Part shown: in pieces, positions 1 to 64,000 of the stretch
Numbering within the stretch: the first letter of the stretch is position 1
How the letters are laid out: each line of letters opens with the position of its first letter
Source: Miscanthus floridulus
Lineage: Eukaryota > Streptophyta > Magnoliopsida > Poales > Poaceae
NCBI RefSeq assembly: GCF_019320115.1
Contig: NC_089589.1
Span: forward strand, 18,787,641-18,851,640
DNA length: 64,000 bases
Reading direction: 5' to 3'
Notes under the pieces: model-generated
What the model saw: the letters and a program-made list of their open reading frames with translations, nothing else
Databases searched by the model: none
Told to the model about the DNA's origin: nothing
Position numbers and translations under genes: made by a program

Positions 1-1440
1 GCTATTGCTATGGCTTTTGCCTGCACTATGCCTTGCTCCCCCCTTGCGCCCTTGCGCCTTATGCTGACTGAGTTTCTTAAGGGCACGGGGGGAATCCGTT
101 TTTATAGTGGGGTGGTGGCTTTCGGGCGTTAACATTTTTGTACGTTGTTAGGTGGAACGCATCTTGGCTTTAATGGCCTATATGTTGCCTGAATTAATCG
201 TTCTTCTTGAGATCTTTGAAGTAAAGAGGCCTGGCGCCACAGTGGTGGCAGTGTTTTGCCAGGCACTTTCTGTTTTCCTATTACGGATAGCGGAGACCTT
301 TTTCCTAGTTTCTGCGCCACAATTTTGTTTTCCCTAACGCTAGGGTTTTTTTTAGGGGTCGAAGGCCTGTTCCACCGAGGTTGTTGCCCTGATGCCTGAG
401 TTCGGTCAGGTCTTTGTCAATGGTCGGAGGTCTTTTTGGCCGAAGATTTTTGCCTTGAAGCCTGACTTTGGTCAGGTCTTTGTCAAGGATCGGAGGCCTT
501 TTTTGGCCATAGATTTATTCCTTGATGCCTGACTTTGGTCAGGTCTTTGTCAAGGATCGGAGGCCTTATTTGGCCATAGGTTTATTCCTTGATGCCTGAC
601 TTTGGTCAGGTCTTTGTCAAGGATCGGATGCCTTATTTGGCCATAGGTTTATTCCTTGATGCCTGACTTTGGTCAGGTCTTTGTCAAGGATCGGAGGCCT
701 TATTTGGCCATAGGTTTATTCCTTGATGCCTGACTTTGGTCAGGTCTTTGTCAAGGATCGGAGGCCTTATTTGGCCATAGGTTTATTCCTTGATGCCTGA
801 CTTTGGTCAGGTCTTTGTCAAGATTCGGAGGTCTTTTTGGCCGAAGATTTTTGCCTTGAAGCCTGACTTTGGTCAGGTCTTTGTCAAGGATCGGAGGCCT
901 TATTTGGCCATACGTTTATTCCTTGATGCCTGACTTTGGTCAGGTCTTTGTCAAGGATCGGAGGTCTTTTTGGCCGAAGATTTTTGCCTTGAAGCCTGAC
1001 TTTGGTCAGGTCTTTGTCAAGGATCGGAGGCCTTTTTTGGCCATAGATTTATTCCTTGATGCCTGACTTTGGTCAGGTCTTTGTCAAGGATCGGAGGCCT
1101 TATTTGGCCATAGAGGTCATTTCAAATTGCCCTTGCCTATGGCTGGCGCTTTGAAAGGACCTATTTTTTTGTTTACCGAATATTGCGGCACCAGAGCTGG
1201 CCGCTTTCGGTTTTTGGGTTCTATGTGGTGTTCTTTTGGGGAATTACCTCTTTATACTTGTAGATGATTTTTACATTGAGCCTGCCTCGTTAAAACCCTC
1301 ACCTCCGTTTGGAGTTCCCCTGTGAGGAAAAGAGTGCAGGCTCTTTTACATTTTGTTTCGAATGAAGTAAAAAAAACTAAGGTAATTGCATATAGGGGCC
1401 TCCGCTTATATTTTGCGGAGGTTGCCCTTTGGTACATTGC
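1..1440 (-). other. 3' non-coding region of the first Tat element
   Basis: This stretch follows the integrase stop codon on the minus strand. It holds no credible gene. It contains the 67-bp tandem array at 391-1113 and otherwise unremarkable AT-rich sequence. Long 3' untranslated regions with tandem repeats are known for Tat elements. Confidence 0.7.
391..1113. repeat. Tandem array of about 11 monomers of 66-67 bp
   Basis: The phrase GCCTGACTTTGGTCAGG starts at 460, 527, 594, 661, 728, 795, 861, 928, 994 and 1061, with a diverged first copy near 391. Two monomer types alternate: a 67-bp form ending in TTTATTCCTTGAT and a 66-bp form ending in TTTTTGCCTTGAA. Nearly every monomer carries CGGAGG. 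The array lies in the 3' untranslated region of a Tat element, a known source of satellite repeats in plants. Confidence 0.95.
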
Positions 1441-2265
1441 CTAGATGTAGTATCTGTGAAGGCTGTCGATATTCCATGTGTGGGTTGTTGTGACACCTTC
1501 GCTGTCGGTCAAGTGGAAAGAACCAGGTCGGCCTGCTGCCGTTGCTGTGTATGGGCCTTCCCATTTCGGTTGCAACTTACCGACAAGTTGTGCGTTTGGT
1601 TTTCTCCTGAGTACGAGGTCTCCGTGTTTTATGTCTTTCCTTACCACCTGAGAGTCTCTCCACTTCTTGGTTTGTGACTGATATTTTGCAATGTTGTCGA
1701 CTGCTTCCAGTCTGGTGGCTTCTATTGTTTCTTTTGCATACTCTTCATCTTGCAACATCAGCTGGCTTGTTGTGCGGAGGCTTTCGTGCTTTATTTCTTC
1801 TGGCATCATGGCTTCTTCTCCATAGAGCAGTTTGAATGGTGTGAATCCTGTTGTTCTTGAGACGGATGTATTGTGTGACCAAATAACTCTAGGTAGTTCA
1901 TCTATCCATCTTCCTTTGCGTAGGCTCAGCAGTGTCTTTGATATTGCTGAAAAGACTATTCTGTTTGCTCTTTCGACTGCTCCATTGGACTCTGGGTGGT
2001 ATACAGAGGCAAAGGCTAATTTCATCCCTATGCTTTTGTAGAATTTTTTGAAGTTCTCTGAATCGAATTGTTTTCCATTGTCTACTGTCAGGATCCTTGG
2101 TACACCGAATCTGCAAACGATGTTCTGCCAGAAGAATTTTCTGATAGTTTCTGAGGTTATCTTCGCCAGTGGCTTTGCCTCTATCCATCTTGTGAAATAT
2201 TCCACTGCCACTACTGCGAATCTGTTTCCTCCTTGGGATGGAGGTAATGGGCCGACTAGGTCCAT
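1441..2265 (-). pseudogene. Integrase catalytic core and C-terminus, first Tat element
   Basis: A 274-residue frame carries the integrase core. The DDE triad is visible as Asp2 (MDLVG), Asp62 (TVDNG) and Glu98 (GAVERAN), with 35 residues between the last two as expected for retroviral-type integrases. The C-terminal part (GDLVLRR, then WEGPY) matches the usual Ty3 integrase tail. It is in the same frame as the upstream polyprotein but separated from it by a TAA stop at 2275-2277, so the methionine at 2265 is internal and not a real start. It would act in the nucleus inserting element cDNA. Confidence 0.9.
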
Positions 2266-2274
2266 CCCCCATCT

Positions 2275-5200
2275 TTACAGCGGCCATATCGGAGGTATAA
2301 GCTGGGTCTCCGCCGATGGTTTTGACTGTCCTAGAGAGAAAGTTTGGCATGATTTGCATGTTCTGACTATCTGCTCTGCGTCTTGTATGTGTGTTGGCCA
2401 ATAAAAGCCTTGCCTTATTGCCTTTGCTGATAAAGCTCTGGAGCCAATGTGCGACCCGCAGATTCCTGAGTGTATTTCTTGAAGCAATTCTATGCCTTCG
2501 CTCTGCGATATGCATTTGAGGAGAGGCTGGACTACTCCTTTCTTGTACAGTACGCCATTTACGATTGTGTAATTTCTTGCCCTGGCCTGTATTCTTGCTG
2601 CTTTTGCTTCATCTTCTTCGGTTGTTTTGCCTTCTAGGAATTCTGTTATCACCTTTCTCCAATCTTCATTTTGCAGGTGTAGTATGGGCTTTGGTGCCTT
2701 CGATGTCTCCACAGTTGCCGGAGCCTTCAAGATCTGGTAAAAAGTGTTTGGAGGCAGTGGCAGGTTGTTTGCCGCTGCCTTTGCCAATTCATCTGCCTCT
2801 GCGTTTTCTGATCTTGGGATGTGCTTTAGGGTGAAACCCTCGAATCTCCGCTCCATGTTTCTAACAACGGATAGGTATTTGATGAGTTCTGGCTCTCTTG
2901 CTGTGTATTCTTTCTCTACTTGGCCAGTGACCACTTGAGAATCTGTTTTGACTGTCAATGTTTTTGCCCCTAGGGCTTTTGCTTTGCTCAGCGCTAATAT
3001 CAGGCCTTCGTATTCTGCTATGTTGTTTGTTGATTTGAATTCTAGCCTTACTGCGTATTTTAGTCTGACGCCGGAAGGTCCCGTTAGGACAGCGGAGGCT
3101 CCTGCTCCAGCTTGGCCCCAAGCTCCATCCGTGAGTGCTATCCAGCCTTGAGCTGTAGGTTGCGTCTTGGGCTCTGTCGGAGGTGTCCAATCTGCTACAA
3201 AATCAGCTAATGCTTGTGATTTGATTGCTGTTCTGGGGACATATGAGATTCCAAACTGTGATAGTTCTGTAGCCCATTTGCCTATTCTGCCGGAGGCTTC
3301 TTTGTTTCTGAGCAAGTCTTGTAGTGGCAGAGATGTTGGAACTGAGATTTCGTGGGCTTGAAAGTAATGCTTTAGTTTTCTTGATGCCATCAGCACTGCG
3401 TAGGCGACTTTTTCTACCTCTGTATAGTTTAGCTTGGCTCCGAACAGTGCTTCTGAGATGAAATAAACTGGTTTTTGAGTTTTGCCTGATTCTTTTTCCA
3501 TCTCGTGGACTAAAACTGCGCTGACCGCATGGTCGGAGGCCGCCACATACAGCAATAGGTGGATGTCCGATTCTGGGACGGAGACCATCAGTGAGTTTGT
3601 CAGATACTCTTTCAAGTCATGAAATGCCTTCGACTGCTTGGGCCCCCATTCGAAGTTGTCTCTGCCCCTCAGGGCTTGGAAGAAGGGTAGGCTGTGTTCT
3701 GCTAATTTTGAGATGAATCTATTGAGCGCTGCTATTCTTCCCGTTAGCTTTTGTACTTCCTTCTTGTTTTTGGGCTCTGCCATTGCTATTATTGCTCTGG
3801 TTTTGTCCGGGTTTGCTTTGATGCCTTCGCTGCTTATGATATAACAGAGCATTTTCCCTTTTGTAACTCCGAATATACATTTCTCTGGGTTGAGGCGGAG
3901 GCCTGCTGTCCTAAGGTTGGCGAAGGTTTCCTGTAAGTCAGAGACATGATCGTCCTTGTTCTTGCTCATGACGACTATGTTGTCGACATAGGCTATGATG
4001 TTTCTATCTAGCTGTGATCCCAAAACCTCCTTTGTCATTCTGGCGAAGGTTGCTCCGACGTTCTTTAGTCCCTCCGGCATTCTGGTGTAGCAGTATGTCC
4101 CGAATGGGGTGGTGAAACTTGTCTTGTCTTCGTCTTCTTTTTTCAACCAGATTTGGTGATACCTAGAGAAACAGACGAGGAGGGAGAACCTCTGGCATCT
4201 GGCTGCCTTGTCGACGGAGGCATCTATTCTTGGCAATGGGAAGGGGTCTTTCTTGCAAGCTTTGTTCAGATCTGTGAAATCTATGCACATTCTCATTTTG
4301 CCATTTTTCTTTGGTACCAAGACTACGTTTGCGAGCCATTCTGAGTACTTGACTTCCCTGATCACTTTTGCATCTAGCAATCTTTGCACCTCCGCCTTTG
4401 CTGCCAGGATTCTATCCTCCGACATTTTTCTCTGTTTTTGCTTTCTTGGTCTCATGTTTTCGTTGATATCCAGTTCGTGCTGTATGATGTCCCTACTGAC
4501 TCCCTGGAGGTCGGAGGCTGACCAGGCGAAGATGTCCTTGTTTTTTACTAGGGTTGCCATGAGCTCTTCCTCTTCTGCCTTGCACAATTTTGAGCTGATT
4601 GTTACTTTTCTGTCCGGTAACTCTTTTTCTAGAGGGGTCAGCTTTGTCTCTTCTTGACCTGCCATATCTGTTTCTCCTTTGGGCATGTCCGGAGGCTCTA
4701 GTTCTTTGTTCGCCGATTTGACTGCATTGATGTTTCTTTGGGCTCTGTAGATAGCTTTCTCTATGTTTCTTGCTTCTTTCTGGCTGCCTTGAACTGTGAT
4801 AATGCCATGGAGTGCTGGTATCTTCATGCACAGGTAGGCCATATGCAGTGCTGCGTTGAATTTGGTTGTAAATCCTCTGCCCAAGATGGCATTGTATGGG
4901 TAATACAGATCGACGACGTCGAAGGTTATGTACTCGGTTCTGGCATTCGCTTGGGTTCCGAACGACACTGGGAGTGAGATTTTTCCTAGTGCTTGTATCT
5001 GCTTGCCTCCGAATCCTATTAAAGGGGATTCGGAGGGTTGTAGTTGATTTCTGCTGAGCTTCAGTTGGTCGAACGTATTTGCGAAGATGATATCTGCCGA
5101 GCTGCCTGTGTCGACCAGTATTCTGCTTATCTCCCATGCTGCTATGTTTGCCTTGATCGCCATTGCATCTGTGTGAGGGTAGCTTTCTAGCTGGACATCT

Positions 5201-6081
5201 TCTTCTGTGAAGGTGATTGGGACTCTGGACCAATCTGTGTGTTTCGCCGGGCCTTGGACTGCTACATTGTTTACCAGGCGGAGGTGATCTTTTTTCTGCT
5301 TTTTCATTTGAAACTCCATCGATGATCCTCCGGCGATTGGCAATATCATGCCTATTGTTGGCAGTGCTCCATGAGGGTTGACTTGGTTTTCTGGGTTTGG
5401 CTCGTTTTTTGGTGTTGCGGGCTGGTTGTGTGGTGGTGGCGGAGGCAGTTGCTGCATGTGGTGCTGTGGCTGCGGAGGCTCGAACCTTATTCGGTTTTGC
5501 TCCGGCGGGTTTGTATCGAGGTAGGTTATATGGGGAGATTTTGGGTTTATGTAGGTCAGGCTTGCCTCCGACCTGTAGTTGCTCGCCGGAGTCTGCTGCG
5601 AGGGTGATGACCGCCATGCTGGTAAGAAGTTTGGGTAATAGGCAGAGGCCAGTGTGGAGGGATGTATTTGTGTTGCGTTTAGCGCTGGGTACATTGGGCA
5701 GTACTGCTGGTGGCCAGTTGTGTATGTGGTGTTGACCTCTCTTGCGCTCTGCTGTGTCGGAGGTTGGGCAGTCTGCTTGTTCTTCATCCTTTCTTGTGTT
5801 TCTTTTGTCTCCGGACAATCTTTGGTGCTGTACCCTGCGTTTTCGCCGTGAAAGACGCAATATGGCTTGCGTTGTTTCTGGCTTTGGTTTCTGTTCCAGT
5901 TTTTTCCTTGGTAACCTTGGCGACCTTGGTTCCTTGTTTGGTTCTCCGGCCGTGTTGGCGCTGGCTGTTGCCCTTGCTCGTGTTGGGGTTGACCCTCGAT
6001 ACTGAGCACTTGTCCGGTTCGAGCCCCACGGTGGGCGCCAATGTTGAAACTAGAGGTTTCAACCTGCGTGGCGAAGACCAA
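2275..6081 (-). pseudogene. Gag remnant, protease, RT, RNase H, second RNase H, integrase zinc finger
   Basis: A 1268-residue frame. The first 28 or so residues read through the LTR end and primer binding site, so they are not a real start. A basic gag C-terminus with a CVFHGEN...DC cluster follows; the gag capsid is absent. Protease shows DTGSSAD near residue 324. Reverse transcriptase contains [10 protein letters not shown] and, at residues 698-701, YVDN where YVDD is expected; the Asn codon is at 3979-3981. RNase H follows, then a second RNase H starting near ALTDGAWG (about residue 985) with [14 protein letters not shown]. The frame ends after the integrase HHCC finger (near residue 1210) at TAA 2275-2277. 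The element is not autonomous. Confidence 0.92.
6016..6040 (-). promoter_or_regulatory. Primer binding site complementary to tRNA-Lys
   Basis: On the minus strand this starts TGGCGCCCACC one base after the LTR end. All 25 bases are complementary to the 3' end of plant tRNA-Lys(CUU) as I remember it, including the T-loop (GGTTCGAG). It sets minus-strand cDNA priming and fixes the inner LTR edge at 6042. Confidence 0.8.
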
Positions 6082-6293
6082 GGCCTCCGCCCGTCGGGCG
6101 GCCGGCCTCGGACGGAGGCTCAGGGTACGAGCGACAGGGGGAATAGTGGAGAGTAAGGGAATGGCACGAGAAGTTAGGGTTTCATTAATTCACCCACCAA
6201 CCAACCTCCATGGTTACAAGTGTCCCCTATTTATAGGACTCAACTACCACATAACAGAATTTATTACAATGCCCCTCAACTACTACAGTACAT
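6042..6293. repeat. Left arm of 252-bp inverted repeat in LTR
   Basis: Matches the reverse complement of 6775-7026 with only about five differences by eye, so roughly 98 percent identity. It contains a minus-strand TATA box reading into the element. Confidence 0.9.
6228..6235 (-). promoter_or_regulatory. TATA box facing the first Tat element
   Basis: TATAAATA on the minus strand within the LTR arm, about 190 bases upstream of the LTR end. It is the expected promoter for element RNA. Confidence 0.6.
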
Positions 6294-6774
6294 GACCTAC
6301 AGATGATGTCTCCGCCTGGACCGGCGGGGACCCTCCTCGGAGGCCAGCGGCCGGGCGGAGACCAGCTGGTGATGCCTCCGCCCGGACCGGCGGGGACCCG
6401 CCAAGGCGACGGCGCGCCATTGATGGCGGAGGCTCCGAGGCCAGTGGCCGGGCGGAAACCAGCTGGTGATGTCTCCGCCCGGACCGGCGGGGACTCTCCG
6501 AGGCAACAGCGCGCCCTTGAACGCGAAGGCCAGCAGCGAGAACCATGGCCCCCGCGCGGCCGGGCGGATACCCGCGGAGAACGTCTCCGACCGTCCGGCG
6601 GAGGTCCGCCAGGGGAGCGGCGCGCCGTGGGGGATGAAGGCCGGCGCCGGGGAGCCAGGCCTTCGGGCCGAAGACCAGCCACAGTGGGCCGACCGCTCAT
6701 GGAGGCCCATTGCTTAGAAACGGTGTGGCAGGACTGCCCCGCGAATAAAAGGCTAGCGGCAGAATATTATAGGA

Positions 6775-7026
6775 ATGTACTGTAGTAGTTGAGGGGCATT
6801 GTAATAAATTATGTTGTGTGGTAGTTGAGTCCTATAAATAGGGGACACTTGTAACCATGGAGGTTGGTTGGTGGGTAAATTAATGAAACCCTAACTTCTC
6901 GTGCCATTCCCTTACTCTCCACTATTCCCCCTGTCGCTCGTACCCTGAGCCTCCGTCCGAGGCCGCCCGCCCGACGGGCGGAGGCCTTGGTCTTCGCCAC
7001 GCAGGTTGAAACCTCTAGTTTCAACA
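6775..7026. repeat. Right arm of 252-bp inverted repeat in LTR
   Basis: Inverted copy of 6042-6293. It carries the same promoter and leader sequence on the plus strand, so it faces outward into the flanking LINE. Confidence 0.9.
6833..6840 (+). promoter_or_regulatory. Outward-facing TATA box in right LTR arm
   Basis: TATAAATA on the plus strand, mirror image of the box at 6228-6235. Transcription from it would leave the LTR at 7026 and run into the LINE RNase H sequence. Confidence 0.5.
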
Positions 7027-8130
7027 AACTCCACCCCTAATACCCTGTTTATTAAAATCCTAATCACTATGTGGTATTTGTGGAAGGCCAGGAATGATAT
7101 AAGCTTCCAGAGACAGTCCTGGACTCCTTGGCAGGTTCACCACGCTGTTTCCGCACAGATCGCGCTCCACATTCAAGCTCTACAACCAGGAAACAACATC
7201 ACGCCAGAAACTGCAGCAAGCTCTGGAAACCGAGAAACAACCGACCGGCAACCCAACACAAACGGCACAGGTATGCCCTCTGTATTTGCAGGCAATGTAA
7301 CCGCACCCAATAACGGACCAACCAGGGAGAACAGTGACATCGACAGTACTAACCAAGGTACAAACTTTGCCAATGCAGATCACTCTGCGCCCAACACCAA
7401 CCACAGCCAGGCGTCAAGACATCCACACCCACATCGCTCCCTAGTCCAGCCTACACAATCAGGTATGCTGCTGCTCAATGCAGGGAATACTCCAACCACA
7501 ATTCAGGCGCACAGGCAGTTGACCATGCTGCTGGAAAGACTCATTGCCCACTGTCCGACAAAGCTGCAAGGATCTAGATGCTACTCAGATGCATCGACTT
7601 CGCCAGGCATGCCTCGTTCGATTCCCAGAAATGCTGGAATCGGTGTATTCATGATCAACACTCAGGTGCAGCCGCCACAACAGGTCTACATCAAGGCGAC
7701 GATGAAGGACTTCACCTCAGTCCTAATGGCAGAGGCTGCAGCCCTGGCTCTGGCTACAACTGTCTGCAATTGAGCAATATAAACTTCTTGGCAGACAATC
7801 AAGAGTTGGTGCAATTCCTAAATGGCTCTGATATCTCCAACCCTCCTGATTGGAGAATAAAGCCATTTACCCAGATTATCAGGAACTACACACAAGGAAG
7901 AAGCACAAGCATCCTCAAGATCAGCAGAAACCAGAATCAGACAGCAGATCTGCTAGCTAGACAGGCACTTAGTGACTTAGACCTCAATCTCATCAATCAC
8001 TCCTGTGTCTGTTCCAACCCGGCACATGTACATCAGTGCCCACTCCCTTTGGCACTCCAGCTTGTAAACATCAACTCTGTGCTTACAGCTAGATGCTGTT
8101 AAATGAAATTTGTTTGTTGTCATAAAAAAA
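7027..8130 (+). pseudogene. 3' end of a plant L1-type LINE with RNase H domain
   Basis: The first codons encode WYLWKARNDISF followed by WTPWQVHHAV, typical of the segment after the zinc-binding domain of plant LINE ORF2. An RNase H domain follows, with the catalytic series YSDAS, MAEAAALALA and ADNQELV. The reading frame changes once between about 7760 and 7775, splitting the domain. The frame ends near 8100 and a short A-run near 8124-8130 marks the LINE 3' end. An open frame starts in the LTR at 7006 and runs to 7773 across the junction. The LINE 5' part should lie left of the Tat element, outside the window. Confidence 0.75.
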
Positions 8131-10375
8131 CGTGAGCACGACGACGGACACGGCATGCATTCATGTGTAGTATGTTTTACAGAACGGTGGGACAGAGTCG
8201 CCGGCAAGCGCATGCATGCATGACTTCCCCTGGGTGAAACAGAGTGCGAGAGCTTTGTGCTGCGCGTGGTGAAGGGGTAGCAAGTCTACATACCCTTGAA
8301 GTCGACGGTTCCATGTGGTGTGGTGGGCTTGGCCCGTTTAGACGGACGGCCATGCCTATGCACCGAAGGAGAAGAAAGCAGACAAGGAACAAAACGCAAC
8401 TGGACTGCCTGCCACAGTGCCAGAGGAGGGAAAGGTCGCCATCGCCTTTCGGCTCTCTCTCCCGGTCCACATCGTCCATCCCTTCTCAGGGTCAGGGCGA
8501 GCAAACAGAAACAGAAACGTCCCGGTGGGTCTCCATGGTCGCTATCCTCTGCTTTAATCTCTGACCCAGAGCCCACTCGCACCCCCCAGAGAGAGTCGGG
8601 TTTATTCCATCCCCAACCATGGATCGTCGTCTCGTCTGATGGATCGTCTATTCCTAAAGATTCAGGTTGCTGGTGCAGGAAACGAACGAACCACCTCCCC
8701 GTGCCGTCCCCGGCCGCGTGCGCGTGGGTCGGCACCGTGTTTTTTTATTATTATTATTATGAGTCGGGACCGTGTTGGTTAACCCTGTTCAGCGGTTCAG
8801 CAAAACCGGCTGCCGGCCCGTAACCGGCCCAGGGAAAACCACCGAAACCTGGGGAAACAAAAAAGGCGCTGGCGGCAGTGCCGCAGCGCGAGCGCAAGAG
8901 CTCTCATCCATGGGCGCCCATGTTCACGAGAGCTTTCTCCGTCGGCCTCGAATTGGAGTTGGAGCAAGACTCGCCGTCGCACGGAGCTCTCAATCCATAG
9001 TTGCAGTTGAGCCTTCGATTCTGGGTCCATGGGCGCCAACGCAGAACACCTCCAAGCTTGTGTCGGAGCTCTCAATCCATAGTTGCAGGCTTGCAGCTGA
9101 GCCACGTGATTCATTTTCAGCTACGCAATCCATGTTAACCATTGAAAACCGGGTGACCAAACCAACCCAAGAAACTAATCAAATTTATGCCAACCCGTCG
9201 GAAACCAGCCCGCACCGCACCGCACCGGGGTACTGATCCTGGGTTGGTTAGGGATTTAACCGGAACCCGCCAAAAACCTACCCATGAACCGGGTTAGTGT
9301 TGGTTACGCACGCGCAGTGCGCGAGAACGTGGCGCGTTTCGTCTTCTGCAGCCGGAAAGGTAGGAAAAGAGGAGGGCAGCGGAAAAAAAGAGTCCAGCAA
9401 GAATCGGATTCTGCCGGGACAAAGAATTGATGAAAGCGGATGATGCGGCAGGAGAAATGTCATGGCTGGACTGGATGCCTGCATGGATACGCCGGCAGCA
9501 TGGGCAGTCGCAGTTGGGCACCAAAGGTTTAGGTTCCCCCCAGCGGTGACGAATGAAAAGCCGCGTCCCTTGTGTTGTCAGCACTCAGAGCCTTGGGGCA
9601 CTCGGAGACGGGAGGCGAGAGACGCAGGCCCTGCTGTCTGTGTATGTCGTGTCACGCTCCATCCAGGTCCAGGACGAGCCGCGTCACGGCACCTCCTCGA
9701 TCGCCTCTCCCGTCCCGGTCCGACCGCCTTTGCATTCGCCGCACCCGCACCCCGGCCATTTCGTCACAGTCAGTCACGTGCCCTACTCTTCTGTCTCGTA
9801 TCTTTTTTCTCGCAACTTGTACGAACGCATGATGTTATGGCATCAATGATGCGTGCTCCCATTTGGTGTTGTTGCGCTGCGTGCACACCTTGCCTGGCAC
9901 GACGCTCGTCTCACCAGCTTCTTCAGGAAACACGGCCTTTCCATCTTTATTCCTTTGGAGGTTACTTTAGCTAGGATCAGGAGCTAGTATGCGTCTTTGA
10001 GAAGCCTACTGTCAAGTACTTTTCTAAGAATACGTATGGATGCTGCATTATCTTGCCAACTGTTTGTTTTCAACTTATAAGTAGTAACTAGCAGTACAAG
10101 TAGCAGGCGAAGATGACGCAGTAACAACAAACATGGTATGACGTCTCTACCAACCATTTCTTCTTATATAACCAAAAAAAAAAGAGGAGCTCGTCTCACG
10201 GCCTAATGTCAGAGTCGTTCAATTTAACCCTAATTAAAAAGTTCGTTTCACCCTTTGTCATGCATGCATGCATGCATACATCACACAACGTTCTGTGTGC
10301 CCGCCCATGTTCTCGTAGCTCATCGAGGCCCCGTTTATTTCGAACGCGAGAAAATCTAATGGTTTTCGTCGTGAC
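8131..10375. other. Unassigned, possibly low-copy intergenic sequence
   Basis: I recognise no gene, LTR or transposon end here. Open frames in both orientations are low-complexity products of GC-rich sequence with no domain I can name. The stretch holds an ATT microsatellite (about 8741-8762), a 14-bp perfect palindrome (8909-8922), a 25-bp direct repeat (8982-9006 and 9064-9088) and an ATGC microsatellite (about 10259-10278). It could be the only host-derived non-repetitive sequence in the window, but sequence alone does not prove that. Confidence 0.4.
8982..9088. repeat. 25-bp direct repeat, 82-bp spacing
   Basis: The segment starting CGGAGCTCTCAATCC occurs at 8982-9006 and identically at 9064-9088; similarity continues weakly after each copy. 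It looks like a small local duplication. Confidence 0.8.
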
Positions 10376-10419
10376 AACCACTACGAGAAAAATGATTTGC
10401 AGCAACGGAATAATTTTTT

Positions 10420-10627
10420 TTAGGGGCGGTTGGTGATAGAGCCGCCCCTACAGTGGTGTGCTCAGGAGTCCAAAGATCAGTCGCCCCTACAAATGGAACA
10501 GCAGGGGCGGCTGGTGATACGAGCCGCTCCTATAAATAGTTTGGATTTATAGGGGGCGGCTCAATCACTGACCGCCCCCAGTATTACTATTTATAGGGGC
10601 GGCTCAATAACCAACCGTCCCTATAAA
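10420..10627. repeat. Left subterminal repeats of Pack-CACTA
   Basis: Inverted and direct copies of AGGGGCGG(C/T)TGGT and its complement, separated by TATAAAT-like spacers. Subterminal repeats of this kind bind the CACTA accessory protein. Confidence 0.8.
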
Positions 10628-10639
10628 TGCTCGGTCGAA

Positions 10640-11210
10640 TAAATACTCGGCTTCGTTGCCACTGGCACGCGCGGCGCTGCAGCTGCGGCCGCCCCCTCCT
10701 CTTCCTCCTCCCCCCTCGCGTCGTCCTGGCCGGCCCCCCACCGCTGGCTCCCCATCTGCTCCATGGCAGCGGCTCGCACCCCGGGTGGCAGCGTGCACCC
10801 CTGCTGCGGCACGAGCCCGGCCCCCTGGCGGCTGTGCATCCAGCTCCTAAGCTCCAGTGGAAAAGGTTTCCCTCCCTCCCAGTCCCTAACCCTAATCCAA
10901 TTGATCTGGCTTTGATTTCGATCTCCATGCTGCAGATCCAGTGGATAAGGGGAGGAGGAGCAGATCCAGTTCTCCACCTTCAGACCCAGGTACTCGTAAT
11001 CTTCCCCATCTGTTCATTCTCTCTAATATCTCTAATCCCTTCTCATGGGTGGCGCCAGCTGCGGGATCCGGGCGCGGGCGGTTGGATCCGAGCGCGGACG
11101 GCTGGATTCGAGCACGGCAGGATCCCAGCCCGGGCGACGGCCACGATGAGATCCCAACATTGGGGCGACGGCGGCAGGAGGATCCAGGTGCGTGGCCTAT
11201 AACCTAGCCA
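10640..11210 (+). other. GC-rich leader-like segment inside Pack-CACTA
   Basis: CCTCCTC-rich sequence followed by CCCTAACCCTAATCC-type leader and then AT-rich, intron-like DNA. It looks like a first exon and 5' untranslated region of a captured gene, but I cannot name a product. The open frames here are compositional. Confidence 0.3.
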
Positions 11211-11691
11211 TCTCAAGTCTCCTCCTCCATGGTGCTCCGCGTGCTCATGGGTAACCCTAGCCACGCCTGTGATGCCCCAAACCCTAGCTGCATTCTGGAT
11301 CAAGGGGTCCATTACCTGTATAGTTCATGGATTTCATTTGGGTAACCCTAGCTGCTTAGGTTTTGCACATATGTCCCTTCGTTCTCTCCTTCTTTCCGAT
11401 ATGGTTCCTTGATCTATGATGGCTGCAATTTCCTATGAATTTCCCCAAACTAAGACTTAAAGGTCCTTTACCATGTGATTTGGGCTATATGATAATTAAT
11501 TGTACTTAAGTGTCAAACTCTTGATGCTTGTTAATTGGAGATTAATACTGAAATTTTTGTGGCTATAATAGGAGTAGTTTTATCAGAGGATATAGCAGCT
11601 CCACTTAGCCTATGGTTTTCATGGTATATTCTGTTTCATGTCTAAATTGTTAATCATTGAATTGTTACAATCAGAGGATATAGCAGCTCCA

Positions 11692-11778
11692 CCAAGCAGT
11701 GTGGAAAAAGTCATGGGAATTGATGAGCACATAGGCTGTGCCATGAGTGGACTTATTGCTGATGCTAGAACACTAGTT
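11692..11778 (+). pseudogene. Captured exon fragment of 20S proteasome subunit alpha-5
   Basis: The translation [15 protein letters not shown] followed by [13 protein letters not shown] is the conserved N-terminal segment of proteasome alpha type-5 (PAE). Only this exon-sized piece is present and the frame runs into non-homologous sequence on both sides. A 24-bp segment at its left edge (11670-11693) is also found at about 11582-11604. In the host the full protein is part of the 20S core; this fragment cannot fold alone. Confidence 0.8.
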
Positions 11779-12185
11779 CTGCCAATTTTTTGCTACACTG
11801 TATCAACATTTATTAACAGCTGTGATGATTGTAACTCCTTGTATTTCAACCTGTTTTGTATATCTACCTAGCTTCTATTAAGTCACAAGTAAACTGCTAT
11901 ATATTGTTTTGGTTATCTACCTAGTTTTGACTTATCTAAAGCTCCAAACTACTATATGTGCTAAAAGCTCCAAACAACTATGTTAGAATTTGATGCTAAA
12001 AGCATGCTGGGGATTTCTTGTAGTGGTTGAGCAGGTGAAGGACAATATCAGCGAGAGAGTCGCAGCGCTCCAATAGCCAGGGTCACTGTTTGGAAAGGTA
12101 TTTTCAGTCCTGCAAGATTTTCAATTATCTTACTGTTTGAAAACTTAACATATCCTGCTAGCCATAGTTTGGAGTTGATGTTTGT

Positions 12186-12335
12186 CATTAAGATGCTTTC
12201 TTCTTGATTACAAAGGTAACTAAGATTTGTCATTAAGATGCTTTCTTCTTGATTACAAAGGTAACTAAGATTTGTTTTTGCATTAAGATGCTTTCTTCTT
12301 GATTACAAAGGTAACTAAGATTTGTTTTTGCATTT
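12186..12335. repeat. Triplicated 45-50 bp segment
   Basis: CATTAAGATGCTTTCTTC starts at 12186, 12231 and 12281, each followed by the same 25 or so bases; copies two and three share an extra TTTTTG spacer. Confidence 0.95.
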
Positions 12336-12358
12336 TCCTATGTGGATGTTGGGAGCAG

Positions 12359-12413
12359 GAGGAGCTCGTGCAGCTTAAGCGCGAGGCTTATCCAAAGTTG
12401 ATGTTTGTCAGAA
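12359..12413 (+). pseudogene. Captured fragment resembling ribosomal protein L7
   Basis: The translation EELVQLKREA, then YPKLMFVRR, resembles the RPL7 stretch ELVQLKREA...PEAKLLFVVR with about ten residues missing in between. It is preceded by an AG acceptor-like sequence. The match is short and made from memory, so it is only probable. Confidence 0.45.
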
Positions 12414-12729
12414 GGGTAACTAACTCAGATTCTTGCTGTTCTTCTTCTTGCTTTAGACAGATTCTTGCAGTTATGGTCCATATTTATAAGCTGTAGTTAT
12501 TCTGCTTGATCTTTGGAACGGGTTTGCTACTCTCGATTATCTATCTTGATCACAGTAGTGTGAATGTGCAGCAAGCAAACTTAAATTAGTTGTAGATGTG
12601 TAGACGCTGATCCATACCATCTTACGAATGTTGCAGCTTTAGACAGAATAAATCTCCTTGTACATGTCTTCAAATTTATGGCTATTCCTATTCAAGTTTT
12701 CTGATGCGTTTTTTTGTTACTCTTTGCAG

Positions 12730-12783
12730 GCTGGAACCTGGGAGGAAAAGAACCTCAACTCATGGGCCAATACTAGGATAAAG
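12730..12783 (+). pseudogene. Exon-like fragment AGTWEEKNLNSWANTRIK
   Basis: It is preceded by TTTGCAG, a good acceptor, and followed by GTGAAT, a possible donor, so it looks like a real exon. It reminds me of the WEEKNLN-x-WA segment of plant Aha1-type Hsp90 co-chaperones, but I cannot confirm this without a search. Confidence 0.35.
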
Positions 12784-12828
12784 GTGAATATTTTAGTAAC
12801 CAGCTGTTGGCAAAAATACTTGGCTTAT

Positions 12829-12925
12829 TTTTCTCGAAAAGCGCAGGAGAGCTACGCTTCATTATATTAAGAAGAAAGATGGGTTAAGAACCCTTTACAA
12901 CGCATCTTGGCTAGTGGTTACTAGA
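12829..12925 (-). mobile_element. Short 3' end of a LINE inside Pack-CACTA
   Basis: On the minus strand it reads TAATGAAGCG, then TAGCTCTCCTGCGC and TTTTCGAGAAAAA, the typical 3' terminus of grass LINEs with a short poly(A). The right boundary is uncertain. Confidence 0.45.
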
Positions 12926-13043
12926 GGATATTTGCTTCTAGTTCATGTTAGGGTGTTACCCCTTCTCTTTTCATGTCTGTACAAGCCTTTGATTGTCATC
13001 CTCATTAGTTTGCTTCTCTTTCCTTTCATCCTTTGGCAGTGGT

Positions 13044-13112
13044 GATGAGTGGTCTCAAGTTGCATATGTCACTTTCAAAGACGCACAGGGCGCATATACT
13101 GCACTTCTTCTA
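13044..13112 (+). pseudogene. Captured exon of a BPA1-like RRM protein, first part
   Basis: The translation QVAYVTFKDAQGAYTALL is the RRM core of plant BPA1-like (binding partner of ACD11) RNA-recognition proteins. Together with 13408-13470 it gives two adjacent exons separated by about 295 bp of intron-like DNA, so genomic DNA and not mRNA was captured. Confidence 0.65.
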
Positions 13113-13407
13113 TGGAGGCCTTAGTATGATTCAGTGGAGTTCTTACAATACTTCACTCTATGATTTTTCACTACTTGGCTTGGCTATAATTGATCACCAT
13201 AGCGCTACCTCTAGTGTACCCCTTTGCTTGGGGCCAAAAAATGTTGTTGTATTAGAGCTATGACTAAATGCTTCACTCAAATGGAATGTTTGTGGATCTC
13301 TTTAGCAGAATTTGCAAATTGCAAAGAATTTGCTGCCCTTGCAACATTGTGTTGTGTTCGTGCTCCTAGAAAAATAACATCAATGCAATTTTATATGACT
13401 GTCACAG

Positions 13408-13470
13408 GGTGCCACAATAGTTGATCTTTCTGTCATCATTGCACCTGCTCCAGAGTATCAGCCACCCCTA
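13408..13470 (+). pseudogene. Captured exon of a BPA1-like RRM protein, second part
   Basis: The translation GATIVDLSVIIAPAPEYQPP follows a CAG acceptor and continues the RRM of the fragment at 13044-13112. The rest of the gene is absent. Confidence 0.65.
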
Positions 13471-13894
13471 CTGTCTCTGCTCCACCAATGGTATGATATG
13501 TCTCTAGTTTTTGTGCTCACCTTGTCTGCATTTAATTGTTTATGTGAGGTTGTATGATTGTATCCTGAATTGAACATGATACACAATTATAAATATGTCT
13601 TTTATATTTGGGAAACTGAGTTTTTCTTTCATTTCGTCAATACCACAACACTGTACTTTTGCTATATATAGTGTCTTTGACATATATATCTGCGTCTTCA
13701 CTCCAATTCAAGTCAGTAGGTCAAATGGATGTTTATCTCTGTTCTAATTGTCGAGCACAACCTGTGGTGTTTTTATTTACATTCCATCGGTGTCGTTCTG
13801 TTCAGTTCAATGTGCAGAAAATGAACTCGTCCTACTTCGTGGAGTGGATCCCGAACAACGTGGATCGTAAATTTAATTTTTTTTGGCGGAAAAA

Positions 13895-14135
13895 TAATTT
13901 GTAGGGGCGGTTGGTACTGTAGCCGCCCCTACAAATCGATCTGTAGGGGCGGCTGGTGTTCCCAGACCGCCCTTATAAATCGATTTGTAGGGGCGGCTAC
14001 AGTACCAACCGCCCCGACAAATCGATTTGTAGGGGCGGTCTGGGAACCGCCCCTACAAATGCATGATTTGTAGAGACGGTATGGTAGGGGCGGCTGGCCG
14101 AACCGCCCCTACAAATGCACTGTAGCCGCCCCTGG
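13895..14135. repeat. Right subterminal repeats of Pack-CACTA
   Basis: At least eight copies of the GGGGCGG(C/T) unit in both orientations, several as close inverted pairs separated by AAATCGATTTGTA. Confidence 0.85.
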
Positions 14136-14155
14136 AAATCATATTTGACGTAGTG

Positions 14156-14440
14156 AACATAAGTCGATCGTCGCCCTAATAAGTTTTCCAACATGAAGCC
14201 CTTTTCAAATTCACTGCCAAATAGTCCGTATTACTCTTTGTCAAAGCCTCTCTCCACCTACAATCGCAGCCTCATAAATTTAGGATGAACAAAAGAAGAA
14301 GAAAAAAAAGTAGGGGTGTTCGTTTTCTCCATCAATGATGATATCTCCGGCGAACCAGACACAAATCCCGGCAAAGAGAAAGCTCCTCACTCGACACGGA
14401 CCTTTCTCTCTCCGTCCTCCTCCCCTCCATGATTTCAACA
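14156..14440. other. Flanking sequence between CACTA and LINE
   Basis: Begins with the AAC target-site duplication and contains an A-rich tract near 14295-14310. I see no gene or element terminus. Its right end should include the target site of the LINE that begins at 14441. Confidence 0.5.
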
Positions 14441-14515
14441 TTTTTTTTCGCGACCGGGTGTGTACCCGTTTTTCATTAAGAGGAAGAGAATTTAAACCGT
14501 ACATAACCGAGCTCG
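14441..14515 (-). mobile_element. 3' terminus of the long interrupted LINE
   Basis: On the minus strand it reads CTTAATGAAAAACGGG, then TACACACCCGGTCGCG and eight A residues, a standard grass LINE 3' end. The preceding LINE sequence (ORF2 tail and start of the 3' UTR) is at 41524-42903; an LTR nest has separated the two. Joining them restores a continuous 3' UTR. The LTR is flanked by GCTCG at 14511-14515 and GCGCG at 41524-41528, a target-site duplication with one mismatch. Confidence 0.6.
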
Positions 14516-17490
14516 TGTGGCAGAACCGCCTAATCTAATACCTCCTAGGAATGCTTGTCTTCCATTAGACACTAAGCACTCCAGGGAGAACACTAAATTA
14601 CATGGTCCCGTCGGGCACACCCAAAGGGAGAACCCAAAAATCCACATTTTTCCATCAGGATCACAACTGAGAGAATAAAGCTTACAACATTTTTGTCATT
14701 TCTTACATCAGTTTTAATACAACATCAGAGTATAATATTTATTGTTATAACAGCGGAATGTAATCATATTATCAGAGTTATGAACAATTTAATTGAACAG
14801 CGGAATATAAATATGTGAATAGAGTTACAGCAGAATTAAACATCTATTTATGACATGATGAAATATGGATATATAAACTCCGACAACAGATTATAAAACT
14901 TCCATTTAATAAACATTTGGTAAGAGTTATAAATAAAACTATGATCGCAGCGTAAGGAAATCCTCTCTGAACCCACCAGGAGGAATCCACACACAAGAGT
15001 CAGCTCTAGCCTCCACCTGTCACCTGCAACGGGAGAAAATAAAACTCTGAGTACTCAATTGTACTCAGCAAGACTTACCCGACACGAGGAAAGAAAGGAC
15101 TCCAAGGATATGCAAGGCTATCTGGCTTGTGGGTTTATTGCATCTGCAGAAAGCATTACTAAGCGTGCGTCCTTATATTCGATTTTTATTAACAACCACA
15201 TTAGTTCATTAACCCACCATTCTATGTATGCACATGTGCTACTTTTAAGCAGGTGGTAAGCAATCGGATTATCTTTTCATCACCTTTCATCTTTCAGTTC
15301 TTACTACGGTGCTAGAGTTTAGACAAGCCGTACCGGATTTCCCGATGATTCGCGAATCAATGCCCCTAGCTGGGTACTCTAAAAACACACGCCCCGCTTG
15401 TACCCTAGGCATAAGCAGGACCAACCCACTACCCTCCTGTCATGGGGTCCAGGAACCCGTCCAAACTAGGACTCCAAGCCCGCGCCCCTGAGTCTCGGAC
15501 TTAGTCCGGTGCAAGGACCTCCTAACCCAAAAACCACCCTGGCAGTCGGTCCGGAAAGAGCCAAAACCCATGACAAGAGAGTAACAAGTCTTTCAAGCGC
15601 CCATACCCAAGTATGTGCTCGGGATAATAAGTCTGTGACTTGCCTAGCGTCCAATGCAACGGGCGGTCCTTAACCGACACAGACAGGGAACAACAGTATA
15701 ACCAAGCCATGTCCCGTTGGCCGCAGGACACAACCTCTTACACCCACCAATACCCAAACCATATCCCTACCCGGTCACCATTTTTCCTTTCCACTATTTA
15801 TATTTTCTAAGTGATAATAATACAATAATATATTTCCTATATCTCGCGAGTGATAGGCAATCACTCGACTTCTACCGGAGTCCTATAGCATAGCAATCTA
15901 CACGATCGTATCATACTAGTAAGACTCATAGGGTAAAGATATATATATATGCAAGTGGGTTTCAATCAACTCCTTAAAACTTAATGCACAAATATAATTT
16001 AAAGTGCAGAAAAGTAGGGGTTATGCACTGGGGCTTGCCTGGTTAAAATATAACCAAAAGTTAGTATTTGCATCTTTAGATTATCCACCATCATCTGAAT
16101 AGAAAGCCCATCGCATCATCTCCTAGAGAGAACACCATTACACCATCTTCATATTACCACTCATCCTTTACTTGATCCGTTGATCCATCATCGTACCTAT
16201 ATGATATGCAATGCGATGCCATGCAAAGATGTAATTAATCGACTGCAATCGTGACTCGTAAAAATACGATTTACACCTCTCAAGTTAACGAGCTAGTTCC
16301 AACGACGATCGTACTTAGGCTACATATCCATGTTGTTGGATAAGGCGTTATTTCCCAACAAATGTTTTAGTCATGAGACCCCAAGGCATTTCTTTATCTA
16401 TTTCATTGATTTAATATATATCCAAACTAGGGCTCAATAGTTAATCTAGAAACTAATTATTCTGGAGCTACAAAAATTACGGTGAGCAGCTAATAATATT
16501 AGTAATTTACTGTAAATTTCTCAAAGTCAACATTATCACCGATTTATCATAGAAATTCCTACAAGTTCAACTTTTAACAATATTAAGCATGTTAAAATAA
16601 TTAGAGCAACCCTAAAAACATACGAAACCTATGCGAACGAAATACCCTATCAGGTAGGTCATGATTTTAGGAACTTAACAAAATTGGTTTCACCATTTTT
16701 GGACAACTACACAATTTTATATTGACTTTACAAGTTTATTTACGAAACTAAATTAACAATTGCTTTAGAAAAGTAAAAGGGCTAGTGACCACCACTTCGG
16801 CCCACGTGGACGCGTGGCCTAGGCACAGGGGCGGCACACGGATGGCCCAGATGTGGCGTCGAGCAGGCCGAGGCCGCGGATGCACTGGGCGCGTGGCCCA
16901 ACGCGGGGACAGGCGTGAGCGGCCCAGCGCGGCGCGCGGCCAGTGGCCCAACCAAGGGCGACACTTATGTGAAGAGGTCCCTAAACTTCCTCTAAATCGA
17001 CTAAGACCCTATTTGTAAACCTATGAGTCTAGCATGTTTGCAAAAAGAACATGGTAAAAAGTGTTATTTACACTTGAGTCCTTTTCTACCTTTTCATCCT
17101 CCTCAAAGCAGAGCACGGATAGGGAAAGCAGAGCACCGGTCGATGTGGCATCACGTCGCTGACGGTGCTGACGCGGAGCTACAGCAGCCTCGCATGCGCT
17201 CCAGGCAGGGCGTGACTCGGCTGAAGGCGACCCACGGTGGCAGTTTGGCCGGGCGCAGGCGGCAGTGGCCTAGCCAGACACGCGGTGACCACGGAGGACG
17301 ACTGCACGACGGCGGCGGCGCAATTGGTGGCTCTCGGCACCGGGCTACTGCGAGCATGGTGGCCCGATACGGACGAGGCGCAGGAAATGGAAGCAGCGGG
17401 GGCGCATCTTCGGCTCTGTGCAGCAGGCGGGTCGACGCGGATGACGGCGGGGCGGCGATGCCGCCTGGGAGGGCACTGCTGCAGCACAGG
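14516..17490 (-). mobile_element. Ty3-type LTR, part nearest its 3' end
   Basis: On the minus strand the LTR starts TGTAACACCCC at 41523 and ends CTGCCACA at 14516. The copia element at 17491-40014 splits it. Combined length is about 4.5 kb. The TGTAACACC start suggests a Tekay/Del-type chromovirus, but no internal region is present, so it appears to be a solo LTR. This part is AT-rich up to 16780 and GC-rich from 16790 to 17480. Open frames in the GC-rich section have no recognisable domain. Confidence 0.55.
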
Positions 17491-17689
17491 TGAAAGCTCT
17501 AGTTTGGTTTTGGTTAATTGATGAAACCCTAAGTGCTAACCTAGTTTATCAAAGTGATTATGAGATAGGTAACACTACTCCAAGTGATGAAGCAATGGCA
17601 ATGATCATGACAATGGTGATGGCATGGTGATGATCAAATGCTTGAACTTGAAAAGAAGAAAGAGAAAAACAAAAGGCTCAAGGCAAAGG

Positions 17690-17697
17690 TATAAATA
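17690..17697 (+). promoter_or_regulatory. TATA box of copia LTR
   Basis: TATAAATA in the first part of the LTR. The same box recurs in both 3' LTR copies (near 26016 and 59671). Confidence 0.6.
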
Positions 17698-18039
17698 GTA
17701 GGAGCCATTTTGTTTCGGTGATCAAGACACTTAGCGAGTGTGATCATATTTAGGATTGATAACCATACTATTAAGAGGAGTGAAACTCGTATCAAAATTT
17801 GGTTTTCAAAGTGCCACTAGATGCTCTAACTCATTGCATATGCATTTAGGATCTAGTGGAGTGCTAACACCCTTGAAAATATTTGTGAAAATATGCTGAC
17901 ACATGTGCACAAGGTGATACACTTAGTGGTTGGCACATTTGAGCAAGGATAAAGAAGATAGAGATTAAAGACGAACGCTGGTCTCAGTCTCAGGGGACAG
18001 GCGCGTCTGGTCAGGCGTGGCGGTGAAAACCTGGCGTCG

Positions 18040-18360
18040 GTCTTGTGACCGGATGCTAGGTCTCGGACGGATCGGACACTAGAAGGCAGCGTCCGGTCAG
18101 AGCCGATGTAGCAGTACCGAGATCAAGGAGACTGACCGGACGCGTCCGGTCAAGATTTGCCGTCTCTAGGAGCTTACTGTAAATGACCGGACACTGGGGG
18201 TTCAGTGTCCGGTCACATCTGCCACAGCGTCCGGTTGTTTCTCGACCGTTGAGATCAGCTGGCTGTGGTTGACCGCAGAGGGACACGTGGCTGTCATCAG
18301 GCGACTGGACGATGGGTCCTGCGTCCGGTCAATCTGACCAGAGCGTCCGGCCAGCCCGTG
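18040..18360. repeat. Dispersed GCGTCCGGTC motif cluster in LTR
   Basis: At least seven full or near copies of GCGTCCGGTC or GACCGGACGC in both orientations within 320 bp. Matching clusters are at 38620-39010 and 60000-60390 in the 3' LTR copies. Confidence 0.8.
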
Positions 18361-19341
18361 TTGTGCCTAGTGAAGGGGTACAACGGCTCTATTTTATTGG
18401 GGCTTCTATTTAAGCCCCATGGCCGGCTCAAGCTCACTCTCTTGGCCATTTGCATTGACATAGCAACCTTGTGAGCGTAACCAAAGCCCTCCCACTCATC
18501 TCCATCATTGATTCATCATCATTGTGAGATTGGGAGAGAATCCAAGTGCATTGCTTGAGTGATTGCATCTAGTGGCACTTGGCATTCGTGTTTCACTGCG
18601 GGATTCACTTGTTACTCTTGGTGGTTGCCGCCACCTAGACGGCTTGGAGCAGCGAGGATCATTGAGCAGAGGTTGGTGATTGTCTCCGGCTCCGATCGTG
18701 GTGATTGTGAGGGGTCTTGTGCCTTCCCCGGCGGAGAGCTGAAAGATAACTCTAGTGGATTGCTCATGTCATTGAGTTACCTCACTTGTGGGTAGGTTCT
18801 TGCGGTGTCCAATTGTGTGGACGAGGTTCGTGCAACACCTCTTAGCCGCCGAACCACCAAGTGTTGGTCGACACAACGGGGACTAGCATGCCGGCAAGCA
18901 CGTGAACCTTGAGAGAAAAATTAGTTGTCTCTTGCACTTTGGTATTCTCCCGGTGATTGATTTAGTATTCATCTTGTGATTGGTTCACTCCTCTACACGA
19001 CGGTATAATCACCCTACTCACTCATTTATATTCTTGCAAACTAGTTGTGGCAAGCTCTTTAGTGTAATTAGAATTGAGAGCTTGCTTTGTTATTTTAAGT
19101 TCATCTAGTGGAGCTATTTAGAGTAGCAAGATTGAGAGCTCTTAGTGAGTAGTAATATTGCAAGTTGTGTGCCTAGTAATCATTGCAACTAGAATTGTTG
19201 GATAGGTGGCTTGCAACCCTTGTAGAGCTAGAGCAAGTTTGCATTTCGCTATTTGTCATACTAATCAAATTGCTCTAGTTGATTTGTAGATTTTTTAAAT
19301 AGGCTATTCACCCCCCTCTAGCCATATTAGGACCTTTCAAG

Positions 19342-19353
19342 TGGTATCAGAGC
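19342..19353 (+). promoter_or_regulatory. Primer binding site, initiator tRNA-Met
   Basis: TGGTATCAGAGC two bases after the LTR end, complementary to the 3' end of plant initiator tRNA-Met, the usual copia primer. Confidence 0.95.
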
Positions 19354-19399
19354 CGTGGTCACCATTTGATTGAAGGCTTAACAACCTCGGTGTCAAATT

Positions 19400-21500
19400 A
19401 TGGCTCAAGTTGTGTTCAACCATGTGGGGGGCAAACCACCATTCTTTGATGGCACATGCTATGATTATTGGAAGAGAAAGATGAGGATATATCTTGGTTC
19501 AATCAATGATCAAGTATGGGAGGTGACCGAGAATGACTATGCTATCATTGATTCCGATGACCCCACCAACCAAGACAAGACCAACAAGCAATGCAATACA
19601 ATGGCTCTCAACACCATATACAATGCCATTGATTCGAAAGTGTTTGAGCAAATCAAGGATTGTGAAAGAGCAAATGAGGTGTGGAGGAGATTGGAGGAAA
19701 CATATACATTCTTAAGGATAAGTTGACAAGCTTCAAGATGAAGGAAGATGAGAGCATTCCAGAAATGTTCCATCAGTTGCAAGTGATTGTAAATGACTTG
19801 AAGGCCTTGGGAGATAAGATCAAGGATGATGATGTCTCTCATCGGTTCTTGATGTGCTTACCTCCAAGATTTGAGATGTTGAGATTCCTTATCATAAGAG
19901 GAGGATTGAAGGAGATTACCCCTAACCAAGTACTAGGTGATGTCATGACCCAAGAGACATACCGTGTGGAAAGGGAGGGGGATGACAAGGATGACAAGAA
20001 GGAAGAAGAAGAAAAGAAGAAGAAGAGTATAGCATTCAAGGCTAGCTCATCATCATCCAAGAACAAGGGCAAGTCCAAGAAAGAATCAAGTGATGATGAT
20101 GATGATCTTAGTGATATTGATGATGAAGGTATGGCCCTCTTTGTACGTAAGATGGGAAAATTCATGAAGAAGAAGGGCTATGGTGCAAGAAAGAGAAGAG
20201 ATCACACCAAAAGCAAAGAATATGTGAGAAGATGCTATAATTGCAAGAGTTCGAATCACGTTGTAGCAAATTGTCCCTACAATAGTGATAATGATGAGGA
20301 TGAGAAGAAGAAGCACAAGAAGGATAAGAAAGAAAAGAAGGAGAAGAGAATGACCTTCCAAAAGAAGAAGAAGGGTGGAGGCTATGTGGTCACTTGGGAT
20401 AGTGATGGCTCTTTGGATAGTGATGACTCTAGTGATGATGGCAAGAAATTTATCAAGAAAGCACTAGCAAGCATCGCCATCAACAACAAGCCCTCCATCT
20501 TCGACACTCCTTCGACATGCCTCATGGCAAAACCTACCAAGGTAAAATATGATGTGAGTGATGATGATGAATGTGAAAGTGATGCTTGTAGGAGTGATGA
20601 TGATGATGAGGAATACTCCAAGGAGGAGCTCATGGACATGTGTGAGCAAGTGCATACTTGCTTTGAGATGAAGAGAAAGGAGTGCAAGGAATTGAACAAG
20701 AAAGTCAAATTTCTTGAGCAATCCCTTGATGAGCTCAATGCCACTCATGAGAGGCTAATGGAAGCCAATGAGAAGCTTGGCAAAGCTCACTCTAAGCTTG
20801 AAAAGGCTCACTCCTCTCTCGTCGAGCAAGTCAAGAAGGAGGAGGCCAAGAAGGTGCAAGTGATCGTGTCTTGTGATGTGGGACTAACATGTGATCTTTT
20901 TTATGAAACTTTTTATAAGCCCATTGTAGTTGCTCCCACTAACACTTCTTGTAGCACTACTACTTCTACTTCACCTTTGAGTGATGGTCTCACTTGTGAT
21001 GCCTCATTAATGGTGGAAAATGATACCCTCAAGAAGGAGGTGAATGAGCTCACTCGTGCCTTAGGCAATGCCTTTGGTCGAGATGCCCACTTGCTAAAGT
21101 GCTTGGGTAGCCAAAGGTTTTCTCTCAACAAAGAGGGATTAGGCTATACCCCCAAGAAAGGCAAGGCGGCCTTTGTCACTCCCAAAGTTAACTTTGTGAA
21201 GGGCAATGGTCGATTTTGCAATAGATACAAGCAAGTTGGGCATGTAGAGCAATATTGCAAGATTAACAAGAACAAGCTACATATTGTATCCTCAATCAAA
21301 TTTGATTCTTGTTACATGCTTGTTAGGGGTGCCAATGGTGTGAAGGCTAAGTTCATTGGTACACCAATTGTGGGCCCAAAGAAGAAGGCCATTTGGGTAC
21401 CAAAGACCTTGGTAACTAACCTTCAAGGACCCAAGCAAGTTTGGGTACCTAAAAAACAATTGATCTTCTTTTGTAGATCAATTATAAAGCTGGAGGAAGA
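19400..21500 (+). pseudogene. Copia gag, broken into frames
   Basis: The ATG at 19400 opens gag (MAQVVFNHVGGKPPFF), the nucleocapsid precursor that packages element RNA in the cytoplasm. The first frame stops at 19726 and the remainder continues in another frame from about 19681 to 21537. A zinc knuckle CYNCKSSNHVVANC lies near 20235-20275, between lysine-rich and aspartate-rich low-complexity stretches. A second knuckle near 21215 reads CNRYKQVGHVEQYC and has lost its second cysteine. A coiled-coil-like stretch (LNKKVKFLEQSLDELN) precedes it. A second frame change near 21450-21500 separates gag from pol. Confidence 0.88.
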
Positions 21501-21506
21501 CATTGG

Positions 21507-24500
21507 GTGCTTGATAGTGGGTGCACACAACACATGACCGATGATCCAAGAATGTTCAATTCAATCAATGAAAACAAGAGCAATGGGATTGATAGTATCA
21601 CATTTGGTGACAATGGCAAAGGCAAGGTCAAAGGGCTTGGTAAGATTGCAATATCCAATGACTTGAGCATCTCCAATGTGCTACTAGTAGAGAGCTTGAA
21701 CTTCAACCTATTGTCGGTAGCTCAATTATGTGATCTTGGTTTTAAGTGCATATTTGGTGTGGATGATGTAGAGATCATAAGTGTAGATGGCTCTAACTTG
21801 ATATTCAAAGGATTTAGATATGAGAATCTATACTTAGTTGATTTCAATGCTAGAGAAGCTCAATTGTCAACATGTTTGATCACTAAGTCTAGCATGGGTT
21901 GGTTATGGCATAGAAGGCTTGGTCATGTTGGAATGAAACAATTAAACAAGTTGATTAAGCATGACTTAGTTAGAGGCTTGAAAGATGTCACATTTGAGAA
22001 GGATAAGCTATGTAGTGCATGTCAAGCCAGAAAACAAGTTGGTAACACACATCCTAAGAAGAGCATGATGAGCACATCTAAGGCATTTGAGTTGATGCAC
22101 ATGGACTTGTTTAGACCAACCACATACACAAGCATTGGTGGAAACAAATATGGATTTGTGATTGTGGATGATTTCACTAGATACACATGGGTATTCTTTT
22201 TTGTTGACAAGAGTGATGTGTTTGTAACATTCAAATCATTTGTCAAGGGCATTCACAATGAGTTTGAAACAACCATCAAGAAAGTTAGAAGTGACAATGA
22301 TAGTGAATTCAAGAACACTAGAATTGATGAGTTGTGTGACGAATTTGGAATTAGACATCAATTCTCAGCCAAGTACACTCCTCAATCAAATGGCTTAGTT
22401 GAAAGGAAGAATAGAACTTTGATTTACATGGCAAGATCAATGTTGAGTGAGTACAATGTGAGTCATTCATTTTGGGCTGAAGCAATCAACAAGGCTTGCT
22501 ATTATAGCAACCGACTCTATTGTCACCCTATGATGGAGAAGACACCTTATGAGCTTTTGAATGGAAGAAAGCCCAACATAGCATACCTTCGGGTTTTTGG
22601 TTGTAAATGCTACATATTGAAGAAAGGCACTAGATTAAGCAAGTTTGAAAAGAAATGTGATGAAGGTTTCTTGCTTGGTTACTCCACTACTAGCAAGGCT
22701 TATAGAGTTTGGAATTTGGCTAGTGGTACTCTTGAGGAGGTTCATGATGTGGAGTTTGATGAAACAAATGGTTCCCAAGAGGAAGATGAGAATCTAGATG
22801 ATGTAAGAGGCACTCAATTGGTCAATGCAATGAAGAACATGGACATTGGTAATATAAGGCCTAGAGAGGTGATTGATGTTGAAGATGACAAGAATCAAGT
22901 GCTCTCTGACTCAAATGTGCAAGCTAGTGGTTCTCATGATCAAGTTCAAGCAAGAACTAGTGATGACAAAGTGCAAGATCAACAACAAGTGGCTAGTTCA
23001 TCATCTCAACCAAGTGTTCAATCAAATGCAAGCAATCAAGTGCAAGTGCTTCAACCAACCAATGTTGCAAGAGATCATCCATTGGACACTATCATTGGTG
23101 ATATTTCAAGAGGTGTGCAAACTAGATCAAGATTGGCTTCATTTTGTGAGCACTTCTTATTTATGTCATCCATTGAACCTAAAAAGATAGATGAAGCTTT
23201 GAAGGATATTGATTGGGTCAATACTATGCATGAAGAGCTAAACAACTTTACAAGAAATCAAGTATGGGAGTTAGTTGAGAGGCCTAAGGATCATAATGTG
23301 ATTGGAACCAAGTGGGTCTTTCGGAACAAGCAAGATCAAGATGGGATAGTAATAAGGAACAAAGCAAGATTAGTGGCTCAAGGTTACACTCAAGTTGAAG
23401 GTCTTGACTTTGGAGAAACATATGTCCCGGTTGCAAGATTGGAAGCAATTAGGATCTTGTTAGCCTATGCTTGTGCCCACAACATCAAGTTGTACCAAAT
23501 GGATGTGAAGAGTGCATTTCTCAATGGGTACATCAATGAGATTGTGTATGTTGAGCAACCTCCCGATTTTGAAGATGAGAAGAAACCCAACCATGTTTAC
23601 AAGTTGAGAAACACTTTGTATGGATTGAAACAAGCACCAAGAGCAAGGTATGAGAGATTGATGGATTCCCTACTCTCTAAGGGATTCAAGATGGGAAAGG
23701 TTGACACCACTCTCTTCACCAAGAAGCTTAGAAATGACTTGTTTGTAATGCAAATCTATGTCGATGATATCATATTTGGGTCAACAAATCAAGATTTTTG
23801 TGAGGAGTTTGGCAAGATGATGGCAAGTGAGTTTGAGATGTCTATGATTGGAGAGCTTAGTTACTTCCTTGGTCTTCAAATCAAGCAAATGAAGAATGGC
23901 ACATTTGTGAGTCAAGGCAAGTATATCAAGGACATGCTCAAGAAGTTTGGAATGGATGATAGTAAAGCTATTAGTACACCAATGGGGACAAGTGGAAGCT
24001 TGGATAGTGATGCTAGTGGCAACATGGTGGATCAAAAGATGTATTGGTCTATGATTGGAAGCCTACTCTATGTGACCGCATCAAGGCCGGATGTGATGTT
24101 TAGTGTATGCATGTGTGCTAGATTCCAAGCCTCACCAAGAGAAAGTCATTCGAAAGCAACAAAAAGAATATTGAGGTACTTGAAGCATACACAAAATATT
24201 GGATTGTGGTATCCCAAAGGAGCAAGATTTGAGTTGATTGGATACTCGGACTCCGATTATGCGGGATGCAAAGTTGAGAGAAAGAGCACATCGGGCACAT
24301 GTCAACTATTGAGAAGATCACTTGTGTCTTGGTCATCAAAGAAGCAAAATAGTGTAGCACTTTCAATCGCCGAAGCGGAGTACATTTCGGCCAGTAGTTG
24401 TTGTGCTCAATTACTTTGGATGAAGGCTACTTTGAGTGACTTTGGAATTAAATTCAAGCAAGTGCCATTGCTATGTGATAATGAGAGTGCCATAAAGCTC

Positions 24501-24710
24501 ACCAACAACCTGGTTCAACATTCAAGAACAAAGCATATTGATGTCCGCCATCATTTCATAAGAGATCACCAACAAAAAGGGGACATTTGCATTGAGAGTG
24601 TGGGCACCGAAGATCAACTTGCCGATATCTTCACCAAGCCACTTGATGAAAAGAGGTTTTGCAAGCTAAGGAATGAATTGAACATACTTGACTTCTCCAA
24701 TATGTGTTGA
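21507..24710 (+). CDS. Copia pol: protease end, integrase, RT, RNase H
   Basis: A 1067-residue uninterrupted frame. Protease active site DSG is at residues 3-5, so the protein really starts upstream in the broken gag-pol junction. The integrase zinc finger (HRRLGH...CSACQ) spans about 133-172, and the DDE core has Asp200, Asp263 and Glu299, 35 residues between the last two. RT shows LNGYINEIVYVEQP, then YGLKQAPR, then YVDD at 751-754. RNase H follows (YSDSDYAG, EAEYIS, CDNESAI, then KHIDVRHHFIRDH). It stops at TGA 24708-24710. All catalytic residues I can check are present, so this domain set may still be active if translated. Confidence 0.92.
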   Translation: MLDSGCTQHMTDDPRMFNSINENKSNGIDSITFGDNGKGKVKGLGKIAISNDLSISNVLLVESLNFNLLSVAQLCDLGFKCIFGVDDVEIISVDGSNLIFKGFRYENLYLVDFNAREAQLSTCLITKSSMGWLWHRRLGHVGMKQLNKLIKHDLVRGLKDVTFEKDKLCSACQARKQVGNTHPKKSMMSTSKAFELMHMDLFRPTTYTSIGGNKYGFVIVDDFTRYTWVFFFVDKSDVFVTFKSFVKGIHNEFETTIKKVRSDNDSEFKNTRIDELCDEFGIRHQFSAKYTPQSNGLVERKNRTLIYMARSMLSEYNVSHSFWAEAINKACYYSNRLYCHPMMEKTPYELLNGRKPNIAYLRVFGCKCYILKKGTRLSKFEKKCDEGFLLGYSTTSKAYRVWNLASGTLEEVHDVEFDETNGSQEEDENLDDVRGTQLVNAMKNMDIGNIRPREVIDVEDDKNQVLSDSNVQASGSHDQVQARTSDDKVQDQQQVASSSSQPSVQSNASNQVQVLQPTNVARDHPLDTIIGDISRGVQTRSRLASFCEHFLFMSSIEPKKIDEALKDIDWVNTMHEELNNFTRNQVWELVERPKDHNVIGTKWVFRNKQDQDGIVIRNKARLVAQGYTQVEGLDFGETYVPVARLEAIRILLAYACAHNIKLYQMDVKSAFLNGYINEIVYVEQPPDFEDEKKPNHVYKLRNTLYGLKQAPRARYERLMDSLLSKGFKMGKVDTTLFTKKLRNDLFVMQIYVDDIIFGSTNQDFCEEFGKMMASEFEMSMIGELSYFLGLQIKQMKNGTFVSQGKYIKDMLKKFGMDDSKAISTPMGTSGSLDSDASGNMVDQKMYWSMIGSLLYVTASRPDVMFSVCMCARFQASPRESHSKATKRILRYLKHTQNIGLWYPKGARFELIGYSDSDYAGCKVERKSTSGTCQLLRRSLVSWSSKKQNSVALSIAEAEYISASSCCAQLLWMKATLSDFGIKFKQVPLLCDNESAIKLTNNLVQHSRTKHIDVRHHFIRDHQQKGDICIESVGTEDQLADIFTKPLDEKRFCKLRNELNILDFSNMC

Positions 24711-25815
24711 TGCACCCCCCATTATATGACATGCCTCTTCTTCGAGCAAAACAAGGTAAAGTTGATTGACATGTCATCCATCCATTGCTAAGGACTTGTT
24801 TAGTGCATCGAGTCATTCCTATCATGTCCTAGGCTCATTCATTAAAATCAAATGAATTTGATGCTTGTATGGTACCACTATTGTTTGTATGTTTGAAATG
24901 ATCTAGTGGTAGCATATGACATGTTTGTGGGCTTGTACACCTAATGTTTGATCTAGAAAATAAGCTACAAGTGTTTAACTCAACATGGTACGAGATAACC
25001 CTTATTTGGAGGTGTGAAGAAGCTTGTCCTTGGATCAAACCGAGTTAAATATCTTTTGCAAGTAATCTAGATTGTACCAAATTGGGAAAATGTCCTCATT
25101 TCACATGGTTTCACCCCAACCTATCTATAATTTGAGCTCACCTTTTGTGCTAATTGTTGACAAAGGGGGAGAAATTCACAAAGATAGTAAGATATTAGGA
25201 GTAAACAAATTAAACATTGACATTGTAATGGGATCATAAAAAAATGCACACAAGTAGGGGGAGCAAGCTCATAAACTTGTATGTTGCATTTAAATGTGCA
25301 TTTCATATATTTGCTTGCATGGCACAAGTTCTAAATTTCAATATCCATGCTTGTGTGGTGTATGCTAGTTATATGCTTGAATGGTGAAATGAAAAACTAG
25401 CATGCATAGGCTAAAGTAACTAGACTTGTTCATTTTATGGAAACTAGACCCTTGCTTGTAATGTTGATCTCATAGGGTATTCTAGTTTTTGTGTACGTAT
25501 AGTTACTAATGGTGCTAAGGATGGTATATTGGTGGACTCCGATTGGTATCACGCTTCAAAGGTCCATCTCTTATACCTTAGCATCATACGGTAGAAATTG
25601 TCTCCTATATTTCCTATCTAAGCTTATGTGCAAGCTACAATCCAAACTCTTAGCACATATGTAGGGGGAGCAATTGCTACTATTTGGAGTTCATAAAACT
25701 TGTCCATATTCTTTTACACATGGTAAATATGCTTGGGCAAGCAACGTGGATTCAATTAAATCTCAATTCATATCTTTGTGTAAGGGTTGTCATCAATTAC
25801 CAAAAAGGGGGAGAT
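24711..25815 (+). other. Copia 3' non-coding region with polypurine tract
   Basis: About 1.1 kb between pol and the 3' LTR. No long frame and no envelope-like gene, although some SIRE-type elements carry one here. Runs such as GTAGGGGGAGCAA recur (25254, 25661), and the true polypurine tract AAAAAGGGGGAGA lies at 25802-25814, next to the LTR. The part from 25344 is duplicated at 59000. Confidence 0.75.
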
Positions 25816-26220
25816 TGAAAGCTCTAGTTTGGTTTTGGTTAATTGATGAAACCCTAAGTGCTAACCTAGTTTATCAAAGTGATTATGAGATAGGTAGCAC
25901 TACTCCTAGTGATGAAGCAATGGCGAAGATCATGACAATGGTGATGGCATGGTGATGATCAAATGCTTGAACTTGAAAAGAAGAAAGAGAAAAACAAAAG
26001 GCTCAAGGCAAAGGTATAAATAGTAGGAGCCATTTTATTTCGATGATCAAGACACTTAGCGAGTGTGATCACATTTAGGATTGATAGCCGTACTATTAAG
26101 AGGAGTGAAACTCGTATCTAAATGCGGTTTTCAAGGTGCCACTAGATGCTCTAACTCATTGCATGTGCATTTAGGATCTAGTGGAGTGCTAATACCCTTG
26201 AAAATATTTGTGAAAATATG
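25816..26220 (+). mobile_element. 3' LTR of copia, first part
   Basis: Starts TGAAAGCTC after the polypurine tract and matches the 5' LTR until GAAAATATG, where the Tat element inserted. The last five bases, ATATG, are the target-site duplication. Confidence 0.93.
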
Positions 26221-26986
26221 TGTTGACACCGTTTTTTGCACGTGTCAAAATGATCAGAGTGGGCTAATCGGCAGGAGGAAAGTTACTGTATACGCTGACA
26301 GCCGATGAAAATCAGCTTGTAAAGATGGTTGCCGATGAATGGTGGTGATCGATGGAAAGGTTGATTTAGACTCGGGCGTTGCCGATAAGGTTGGAGATGT
26401 TATTGTCGATGCCGATGAAGGAAGGCTTGAAAACTACTGCCGATGAAACAGGAAGTATGCCAATGGAAAGGAGGTCGGTGAGAATTCCATCGTAATTGAG
26501 GCGGACAGGGAAATAGATAGGAGTTGATTTCCTTTTCTATATTTGTTAGAGTATGATTCATGTAAGAGTCACGTGTTTCCTTAGATATGGACTTGGTGTT
26601 CTAGTCGTATTTGGTTATGTCTCTTTAGATCAGGGTATAAATATAGATTGAGGGGCAATGTAATATATATCAATCAATATCAAAACCAATTTTTACTCCT
26701 ATTTGCATCTACTTACTTTTCGGCAACTTCGTCAATTTGCATATTTTTTCCTTTTTACGAGTTCTCATTGATTCGGCGAGTTGCATCGCTTCAGTGTGAC
26801 CTTCGGCGATTCTCGAGTTCCGCGTGAGTACCTCTTGGCCGTGACTTCTGGGCGTATCGCTATTGTCAGGACCAAAGTGCTCGTATCTTCATCCTTGTCG
26901 ATTAACAGGTCAAATCGACTGGCACGCTTTGGATATCGATTCGGGTATTAGCCCTTTGTGTTTGCAGATCCACTTTTGCATCAACA
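26221..26986 (+). mobile_element. 5' LTR of second Tat element
   Basis: 766 bp, TGTTGACACC to GCATCAACA. TATAAATAT lies at about 26635-26643, followed by the leader. Six copies of GCCGAT or ATCGGC are present. Confidence 0.95.
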
Positions 26987-26993
26987 CATCTTT

Positions 26994-27010
26994 TGGCACG
27001 CCTAGTGGGA
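26994..27010 (+). promoter_or_regulatory. Primer binding site of second Tat element
   Basis: TGGCACGCCTAGTGGGA begins seven bases after the LTR end. The TGG start and position fit a primer site of the type seen in related Tat elements; I do not assign the tRNA. Confidence 0.6.
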
Positions 27011-27028
27011 CAAATCAATCCGATCAAT

Positions 27029-29830
27029 ATGTTCAATCCCGAGATCGATTCAGGGAACATTATCGCGGTATCAGAAGATCTTAAGGAAGAGCAGAGGCAG
27101 GCCATGGAAAAGGCTATAGAAGAATACAGGCAGCTTTGTCTGAGATCGTTTAGCCTGAACAAGAGTGGACAAGTCATCCAGAAGCAAGATTTGCCGTTTC
27201 CTCGGCAGGTTACCTTTGACTCTAATCCTGGTAAACTTCAAGAGATGGTTAATTCTGCAGTAAATCATGCTTTGATTAATCATTCCAATGTGCTGTCCAA
27301 TACTGTTCATAATGCTGTGGTTCGAACTCTCAAAGAAGGACAAGCGTCACCGCATTACGTTGGGCCTGCCTATCACCAACCAGAGCCGGCATCTGTCAAT
27401 ACTCCATCGGCTCCCTCGGCAGTTGTGGGTACAGAAGTTACTTCTCCTCCAGTATCGGCAGGCTTACCTAATATTCAATCTACACCGATACGATCAGATC
27501 TGGTACTACCAGGAGGACGAGTTCAGCTTAATACAGATCTATTGGCATCAGCTATGTCAGGCCCTGTGTCTCAGAATAGCCAGATTCCTGCTAATTGGTG
27601 GGGATATGGTATGCCTCCGGAGTCATCTGCTTTCAATCCTGGGTTACCTCAAGTGTTTGATGCAGTAGGAAAAGCTCCTATACCATCGGCTGTTTCGCCG
27701 ATGGCTCAAGTGCCTCAATATGCCACAGCAACTACTGTGCAACCAACTCCAGGAGGTTTCCAGATGCCTTTGGTTCAAACACCCAATTCAAGTCCATCGG
27801 CAAGCTTACTGCCGATGCAGCAGAAAGCCCCTGCTATGAGTCAAACTGGGGTTCAGTTCATGCCTCAAGCTGGTTATAATTATCCAACAATGTCAGCAAA
27901 TTACCAGCCATCGGTAAGTTTTGTACCGATGAGTTCTAATAATGGTTGGTCAGGACAGTTACCTGTTCAACATACAGTTCAGCAAAATCAGTAGGTTGCA
28001 GGGATTCAACAAGGTCATATGCAAGCTGGTTTCTAGAATCAAGCATCGGCAGCTCAGCCGATGAATCCTTTCCAGCAGGTTAATGGACCACAAGTAACGG
28101 CAAATATGCCGATTGCTGGAGATCGTGGGCCACAAAGATATGTGGAGGGATATCAGTAGGTACCTCCTGTAGAAATTCAGCCAGTTCGTCAGCAGGAGGC
28201 TGATGCTTTTTGGGCCGATAAGATAGCAGAAATTATGAAGGATCAGTTTGGGATAAAGCCCAAGGTCAATACTTATTCTTATCGGACTCCATACCCTCCT
28301 GTATTTGATTTAATTCCTCTCCCAAATCGGTACAAGGTACCAGATTTCACTAAATTCTCTGGGCAAGATGATACATCAACAATGGAACACGTCAATCGCT
28401 TCATTATTCAATGTGGAGAGGCAGCTAGCAGAGATGAATTAAGAGTTCGATTATTTTCATCATCTTTGTCTGGATCGGCATTTACATGGTTCATTTCATT
28501 ACCACCAAATTCTATTATTACTTGGGCTGATCTAGAAAAACAATTTCATAAGTATTTCTTTGCTGGAATCCATGAAAAGAAGCTTACCGATTTAGTAAAA
28601 TTGAGACAGCGTAATGATGAATCGGTAGAAAGCTTTGTGCAAAGGCTACGAGATGTAAAAAATAAGTGCTACAGCCTGGTGCTGGATGATCGACAGCTTG
28701 CCGATCTGGCTTTCCAAGGGTTATTGCCACATCTTAAAGACAGATATGCTTCTCAGGAGTTTGAAAGCCTCAGTCATCTTGTGCAAAGGATCTCTGATCA
28801 AGATACTAGGGTTTTTGAACCTAAAAAGAATTGGAGTAAAAAAGTATCATTTGTTGAAGAAGTAGGAGATTCTGATTCTGATGAAGAACCAGTTATCGGC
28901 TTAGCTGAGTGGGTTAAGAATAAAAAGCCGATATCTTGTCCCTTTGGTCAGAAAGAGCCAGAAAAGTTTACCTTTGATATCACCAAGGCCGACAAGATAT
29001 TTGATCTTCTGCTTCAAGAGGGCCAAATTAAGCTGTCACCTAATCATGTGATCCCATCGGCAGAAGAGTTGAAGAAGATCTTGTACTGGAAATGGCACAA
29101 TGCAACTTCACACAGTACAAATGAGTGCAAGGTGTTCAGGCAACAGTTACAATCGGCTATTGAATCTGGGAGAATTAAGTTTGGTACTTCCAAGGCCCAG
29201 AAGCCGATGAAAATTGATCAACACCCTTTTCCAGCAAATATGTTGGAGGCTAAAGGGAAGACCAAGGTATTGACGTCAGAGGCTGCTGAGAAAAACGCAT
29301 CAGTGGATCCCCAACATCAGATAACTACCGATGATGCAAAAAGTAAGGGTTTGCTGGGAGAAAGCAGTAGTTCCAAAAACCCTCCTCGACCTGGCATTAT
29401 GATTACCCATCGAAGGCAGCAGGAGGGTTGGCGTCAGCGTAAGGACCGATATCGACAACAGCAAGAAGAGAGACGTCGGGAAGAATGGTATCGGCATAAA
29501 GATCATTGGAGGTGCCCGTTTTTCATCCATTGCTAGGAAGAAGGTATTAAATTGCCAACTGTTGAAAATTGCCCTGAGTGCAATGGTTATTATGGGGTCA
29601 ATCGGTCAGAAAGGAGGTTTCAACCTGGCAATCAGGGTTTATTTATCAATGAGCCGATCAGAGGCAGAGCATCAGTGCATGATCGGCTGGGGGCAGACTT
29701 AGTGTACATGAGAGGCTTGGTAAACGCGCTGGATATTTTCCAAGGAATCAAGAGGAGCTTGAGGAGATGGCAAACGCAAGAGTTCCCGATGAAGAAATAT
29801 TCTACAGGGACCCTAATATACGCCGTGTAG
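27029..29830 (+). pseudogene. Gag of second Tat element, four in-frame TAG stops
   Basis: The ATG at 27029 follows the primer site. An N-terminal region and a proline/serine/glutamine-rich linker come first, then the capsid-like retrotransposon gag domain (about 28320-28800: FTKFSGQDDTSTMEHV, then TWADLEKQFHKYFF). A basic C-terminal region (RRQQEGWRQRKDRY) and a Cys/His-containing segment (NCPECNGYY) follow. One frame is interrupted by TAG at 27992, 28034, 28157 and 29534, then breaks near 29700-29830. Gag would form the cytoplasmic particle; this copy cannot make it. Confidence 0.88.
27683..28063. repeat. Cluster of four perfect hairpins in gag
   Basis: CCATCGGC/GCCGATGG at 27683-27704 (loop 6). 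CATCGGCA/TGCCGATG at 27795-27817 (loop 7). CATCGGTA/TACCGATG at 27909-27931 (loop 7). CATCGGC/GCCGATG at 28044-28063 (loop 6). The third hairpin differs from the second at one position on each arm yet still pairs. At protein level each encodes a P-S-A/V...P-M type repeat. Confidence 0.95.
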
Positions 29831-30752
29831 AATCAACTGGGACCTGTTATCAGCCGGTTTGGAAAACCAAGTTTCCTCGATGGTGCCCGGAGGGTCTGAC
29901 AAAGACACAGAAAAGGAGGATGCAACGTGAGCATCAGGAGGATTTATACCGAGAGGAAAATTCCTCCAATGAGAGGTCTGGTCATCAGCAGTGGCAGGTA
30001 AAACACAAAAATAAGGGTCCATCGGCAGATGTTAATATGGTATTCATGTTGCCGATGGAGTTTTTGGCACTATCTGATAATGAGGAAGAAGTTGTTCTCT
30101 CTGATCAAGTAGCTCAGTTGACACTAGATCCAATGATGGCTGTTTTTGAGAAACCTACCGATGACGAGAGACAACATCTTAAGGCTTTGTTTGTGAAAGG
30201 CAGAGTTGATGGGCAGCCTGTATCTAAGATACTTATCGACGGAGGGGCTGCGATTAATATTATGCCTTATGTGATGTATCGGAAACTTGGTAAGGGAGAT
30301 CAAGACTTGACCAAAACCGATATGATGCTGAAGGATTTTGAAGGCAATGTGTCACCGGCTAAAGGGGCAGTATGCGTTGAATTGACCATCGGCAGCAAAA
30401 CCTTGCCGACGACGTTCTTTGCTATTAATGGCAAGGGTGCATATAATCTGCTTCTAGGGAGGGATTGGATTCATGCTAATTGTTGTGTTCCTTCTACAAT
30501 GCATCAATGCCTCGTACAGTGGATTAGGGATAAGATTGAGTTTGTCCCTGGTGATTCTTCTTATATCATCGCATCGACAGAATCAGATACTTATGAGCGA
30601 ACTAAATGCATATCAGGAGAAGTTTGGGAAAAAGAGTTCCTTAGAGTTGCTGATTATGAAATTCCACCGATCCAAGCAGTCGGTTCTGAAGAAGAGTTTT
30701 AATGGATAGGTTTGCCGATGATGGAAAATTAGGTCAAGGGTTCACATCGGCA
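28894..30752. repeat. Further GCCGAT-core inverted pairs in gag-pol
   Basis: TATCGGCTT/AAGCCGATA, 28894-28902 with 28925-28933. AGCCGATCA/TGATCGGCT, 29652-29660 with 29680-29688. CCATCGGCA/TGCCGATGG, 30019-30027 with 30050-30058. TGCCGATG/CATCGGCA, 30713-30720 with 30745-30752. In each the bases flanking the core are complementary as well. Confidence 0.93.
29767..30702 (+). pseudogene. Gag end and aspartic protease of second Tat element
   Basis: A 311-residue frame. The first part continues the gag C-terminus in a shifted frame. The protease has ILIDGGAAINIMP near residue 157 and LLGRDWIH later. The active-site triplet is D-G-G where D-S-G or D-T-G is usual, so activity is doubtful without comparison with relatives. 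The frame ends at 30702, one base out of frame with RT. Confidence 0.85.
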
Positions 30753-32768
30753 GATGATTTAGTAGAAGTAGATATTGGTGATGGCGATGGGCCAAGACCT
30801 ACTTTTATTAGTGCTAAGTTAGATTCCAAGTGTAAGCAGCAAATAACTGATTTGTTAAAAGAGTATAAAGATTGTTTTGCTTGGGATTATACTGAGATGC
30901 CTGGATTAGACCGATCGATAGTTGAACATCGGTTACCTATCAAATCTGGATTTTGGCCACATCAGCAGCCAGCGCGCCGATGCAACCCTAATATACTTTC
31001 TGACATTAAGGCCGAAATAACTAAATTAATTGAGGCAAAGTTTATTCGGCAGTGTCGATATGCAGAGTGGATCTCTAATGTGGTTCCTGTTTATAAGAAA
31101 AATGGAAAACTTCGTGTTTGTATTGATTTCAGGAATCTCAACAAAGCCACACCGATGGATGGCTATCCAATGCCGATTGCTGATTTGTTGATTGATGCTG
31201 CAGCCGGACATCAAATTATCAGCTTCATGGATGGTAATGCAGGTTATAATCAAATATTCATGGCTGAAGAAGATATTCCCAAGACTGCTTTCAGATGTCC
31301 AGGTCATGTAGGGTTGTTTGAGTGGATAGTCATGACGTTTGGTTTGAAAAATGTCGGCGCTACTTATCAAAGAGCTATGAACTTTATTTTTCATGAATAC
31401 ATCGGCACATTAGTGGAGATCTACATTGATGATGTAGTGATTAAGTCTGTAGATATCACAAAACATCTAGCCGATCTACGAAAGATACTAGAGTGCACAA
31501 GGAAGCATGGATTGAAGATGAATCCTAATAAATGTGCATTTGGTGTATCGGCAGGTCAATTCTTGGGTTTTATGGTGCATCAGCGGGGCATCGAAATCAG
31601 TAGGAAGTCTATTGATGCAATTAACAAGGTGGTTGCTCCTGCCAATAAAACTGAATTGCAATCTTTGATCGGTAAGATTAATTTCATTAGAAGATTCATA
31701 TCTAATCTGTCGGGTAAGATCAAGGCTTTCAGTCCATTACTTAAATTGAAAGCCGATCAGGAATTTGTATGGGGAGCTGAGCAGCAGTTAGCCCTAGATG
31801 AAATTAAGAAATATTTAACAAATCCTCTAGTGCTAGTTCCACCTCAACACGGGAAACCTTTCAGGTTGTATTTGTCAACTGATGATACCGTTATCGGTTC
31901 AGCTCTTATTCAAGAATTTGAAGGGAAAGAACGTGTTATTTATTATTTGAGCAGAAGATTAGTGGATGCTGAGACAAGGTATTCGGCCATCGAAAAATTA
32001 TGTCTGTGTTTATACTTTTCTTGTGTCAAATTAAGACATTATTTGTTATCTGCCGAATGTACGGTCATATGCAAAGACGACGTAGTCAAGTATATGCTGT
32101 CGATGCCGATATTAAGTGGTAGAATCGGCAAGTGGATTTTAGCATTATCAGAATTTGAACTACGTTACGAATCGACTAAGGCAGTTAAGGGGCAAGTTAT
32201 GGCTGATTTTGTCACTCAGCATTGTAATATAGTGGACTCTCTGGAGGTTGCTCCTTGGACACTTTTCTTCGATGGGTCCACATGTGGTGAAGGAGCAGGT
32301 ATCGGCATTGTGTTGATTTCACCTCAAGGAAGGAAGTATGAGTTTTCATTGCCGATTGTTGCTACATCGACAAACAATCAGGCTGAATACCAAGCCTTGA
32401 TAAAAGGGTTAGAATTGCTGAAGGAGATACATGCCGATGCTGTTGAAATCTTTGGTGATTCTATGCTAGTTATAAATCAATTGGCTAGGATTTATGAATG
32501 CCGAAGTGAAGTTTTAATTTCGTATTATGAAAGATGTTTGCAACTATTGAAAGGGTTTAGAGATTTTTGTCTTGAACATATTTCTCGACTGCATAATGAG
32601 GAGGCTAATCGACTAGCTCAGCATGCTTCAGGGTATCAGCCTATTCAGGAAGTGCTAACATCGGCAGTCGATACCGATGACTGGAGAAAGGAGATTGTCG
32701 ATTATTTAAAGGATCCATATAAAAAGGTTGAAAGACGTATAAGGTTCCAAGCTACCAAGAGTGTGTAG
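30702..32768 (+). pseudogene. RT, RNase H and second RNase H of second Tat element
   Basis: A 688-residue frame. RT motifs include LRVCIDFRNLNKATP and the catalytic YIDD at residues 241-244. The RNase H connected to RT follows (YLSTDDTVIGSAL...YYLSRRL), then the second RNase H that marks Tat elements (LFFDGSTCGEGAG, NNQAEYQALI, FGDSMLVINQL, HNEEANRLA). The catalytic residues look intact. It stops at 32766-32768 after RIRFQATKSV, where a deletion has fused the second RNase H to the middle of the integrase finger. Converts element RNA to DNA. Confidence 0.92.
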
Positions 32769-33818
32769 AGCGCATCAATCGGCTTTCAAGATGAAGTGGA
32801 TGATCAGAAGGAATGGATACTATTGGCCGACTATTCTTGAAGATTGTTTTAAATATTTTAAAGGATGTCGGGGGTGTCAAAAGTTTGGTAATATTCAAAG
32901 AGCGCCTGCATCGGCTATGAACCCTATAATTAAACCTTGGCCGTTCCAGGGATGGGCTATCGATCTCATCGGTCAGATTTATCCGCCATCGAGCAAAGGA
33001 CATAAATTTATTCTGGTTGCTACCGATTATTTCACAAAATGGGTTGAGGCAATTCCTTTAAAAAAGGTGACATCGGCTAATATGATCGATTTTGTGAAAG
33101 AGCATATTGTTTACCGATTTGGTATTCCTCAAACTATCACTACCGATCAGGGTACTATGTTTACATCGGGAGAATTTGATGAGTTTACTGTAGGTATAGG
33201 AATTAAAGTTTTAAATTCTTCTCCATATTATGCTCAAGCTAATGGTCAGGCTGAGCTTCTAACAAAGGGATCATCAAACTCATTAAGCGCAAAATTAAAG
33301 AAAATCCTAAGAGGTGGCATACAGTATTAAATGAAGCCTTGTGGTCATATCGGATGTCATGTCATGGTACAACCAAAGTAACGCCTTATCAGTTAGTATA
33401 TGGACACGACGCAGTATTGCCTTGGGAAATTAAAGCTGGCTCTAGGCGAATACGTTCTCAAAATCAGCTGACAGCCGATGATTATGATACTCTTATGAAG
33501 GATGAGTTGGAAGATGTGGCGGGTCATCGGTTAAGGGCTTTAGTTAGCATCGAAGAAAATAAGAAAAGAGTAGCCAGATGGTATGACAAGAAGGTGAAGG
33601 TAAAGGAGTTTGCCGATGGAGATCTGGTCTGGAAATTGATTTTATCGATTGGGACTAAAAGTTCGAAGTTTGGAAAGTGGTCTCCTAATTGGGAAGGTCC
33701 ATATCGGATAAATCAGTCTGTTCCTGGTAACGCATATATTCTAGAAACCCTCGAAGGGGTTGTGTTTCCCAGAGCATTAAATGGAAAATATTTAAAGAAA
33801 TATTACCCTAGTATCTAG
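32761..33818 (+). pseudogene. Integrase of second Tat element, missing part of zinc finger
   Basis: The frame from 32761 begins inside the HHCC finger: the first histidine region is gone, while the CRGCQ end remains. The core has Asp68 (AIDLIG), Asp129 (TTDQG) and Glu165 (GQAEL), with 35 residues between the last two. The frame breaks near 33265, and the C-terminal part continues at 33339-33818 in another frame (LVYGHDAVLPWE, WEGPYRI, then stop). The finger deletion and the frame break both disable it. Confidence 0.88.
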
Positions 33819-33840
33819 ATGGATGCATAAAAGTATAAGT

Positions 33841-33861
33841 GCCGATAACAGTCCTATCGGC
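33841..33861. repeat. Hairpin GCCGATA/TATCGGC after pol
   Basis: Seven-bp perfect stem with a seven-base loop, 22 bases after the integrase stop, between the convergent sense and antisense genes. It could act as a terminator-like or boundary structure, but it is one of many in the element. Confidence 0.9.
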
Positions 33862-33916
33862 TAAAATTATACAAGGATGTCAATGTCTCATAAAGTGCTG
33901 ATGCAATAGACAAGAT

Positions 33917-36900
33917 TTACAAGTTTAATAAGGATTGGATAGCCAATATCGCACGCAGGCGAATCTGGTCGGCTTCCTTCATTTCTTTGATGTCTTCATC
34001 GGCAGCACCCTCCACAGGCTTGAGTTTTTTCTTCATGGCCAAGGCTTTGCGAGCCTGGATGTCTCTTTCTTGCTGAAGGGCCTTGATGGCATCGGGTAGC
34101 TGGCTTTCTTCTTGTTGGGCATGAGTTAAGGCTGCCTCGACTTCTTTCAATTCAGCCAATAGAGCCATCCTCTTTGCCGATAAATCTAAGATTTTCTGCT
34201 TAAGTTCAGCGTCCGAAGTCTGCAAGTTGCCGATGCCCTTGTGCTTCTCATCGGCAATCTGTTTCAGTTGTAGCATCTCTTCTTTGAGTTGAGCCTGAGC
34301 TGCTCTATCGGCAATGCGTTGAGCAGCCCGTTGATATTGCAGTTGGCGGCTTTCTAAATGGGCTGCTGGGAAGAGTGCTTCTTCAACATCGGCAGGGACC
34401 TGGCCACGGATTGTTTTGAAAATTGCCTTTGCGGGGTCCGAGTCATCTACCAGTTGGGCGGTATCCTGCTGTAACAAGTCCAGGAGAGCTTCCAACTTGG
34501 ACTTAATTTCTACCGATATTGTTCCCAGTGCAAGGGAAGAACTTGTTTCCTCTCCATCATCGTCAGAAACGTCAATGGCAAAGGAAAATAGGTTGTTTGG
34601 GGAATCTTGTTCCTGAGAAAAAGAAAAAGAGGTCAGTTAAGGATAAGTATGAATATTATAAATCGACTAGGTCAATCGGCTTACCTGTTTCAAGGCAATT
34701 TCCTGTACTTGGCGGGAGGAAGCAGCCTGGAGTATGCCGTGTGGAGGATCGGCTGAGCTTGCCGATGGGATATCCTCTGTGGCCTCATCGGTGGTTGGCC
34801 CTTGGGGTATGATGACCGATGGTATGTCCTGTACAGGAGGATTAACTGCTTGCTCAGTTGCATCGACTGATTCTGGCCGACTTGCAGACGTTGGGGCAGA
34901 TGTGGGGATCGGCATGGACTTCTGTCGTTTTGGCTGTGCCTCGGCATCTGTTAAGGCTTTGCGCTTTGCTTGGGCCTCAGCAACGGTTGGCTGGGGGGCA
35001 TCGGCACTTGTTGGTTGTGGAGCTTGAACATCTGGTACGCTTGCCGATGTACCCATTTATTGCTGCAAAACAAGTGTAAGGTATGATATTTAACAGATAA
35101 AATGTAAAATCAAAGGAATACCTCTGAAGGTTTGTCAGAGGTAGTGGTGCTTGATGTCGGAGGAATTGCCGATGACGATCCAGCAGCGGCTCTTACACCC
35201 TGATGATTAATGTTAATACAGTTTGTGATCGGCATGAGTAGAAATAAACAGGGTTGTTACCTTGAATGCCTTGATCAGGGTTGTAGCAGCAGCCAATGGA
35301 GTGGCCCTAGCTGTAGCCAATTTGGACTTGGAGGTGATGGTCTTGGCACGGGTCTTCTGGTGAGTCAAAGCAGCTAAGGTGGGGGCGTTATAGCCGATCG
35401 GTGATATCGGGGAAACAGGCCGAAGATCGAAGGGTTTCCCACTTTTGCTCATAGATGGTGCTGGGTTGTTAACCTGTCACGAGAAAGTTAGTTACCGATA
35501 TATGAAAGGAAAAAGCAGAAGGGAGTTAAAAGAAACTTACTGCGTCATCGGGAATGGCGTATTCAGAGTCGATCATGTGCCAATATGTGTGAGCAGATGT
35601 TGCAAACAGTTGTTCCCTCCACTCTCGCCACCATTGCTTATATGATTCGGTGATGAAAGATGCTGGCGTCCAGATGGATATATCGACATCTGTAGTATCG
35701 GCATCGGGGGAGAGTCGCACTACCCTGCTCCAATCTATTCCGCAGGTGATTGTTTCTCTGGGTTTGATCACATCGGCAAAACAAAGTTTGATTGGCAGTT
35801 GCCCAAAAGCCAATTGACGGGATACTGCCGATGGATTGTAAAATTCATATGTGATATTGGTGTTTTTCCCACTACCAAATGTGTTTACTGGGATTGCCCT
35901 GGGAGTAATGATGGCCATCATGAGTTCATTATCTTGATTCAGAGTGTCATCGGCAAAGTTGAAAAGAAGGGGGAATCTATTTTCTTTGTCAATATAAGGT
36001 ACCCAGGCCCTATGATCACGAGAAAGACCATTGTAGAAGCTTTGGAAGAATCTGCCGATCTGGTCTTCATTGGCCTCTGTTCCAGGGAGGACAATTATGG
36101 CTTCACCAAAATTGAGGGGTGAGCGTGTTGCCGATTCCTCATCCCCAAGCACGTGGTCTTCAGCAATTTCTCGTGGGAATTGTTGGGCAAAGAAGTCCCA
36201 TTGCAAACGTTTGTGCATATGGGCATTCAGCCACATGTTGATAAACCACCACGGTCCTCCTAAGTTGCCGATGGGTTCGCCAAGCAAAAGTTTCTGAGAC
36301 ACTTGATGAAGAAGATGATAAGTGGAGCTCAGAAGGTATCGGCCAAGAGGGAACCTTATACCATTGGCCAAGAGTTCAGCCGCGGGGAGGAAGGCGTTGG
36401 TTGGTCCTACTGATCGACCACAGAAGATAAATTTTTCTAACCATATATTCAAGAATGTGACATGTTCCGTCTGGTTAACTGTCCCGGTCCTCTGGCATTC
36501 TTGAATATATCCCGTCCAACCGCCGATGTTGCGGGTATTCACCCTATATTCAGATTTTCTGCCATAGATGGAGCCTTCATCGGCAGTTGAAATGTCCAAG
36601 CCAGTGAGCATGTAGACATCGACAAGTGTGGGAGTAGCTGGACCATGTCCAAACATAAAAGTGTTTGTTGTGTCTGACCAGAAGTAAGCAGCTGCAATCA
36701 TCATTGACTCATTCTTTTGCATATCAGCAATGGATAGCCTAATGCATTGGTCTAGCTTCCGTTCTGCCTAGTGTACTTGCATCGACCTGTTGACCCTCAA
36801 GTACCAATCTTTCCACCCTTTGGTGGTTTTGGGCCAAGATCGGAATGTATCTTTCCATAAATTCAGAGAGAAATTTTGGGCTCTAAAAGGGATTCTGTTA

Positions 36901-37256
36901 ACCTCTGCATTAATCAGATCAGTTGGATCTGGGTTGCACATTGGTCCTAGGCATTGGAAATGCGGCTGATCGGTTGGAATAACTAATTTGTTGCGAAGTT
37001 CCTAAGTTTAGAGGATCCGAAGAACAAAGAAAAAGAGAAAAATTACCAACTGTATGAACTCGCAAAGACCAGAGGAATCGAGGTAAAAAGTAACGGAAGT
37101 GGAACAAACCGCAGGGACGTCGAAGTTGATTGCCATTATCTTGAGGTAGATGGGGGCACGAGCTGGAGACTCGAGGTTGACGCTAGAGAAAAGTTCTTGT
37201 TGGTTGAGGTCACGCAGTTGTTCGTCGGAGTCGCCGCCGGAAAGAGAGAATGCCAA
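33917..37256 (-). pseudogene. Antisense spliced gene: plant mobile domain plus coiled coil
   Basis: Minus-strand gene, ATG at 37256, six predicted exons: 37256-37047, 37001-35541, 35473-35261, 35199-35122, 35062-34685 and 34612-33917. Every intron is GT-AG and every exon length is a multiple of three. Exons 1 and 2 encode the plant mobile domain (PMD, as in MAIN/MAIL1 and in some transposons), with FPLGRYLLSS and GPWWFINMWLNAHMHKRLQW. Exons 3-5 are a low-complexity linker. Exon 6 has a long coiled coil (LKEEMLQLKQIADEKHKG). Two in-frame stops, TAG at 36768-36770 and TAA at 35057-35059, disable this copy. A TATA box lies 45 bases upstream of the ATG. Role in the element is unknown; PMD proteins in plants act in silencing and expression control. 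Confidence 0.85.
34227..34257. repeat. Hairpin TTGCCGATG/CATCGGCAA in antisense exon 6
   Basis: Nine-bp perfect stem, 13-base loop, inside the coiled-coil exon of the antisense gene. It shows the motif is not confined to the sense genes. Confidence 0.93.
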
Positions 37257-37300
37257 AGATTGGAGTCTGAGGGTAGAAGACGAGCATTCCGAAGAAATCT

Positions 37301-37307
37301 ATTTATA
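37301..37307 (-). promoter_or_regulatory. TATA box of the antisense gene
   Basis: TATAAAT on the minus strand, about 45 bases before the ATG at 37256, leaving a short leader. Internal to the element and independent of the LTR promoter. Confidence 0.65.
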
Positions 37308-37737
37308 AGCCGCTTGGAGTAGGGGTATTCTGGACTTATCTCTATGCCGCGCGCATGTGGGTCGAGGTGGTTCAGATGGATATGGTAACTGTTCGCACGA
37401 TAATCAAGGGATTGTACAGATGATTTGATGGCAAGTAATCATGACTTGGAAGAGATCTCGGTACAGGATATTTTAATTCTGAAAATGGCGGCATTATTAT
37501 GTTAGGATCTTGCCAATGGATTATTGTTTCGGTATCTTAACCATAATCAGGGCAAGAGTGGTTGGAAATTGTGCGATATTTACTGAGGTGCGTGAATCAG
37601 GACTAGATTTGATTAGATTTGATAACAGATCAAGTTTTGGCTTGGAGGATGAGTTACGGTAATTGGGCGAAGGCAAACGTTATCTGGAGTAAATTTCGGA
37701 GCATTAATGGTTTTATACTCCGAAATTGGAGGGCATG
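37308..37737. other. Region between antisense promoter and 3' LTR
   Basis: No gene. The last bases before the LTR include AAATTGGAGGGCA, which may be a weak polypurine tract for plus-strand DNA synthesis. Upstream control sites of the antisense gene would lie here. Confidence 0.5.
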
Positions 37738-38503
37738 TGTTGACACCGTTTTTTGCACGTGTCAAAATGATCAGAGTGGGCTAATCGGCAGGAGGAAAGT
37801 TACTGTATACGCTGACAGCCGATGAAAATCAGCTTGTAAAGATGGTTGCCGATGAATGGTGGTGATCGATGGAAAGGTTGATTTAGACTCGGGCGTTGCC
37901 GATAAGGTTGGAGATGTTATTGTCGATGCCGATGAAGGAAGGCTTGAAAACTACTGTCGATGAAACAGGAAGTATGCCGATGGAAAGGAGGTCGGTGAGA
38001 ATTCCATCGTAATTGAGGCGGACAGGGAAATAGATAGGAGTTGATTTCCTTTTCTATATTTGTTAGAGTATGATTCATGTAAGAGTCACGTGTTTCCTTA
38101 GATATGGACTTGGTGTCCTAGTCGTATTTGGTTATGTCTCTTTAGATCAGGGTATAAATATAGATTGAGGGGCAATGTAATATATATCAATCAATATCAA
38201 AACCAATTTTTACTCCTATTTGCATCTACTTACTTTTCGGCGACTTTGTCAATTTGCATATTTTTTCCTTTTTATGAGTTCTCATTGATTCGGCGAGTTG
38301 CATCGCTTCAGTGCGACCTTCGGCGATTCTCGAGTTCCGCGTGAGTACCTCTTGGCCGTGACTTCCGGGCGTATCGCTGTTGTCAGGACCAAAGTGCTCG
38401 TATCTTCATCCTTGTCGATTAACAGGTCAAATCGACTCGCACGCTTTGGATATCGATTTGGGTATTAGCCCTTTGTGTTTGCAGATCCACTTTTGCATCA
38501 ACA
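37738..38503 (+). mobile_element. 3' LTR of second Tat element
   Basis: 766 bp, the same length as the 5' LTR, differing at about ten positions by eye, nearly all transitions. Followed by the duplication ATATG at 38504-38508. Confidence 0.95.
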
Positions 38504-38508
38504 ATATG

Positions 38509-40014
38509 CTGACACATGTGCGTAAGGTGATACACTTAGTGGTTGGCACATTTGAGCAAGGGTGAAGAAGATAGAGATTAAAGAGGGTCAGTCTCGCTGT
38601 TTCACAAAGTGACCAGACACTGGTCTTAGGGGACCGGCGCGTCTGGTCAGGCGTGGCAGTGAAAACCTAGCGTCGGTCTTGTGACCGGACGCTGGGTCTC
38701 GGACTAACCGGACGTTGGAAGGCAGCGTCCGGTCAGAGCCGATGTAGCAGTACCGAGATCAAGGCGACTGACCGGACGCTGGCTGCGTCCGGTCAAGGTC
38801 GACCAGACGCGTCCGGTCAAGATTTGCCATCTTTGGGAGCTTACGATAAACGACCAGACGTTGGGGGTTCAGCGTCCGGTCACTTCTGCCGCAGCGTCCG
38901 GTCGTGTCTCGACCGTTGAGATCAGCTAGCTGTGGTTGAACGTAGAGGGACACGTGGCTGTTATCGGGCGACTGGACACTGGGTCCTGCGTCCGGTCAAT
39001 CTGACCAGAGCGTCCGGTCGGCCCATGTTGTGCCCAGTGAAGGGGTACAACGGCTCTATTTCATGGGGGCTTCTATTTAAGCCCCATGGCTGGCTCAAGC
39101 TCACTCTCTTGGCCATTTGCATTGACATAGCAACCTTGTGAGCTTAGCCAAAGCCCTCTCACTCATCTCCATCATTGATTCATCATCATTGTGAGATTAG
39201 GAGAGAATCCAAGTGCATTGCTTGAGTGATTGCATCTAGTGGCACTTGGCATTCGTGTTTCGCTGCGGGATTCACTTGTTACTCTTGGTGGTTGCCGCCA
39301 CCTAGATGGCTTGGAGCAGCGAGGATCGTTGAGCGGAGGTTGGTGATTGTCTCCGGCTCCGATCGTGGTGATTGTGAGGGGTCTTGTGCCTTCCCCGGCG
39401 GAGAGCCGAAAGGTAACTCTAGTGGATTGCTCATGTCATTGAGTTACCTCACTTGTGGGTAGGTTCTTGCAGTGTCCAATTGTGTGGACGAGGTTCGTGC
39501 AACACCTCTTAGCCGCCGAACCACCAAGTGTTGTTCGACACAACGGGGACTAGCATGCCGGCAAGCACGTGAACCTCGAGAGAAAAATTGGTTGTCTCTT
39601 GCCCTTTGGTATTCTCCCGGTGATTGATTTAGTATTCATCTTGTGATTGGTTCACTCCTCTACACAGCGGTATAATCACCCTACTCACTCATTTATATTC
39701 TTGCAAACTAGTTGTGGCAAGCTCTTTAGTGTAATTAGAATTGAGTGCTTGCTTTGTTATTTTAAGTTCATCTAGTGGAGCTATTTAGAGTAGCAAGATT
39801 GAGAGCTCTTAGTGAGTAGTAACATTGCAAGTTGTGTGCCTAGTAATCATTGCAACTAAAATTGTTGGATAGGTGGCTTGCAACCCTTGTAGAGCTAGAG
39901 CAAGTTTGCATTTCGCTATTTGTCATACTAATCAAATTGCTCTAGTTGATTTGTAGATTTTTTTTAAATAGGCTATTCACCCCCCCCCCCCTCTAGCCAT
40001 ATTAGGACCTTTCA
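38509..40014 (+). mobile_element. 3' LTR of copia, second part
   Basis: Resumes the copia LTR at CTGACACATG and ends CCTTTCA at 40014, followed by ACAGG. Contains the GCGTCCGGTC cluster (38620-39010) and a run of 12 C near 39981-39992. Confidence 0.93.
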
Positions 40015-41523
40015 ACAGGCACACGACGCGGGGAGGGAAAATGAGGGGTGACGCTGTGGGCGAAAGCCACGGAGGCGAGGAGGAGTGTTGTGGAGCCGCC
40101 AGTCCAGCGTGGACCGGGGCGGGGCATAGCGGCCACATGTGGCCACAGTGGAGGAGGAAAAGGAAGGGGCACCGGCACGCAGGGGAACGGGAGGAGAGGC
40201 GCTGCGGGCACGAGCGCGCAACGCGGAAAGGAAAAAGAAGGGGCACGGGGAGTAGGCCAAGGCAATGCAGGCGCCGTGGAGCTACGGCGAGCGGAGGAGG
40301 TGCCTGGGAGGGGCCGCGCGGGGAAGGTTGTGGACCAGCGCCTAGCCACGGGCACGCACGCTCATGTAGGGCGCCGGGCAACGGCGCAGCAGGCACGATG
40401 GAAGGCGGCGTGGTGCTGCGGCTGAGAAAAAGGTAGAGGCAAGGGGACGGAGCGAGCAGCGATTTGGCAAATCTCCATTAAGGCGCTCCCGAAAAAGGTC
40501 GCGAGGAAGCAAGTGCACGTGGCCTACTGCGCATCTAGTACAGTAGTAGTACCAAGCAGAGAAGAGACACGCAGGGCAGGCAAGCACAGTCAGAGACAGA
40601 GGCAAGCAAAAATAGAAAAGGGAGGAGAAAAACAACGCGAGGGTCGGTCTCCACTTGAACACGAACGCAGGGGCAGCACAGAGATAAAGCCAAAACAGAC
40701 AGAGACAGGCCGAGACAGGCAAGCAGAGGCAATAGAGGCATTCAAGGTGCTGCAGGGTTGAAGCGACGGAACTCGCAGTGAGACAGAGAAAGACAACGGC
40801 TCAAGCAACAGACGCGCCGAGGGTTCGGCCAACTTTCCTTAACGCAGGGACAGCGCGGCCTAGCACAACGTGGCCGGCAGGAGCAATGCCACGCGACGCA
40901 ATAAATCCACTGACTGATTCAGAACAGGGGGAACGCACCATCGTCGTGATACTAGCGCATAGACAGGACGACTTGAACTTGACGGAACATGAAGGCAGCC
41001 AGCGGCACTCTCGTTTTTAATTCTATTTGGTTCGTATTAATTTTTAAACTAACAAACATCACATTGACACTCGAACAAGCATACCCACATATTCACCATG
41101 TTCATATCCTGCAGATGATATGATTTTTCCTGTTTATATTTTATATTATTTTAGCTTCCAAAAATTCATTTTCTAAACAACTTTATGCACTAACAAGCAT
41201 AACTAAAACTCTAAGGTTTTAATATTTAGCAAATTTTACTTTCACGATTTTTGTTTATAAAAATTGTTTTTCATGCTCAATCAAATAAACAAGCCATTCC
41301 CCATTTATTTGCCATCAGGCATTTTTAAGCACTAGTCCATACATCAATCTATCTCGTAGAAACAAACCTCTAGGAACTAATTAACCCGTTGTTCAGTATA
41401 ATTCACCATAATCGATACTTTTAAACATAAGTTAAATTTTAAAATCCGAGAAAATCATTTCGGTAATTTTTCTTAGGCCTAAATCTCGGTGCTAAACGAG
41501 GTCGTAACACCAGGGGTGTTACA
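40015..41523 (-). mobile_element. Ty3-type LTR, 5' part
   Basis: Starts with the ACAGG duplication of the copia insertion and continues the LTR left at 17490. On the minus strand the LTR begins TGTAACACCCC at 41523. GC-rich from 40020 to 40450, then purine-rich to 40900, then AT-rich. Open frames in the GC-rich part (for example 40041-40436) have no recognisable domain. It is duplicated at 61385-62894. Confidence 0.6.
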
Positions 41524-42903
41524 GCGCGGGGCCGTTGATTTAGGCGAGCGGCCTCGAGCAACGTCCAGCTAAGAGTCCTACCTGACTATTGGATCCAAGG
41601 TTTGCGATTACATGTCCAAAGAATTTCGTAACTAATACATATGAAGCGCGGCCAGAGGCGTGAAGCACTCCAGCGCCCAGTCTTCGCCTTCCTTGATCGC
41701 CGCCCTGACGACATCGAGCACCGAAGATGGCCCTCTACCAAAGACTCGACAATTTCTTTCCTTCCAGATTGTCCAGGCGACAAGGAGCAGCAACGAGTCG
41801 AACAGGGGCTTGGACGCCAGGTCGATCCGACCCCTCTGTTGTATCCACTACTCGTCGAGTTCCTGTACGCCATCCGGCAATAGGGCCAGTAGATGTATGG
41901 GCTCCAACAGCGCGTGCCAGACTTGTCTGGAGAAGACGCATCCGAGGAACAAGTGGCACGCTGTTTCGGATGCCTGATCACATAGAGCACATGTGTCGTC
42001 GTCTTGAAGGCCATGCCGCTTGCGACGGTTGGCGGTCCAAAGTCGGCAGTGTAGGGCGAACCAGAAGAAGAGCTTTACCCATGGCGGCGCCTTGGTACGC
42101 CAAAGCTCTTGGCTCCCAAGAGCCAGGTTGATCCTGCAAAGAAAGCCTGTATGTCGAGGAGACCGAGTACGCCCCAGAGGAAGACCATCTCTACACAAAA
42201 CGATCCGGCTGCAGCGGCTGCAAGTTCACCAATTGCAGGAGCTCCCAGACTCGGAGGTAATCACATAGGACTTGCGTTGTGGTGGCTCTGGTGATGTCCC
42301 TCGCCCATCGGTTGTTCTGGAGGGCGTCGCACAGCAACCGTTTGCGCCCCAAACGTGATATAGCAGCGAAGAGGGCCGAGGCAAAGAGGTGTAGGGGCCC
42401 CACTGATGACCAGTTGTCTGTCTAGACTCTTGTGGACGCACCGTTGCCCACGGTGACTGTCATGCTCGCGGCGCTCATAGTGGCGACGCACCTTTCAGGT
42501 TGCGATGGCAAGCTCACCCAGCAGCATTGTGGCTCAGAACGTGAGAGCCACTCCCAGCGTAGTCGCAGCGCTAATCCGAAGAAGCGCAGATCGATTACTC
42601 CCCAACCTCCAAGATAAGTCAGTCGGCAGACAACCAGCCAGGCGACTTTACACTTGCCGCCAGTGCAGGAGGCCAGCCCAGATGAAGGCCTGCCGGAGCT
42701 TGTCAATTTGCTTGACTGCCCAGCTGGATAGGCAGCATGAAATGCTCAGGTGCACTGGGACAGCGAACAACGTGACCTTGGTGAGTAGGACCCTGCCGGC
42801 ATTGGTCAAGAGCCCCGCCTTCCATGTCGGGATTCTGGCCGTGATGGAGTCGATCAGCGGCTCCTCGTCCGCGCGTCTCAATCGCCGAAGCGAGAGAGGT
42901 ATT
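41524..42903 (-). pseudogene. LINE ORF2: end of RT domain, zinc-binding domain, tail
   Basis: Minus-strand LINE ORF2 continuing from 55115. The first codons complete CKHVGIPLSLRRL across the CACTA insertion. Then come ARIPTWKAGLLTNAGRV, KQIDKLRQAFIWAG and LGGWGVIDLRFFGLAL of the RT C-terminal part, and the zinc-binding domain (KLFFWFALHCRLW, CALCDQASETACHLFLGC). A tail with VAWTIWKERNCRVF lies in a shifted frame. The frame ends near 41640 and a 3' UTR begins. Several frame changes make it inactive. No RNase H domain follows, unlike the LINE at 7027. Confidence 0.88.
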
Positions 42904-42924
42904 CACAACGGGAAACAGTAGATT

Positions 42925-43590
42925 TGCCGAGTGCCAGAGGCACTCGGCAAAGGAACAAAAACACTCGACAAACGGTTTGCCGAGTGTTACACTCGGCATA
43001 CAGCACACGGCATTGATTTGTCGGCAAACAGTAGTTTGCCGAGTGTTTTTTATCGGGCACTCGGCAAACAGTTTGCCGAGTGTCAATAAACACTCGGCAA
43101 AAATAAACTCTCGGCAAAAAAAATTTGACGGGATGGAACGATGACGTCGATTTTGCCGAGTGCACCATGGAAAAACACTCGGCAAAGTTTCTCAAGTTTG
43201 CCGAGTGTCAGGAAGAAAACACTCGGCAAAATTTCTCAACTTTGCCGAGTGTCAACACGAAAACACTCGGCAAAGTTCCTCAAGTTTACCGAGTGTCAGC
43301 ACCAAAACACTCGGCAAAGTTTGTAAACTTTGCCGAGTGCCACGTCCATAACACTCGGCAAAGTTTAGACACTTTGCCGAGTGCCATTCCTAAAACACTC
43401 GGCAAACAAGCGAGCTACGGTCAGATTTTATGGTCACTTTGCCGAGTGTCCATTGGAATACACTCGTCAAAGCCAAAACACTCGGCAAATAAGGTTCCCA
43501 GAATGATAGAAAATGGTCTCTTCGCCGAGTGTTTTACCTTGACACTCGGCAACTCCTCTGTTTGCCGAGTGTTACACTCGGCGAAGCGAC
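42925..43590. repeat. Left subterminal repeats, CTTTGCCGAGTG units
   Basis: More than 20 copies of TTTGCCGAGTG or CACTCGGCAAA, largely in alternating orientation, so that they form many short inverted pairs. Confidence 0.95.
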
Positions 43591-43639
43591 CAAGACCCCC
43601 CTTTTTTACTAATCTGTCACATATAACGGACCCCTCTCA

Positions 43640-43835
43640 ATTCACAAAAAACCATGACAATTCACAATAAAACATCATCACAGGCATAATTATCACAGTA
43701 AACCATCATCACAAGTCACAATAAACAATCATCATAATTCACAATAAACCATCGTCACAAGTCACAAGCCATCATCACAATTTACAATAAACCATCATCA
43801 CAAGTCACAACTAAGTCACAATAAGCCACAATGCA
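43640..43835. repeat. Degenerate repeats of AACCATCATCACAAGTCACAAT
   Basis: About eight degenerate units of roughly 20-25 bp, each with ACCATCATCACAA and a variant of TCACAATAA. They directly follow the predicted TNPA-like stop on the minus strand, so they form its 3' untranslated region. Confidence 0.8.
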
Positions 43836-43840
43836 AATGC

Positions 43841-46800
43841 AATCACTGCGTAGGCCCTTGGAACCTCTGCGACAAATCCGGGTCTTGAGACTGATTATTT
43901 GATGCCGCCGGTTGATTCTGCACAAAAGAGAAGTATTCAAAACAGTGTTAGCTTCCTTTTTAACAGTGTTAGACTTCATATTGCAAAGTGAATTTCAGTA
44001 TCGAAAGGTAGCATGCTGTAATTGTAATCACAACATTCAACACTAATGCAACACTTAAATTCGTGCTATGCACACATTTTGATCTGCATGGCCATAAAGT
44101 TATGGAGCACGGCTTTACTTTTTTTTCAGGAGCGAAGGATGTGAAGAACCACCGGACAGGAACTACTGCTACATGAAATCGAAAGCAAGGAATAGATCCT
44201 GAGATTGCAATCCCTTTCCGAAAGGAAAAAAAAAAGTCATCCTAAGTTGCAGATCAACACTACACTTCAGGATCAGAGTCGTCCCTCCCATTTGCTTTCT
44301 GAAGCTGAACTAGATGTCTAGATTTATTATTATGCATTAGTTACCCAGAAGAGCAGTGTTAGTGTTACCTGCATGCGCTGCTACTTATGAGTAAATTCAG
44401 ATGTAATATTTATTCCGCCCAAAAGAAATTTTCATCAGAGACAAAATAGTACGATTATACCAAAACTAAGCCACGCTCCAGTTGTAATCATCAGGAAAGT
44501 GCATGGTGTCAAAAAAATAAGCTCGACAGCAAAAGGTAGTAATGATATCATGATGGGAGCCACTACACTTTCAATGATAATGTTGTCAGAATCAAAACTT
44601 TATTAGTTGCTCCAAGCAAGAGCAACCTAGCTTCAGATGAGCAAAAGGCAGTAAAGATCACCACTGCTACGGCCTACGGCTAGCTAGTTAGCTCCAGGGC
44701 GCCGCAATGCTTTTTATTTGCATCTTTCCCAAATCCCCAGGCCAAATAAACCACCTTTAACTAATGATGACTATAGTTGGAGGATCAGATCAGTAGTTCA
44801 GTAGCAGCAAAGCTTGCAGATGCATATACAGCAGCACCGAGGCATATATATGATGAGATTACTGACTCTCGATCTCCAGCATATCCACACTAACCACACA
44901 CACACCCCACTTCAAAGAGTGAAGGATGTGAAGAACCACCAGACAGGAACTACTGCTACATGAACTAGATATCTTAGCTATTGAACTAGCTATTGATTGC
45001 TCAGGTAAGAAATAAAAGGAGCTGGAGAATATAGATAAGTGTGTTATGTGTAAATAGCTATAGGTTGAGAGCAAATCATCAGCTATATGCTGTAGAAACC
45101 AGGGAACCCTATCTGCTCATAGGTAGTGTGTGCTGTGAAGTTATGGTCCCCTATGAATGAATACTTGTACAGTAAAGAGTGATGTAAAACTCTTGTACCA
45201 GTTTGCTAATTATAAAGTTGTGCTTGGTTAAAACTTGAAAGTAATCATGCTCCTCTTGTGAGGCATAAGATGCCAACATTTTGCAATTTAAATGCATTCA
45301 TTCTTCCTTCCTGCAGAAAATGCGTGCAACACAGGTGTCTAACTCAAGCAGGTCAGTGGTAGCTAGTGATAAATCCCAATTCTCAACCTCGCAGGTCACA
45401 GTCAAGAAGTTAAGAAGGAAAAAAAAATCCAAAGGCCGGGCACAGGTCACAGTCAGACTCGCAGAAAAAGCTCCCCAGCAATTCCTATGTTCATTGGTCC
45501 ATGTGAAAATAAACAATTTGGCACAGCAGAACATAATCCAATGGAGAATAATTATCATCCAAATTTGATCCATGCGAGAACAGATAGTCCAGATACACAA
45601 CAGATAGTCCAGAACTAAGTTACATTGTATTTTTCAAGTGAAAGAAAAATCTGTAATGTTAATTAGTGAGTTTTTATGTTGTGCAAAAGCAAGGTAACCA
45701 TCCATCTAATATCTTGGCATAAAAAATAATAATAAATAGATCTAACATAAGGTGTCAAGTGACTCACAGGAGTAGTTGTGGGTGGCTGAGGTGGAGGGAA
45801 TAGCACCGGTGGCAGTGGCAAAGCTTGACCCATACTCGATGCAAAATTCTGCATGTATTGGAACATTTGGTCCATCCTCAACCGATTTTCTTCCTCTATC
45901 CTCTGCATCGTCTGCCGCTTGGCCGCCATCTTCACCTCCATCTCCGCCATCCTCGCCTCCATCTCCTCCCGTTGCTTCATTTCTTCTTCCACCCGGACCT
46001 ATAACATTTCATCCCAATGTTACAATACAAAGCTGAAGTACGTAACAATCAACGAACGATGAATAAATAAAAAATAACCTGGAGAGTCTCCATCTGAAAC
46101 TGCGCAGTGGTTGGCCGTGGGCGTATCGCCGGGCTCGAGCTCGTGCTCCTTGCTCGGATCTGGGAGAGAGTGGGAGTAGAGGCCGTGTCGAGTGTATTGT
46201 CGCCAATCCAGTACCGGCCATGCTTCTTGCCTCCTCCCACCCTCATCACGATTTCTCCATCAAGATCCTCAGTGCTCAGATCGAACTATGGCCCATGAAC
46301 CAGCCTTGCCATCGACGTGTACTCACTAACGCGGTTGTGGATGCTGGGATCGCTGTACGCCTCGGGCGGGTCCTCCGGGTTGAAGTCGATGTTTGCCGTC
46401 GCCTTGCCCTTTTTGGACAGAACCCATGCCTTGAACTAGGAGCAAGGCTGGCCCTCATGTGACGACGACTGCGGCAAAAATGCAAAATGATTAGAAATTA
46501 TGCAGAATTGAGCGTTAGAATAAAGAAATGAATTCGCGTACCCATTTTTCCCTGTATTCGTCGAGGCTCGGGCTGCCTTGATGGTGTGATGCACGTGGCA
46601 TCAGCAAACGCCGGTCCCGGCAAGCGTTGTGCGTCTCCACCCACCCGGGCTCCACCCACTTGTCCACCATGTATTCCCAGCACTAGGCATGCTGGGCGCA
46701 CCAGTACGGAGGCACCTACGTGATCAAGTGTATGACATATGAAAAAATGAAATTAAGCGTAATTAATCTCATAAAAAGTAAGTATTAATGTTTTATATGT

Positions 46801-47180
46801 ACCTGCAAGAATTGTTCCCGGGTCAGGTTCATTGTTCTTGCCTCTTCTTTTTTAACCTTCGTCCGTCTCTATTGAGCATAGTAATCGATGATGGCCTGGA
46901 CGCGCGCCTCGTAGTGCATGTCCTTCACGAGCTCCTGCTCCTCCTCCACCTGCTCCTGCTCCTCCTGTACCTCCTCCTCGTCAGCAGAGGCGTGCGCGGA
47001 AGGTAGCTCCTCAGACGACGACGAGGGAGCTACAGGCGACGGGGGCCTCGCCCCTTTACCCTTCCCTTTACCCTTCCCTTTACCCTTCCCTCCACCCTTG
47101 CCTCGACCCCTCCCTGAAGCTGACCCTGAAGCTCCGCTCTTTCCGTAAAGCGTCGCGATCTTCCTCGTACCGCCCACCAT
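43841..47180 (-). pseudogene. TNPA-like accessory protein gene of the CACTA element
   Basis: The ATG at 47180 opens a Gly-Lys repeat domain and an acidic segment (EEEVQEEQEQVEEEQ). Further exon-like pieces on the same strand encode KWVEPGWVETHNACRDRRLL (about 46560-46680), a segment with KKHGRYWIGDNTLDTASTPT (about 46090-46440) and a charged coiled coil (EMEARMAEMEVKMAA, about 45770-46000). The last exon follows a TTTGTGCAG acceptor and encodes NQPAASNNQSQDPDLSQRF before a stop at 43841. One piece carries internal stops. This domain order is usual for the second gene of grass CACTA elements, whose product binds subterminal repeats. Exon borders are approximate. Confidence 0.7.
43930..45760. 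other. Large intron of the TNPA-like gene
   Basis: About 1.8 kb without credible coding sequence. A 45-bp segment (GAAGGATGTGAAGAACC and following) occurs at about 44134-44177 and again at 44920-44964, a direct duplication 786 bp apart. Confidence 0.5.
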
Positions 47181-47289
47181 TGTTCAATCACCTGCAATTA
47201 AAAAGAGTAAACCAATCAGCACAGATAAACAAAACATACTTAGAAAGTTATGACAAATAATAAATAAATTAGTACGGCTCATACATGTA

Positions 47290-50200
47290 TTAGAAATAAT
47301 CATCATGATCGGGATTAGCTGGATCATAAGTCTCATCATCACTATCACGCGTGTCGATATAATCATCATGATCGGGAATGTCGTCATCACTGTCATTGCC
47401 TAAATGTAATCGCTGAAGTAATTCTAAGTCCTTCACATTCTGAACCTCGTCTCCAACGTCCTCGTCAGCAACCCTTTCATTATCTACTTCCATTCTGATC
47501 GCTTCGGTTAAGTCTATCTCAAAACTCCCTTCGAGCCCATCTTCTTGGAAGAACTCTCCGTCATATGTGTTGGGGTCTATGTTGTAATCCTCATTGTTTG
47601 GTACAGGTAGTTTACCGTGTGGCGATACCATGTACACAACATCCCAACCCTTAAGACGGTCGTCGGTTTGGCATGGGTATGAGAGATAATAAACTTGCGT
47701 GGCCTGTTGAGCCATAATATAGACATCGTCTCCTGGTAAGACGGATGATTGTCGAATTTCGACTAGCCCAAGATTAGGGGGTCCATCTCACTACTAATGG
47801 ATCAAACCAATGGCATTTGAATATGACTGGATTAAGAGGTTTGCAATCATGAAACATGAGTTCGTATATTTCTTCAAGTCTTCCGTAGTACTCGACCCCA
47901 TTAATGCCCGGCGTAAAAACTCCGGTATTTGTGGTTCTTCGATTGGGCCGACTCTGCTCATGGCTTGTTGTGTGAAAGCGATAGCCATTCACGTCATAAC
48001 CGGTAAACAACTTGACCCTATAGGCACAGCCATCGGCAACCTGTCTCAACTCGGCACTCAGAGACGCATCAGTTTGGCCCTACAAGTTCAAGCAGGGTGG
48101 TTCGTTATATTACTCGCATGTACGAGCATCTTGTAATGTCAAACTAAGTACGAGCTAAATTGGATTGTACCTTCTGTTTGAACCAAGAAATGAAATCGGG
48201 CATTCCATTTCCCGCACCCTCTCTGAGAAGGGTCTCAGCTTCCTGCGGGGTAGGTTCCCTTGATTCACGCTAGAATTGACGATGAAATTCCCTGTACCAA
48301 CGAGAAACATGGGAGTTGGACACAGAATAGTGACTACTTGAGAACAAATTTGCTGAGAACTTACAGCATGTACGGCTCCACTTCGGATAGGTTGATCAAC
48401 ACATACAGCATGATAGCGCGCCACTCTTCATGTTTCAAGATCTTGGGGGTCGAACCACTTGCACTTCCGAGTTGCCCTTGGAAAATGCTAAGGCTCGATT
48501 CATCTTCGCCGGCATTGTAACGAGGGGGTGGATTATGCACGCTAGGAAGGTTGTCAGCATAGTATTTTGTTGTGAAGTTTGAAACCTCCTCCATAATGTA
48601 TGCCTCTACAATGGATGCTTCAATTTTGCATTTGTTTTTACGTTTAGTTTGAAGAACCTTTTGACATCTCTCAATTAAATAGCACCAATGGCCCTACACA
48701 GCCCCCCCCCCCCCCATTCGTGCTTCATACGGGAGGTGCAGAATCATATGCTGCATCGGATTGAAGAAGCCGGGTGGAAAAATCTTCTCCAACTTACAGA
48801 GCAACACAAGCGCCATTTTTTCCATTTCTGCAACCACGGTACGAGATAACTCCTTGGCACAAAGCTGGCGGAAGAAATTGCTCAACTCCGCTAGCACCTG
48901 CCAGACATGCTCAGGGACATAGCCTCGAACCATCACCGGAAGTAGGCGTTCAAGCCATATGTGGTAATCATGACTCTTGAGCCCGTTGACTCGCATAGTA
49001 GCTAAGTTCACTCCCCTCTTCAGATTCGATGCATACCCATCAGGGAACATTAACGTTTGGAACCATTCTAGTACCTCCCTCCTTTGGGCCCTCGTCAGGA
49101 CGAAATCGGCCTTAGGCTTTCTCCACGACTTGCCGACTCTAGGAGGCGCCATGTCTAGCTTTGGTCTGTCGCATAACCTCGCTTGATCCACTCTAGCCTT
49201 AACGTTATCCTTTGTCTTATCAGGAATGTCCATGATTGTACCAAAAATTGCCTCGGCGATATTCTTTTCAGTATGCATTACATCAATGTTATGTGGAAGA
49301 AGAAGATCATCAAAATAGGGGAGGTTCCACAAGCACGACTTCTGAGTCCAGGCATGTTGCTCGCCATATCCCACAAAACCACCTTCTTGTTTATTGACCT
49401 CGAGAGCGTCTAACTGAGCACGAACCGCGGCTCTTGTCATCATCTGCGGTTTAGGGTCTTTAACTACGACACCTTTCGTAAAGTTCTTGATGTCTAGTCT
49501 AAATGGATGGTCAGGAGGGAGGAATTGTCGATGTTTGTCGAACGAAGAATACTTGTCACCCTTCGTCAACCAAATGAACATCAGAGAAGCCTTGCATACC
49601 GGGCATGGGAACCTCCCGTGAACACACCAGCAACAGAAAATCCCATATGCCAGCAAGTCATGCAGGGAGTACTGGTACCAAACTGCATCTTGAAGTTTGT
49701 CTTTGTAGCTCGGTCGTATGTCCATACCCCTTCCTCCCAAGCACGTAGCAAATCATCAATCAGAGGCTCCATGTACACACTCATATTATTCCCTGGGTGT
49801 TCTGTAATTATCAACGACAAGAATATGTTCTGTCATTGAAAGATGACGCCAGGGGGGAGATTGAGGGGGATAACAAACATGGGCCAACAGGTGTGCAGGG
49901 CAGCCGCCATTCCATAAGGATTGAACCCATCTGTTGCCAGCGCAACACGTACATTACGAGCCTCTAGAGCTTTCTCACGATGAATCTCATCAAACCCTGT
50001 CCAGGCTTCACCATTGGATGGGTGTACCATCTTCTCAGGATTGTATCGATGTCCGTTTTTATGCCATGTCATCTGTTTCGTGGATTCCTCAGTCATGTAA
50101 AGCCGTTGGATCCTCGGTATGAAAGGAAGGTACCGTAGGATCTTCACGGGGATTGTGAGCTGCCTCTTCTGACCATCACCAGAGTCTACCTCCAGGAACC

Positions 50201-50906
50201 TTGACAATTCGCACTTCACACAGTACTTTTCTTCCGCATACTATTTCCTAAATAAGATGCACCCCTTCGGACAAGCATGTATCTGCTCGTATGGCATCTT
50301 AAGTGCACGAAGGAGTTTTTGTGCCTCATACATGCTCTTTGGCAAGATGTGACCATCCGGGAGCAGGCTGCCAACAACTGTGAGCATAACATCGAAGGCG
50401 TCTCGACTCAAGCTAAACTGGGACTTCACGGCCATTAGGCGTGCAATGGCATCCAGTTGAGAAACCTTGGAATACCCGTGAACGGGTTGCTGTGCCACAG
50501 ACAACATGTCGTAATACGCCTTTGCGGTAGCCTCTGGCTCCTCCTCCCTACGTCCTTCATCGAAGTGTGCTTCATGATAGTCATTTAACATGTCTCCTAC
50601 CCCGGCATCCCCATCATATTCCTCGATGCGTTGTCTCACGACCTCGTCTCTCCCACGATCGGCTTCACCATGGTAGATCCACCTGGTATAGTCTGCCGCA
50701 AATCCATTCTTGCAAAGATGTTTACCCATGACCAGCTTGGTTTGCCGACGCGTGTTTGCACATTTGCTGCAGGGACACCAAGTGACACTAGCTCCTTTAA
50801 CCCTTGCAAATGCCCGTTCCAAGAAAGCATCGGTCTTGTCAATCCATTCTTCGGTCCACGAACTCTGACTAGAGCGGCCCGTGTACATCCACTCATGGTC
50901 ATCCAT
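47290..50906 (-). pseudogene. TNPD/TNP2-type CACTA transposase, disrupted
   Basis: The ATG at 50906 starts the transposase-associated domain (WCPCSKCANTRRQ). The TNP2 transposase follows with ALATDGFNPYGMAAALHTCW, WCVHGRFPCPVC and LPHNIDVMHTEKN, then the DUF4218-type region (LPVMVRGYVPEHVW) and the DUF4216-type end (GYDVNGYRFHTTSHEQSRPN, GWDVVYMVSPHG). Breaks: TAG at 50241-50243, TGA at 49833-49835 in an otherwise continuous frame, a frameshift near 49690, and a frameshift at a 14-C run (48702-48715). It ends at 47290 after an aspartate-rich tail. Mediates excision and insertion in the nucleus when intact. Confidence 0.88.
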
Positions 50907-51000
50907 CCTCTAGCATATCAGTGAGTAATATAAAAAAATCACGTTGCATCTACACGTTCCTATACTATCTAATAGGTGAAGATATGTCCTAATCCCACCC

Positions 51001-51195
51001 GAGGATGTATAGATGGGGTTAGTTTCCATGCTCTACTCCTATCCGAGATAGAATTTCGGCAGCACCTCCCCGCTGTTCTCCAAATACACGTCCTGAAAGG
51101 GAGATTGTGTATCCGGAGAACAACAGGGAGATGCTGCCGAAACTCTATCATGGATCGGAGTAGAGCATGGAAACTAACAGCATCTACACATCCTC
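51001..51195. repeat. Long imperfect hairpin upstream of the transposase
   Basis: Arms 51001-51081 and 51115-51195 are inverted copies (GAGGATGTATAGATG with CATCTACACATCCTC), and pairing continues into the loop (AATACAC with GTGTAT). It ends 95 bases before the transposase ATG, so it would be in the 5' leader. It may be a small nested MITE, but I see no clear target-site duplication. Confidence 0.85.
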
Positions 51196-51228
51196 GAGCT
51201 GTCCAAAAAACGTGGACAATTTGAAACA

Positions 51229-51274
51229 GATACGGTTATAGATATGCAAAGATCTGCATATTTCCAACCGTATC
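51229..51274. repeat. Short hairpin GATACGGTT...AACCGTATC
   Basis: Stem of about 20 bp with a few mismatches, centred on AAAGATC, just upstream of the longer hairpin. Confidence 0.8.
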
Positions 51275-53160
51275 TCTTTCGAACGGGAGACGCCTAGCTT
51301 GGTTACGTGATATACGAACATGATACGGAAAGAATGGTCTTTTATGCCTCACCTTGCTGTCCTGCAAAGTGACGAGTCGAGGACGACAAGTCGTGGGGCG
51401 GCGGGAGGGCAAGGCGGAACCAGGCGGGGCAGGGAGCGGCGGCAAAAACCTGCAAGTTGATATGTGGTTGTATGATTCAAGCAAGAAGTGTTTAGAAAAA
51501 CTCTAGAGGTTTATTATCAACTTTGTGTGGGACTGATATGATAAGGAGTGTAATCAAATTGAGCATCAACATAAGAAGCCAAGCATGTGGATAACCAATA
51601 ATGTCCATTTCCCTGATGCCATTATACAAAGTCATATGTTTTATTAGTTGATATAACAATAATGTCCATTTCCTTCAATATTTCAGGTGTAAGATAAAGG
51701 GGGAACTCTGTTGCATGAAACTGTCTAGCGCATTGACAAGCGCACAGTTCCTAGATGCCAGATGAAAAAGGTAAGAAATTGAGCTGAGCAGCAGCCAGCA
51801 AAACATTTTAGGAAACATTCGTACGCGCAACACAACAGGGCATTAGAGCACAACAGATTCCCTTCTATGAGGTGCAACCAGGCTATTTTCTCCATATCTC
51901 TATAAAAAAACTTTCGAGGACAACGATGAATCTTCTTCTACTAGTGCAGGTCCTTACGAGTTAAGAGTGGACATTTACTACTTTGTCTAAAGGTATGCTT
52001 CCTGGAAATATGTATGAGATTGCATAAATTCTGTGTTATCCTCCCTCCTTTAATTATGCCATGGTGACTGATAGTGATATAGCTTTTGATGGTGTTTTTG
52101 GGGTCGCGTAGGTTCTGAAACTTAAGGCCGTGTCTGGTATGAACTTTGCTGGACCACACCACAGAAGAGGTCCAGGGACGGGACTGAACAGGAGCTAGCT
52201 ATTTCAGGACGCAGACATGCATCACAGTGATTCGGTGAGTCATTCAGAAACAGCTTTTCACCAGCTGGCCGGTTCCTAGTCCGTTCACTCATTGTCTGTT
52301 TCTCAATTCATCAGTGATATTGCAGAAAATCCAAAAAGCTTCATTACGAACAGCTGGATGTGCAGGTTCGTGTGCTAAAAAAGATGGAAGATTGCTACAG
52401 TTGTTCCAATATAGGAAGAGCTGTTAATAGAATATGTCATCTATTTACATTACTCGGGATATGGACAATGATGTATTTGAACCATTTGATTTAACATTTG
52501 TTTGAACCATCTCTTGTATGGGTTTTGTATATTTTATAAAATGCAAATTATCTGGCGTGTTTAATATTTATATGCTAGGTTGTCAAAATGTTACTGTATG
52601 TGGCCTATTGAAATGAAATGGGCTTTCTTCCAATTCAGTATGCTAGTTACAATTGAAGAGATTTATTTACAGCAAAAGGTAGATCTTCAAATGAGCTTCT
52701 CACTCAACAAAGTAAGCTATTTCCCAATCATCTACCACTAACAGTTCTGAACTGGAGTAGTGTTGTTCATTCTTTGCTATCTGTTGGAGTAGTCCACTAA
52801 TTGCTATCTTAGGGACGTAGTAGAGTTTGTTGTTCCGTGGTTGATTGGGTTGACCAGAAACACATCGAGTCCGGATTTCCAAATCAAGAAAAGGAAACAA
52901 GACCAAGGTAGTGTGACCTGATACTAGTAGCTTAGCACACATGCATGTACTAACTGCTGCTCTCTCTGTCGCACTGCCAAACCACTTTGGCCGTCCTCGT
53001 CTAGAAGAAACAGACTTTGACTTTCTCGGTACTACGGAGCTCGTATCCTACTGGCATTTGAAAAAAGGGAAAAGGAAGGAAAATGGTACTTGCATGATGA
53101 AGGAACATGTATACTCCTGTAATTATACCAGATCCGAATACAAATAGGTTAAGCTAGGGT
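51275..53160. other. Upstream non-coding region of the CACTA transposase
   Basis: Mostly AT-rich. No domain-bearing frame seen on either strand. Probably holds promoter and leader introns of the transposase gene. Confidence 0.4.
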
Positions 53161-53620
53161 TTGGATGCTCAGTTTCGCGTAGCAGGAAGGGAAGAAAAGG
53201 GGTGGGCATACTCGTCGCCGGCGAAGGGCCCGAAGAAGACCTGGCGAAGGGCGGCGGCGGCGGTCGTCCAGTCGTCGCCACGAGAGAGAGCTTCGCACGC
53301 GGGGCGCCGGGGGCGGGTGGCGCCGGTGGCGGGGCGGGGCACCGAGGGCAGGCGGCGCTAGGGGCGGGACGCGCCGGGGACGGGCGGTGCCGTGGGCGGG
53401 GCGGGGCGCCGTGGGCGGGCGGCGCCGGGGGCGGGTCAGCGATGCCGCGCCGGTGGCGGGGCGCGGTGGGGCGGGGAGGCGGCGGGGCGCGGTGCGGTGG
53501 AGCGCTGTGGGGCGCGGCGGGGCGCGGTGGGGCGGGGGTTGGCGGCGTGCGGTTGCGTGTTGTGTGCGCAAGGGTGAGGGTGAGGGTGAGGGCCGGGGTG
53601 CTAACCGCTGGGGTATATGA
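53160..53620. repeat. GC-rich low-complexity block in CACTA
   Basis: Degenerate GGGCGG/GGCGCCG units, about 80 percent G+C. Long open frames on both strands are compositional (Pro/Ala/Arg runs). It lies between the transposase leader and the right subterminal repeats and may be a CpG-rich promoter. Confidence 0.6.
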
Positions 53621-55100
53621 AGGAATTTGCCGAGTGCCAGGATCTGGGACACTCGGCATTAGTTTTTTGAAGGAGTATGCCGAGTGCCAAGATATGGGGC
53701 ACTCGGCATTATTTTTTTTAATGTTCCATTACGTCCAGATACTGTGCAGTGGGGCCGGTCGATGAAGTTGCCGAGTGTCCCCGATATGACACTTTGGCAA
53801 CTGTTCTTTTCGCCGAGTGTCAGCTACAAAACACTCGGCAAAATAAATCGATATTTCATGCTCCACGGTCCTCCTTCTTCATAGCGTGTTCTACTAAATT
53901 TGTTACGATGTAATTTAAAAATACATTGTCAAATCCACTCAACAATGCATATTTGATTTTTCTACGAATAATAATCCATTATTTCATGCAGTTATAGCTC
54001 AAATTCAAAATATATCAATTAAAATTCTATAATTGCAGTTAATAAATAAAAATTATCAAACGGATCTGAAAAATTACCAAAATTTGACGTGAACCAATCT
54101 ATGTTGTCTATTGCCTATACAAAAAGTTTTGAAGTCAAACCCCGATTCGACCGTCACTTTGACTCCAAATCTTATCGGATCCTTTTAAACGTTACGATTC
54201 TTGTACGGAGACGCTTCTGTTTGTAAAGGTCTTACGTGACAAATTGTGCGAAACCTTCTCAATTTTTTTTCAAAGTCTCCACGTATGATATCAGGAGATC
54301 TTGACAAATCTCGTCATTTTCAGACTTCGTTTGCTTTTTTTAGAATTTAAAAATCATCCGGCCACACGTTCGTGGTTGTGTTTCCTGAATAAAATGTTCG
54401 AAAATTCTTTTCATTTCCCTAGTAAGGCCCCAAAATGGACTCAATAACATGAATATGATTTCTCCACTCAATTTATTCCATTATTTGTATAACTTGCGGT
54501 TCAAATTTGACTTAAACCAAAAAATTCCTCTAAATGCAATAAATTGCTTAAATATAGCAAATAGATGGAGAAATATATCAAATTTTAACATGTAGTACCA
54601 CATGATGTATGTGGAGAGTAGAAAAAGTTTGGAGGGCAGGAGAGAAAAAAATTATTTTGCCGAGTGCCATAATAAAACACTCGGCAACAATATTAATTTG
54701 TCGAGTGTAAACAAAAAACACTCGGCAAATAAATTAGTTTGCCGAGTGTCAAGAAAAAACACACGGCATACCTTGTCTTTGCCGAGTGTCTCTAACAGAT
54801 ACTCGGCAAAGTTCTAACGGTAGGGCGGCGCACCCAACGGCCGTCAGATGGCCGCCGCACGCCCAGCGCACGTGACTCCAGTTTGTCGAGTGTCCGTGTT
54901 TGCCGAGAGTTTTTTTGTATTTTGCCGAGTGTTTTATATTAGGCACACGGCAAAGTTTGCTTTTGCCGAGTGTTTTATATTAGGCACACGGCAAAGTTTT
55001 CTTTTGCCGAGTGCTATATGTTTGGCGAGTGTTTTATTAAATACACACGGTAAATATGGTGTTTACCGAGTGCCCGATGGAATACACTCGGCAATCCTAC
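53620..55100. repeat. Right subterminal repeats in two blocks
   Basis: TTTGCCGAGTG-type units at 53625-53845 and 54655-55100, separated by about 800 bp of AT-rich sequence without units (53850-54650). Several right-end units read CACACGGCAAA, a variant not seen at the left end. Confidence 0.9.
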
Positions 55101-55114
55101 TGTTTCCGGTAGTG

Positions 55115-56882
55115 ATTCCCACGTGTTTGCACGGGAACGGCGCCACGACACACGGGAACACCTGCTGGACATCAGCGATCATGCCGTCGTCACAGCGAAT
55201 AGGTGTTGGGACACACTTCTCCATGTTTGTGACTAGCCCGGACGCTCCCGCGAACAACTGGAGGATCTCGGCAAGACACTGTAGGTCTGCGGTCCTTGGC
55301 GACAGTAGAACGACAAGATCATCGGCGTAGAGTGACGCCCGATGTACGACAACCTGGCCAGGCAACGGCGACAGTGCAGCGCTGCGGTCGGCTTCTTTGA
55401 TGAGGGAGTTCAAGACCTCCATAACCAGGACGAAGAGCATCGGTGAGATAGGGTCCCCCTGACGCAGCCCCCTTGCTTGCACGATCCGCTTCCCAGGTCT
55501 TCCGTTCTCTAGTACTTTAGTGCTTGCTGTGGATAGCAGGGTAGAAATCCAATCCGTCCAACGCCGAGAGAAGCCAATGTGCTGCAACACCTCAATCGGG
55601 AACGGCCAGGACACCGAGTTAATGCTTTTGCGATGTCCACCTTGAGGAGCACCGATCGGAAAATTCTTCATTTGCAACCACCGGCAAGCTAGCTGAATGG
55701 TTCTGAAGTTATCGTGGATGGCACGGCCTTTGATGAAGGCGCTTTGGTTTAGGGCGACCATGTCCTTAAGCCTCGGCGCTAGCCTCCTTGCTAAGCATTT
55801 AGCAAACAGCTTACTAAAGCTGTGCATCAAAGCGATCGGGCGGAAGTCCTTGAGGCGGTTCGGGTCCGGGTTCTTCCGAAAGAGGATCATCAGTGCATCA
55901 TTCACCAGGTGGAAGCTCCTAGCATCAAGGGACCACAGAGCGTTCATCGCATTCATGATGTCTTGCTTGATGATCGGCCACGCAACCTTGTAGAATAGGC
56001 CGTTAAATCCATCAGGACCCGGGGCATGGTCGGCGGGCATCTCTCTGATGGTGTCCCAGACCTCTTGCTCGGAGAAGCAGGCATCAATGCCGGACAGATC
56101 AAGCTGTGGTAGCAAGTCTTCAAGCTCAATGGTGTGCTGTCGTTGGAACGGGGTCCCGAGGATGCCGTTGAAGTAGTCGTAGATCACCTCAGACTTAGCT
56201 TCATCGCTAGAGAACCAGACACCATTATGCGAAATCGACGGGATGTGGTTCTTGCGATTTCTGTGGCATGCCTGCAGATGGAAGAACTTGGTATTGGCGT
56301 CTCCCTCGAACGTTGCCGTCTCAATCGGGAACAGCTCTTCTAAGAATCTCAGCCTCGAACGTTGCCGTGCGATCGTTCTTGCTAAAGATGCTAGACCCAG
56401 GCTGATTAGCTTTAAGCTGCTTGCGTAGCGTCTGCTCATCGTCGGATAGCAGACGGTGCTCTTGCGTCGCGTCGAACTGGGCGATGAGCTCACGTGCCAT
56501 GAAAAGCTGAGAGCGGACACTGCCGATGTTCTTGATACTCCAGCTCTGTAGCGCCTTGGCTGTCTTCCTCAGCTTGTGGTCGAGGACTTTGCAAGCATCG
56601 GCACCCGGCAAGTGGCAGTCCCAGGCCTGCTTGACTGCCTCCTCGAACCCATCTAGGCACACCTAGACTGACTCAAAACGGAACATGGGCTTAGCCCAAG
56701 GCAGAGTGCACAGTTGCTGCAACAATGGTGCATGGTCTGAGCAGTCCGAAGACAGGCATCTCAAGTGGTGGCTTGGGAACGCTTCAAGCCAATCCAAGGA
56801 CGCAAACGCGCGATCGACGCGCTCAAGCGTCGGCCTTTGCCTCTCGTTAGACCAAGTGTATAGCCTTCCATGTAGGTATAGT
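55115..56882 (-). pseudogene. LINE ORF2: reverse transcriptase, N-terminal and central part
   Basis: Minus-strand ORF2 between the endonuclease and the CACTA insertion. Starting from high coordinates it has YTWSNERQRPTLERVDRAF (endonuclease end), a linker, then RT: DHAPGPDGFNGLFYKVAW, NDALMILFRKNPDPNRLKDFR, ALNQSAFIKGRAIHDNF, ARGLRQGDPISPMLFVLVME and the catalytic LYADDLVVL (about 55318-55340). Near 55630-55670 the sequence for motif A (LLKVDIAKA) is out of frame and the frame then returns, so the first catalytic Asp is lost from the reading frame. Would reverse-transcribe LINE RNA at the target site. Confidence 0.9.
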
Positions 56883-57294
56883 TGTTAGTTGATCTCCACC
56901 AATAAGCCCAACGGCCTATAAGCCCTTGGATCTGCGCCCTGATCGGAGGGCACCCAACCTTAATATGGTTAGTGGGCCTCTGTCGCACAGCACTATAAAT
57001 AGAGGAGTGGGGAACCGGGCACGGATAACGAAGTTGACCGGAGCCGCCGTAACCACTCACAGAAACCTAATCCGATCTAACGAGAAGTGCTGCCAGCGAC
57101 GGGATGCCCCACCGCACCGCCGTCACCACTGCATCGCCACTACAACGCTACCGGCGTCTACGCCGGATCTGCCACGACACCGGTGGCCATGTACCGAAAG
57201 GGTGACCCATCCCAAGGTACAACAATTGTTTCCCCATCTGAGTAAGAAGCTTTACCCCGAATCTACTCCTAGAGGTACTCCATGTATACCGACA
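56883..57294 (+). mobile_element. Solo LTR, 412 bp, inside the LINE endonuclease
   Basis: Begins TGTTAGTTGA, ends ATACCGACA, flanked by ATAGT (56878-56882) and ATAGC (57295-57299), a target-site duplication with one mismatch. A TATAAAT box lies at 56994-57000. Removing it and one flank restores the LINE codons QLEELYLHGRLYTW. No internal region or second LTR, so it arose by LTR-LTR recombination. Confidence 0.8.
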
Positions 57295-57827
57295 ATAGCT
57301 CCTCAAGCTGACAGTCGTCAAGTAACCGACGAAAACGCCTCATGTGCCTGAGATTGAGGCGGCTGTTGTTTTTGTCAGCGGCGCGGTAAATCTGGTTGAA
57401 GTGGCCTCATATCAGGAATGGCCCCGAGGCCTGGGCGCGGACCTCACGGATCCCGTTGAGGAAGGCCGGCTTGAGCTCGTCCAGCACCGGACCGTATACT
57501 GACGACAGCGTCCACGGTGCCGAAGGCGAGGACGTGGGAGAGATGGAGACCGTGACCGAAAACGCGTGACAATTGTGATCAGTCACCACCCAGACATCAC
57601 GTGACCAGGCAAGCACAATCCCGTCGGAAGCTCCCACAGAAGGCAATCACACATAGTCAAACCCAGCTCCCATCAGTGCCTAAGGAGGGGGATAGTACAT
57701 CGAGTTTTGTCTCTACCAAGCACAGCGCGGAGACGTGTTCTTGCAGCTAGAACTCGCGTACGACAGCTCTACGCGCGTGCATGTTCAGCCCTCGTACATT
57801 CCAGACAAAGACGTTCTGACTTAACAT
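57295..57827 (-). pseudogene. LINE ORF2: start and endonuclease domain
   Basis: The ATG at 57827-57825 opens ORF2 (MLSQNVFVWNVRGLN), the usual start of plant LINE endonucleases (apurinic-endonuclease fold). VSALCLVETKLDVLS, WTLSSVYGPV and GPFLIRGHFNQIYRAADKNN follow. The usual GDFN motif reads GHFN, so the catalytic Asp is lost. There are in-frame stops early in the domain. The enzyme normally nicks target DNA to prime reverse transcription. Confidence 0.85.
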
Positions 57828-57860
57828 GATAAACTATTGTCGCGACAGGGGGACAAGGGT

Positions 57861-58771
57861 TCACTGGGCGGCGCAAACGGCACCGAGTGCCCGCTGCTTC
57901 CTGTCCGGGAACAACACCTTCATCGTTTGACGCTTGGACGACGAGAGCGGTAGCTGAAACGCGGTCTGGAACTCGTCAAAGGATGCTTCATCTAGGAGCT
58001 CCGTCTCGACCTCGAAGCCCAGCTTCTTCATCATGACCTTCCTAGCTTGTGCCTCAGGTTTCTCAGCTCTGAATCTGCTCTTGGCGGCCAAACGGGCACT
58101 CCTCTTGGGTATCCAGTCCTCATCGTCGCTGGTCGTCACGGCTTTGGTTGAGCGCAGGCGTGGCGTCGATAGTATGGGCTGCTGGAGTGGCTTCTTGTAG
58201 GAGGCGATGAACTCCTCTGTCGACGAGACGACCGGAGCGCGGCGACGGATGGCCTCATCGTTTTCAGAGAGGCCGGGGCAGGGATCTGCGGCTTCGACTC
58301 CTGCCGGCGCAGAGGCTAGAAGCTCATCCCCCGTGTAGGTCGGCCCATCAGCAAAGCTCGCCCAGAACTGAGGGCCTCCTCAAGGCCTGAAAGCCAAATA
58401 TCGACTTCGTGGACGAGGGCGGAGTGGTCCATCACGCCCGGTGCACTAAGCTCAAAGAGAAACGAGGGCCCATCGTCTTCTCCAGTAGCGTAGCAGAGGG
58501 AGCGGCCCATGATGAGATCAAGCATGCTCCCCACGATGCCCCGATGCCCACTCCATGAGGTATGGCAGGCTTACTCGGGTCACGGTCGAACGAGTGGACC
58601 GAGGTGTCAAATAAGCTAGTAGCAGCTTTCGGCGTGGCGCAGAGGCCCGCCTCAACGCACATCAGATCCGCGGCCAGTGACATGACAGGAACCGGCCCAG
58701 GGCATGGAGTCAACCGCATAGCGCACGTCGACACACATTGCTCTGAGTCCAGGAATCCTGCTGCTGCTGGG
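57861..58771 (-). pseudogene. LINE ORF1 remnant
   Basis: Minus-strand sequence just upstream of ORF2. The last 92 residues (RRSARLAAKS-type basic start, then KKLGFEVETELLDEASFDEF, ending ALGAVCAAQ) match the C-terminal end common to plant L1 ORF1 proteins. Upstream frames (58316-58534, 58432-58734) continue ORF1 in two different frames. The N-terminal DUF4283-type domain and zinc knuckle are missing, because the sequence ends at the junction near 58771-58999. ORF1 proteins bind LINE RNA. Confidence 0.6.
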
Positions 58772-58999
58772 TGTCGACGAAATATGGTCGGCAGTCTATC
58801 TAGGGGTATACCTAAGGTAGTAGATTATCGGCAGACAGATGCGCAAGCTACAAACAAGACGGTGACGCAAGACAGACACGAGGTTTTATCCAGATTTGGC
58901 CGCCGTGAAGGCGTAATACCTACGTCCTGCGTCTGATTGTATTGCTGTATGTCAATGAGAGATGTTTTTTAGAGAGGTCCCCTACTCGCCTTATATAGT
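58772..58999 (+). mobile_element. Possible LTR fragment at the duplication junction
   Basis: Starts TGTCGACGA within LINE-like sequence and contains GGCCGCCGTGAAGGCG and TACGTCCTGCGTCTG, phrases I associate with grass LTR leaders. It is cut at 58999 where duplicated copia sequence begins. No matching end or target-site duplication is visible. Confidence 0.3.
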
Positions 59000-59472
59000 T
59001 CCATGCTTATGTGGTGTATGCTAGTTATATGCTTGAATGGTGAAATGAAAAACTAGCATGCATAGGCTAAAGTAACTAGACTTATGTTCATTTTATGGAA
59101 ACTAGACCCTTGCTTGTAATGTTGATCTCATAGGGTATTCTAGTTTTTGTGTATGTATAGTTACTAATGGTGCTAAGGAAGGTATATTGGTGGACTCCGA
59201 TTGGTATCACGCTTCAAAGGTCCATCTCTTATACCTTAGCATCATACGGTAGAAATTGTCTCATATATTTCCTATCTAAGCATATGTGCAAGCTACAATC
59301 CAAACTCTTAGCACATATGTAGGGGGAGCAATTGCTACTATTTGGAGTTCATGAAACTTGTCCATATTCTTTTACACATGGTAAATATGCTTAGGCAAGC
59401 AACGTGGATTCAATTAAATCTCAATTCATATCTTTGTATAAGGGTTGTCATCAATTACCAAAAAGGGGAGAT
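59000..59472 (+). mobile_element. Copia 3' non-coding fragment, copy 2
   Basis: Corresponds to 25344-25815, ending with a polypurine tract AAAAAGGGGAGA. No coding sequence. Its left edge is the duplication junction. Confidence 0.9.
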
Positions 59473-61384
59473 TGAAAGCCCTAGTTTGGTTTTGGTTAAT
59501 TGATGAAACCCTAAGTGCTAACCTAGTTTATCAAAGTGATTATGAGATAGGTAGCACTACTCCTACTGATGAAGCAATGGCGAAGATCATGACAATGGTG
59601 ATGGCATGGTGATGATCAAATGCTTGAACTTGAAAAGAACAAAGAGAAAAACAAAAGGCTCAAGGCAAAGGTATAAATAGTAGGAGCCATTTTGTTTCGA
59701 TGATCAAGACACTTAGCGAGTGTGATCACATTTAGGATTGATAGCCGTACTATTAAGAGGAGTGAAACTCGTATCGAAATGCGGTTTTCAAGGTGCCACT
59801 AGATGCTCTAACTCATTGCATGTGCATTTAGGATCTAGTGGAGTGCTAATACCCTTGAAAATATTTGTGAAAATATGCTGACACATATGCACAAGGTGAT
59901 ACACTTAGTGGTTGGCACATTTGAGCAAGGGTGAAGAAGATAGAGATTAAAGAGGGTCAGTCTCGCTGTTTCACAAAGTGACCAGACACTGGTCTCAGGG
60001 GACCGGCGCGTCTGGTTAGGCGTGGCAGTGAAAACCTAGTGTCGGTCTTGTGACCGGACGCTGGGTCTCGGACTAACCGGACGCTGGAAGGCAGCGTCCG
60101 GTCAGAGCCGATGTAGCAGTACCGAGATCAAGGAGACTGACCGGACGCTGGCTGCGTCCGATCAAGGTCGACCAGACGCGTCCGGTCAAGATTTGCCGTC
60201 TTTGGGAGCTTACGATAAACGACCAGACGCTGGGGGTTCAGCGTCCGGTCACTTCTGCCGCAGCGTCCGGTCGTGTCTCGACCGTTGAGATCAGCTAGCT
60301 GTGGTTGAACGCAGAGGGACACATGGCTGTTATCGGGCGACTGGACACTAGGTCCTGCGTCCGGTCAATCTGACCGGAGCGTCCGGTCAGCCCATGTTGT
60401 GCCCAGTGAAGGGGTACAACGGCTCTATTTTATGGGGGGCTTCTATTTAAGCCCTATGGTCGGCTCAAGCTCACTCTCTTGGCTATTTGCATTGACATAG
60501 CAACCTTGTGAGCTTAGCCAAAGCCCTCCCACTCATCTCCATCATTGATTCATCATCATTGTGAGATTGGGAGAGAATCCAAGTGCATTGCTTGAGTGAT
60601 TGCATCTAGTGGCACTTGGCATTCGTGTTTTGCTGCGGGATTCACTTGTTGCTCTTGGTGGTTGCCGCCACCTAGATGGCTTGGAGCAGCGAGGATCGTT
60701 GAGCGGAGGTTGGTGATTGTCTCCGGCTCCGATCGTGGTGATTGTGAGGGGTCTTGTGCCTTCCCCGGCGGAGAGCCAAAAGGTAACTCTAGTGGATTGC
60801 TCATGTCATTGAGTTACCTCACTTGTGGGTAGGTTCTTGCAGTGTCCAATTGTGTGGACGAGGTTCGTGCAACACCTCTTAGCCGCCGAACCACCAAGTG
60901 TTGTTCGACACAACGGGGACTAGCATGCCGGCAAGCACGTGAACCTCGAGAGAAAAATTGGTTGTCTCTTGCCCTTTGGTATTCTCCCGGTGATTAATTT
61001 AGTATTCATCTTGTGATTGGTTCACTCCTCTACACAGCGGTATAATCACCCTACTCACTCATTTATATTCTTGCAAACTAGTTGTGGCAAGCTCTTTAGT
61101 GTAATTAGAATTGAGTGCTTGCTTTGTTATTTTAAGTTCATCTAGTGGAGCTATTTAGAGTAGCAAGATTGAGAGCTCTTAGTGAGTAGTAACATTGCAA
61201 GTTGTGTGCCTAGTAATCATTGCAACTAAAATTGTTGGATAGGTGGCTTGCAACCCTTGTAGAGCTAGAGCAAGTTTGCATTTCGCTATTTGTCATACTA
61301 ATCAAATTGCTCTAGTTGATTTGTAGATTTTTTTTAAATAGGCTATTCACCCCCCCCCCCCTCTAGCCATATTAGGACCTTTCA
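59473..61384 (+). mobile_element. Copia 3' LTR, copy 2, uninterrupted
   Basis: About 1912 bp from TGAAAGCCC to CCTTTCA, followed by ACAGG at 61385-61389. The site matching the Tat insertion reads GAAAATATGCTGACAC, an empty site. It shares with the other 3' LTR the segment near 59960 that the 5' LTR lacks. Confidence 0.93.
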
Positions 61385-62894
61385 ACAGGCACACGACGCG
61401 GGGAGGGAAAATGAGGGGTGACGCTGTGGGCGAAAGCCACGGAGGCGAGGAGGAGTGTTGTGGAGCCGCCAGTCCAGCGTGGACCGGGGCGGGGCACAGC
61501 GGCCACATGTGGCCACAGTGGAGGAGGAAAAGGAAGGGGCACCGGCACGCAGGGGAACGGGAGGAGAGGCGCTGCGGGCACGAGCGCGCAACGCGGAAAG
61601 GAAAAAGAAGGGGCACGGGGAGTAGGCCAAGGCAACGCAGGCGCCGTGGAGCTACGGCGAGCGGAGGAGGTGCCTGGGAGGGGCCGCGCGGGGAAGGCTG
61701 TGGACCAGCGCCTAGCCACGGGCACGCACGCTCATGTAGGGCGCCGGGCAACGGCGCAGCAGGCACGATGGAAGGCGGCGTGGTGCTGCGGCTGAGAAAA
61801 AGGTAGAGGCAAGGGGACGGAGCGAGCAGCGATTTGGCAAATCTCCATTAAGGCGCTCCCGAAAAAGGTCGCGAGGAAGCAAGTGCACGTGGCCTACTGC
61901 GCATCTAGTACAGTAGTAGTACCAAGCAGAGAAGAGACACGCAGGGCAGGCAAGCACAGTCAGAGACAGAGGCAAGCAAAAATAGAAAAGGGAGGAGAAA
62001 AACAACGCGAGGGTCGGTCTCCACTTGAACACGAACGCAGGGGCAGCACAGAGATAAAGCCGAAACAGACAGAGACAGGCCGAGACAGGCAAGCAGAGGC
62101 AATAGAGGCATTCAAGGTGCTGCAGGGTTGAAGCGACGGAACTCGCAGTGAGACAGAGAAAGACAACGGCTCAAGCAACAGACGCGCCGAGGGTTCGGCC
62201 AACTTTCCTTAACGCAGGGACAGCGCGGTCTAGCACAACGTGGCCGGCAGGAGCAATGCCACGCGACGCAATAAATCCACTGACTGGTTCAGAACAGGGG
62301 GGACGCACCACCGTCGTCATACTAGCGCATAGACAGGACGACTCGAACTTGACGGAACATGAAGGCAGCCAGTGGCACTCTCGTTTTTAATTCTATTTGG
62401 TTCGTATTAATTTTTAAACTAACAAACATCACATTGACACTCGAACAAGCATACCCACATATTCACCACGTTCATATCGTGCAGATGATATGATTTTTCC
62501 TGTTTATGTTTTATATTATTTTAGCTTCCAAAAATTCATTTTCTAAACAACTTTATGCACTAACAAGCGTAACTAAAACTCTAAGGTTTTAATATTTAGC
62601 AAATTTTACTTTCACAATTTTTGTTTATAAAAATTGTTTTTCATGCTCAATCAAATAAACAAGCCATTCCCCATTTATTTGCCATCAGGCATTTTTTAAG
62701 CACTAGTCCATACATCAATCTATCTCGTAGAAACAAACCTCTAGAAACTAATTAACCCGTTGTTCAGTATAATTCATCATAATCGACACTTTTAAACATA
62801 AGTTAAATTTTAAAATCCAAGAAAATCATTTCGGTAATTTTTTTTAGGCCTAAATCTCGGTGCTAAACGAGGTCGTAACACCAGGGGTGTTACA
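61385..62894 (-). mobile_element. Ty3-type LTR 5' part, copy 2
   Basis: Matches 40015-41523. On the minus strand starts TGTAACACCCC at 62894 and is followed by the same GCGCG LINE flank. Confidence 0.65.
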
Positions 62895-64000
62895 GCGCGG
62901 GGCCGTTGATTTAGGCGAGCGGCCTCGAGCAACGTCCAGCTAAGAGTCCTACCTGACTATTGGATCCAAGGTTTGCGATTACATGTCCAAAGAATTTCGC
63001 AACTAATACAGATGAAGCGCAGCCAGAGGCGTGAAGCACGCCAGCGCCCAGTCTTCGCCTTCCTTGATCGCCGCCCTGACGACATCGAGCACCGAAGATG
63101 GCCCTCTACCAAAGACTCGACAATTTCTTTCCTTCCAGATTGTCCAGGCGACAAGGAGCAGCAACGAGTCGAACGGGGGCTTGGACGCCAGGTCGATCCG
63201 ACCCCTCTGTTGTATCCACTACTCGTCGAGTTCCTGTACGCCGTCCGGCAATAGGGCCAGTAGATGTATGGGCTCCAACAGCGCGTGCCAGACTTGTCTG
63301 GAGAAGACGCATCCGAGGAACAAGTGGCACGCTGTTTCGGATGCCTGATCACATAGAGCACATGTGTCGTCGTCTTGAAGGCCATGCCGCTTGCGACAGT
63401 TGGCGGTCCAAAGTCGGCAGTGTAGGGCGAACCAGAAGAAGAGCTTTACCCATGGCGGCGCCTTGGTACGCCAAAGCTCTTGGCTCCCAAGAGCCTGGTT
63501 GATCCTGCAAAGAAAGCCTGTATGTCGAGGAGACCGAGTACGCCCCAGAGGAAGACCATCTCTACACAAAACGATCCGGCTGCAGCGGCTGCAAGTTCAC
63601 CGATTGTAGGAGCTCCTAGACTCGGAGGTAATCACATAGGACTTGCGTTGTGGTGGCTCTGGTGATGTCCCTCACCCATCGGTTGTTCTGGAGGGCGTCG
63701 CATAGCAACCGTTTGCGCCCCAAACGTGATATAGCAGCGAAGAGGGCCGGGGCAAAGAGGTGTAGGGGCCCCACTAATGACCAGTTGTCTGTCTAGACTC
63801 TTGTGGACGCACCGTTGCCCACGGTGACTATCATGCTCGCGGCGCTCATAGTGGCGACGCACCTTTCAGGTCGCGATGGCAAGCTCACCCAGCAGCATTG
63901 TGGCTCAGAACGTGAGAGCCACTCCCAGCGTAGTCGCAGCGCTAATCCAAAGAAGCGCAGATCGATTACTCCCCAACCTCCAAGATAAGTCAGTCGGCAG
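62895..64000 (-). pseudogene. LINE ORF2 C-terminal part, copy 2
   Basis: Matches 41524-42629: the 3' UTR start, the shifted tail and the zinc-binding domain (KLFFWFALHCRLW, CALCDQASETACHLFLGC). Same frame changes as copy 1, so they predate the duplication. Cut by the window end within the RT C-terminal part. Confidence 0.85.

Follow-up and report, generated by a model that had tools for sequence, protein, structure and literature searches.

Why would a single retrotransposon carry the same six-nucleotide word some eighty times, through its LTRs and genes alike, and what could keep it there? In the window (the whole stretch of DNA that was analysed, 64,000 nucleotides), GCCGAT or its complement ATCGGC occurs 81 times within one element, here called element A (42 GCCGAT and 39 ATCGGC), against a dinucleotide expectation of 4.39, and 14 times in the remaining 51.7 kb. 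An earlier note on this DNA had estimated about 80 copies against about 6 expected, and the count bears this out. The word ranks first among the hexamers of the element (z 34.7), and a longer form, CATCGGCA, occurs 32 times vs 0.35 expected.

Element A is a young Tat-type Ty3 LTR retrotransposon with near-identical LTRs. It is flanked at each end by ATATG, a 5-bp target-site duplication taken from the LTR alignment, and the host sequence around it is copia, an insert-free version of which lies at about 59872-59877. In its pol, Pfam places RT_RNaseH at residues 384-485, followed by RVT_3 at 523-642, which we infer to be the aRH of PMC6317226. It also has the Tat trait of an antisense extra ORF between pol and the 3′ LTR, here encoding a plant mobile domain (PMD). 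The parts of the element are as follows.

26221..38503, plus strand: element A, 12,283 bp, defined by LTR alignment, target-site duplication and motif counts; 81 motif copies
26221..26986, plus strand: 5′ LTR, 766 bp, TG...CA ends; 11 differences from the 3′ LTR, including 10 transitions; two of these transitions fall in motif sites
26267..26444, strand not applicable: six motif sites clustered in U3; five are co-oriented and spaced by 28-50 bp
26445..27405, strand not applicable: stretch without the motif (remaining LTR, leader, start of ORF1); 967-bp gap between site starts
27029..27994, plus strand: ORF1, 321 aa, for which Pfam gave no family; 6 motif copies
27685..27702, strand not applicable: one of the close inverted pairs, with a stem of 8 bp and a loop of 6
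28235..29536, plus strand: gag, Retrotrans_gag PF03732; 8 motif copies
29767..30702, plus strand: aspartic protease region, gag-asp_proteas; 3 motif copies
30702..32768, plus strand: RT, RNase H and second RNase H-like domain, in the order RVT_1, RT_RNaseH, RVT_3; 14 motif copies
32743..33818, plus strand: integrase region, which this copy shows as two open frames that overlap, from open frames and tblastn matches to elements with Pfam rve
33917..35056, minus strand: open frames of 239 and 129 aa, both antisense, for which Pfam found no family
35526..36722, minus strand: antisense gene with PMD (PF10536), Pfam E 7.5e-21; 10 motif copies
36585..37783, strand not applicable: motif-free stretch reaching the 3′ LTR; 1205-bp gap between site starts
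37738..38503, plus strand: 3′ LTR, six motif sites at 37784-37981

The protein-coding content of the element does not account for the word. The five ORFs hold 41 copies, while 300 codon-preserving shuffles gave a mean of 7.05 and a maximum of 14, which rules out codon usage or peptide sequence as the source of the excess. Density is 6.67 per kb in open frames and 6.42 per kb elsewhere, so that the spread over LTRs, gag, pol and the antisense gene on both strands, as first noticed by eye, holds up. Copies average about one per 135 bp across LTR, genes and spacers, and are more evenly spaced than random (CV 0.73, p 0.002-0.005); roughly 1 kb covering the LTR end and the leader contains none. The U3 cluster lies upstream of a TATA-like stretch. 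One copy of a related subfamily, F, has an LTR with four extra sites in an inserted stretch, one of which may correspond to a site that has decayed in A. Most of the copies read, as far as 36780, retain two sites that A has lost through decay, at 36618 and 36723.

The word itself is almost certainly under purifying selection as a DNA word, a new finding that comes from comparing copies of the family. In ten close copies of A, all picked as free of internal stops, the motif is intact in 231/249 site-by-copy comparisons, against 73% of 335 one-CG hexamers and 72% of 68 NNCGNN hexamers; none of 20,000 resamples matched this retention. By a symmetric count, the A/T bases of the motif changed in 0/5842 comparisons vs a background of 2.0%, and its CG in 3.0% vs 7.0%. 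Therefore, a low rate of methylation decay does not by itself explain the retention. The pattern extends to subfamily F (PMD dS 0.42 from A), which retained 19-20/25 sites vs 21-22/66 controls over 33.9-36.8 kb and, in one copy, 42/48 sites vs 110/174 controls over the 5′ 7.6 kb. At four-fold sites of the PMD gene, the F copies changed 0/12 within motifs and 31-39 of 153-155 outside them. In relative C, 69% identical to A, aligned DNA has 14 and 10 sites with 1 common position, and comparison of the two sequences indicates that the word has moved to other places in C while its density stays high. Two near-variants are also enriched in A, namely ATCGGT (29 copies, 6.8x) and ATCGAC (25 copies, 5.8x). 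Because retention between A and F differs (122/147 for the full word, 44/56 for ATCGGT and 14/30 for ATCGAC), ATCGGT may be a tolerated form of the word, and ATCGAC may be mostly decay of it.

The neighbouring elements were said to have few copies. This is correct for GCCGAT/ATCGGC: among the loci compared, two parts of element B have 4 and 2 copies, four stretches of element D have 3-5, and two copia stretches have a single copy each. Element B, the Tat element next to A, nevertheless carries its own word:

1441..5787, minus strand: pol of element B, a second Tat-type element; CCTCCG/CGGAGG, 21 copies vs 2.24 in codon shuffles
390..1114, strand not applicable: tandem array in element B, 67 bp x 10.9; CCTCCG in ten units

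Element B runs on leftward into a further locus (L009), where an antisense Transposase_28 gene lies at 5453-6448. The word of Tat element D is CGACCA, retained in 88/98 comparisons vs 69% of controls, and CCGAGC is retained as well as CGACCA in the D alignments (28/32, 10/11). The commonest longer forms of the A and D words have a CCGA core in common. Since the antisense gene of A encodes PMD and those of B and D encode Transposase_28, no single known domain tracks the words. Even spacing is absent in D (p 0.34, 0.75), and of the two parts of B one shows it (p 0.02) and the other does not (p 0.52). Among eight gypsy stretches, the pol of five (L019, L022, L023, L028, L032) has no hexamer above the codon-shuffle null. 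GAGCAG is above it in L016 and L027, and CGACCA is just below its threshold in L016 (12 vs 3.7). The L019 stretch, E, was rejected as a CGAGCA family, being not significant in pol and having a z of 8.7 that is within the range of other stretches. Arrays of ACACTCGGCAAA are also present in the window, which we take to belong beside CACTA subterminal repeats.

If a protein recognises the word, the one to consider first is the product of the antisense PMD gene. The PMD gene is under purifying selection, with dN/dS of 0.06-0.08 vs four subfamily-F copies and 0.13-0.42 vs ten close copies, and 104 PMD matches at >=94% identity were scored in the genome, A included. Two AlphaFold2 models of the protein were useless (pLDDT 42 and 41), a PDB profile search for PMD gave no match, and PMD and RT queries against viral contigs found no relatives.

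The best explanation as a whole, to which we give an even chance, is that an element-encoded protein reads the word and brings about anti-silencing or activation in the manner of VANC. GCCGAT/ATCGGC, with its longer form, would be a double-stranded DNA recognition word maintained by the element family. A sequence-specific protein would bind the sites; its most likely source is the element itself, where the conserved antisense PMD gene is the first candidate. Bound along the body and the U3, it would mark the DNA as self, and it would counter silencing or activate transcription, as VANC does for VANDAL transposons. The parts of this proposal differ in strength: that the word is a double-stranded DNA target of a protein is likely, that the element encodes this protein is somewhat favoured, and that the outcome is anti-silencing or activation is possible by analogy, at slightly less than even chances. 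The earlier note had already proposed, as one possibility, that the copies are binding sites for a protein of the element, and had compared them with VANC targets. Conservation of the sites across copies and subfamilies, their shift to other positions at high density in a more distant relative, and the different words of other Tat elements now support this reading from the evolutionary side.

Much of the original interest lay in hairpins. There are 13 canonical inverted pairs within 40 nt in A (11 internal ones, and one LTR pair present in both LTRs), and 10 of the 11 internal pairs have stems of 7-10 bp, in agreement with the at least nine perfect stems of 7-9 bp first reported. All 11 close internal pairs are inverted and none is direct, whereas other frequent hexamers without CG-type words give 63 inverted and 83 direct. 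Close inverted pairs are in mild numerical excess over random placement (p 0.038). Pairing of the flanks, also claimed, shows a small and weak excess (1.7 vs 1.2 bp, p 0.07), in part presumably because the longer CATCGGCA form is preferred. The reported stem with a variant on both arms, CATCGGTA/TACCGATG, is present in A at 27910/27925, but a copy of subfamily F carries CATCGGTA/TGCCGATG there, and thus the matched change is not kept. Indeed, none of the ten stretches compared showed stem covariation, since arms differ singly, are both broken between subfamilies, or are unchanged. This counts against the stems and not against the word.

These pairs could mean that the word works at the level of RNA or single-stranded cDNA, with hairpins for packaging, dimerisation or protection. 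The exclusively inverted orientation speaks for such a role, as do the close internal pairs in a copy of F, 9 of them inverted in L047 and, in L043, 2 inverted and 1 direct, although these are not independent of A. We nevertheless consider it very unlikely, given that 47/69 internal sites lie outside any canonical pair within 40 nt, loops range from 6 to 26, elements B and D show no inverted-pair bias, and neither covariation in the ten stretches nor flank pairing (p 0.07) lends support. RNA structure for packaging, as proposed before, is further at odds with a word that is equal on both strands and also in LTRs and antisense genes. Alternatively, a mutational process (template switching at imperfect hairpins in reverse transcription, or gene conversion) could write the word without any function. 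In favour of such writing, same-variant inverted pairs number 8 vs 3.0 expected (p 0.006, LTR duplicates counted in), and next to the site at 35168 F alone has an inverted partner, at 35156. Yet most sites stand singly, and the process leaves unexplained why motif A/T bases stay unchanged and why retention is far above controls; hairpin-templated mutation, also among the early suggestions, is thus already disfavoured and highly improbable.

Binding could instead be by a host transcription or chromatin factor exploited by the element, with a different factor for each family. The co-oriented U3 sites upstream of the TATA-like stretch resemble an enhancer, and the CCGA core of the A and D words recalls the CCG cores recognised by plant AP2/ERF factors. 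However, gag, pol and the antisense genes have sites at the same density as the rest and on both strands, 69 internal sites are more than an enhancer requires, and the two copia stretches have one word copy each, so a host factor appears unlikely. The word might also be a self tag on cDNA rather than chromatin, through which Gag, integrase or an accessory protein would recognise the cDNA to be imported into the nucleus or integrated. DNA uptake sequences of Neisseria, Haemophilus and Pasteurellaceae are short words on both strands of coding DNA, with lineage dialects and inverted pairs, and the word of A is likewise short and scattered over both strands, including in coding DNA, with family dialects and inverted pairs. 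Uptake sequences, however, belong to bacterial genomes and transformation, whereas A is a transposon, and it is normally the LTR ends by which the cDNA of a retroelement is recognised. A cDNA tag seems quite unlikely.

Returning to an element-encoded reader, several known systems offer partial parallels. CACTA elements have repeated short subterminal sites bound by element-encoded TnpA, as is predicted for A, but TnpA sites are restricted to the ends and used for excision, whereas those of A lie throughout. According to passages in PMC5735166 and PMC10398659, VANC proteins and their target motifs belong to the VANDAL (Mutator-like) transposons of Arabidopsis; the words are dense in one transposon family and rare elsewhere, differ between related families, are reported to depend on density, and lie mainly in noncoding tandem repeats in one orientation. 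Similarly, the word of A is dense in one family and rare in others among the loci listed here, and the U3 cluster of A and the tandem arrays of B and D repeat a word as VANC arrays do. On the other hand, VANDALs are DNA transposons while A is an LTR retrotransposon, and the words of A fill coding DNA on both strands so that the U3 cluster alone fits. Of the Arabidopsis PMD proteins, MAIN and MAIL1 are required for transposon silencing and tied to a promoter 'DOWN' motif (PMC7156037, in part). They share their domain family with the antisense protein of A but are host genes, and the passages concerned do not describe direct DNA binding. Similar in architecture are the Retand/Ogre (Tat) elements, for which parts of PMC11963269, PMC6317226 and PMC7264820 describe antisense extra ORFs with PMD and Transposase_28, the latter with predicted DNA binding. 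Like the elements here, they have a second RNase H, a long region between pol and 3′ LTR, an antisense PMD or Transposase_28 ORF and family-specific tandem arrays, but these passages describe no dispersed word.

Plant genomes commonly contain Tat elements, whose antisense genes are without established function in the parts of PMC7264820 and PMC11963269 drawn on here. A selected, family-private word is a concrete ligand to try on these proteins. In a general and tentative reading, on which we place odds below even, many Tat-type LTR retrotransposons would carry a private DNA address word every 100-300 bp, in coding and noncoding sequence, read by an antisense-encoded accessory protein (PMD or Transposase_28). 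Word and reader would co-evolve by family, and each element would therefore activate or protect its own kind only. If so, coding sequence would hold a second, DNA-level code under selection; selection on retrotransposon coding sequence for a DNA word, apart from protein, has already been shown here. The protected word suggests that a protein recognises the element by it, perhaps preventing silencing. If this is true, sequence-specific anti-silencing, known from one group of DNA transposons, would extend to LTR retrotransposons.

The element and its antisense gene are placed as follows.

26221-38503: element A, an LTR retrotransposon with LTRs of 766 bp and ATATG at either side
35526-36722, antisense: gene encoding a plant mobile domain (PMD; PF10536, Pfam E 7.5e-21)

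The Pfam domains of A are ordered Retrotrans_gag, aspartic protease, RVT_1, RT_RNaseH and RVT_3. In having a second RNase H and an antisense gene, A agrees with Tat-type Ty3 elements. Excerpts of PMC6317226 give PMD in 57% of Ogre elements and Transposase_28 in 23% of Retand. The two LTRs of A show 11 differences (1.4%), 10 of them transitions. A is inserted in a copia-type repeat, and a second copy of this host sequence holds the empty site (~59872-59877). The copia-type sequence also contains a repeat (18089-18343, 38684-39010 and 60053-60380) in which ACCGGACGC is clustered on either strand, with 5 copies in the first instance and 9 in each of the other two, per roughly 0.3 kb. The window further contains arrays of ACACTCGGCAAA (43085-43406 and 54645-55013), which we take to be the subterminal repeat of grass CACTA transposons, and CACTA-type transposase domains (Transposase_21 and Transpos_assoc, 48694-50906).

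The earlier note had described A as saturated with GCCGAT/ATCGGC, and this excess is borne out: the word occurs 81 times in A (42 + 39), where 4.39 copies are expected from dinucleotides, and 14 times in the other 51.7 kb of the window. The excess also stands against codon-preserving shuffles of five ORFs, which gave a mean of 7.05 and a maximum of 14 in 300, compared with 41 observed. The first base of these 41 copies falls on codon positions 1, 2 and 3 in 17, 3 and 21 cases, so the protein restricts placement of the word, yet not to one dipeptide. Open frames hold 6.67 copies per kb, and the rest of A 6.42. The commonest longer form is CATCGGC(A/T): among 82 listed sites, one of them just outside A, C precedes in 45 and A or T follows in 77. 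Two stretches of A are free of the motif, namely 967 bp comprising the remainder of the LTR, the leader and the start of ORF1, and 1205 bp reaching the 3′ LTR; in the first part of the latter, most other copies read have sites at 36618 and 36723. In the sequence between these two stretches, gaps from site to site are evener than random (CV 0.73, p 0.002-0.005) and bin tests give p 0.006-0.14, these measures omitting the empty ends or using a range picked after viewing them; a 500-bp bin test over the entire internal region gives p 0.056. Genome-wide, ATCGGC has 513,014 forward matches in the 2.68-Gb assembly and its reversed letters 384,079, in line with a high-copy family.

Ten close copies of A, none with internal stops, were taken from 104 listed and compared over 33900-36780. 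Of 249 comparisons at A's motif sites, 231 show the site intact. The corresponding share is 73% for 335 hexamers with one CG and 72% for 68 hexamers whose CG sits where it does in the motif; none of 20,000 control resamples attained the motif value. Because the sites had been picked in A, we ran a symmetric recount, in which each copy in turn served as reference and a site had to be shared with another copy. Motif cytosine contexts changed less than background (CG 3.0 vs 7.0%, CHG 2.1 vs 3.6%, CHH 0.3 vs 2.4%). The motif's A/T bases changed in 0 of 5842 comparisons, which are not independent, against a background of 2.0%, and this points to selection on the word rather than mere protection from methylation decay. 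At four positions a site present in 6-10 of the 10 copies is missing in A by one transition, so decay of former sites explains some of A's near-miss words.

The same pattern extends to F, a second subfamily of A's family (four copies, L043-L046, with 89% identity to A and PMD dS 0.41-0.44). Two F copies keep 19-20 of 25 motif sites, compared with 21-22 of 66 controls, and the 5′ 7.6 kb of one F copy keeps 42/48, compared with 110/174. When a site must occur in two or more copies of a group to count, A and F have 25 positions in common, A has 5 to itself and F has 6. Within PMD-gene motifs, all 12 four-fold sites are unchanged between A and F, while outside motifs 31-39 of 153-155 are changed; when all codons with the same residue are considered, 0-1 of 20 third positions within motifs differ. 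The U3 of the F LTR has four extra sites in a stretch without counterpart in A's alignment, three of which are probably new units. A more distant relative, C (L024/L029), was encountered at a fixed genome position, and its RT is 65-73% identical to that of A. Their alignment (2475 columns, 69% identity) contains 14 sites of A and 10 of C, of which one is co-located; thus the word is retained while its positions turn over.

The earlier note had also described the sites as often forming perfect hairpins. All 11 close internal canonical pairs in A (at most 40 nt apart; 26987-37737) are inverted and none is direct (two-sided binomial p 0.001). F copies have the same bias, and same-variant inverted pairs in A number 8 vs 3.0 (p 0.006, LTR duplicates included). 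Adding two variants gives 24 inverted and 11 direct pairs, while other frequent hexamers give 63 and 83. Pairs in A's LTRs are mostly direct, and the words of B and D, two other Tat-type elements described below, have no inverted bias among close pairs. However, ten stretches compared contained no stem covariation. Stem 27910/27925 differs on one arm only, stem 34229/34250 has both arms broken in F, one arm of 35156/35168 is exclusive to F, and several stretches have no change at all; these are differences between copies, with no direction of change assigned. The unit under selection looks like the single site. Binding as dimers at flexible distances, or a minor mutational route, may account for the inverted bias.

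The PMD protein is itself constrained, with dN/dS of 0.06-0.08 against the four F copies and 0.13-0.42, on few changes, against the ten close copies. The compared part is free of stops in 14 of 14 copies, ten of them picked as stop-free. Genome matches of at least 94% identity number 104 among those scored (6215 candidates). AlphaFold2 models and a PDB profile search yielded no usable structure. A's open frame (35526-36767) has 413 codons, compared with 491 in many listed copies; the N-terminal part is therefore probably missing from the frame in A. Since Arabidopsis PMD proteins, according to excerpts of PMC7156037, have a role in TE silencing and a link to a promoter motif, a DNA-related role of A's PMD, short of proof of binding, is plausible.

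Other elements have words of their own. B lies at the window's left end and runs on into L009. Like the other L-numbered stretches, L009 belongs to the same genome but lies outside the window.

L009:5453-6448, antisense: Transposase_28 gene of B (121 genome matches of the protein scored)

The word of B, CCTCCG, occurs 21 times in its ORFs (4.3 kb) vs 2.24 in shuffles (maximum 7), and 41 times in 6 kb of L009 vs 6.8 expected. A tandem array with a 67-bp unit also carries it, in ten of the units. At the right end of B (6042-7026), a partial LTR in normal orientation is followed by an inverted one, the pieces matching L009:3946-4678 at 97.6 and 97.7%; this doubled end is perhaps a product of autointegration or rearrangement. 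D (L032/L027, LTRs 98.95% identical; more copies in L016 and L011), which also carries an antisense Transposase_28 gene, has the word CGACCA (32 vs 4.5 in L027, 34 vs 5.2 in L016). CGACCA is kept in 88/98 cases in the LTR-gag part (one-CG hexamers 69%) and 26/29 in the pol part (82%), a raw comparison without significance value. Counting against it, among four other words tried CCGAGC is kept equally well (28/32, 10/11), and the remaining three less in the LTR-gag part. Spacing is random in D and even in only one part of B.

When pol codons were shuffled in eight gypsy stretches, the top hexamer exceeded the null 95% only in L024 (ATCGGC) and in L016 and L027 (GAGCAG in both), and none did so in L019, L022, L023, L028 and L032; CGACCA in L016 pol (12 vs 3.7) is just below threshold. 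In the window's copia ORFs nothing comparable turned up: the best hexamer, CAAGAA (z 5.2), barely exceeds the shuffle maximum of 4.8. L019 (C2:5000000-5009999), a relative of D (~68% identical in pol), holds CCGAGCA (15) and CCGACCA (11), neither significant in pol, and is possibly a one-letter word change in progress. A private word is thus firmly shown in A, F and C, and strongly indicated in B by excess and in D by excess and keeping; it was not seen as a feature of every gypsy element.

The strands are alike, coding and noncoding sequence are alike and the word is under selection, which together point to a protein that would recognise it in double-stranded DNA. The nearest working model is that of the VANC anti-silencing proteins of VANDAL transposons, whose words, in excerpts of PMC5735166 and PMC10398659, are dense in one family and differ between relatives; word density is said there to matter for localisation, and methylation loss spreads across the element. 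Both A's U3 and the tandem arrays found in B and D resemble VANC arrays. However, we do not label A as VANC, because A's internal sites differ from VANC words, which sit in tandem arrays of noncoding DNA. In the open-licence literature searched, seen in part, no such word system was found for LTR retrotransposons, and an excerpt of PMC12844716 raises the question, open there, of whether LTR elements shape methylation through proteins that they encode. By analogy, the word of A may work like those of VANC.
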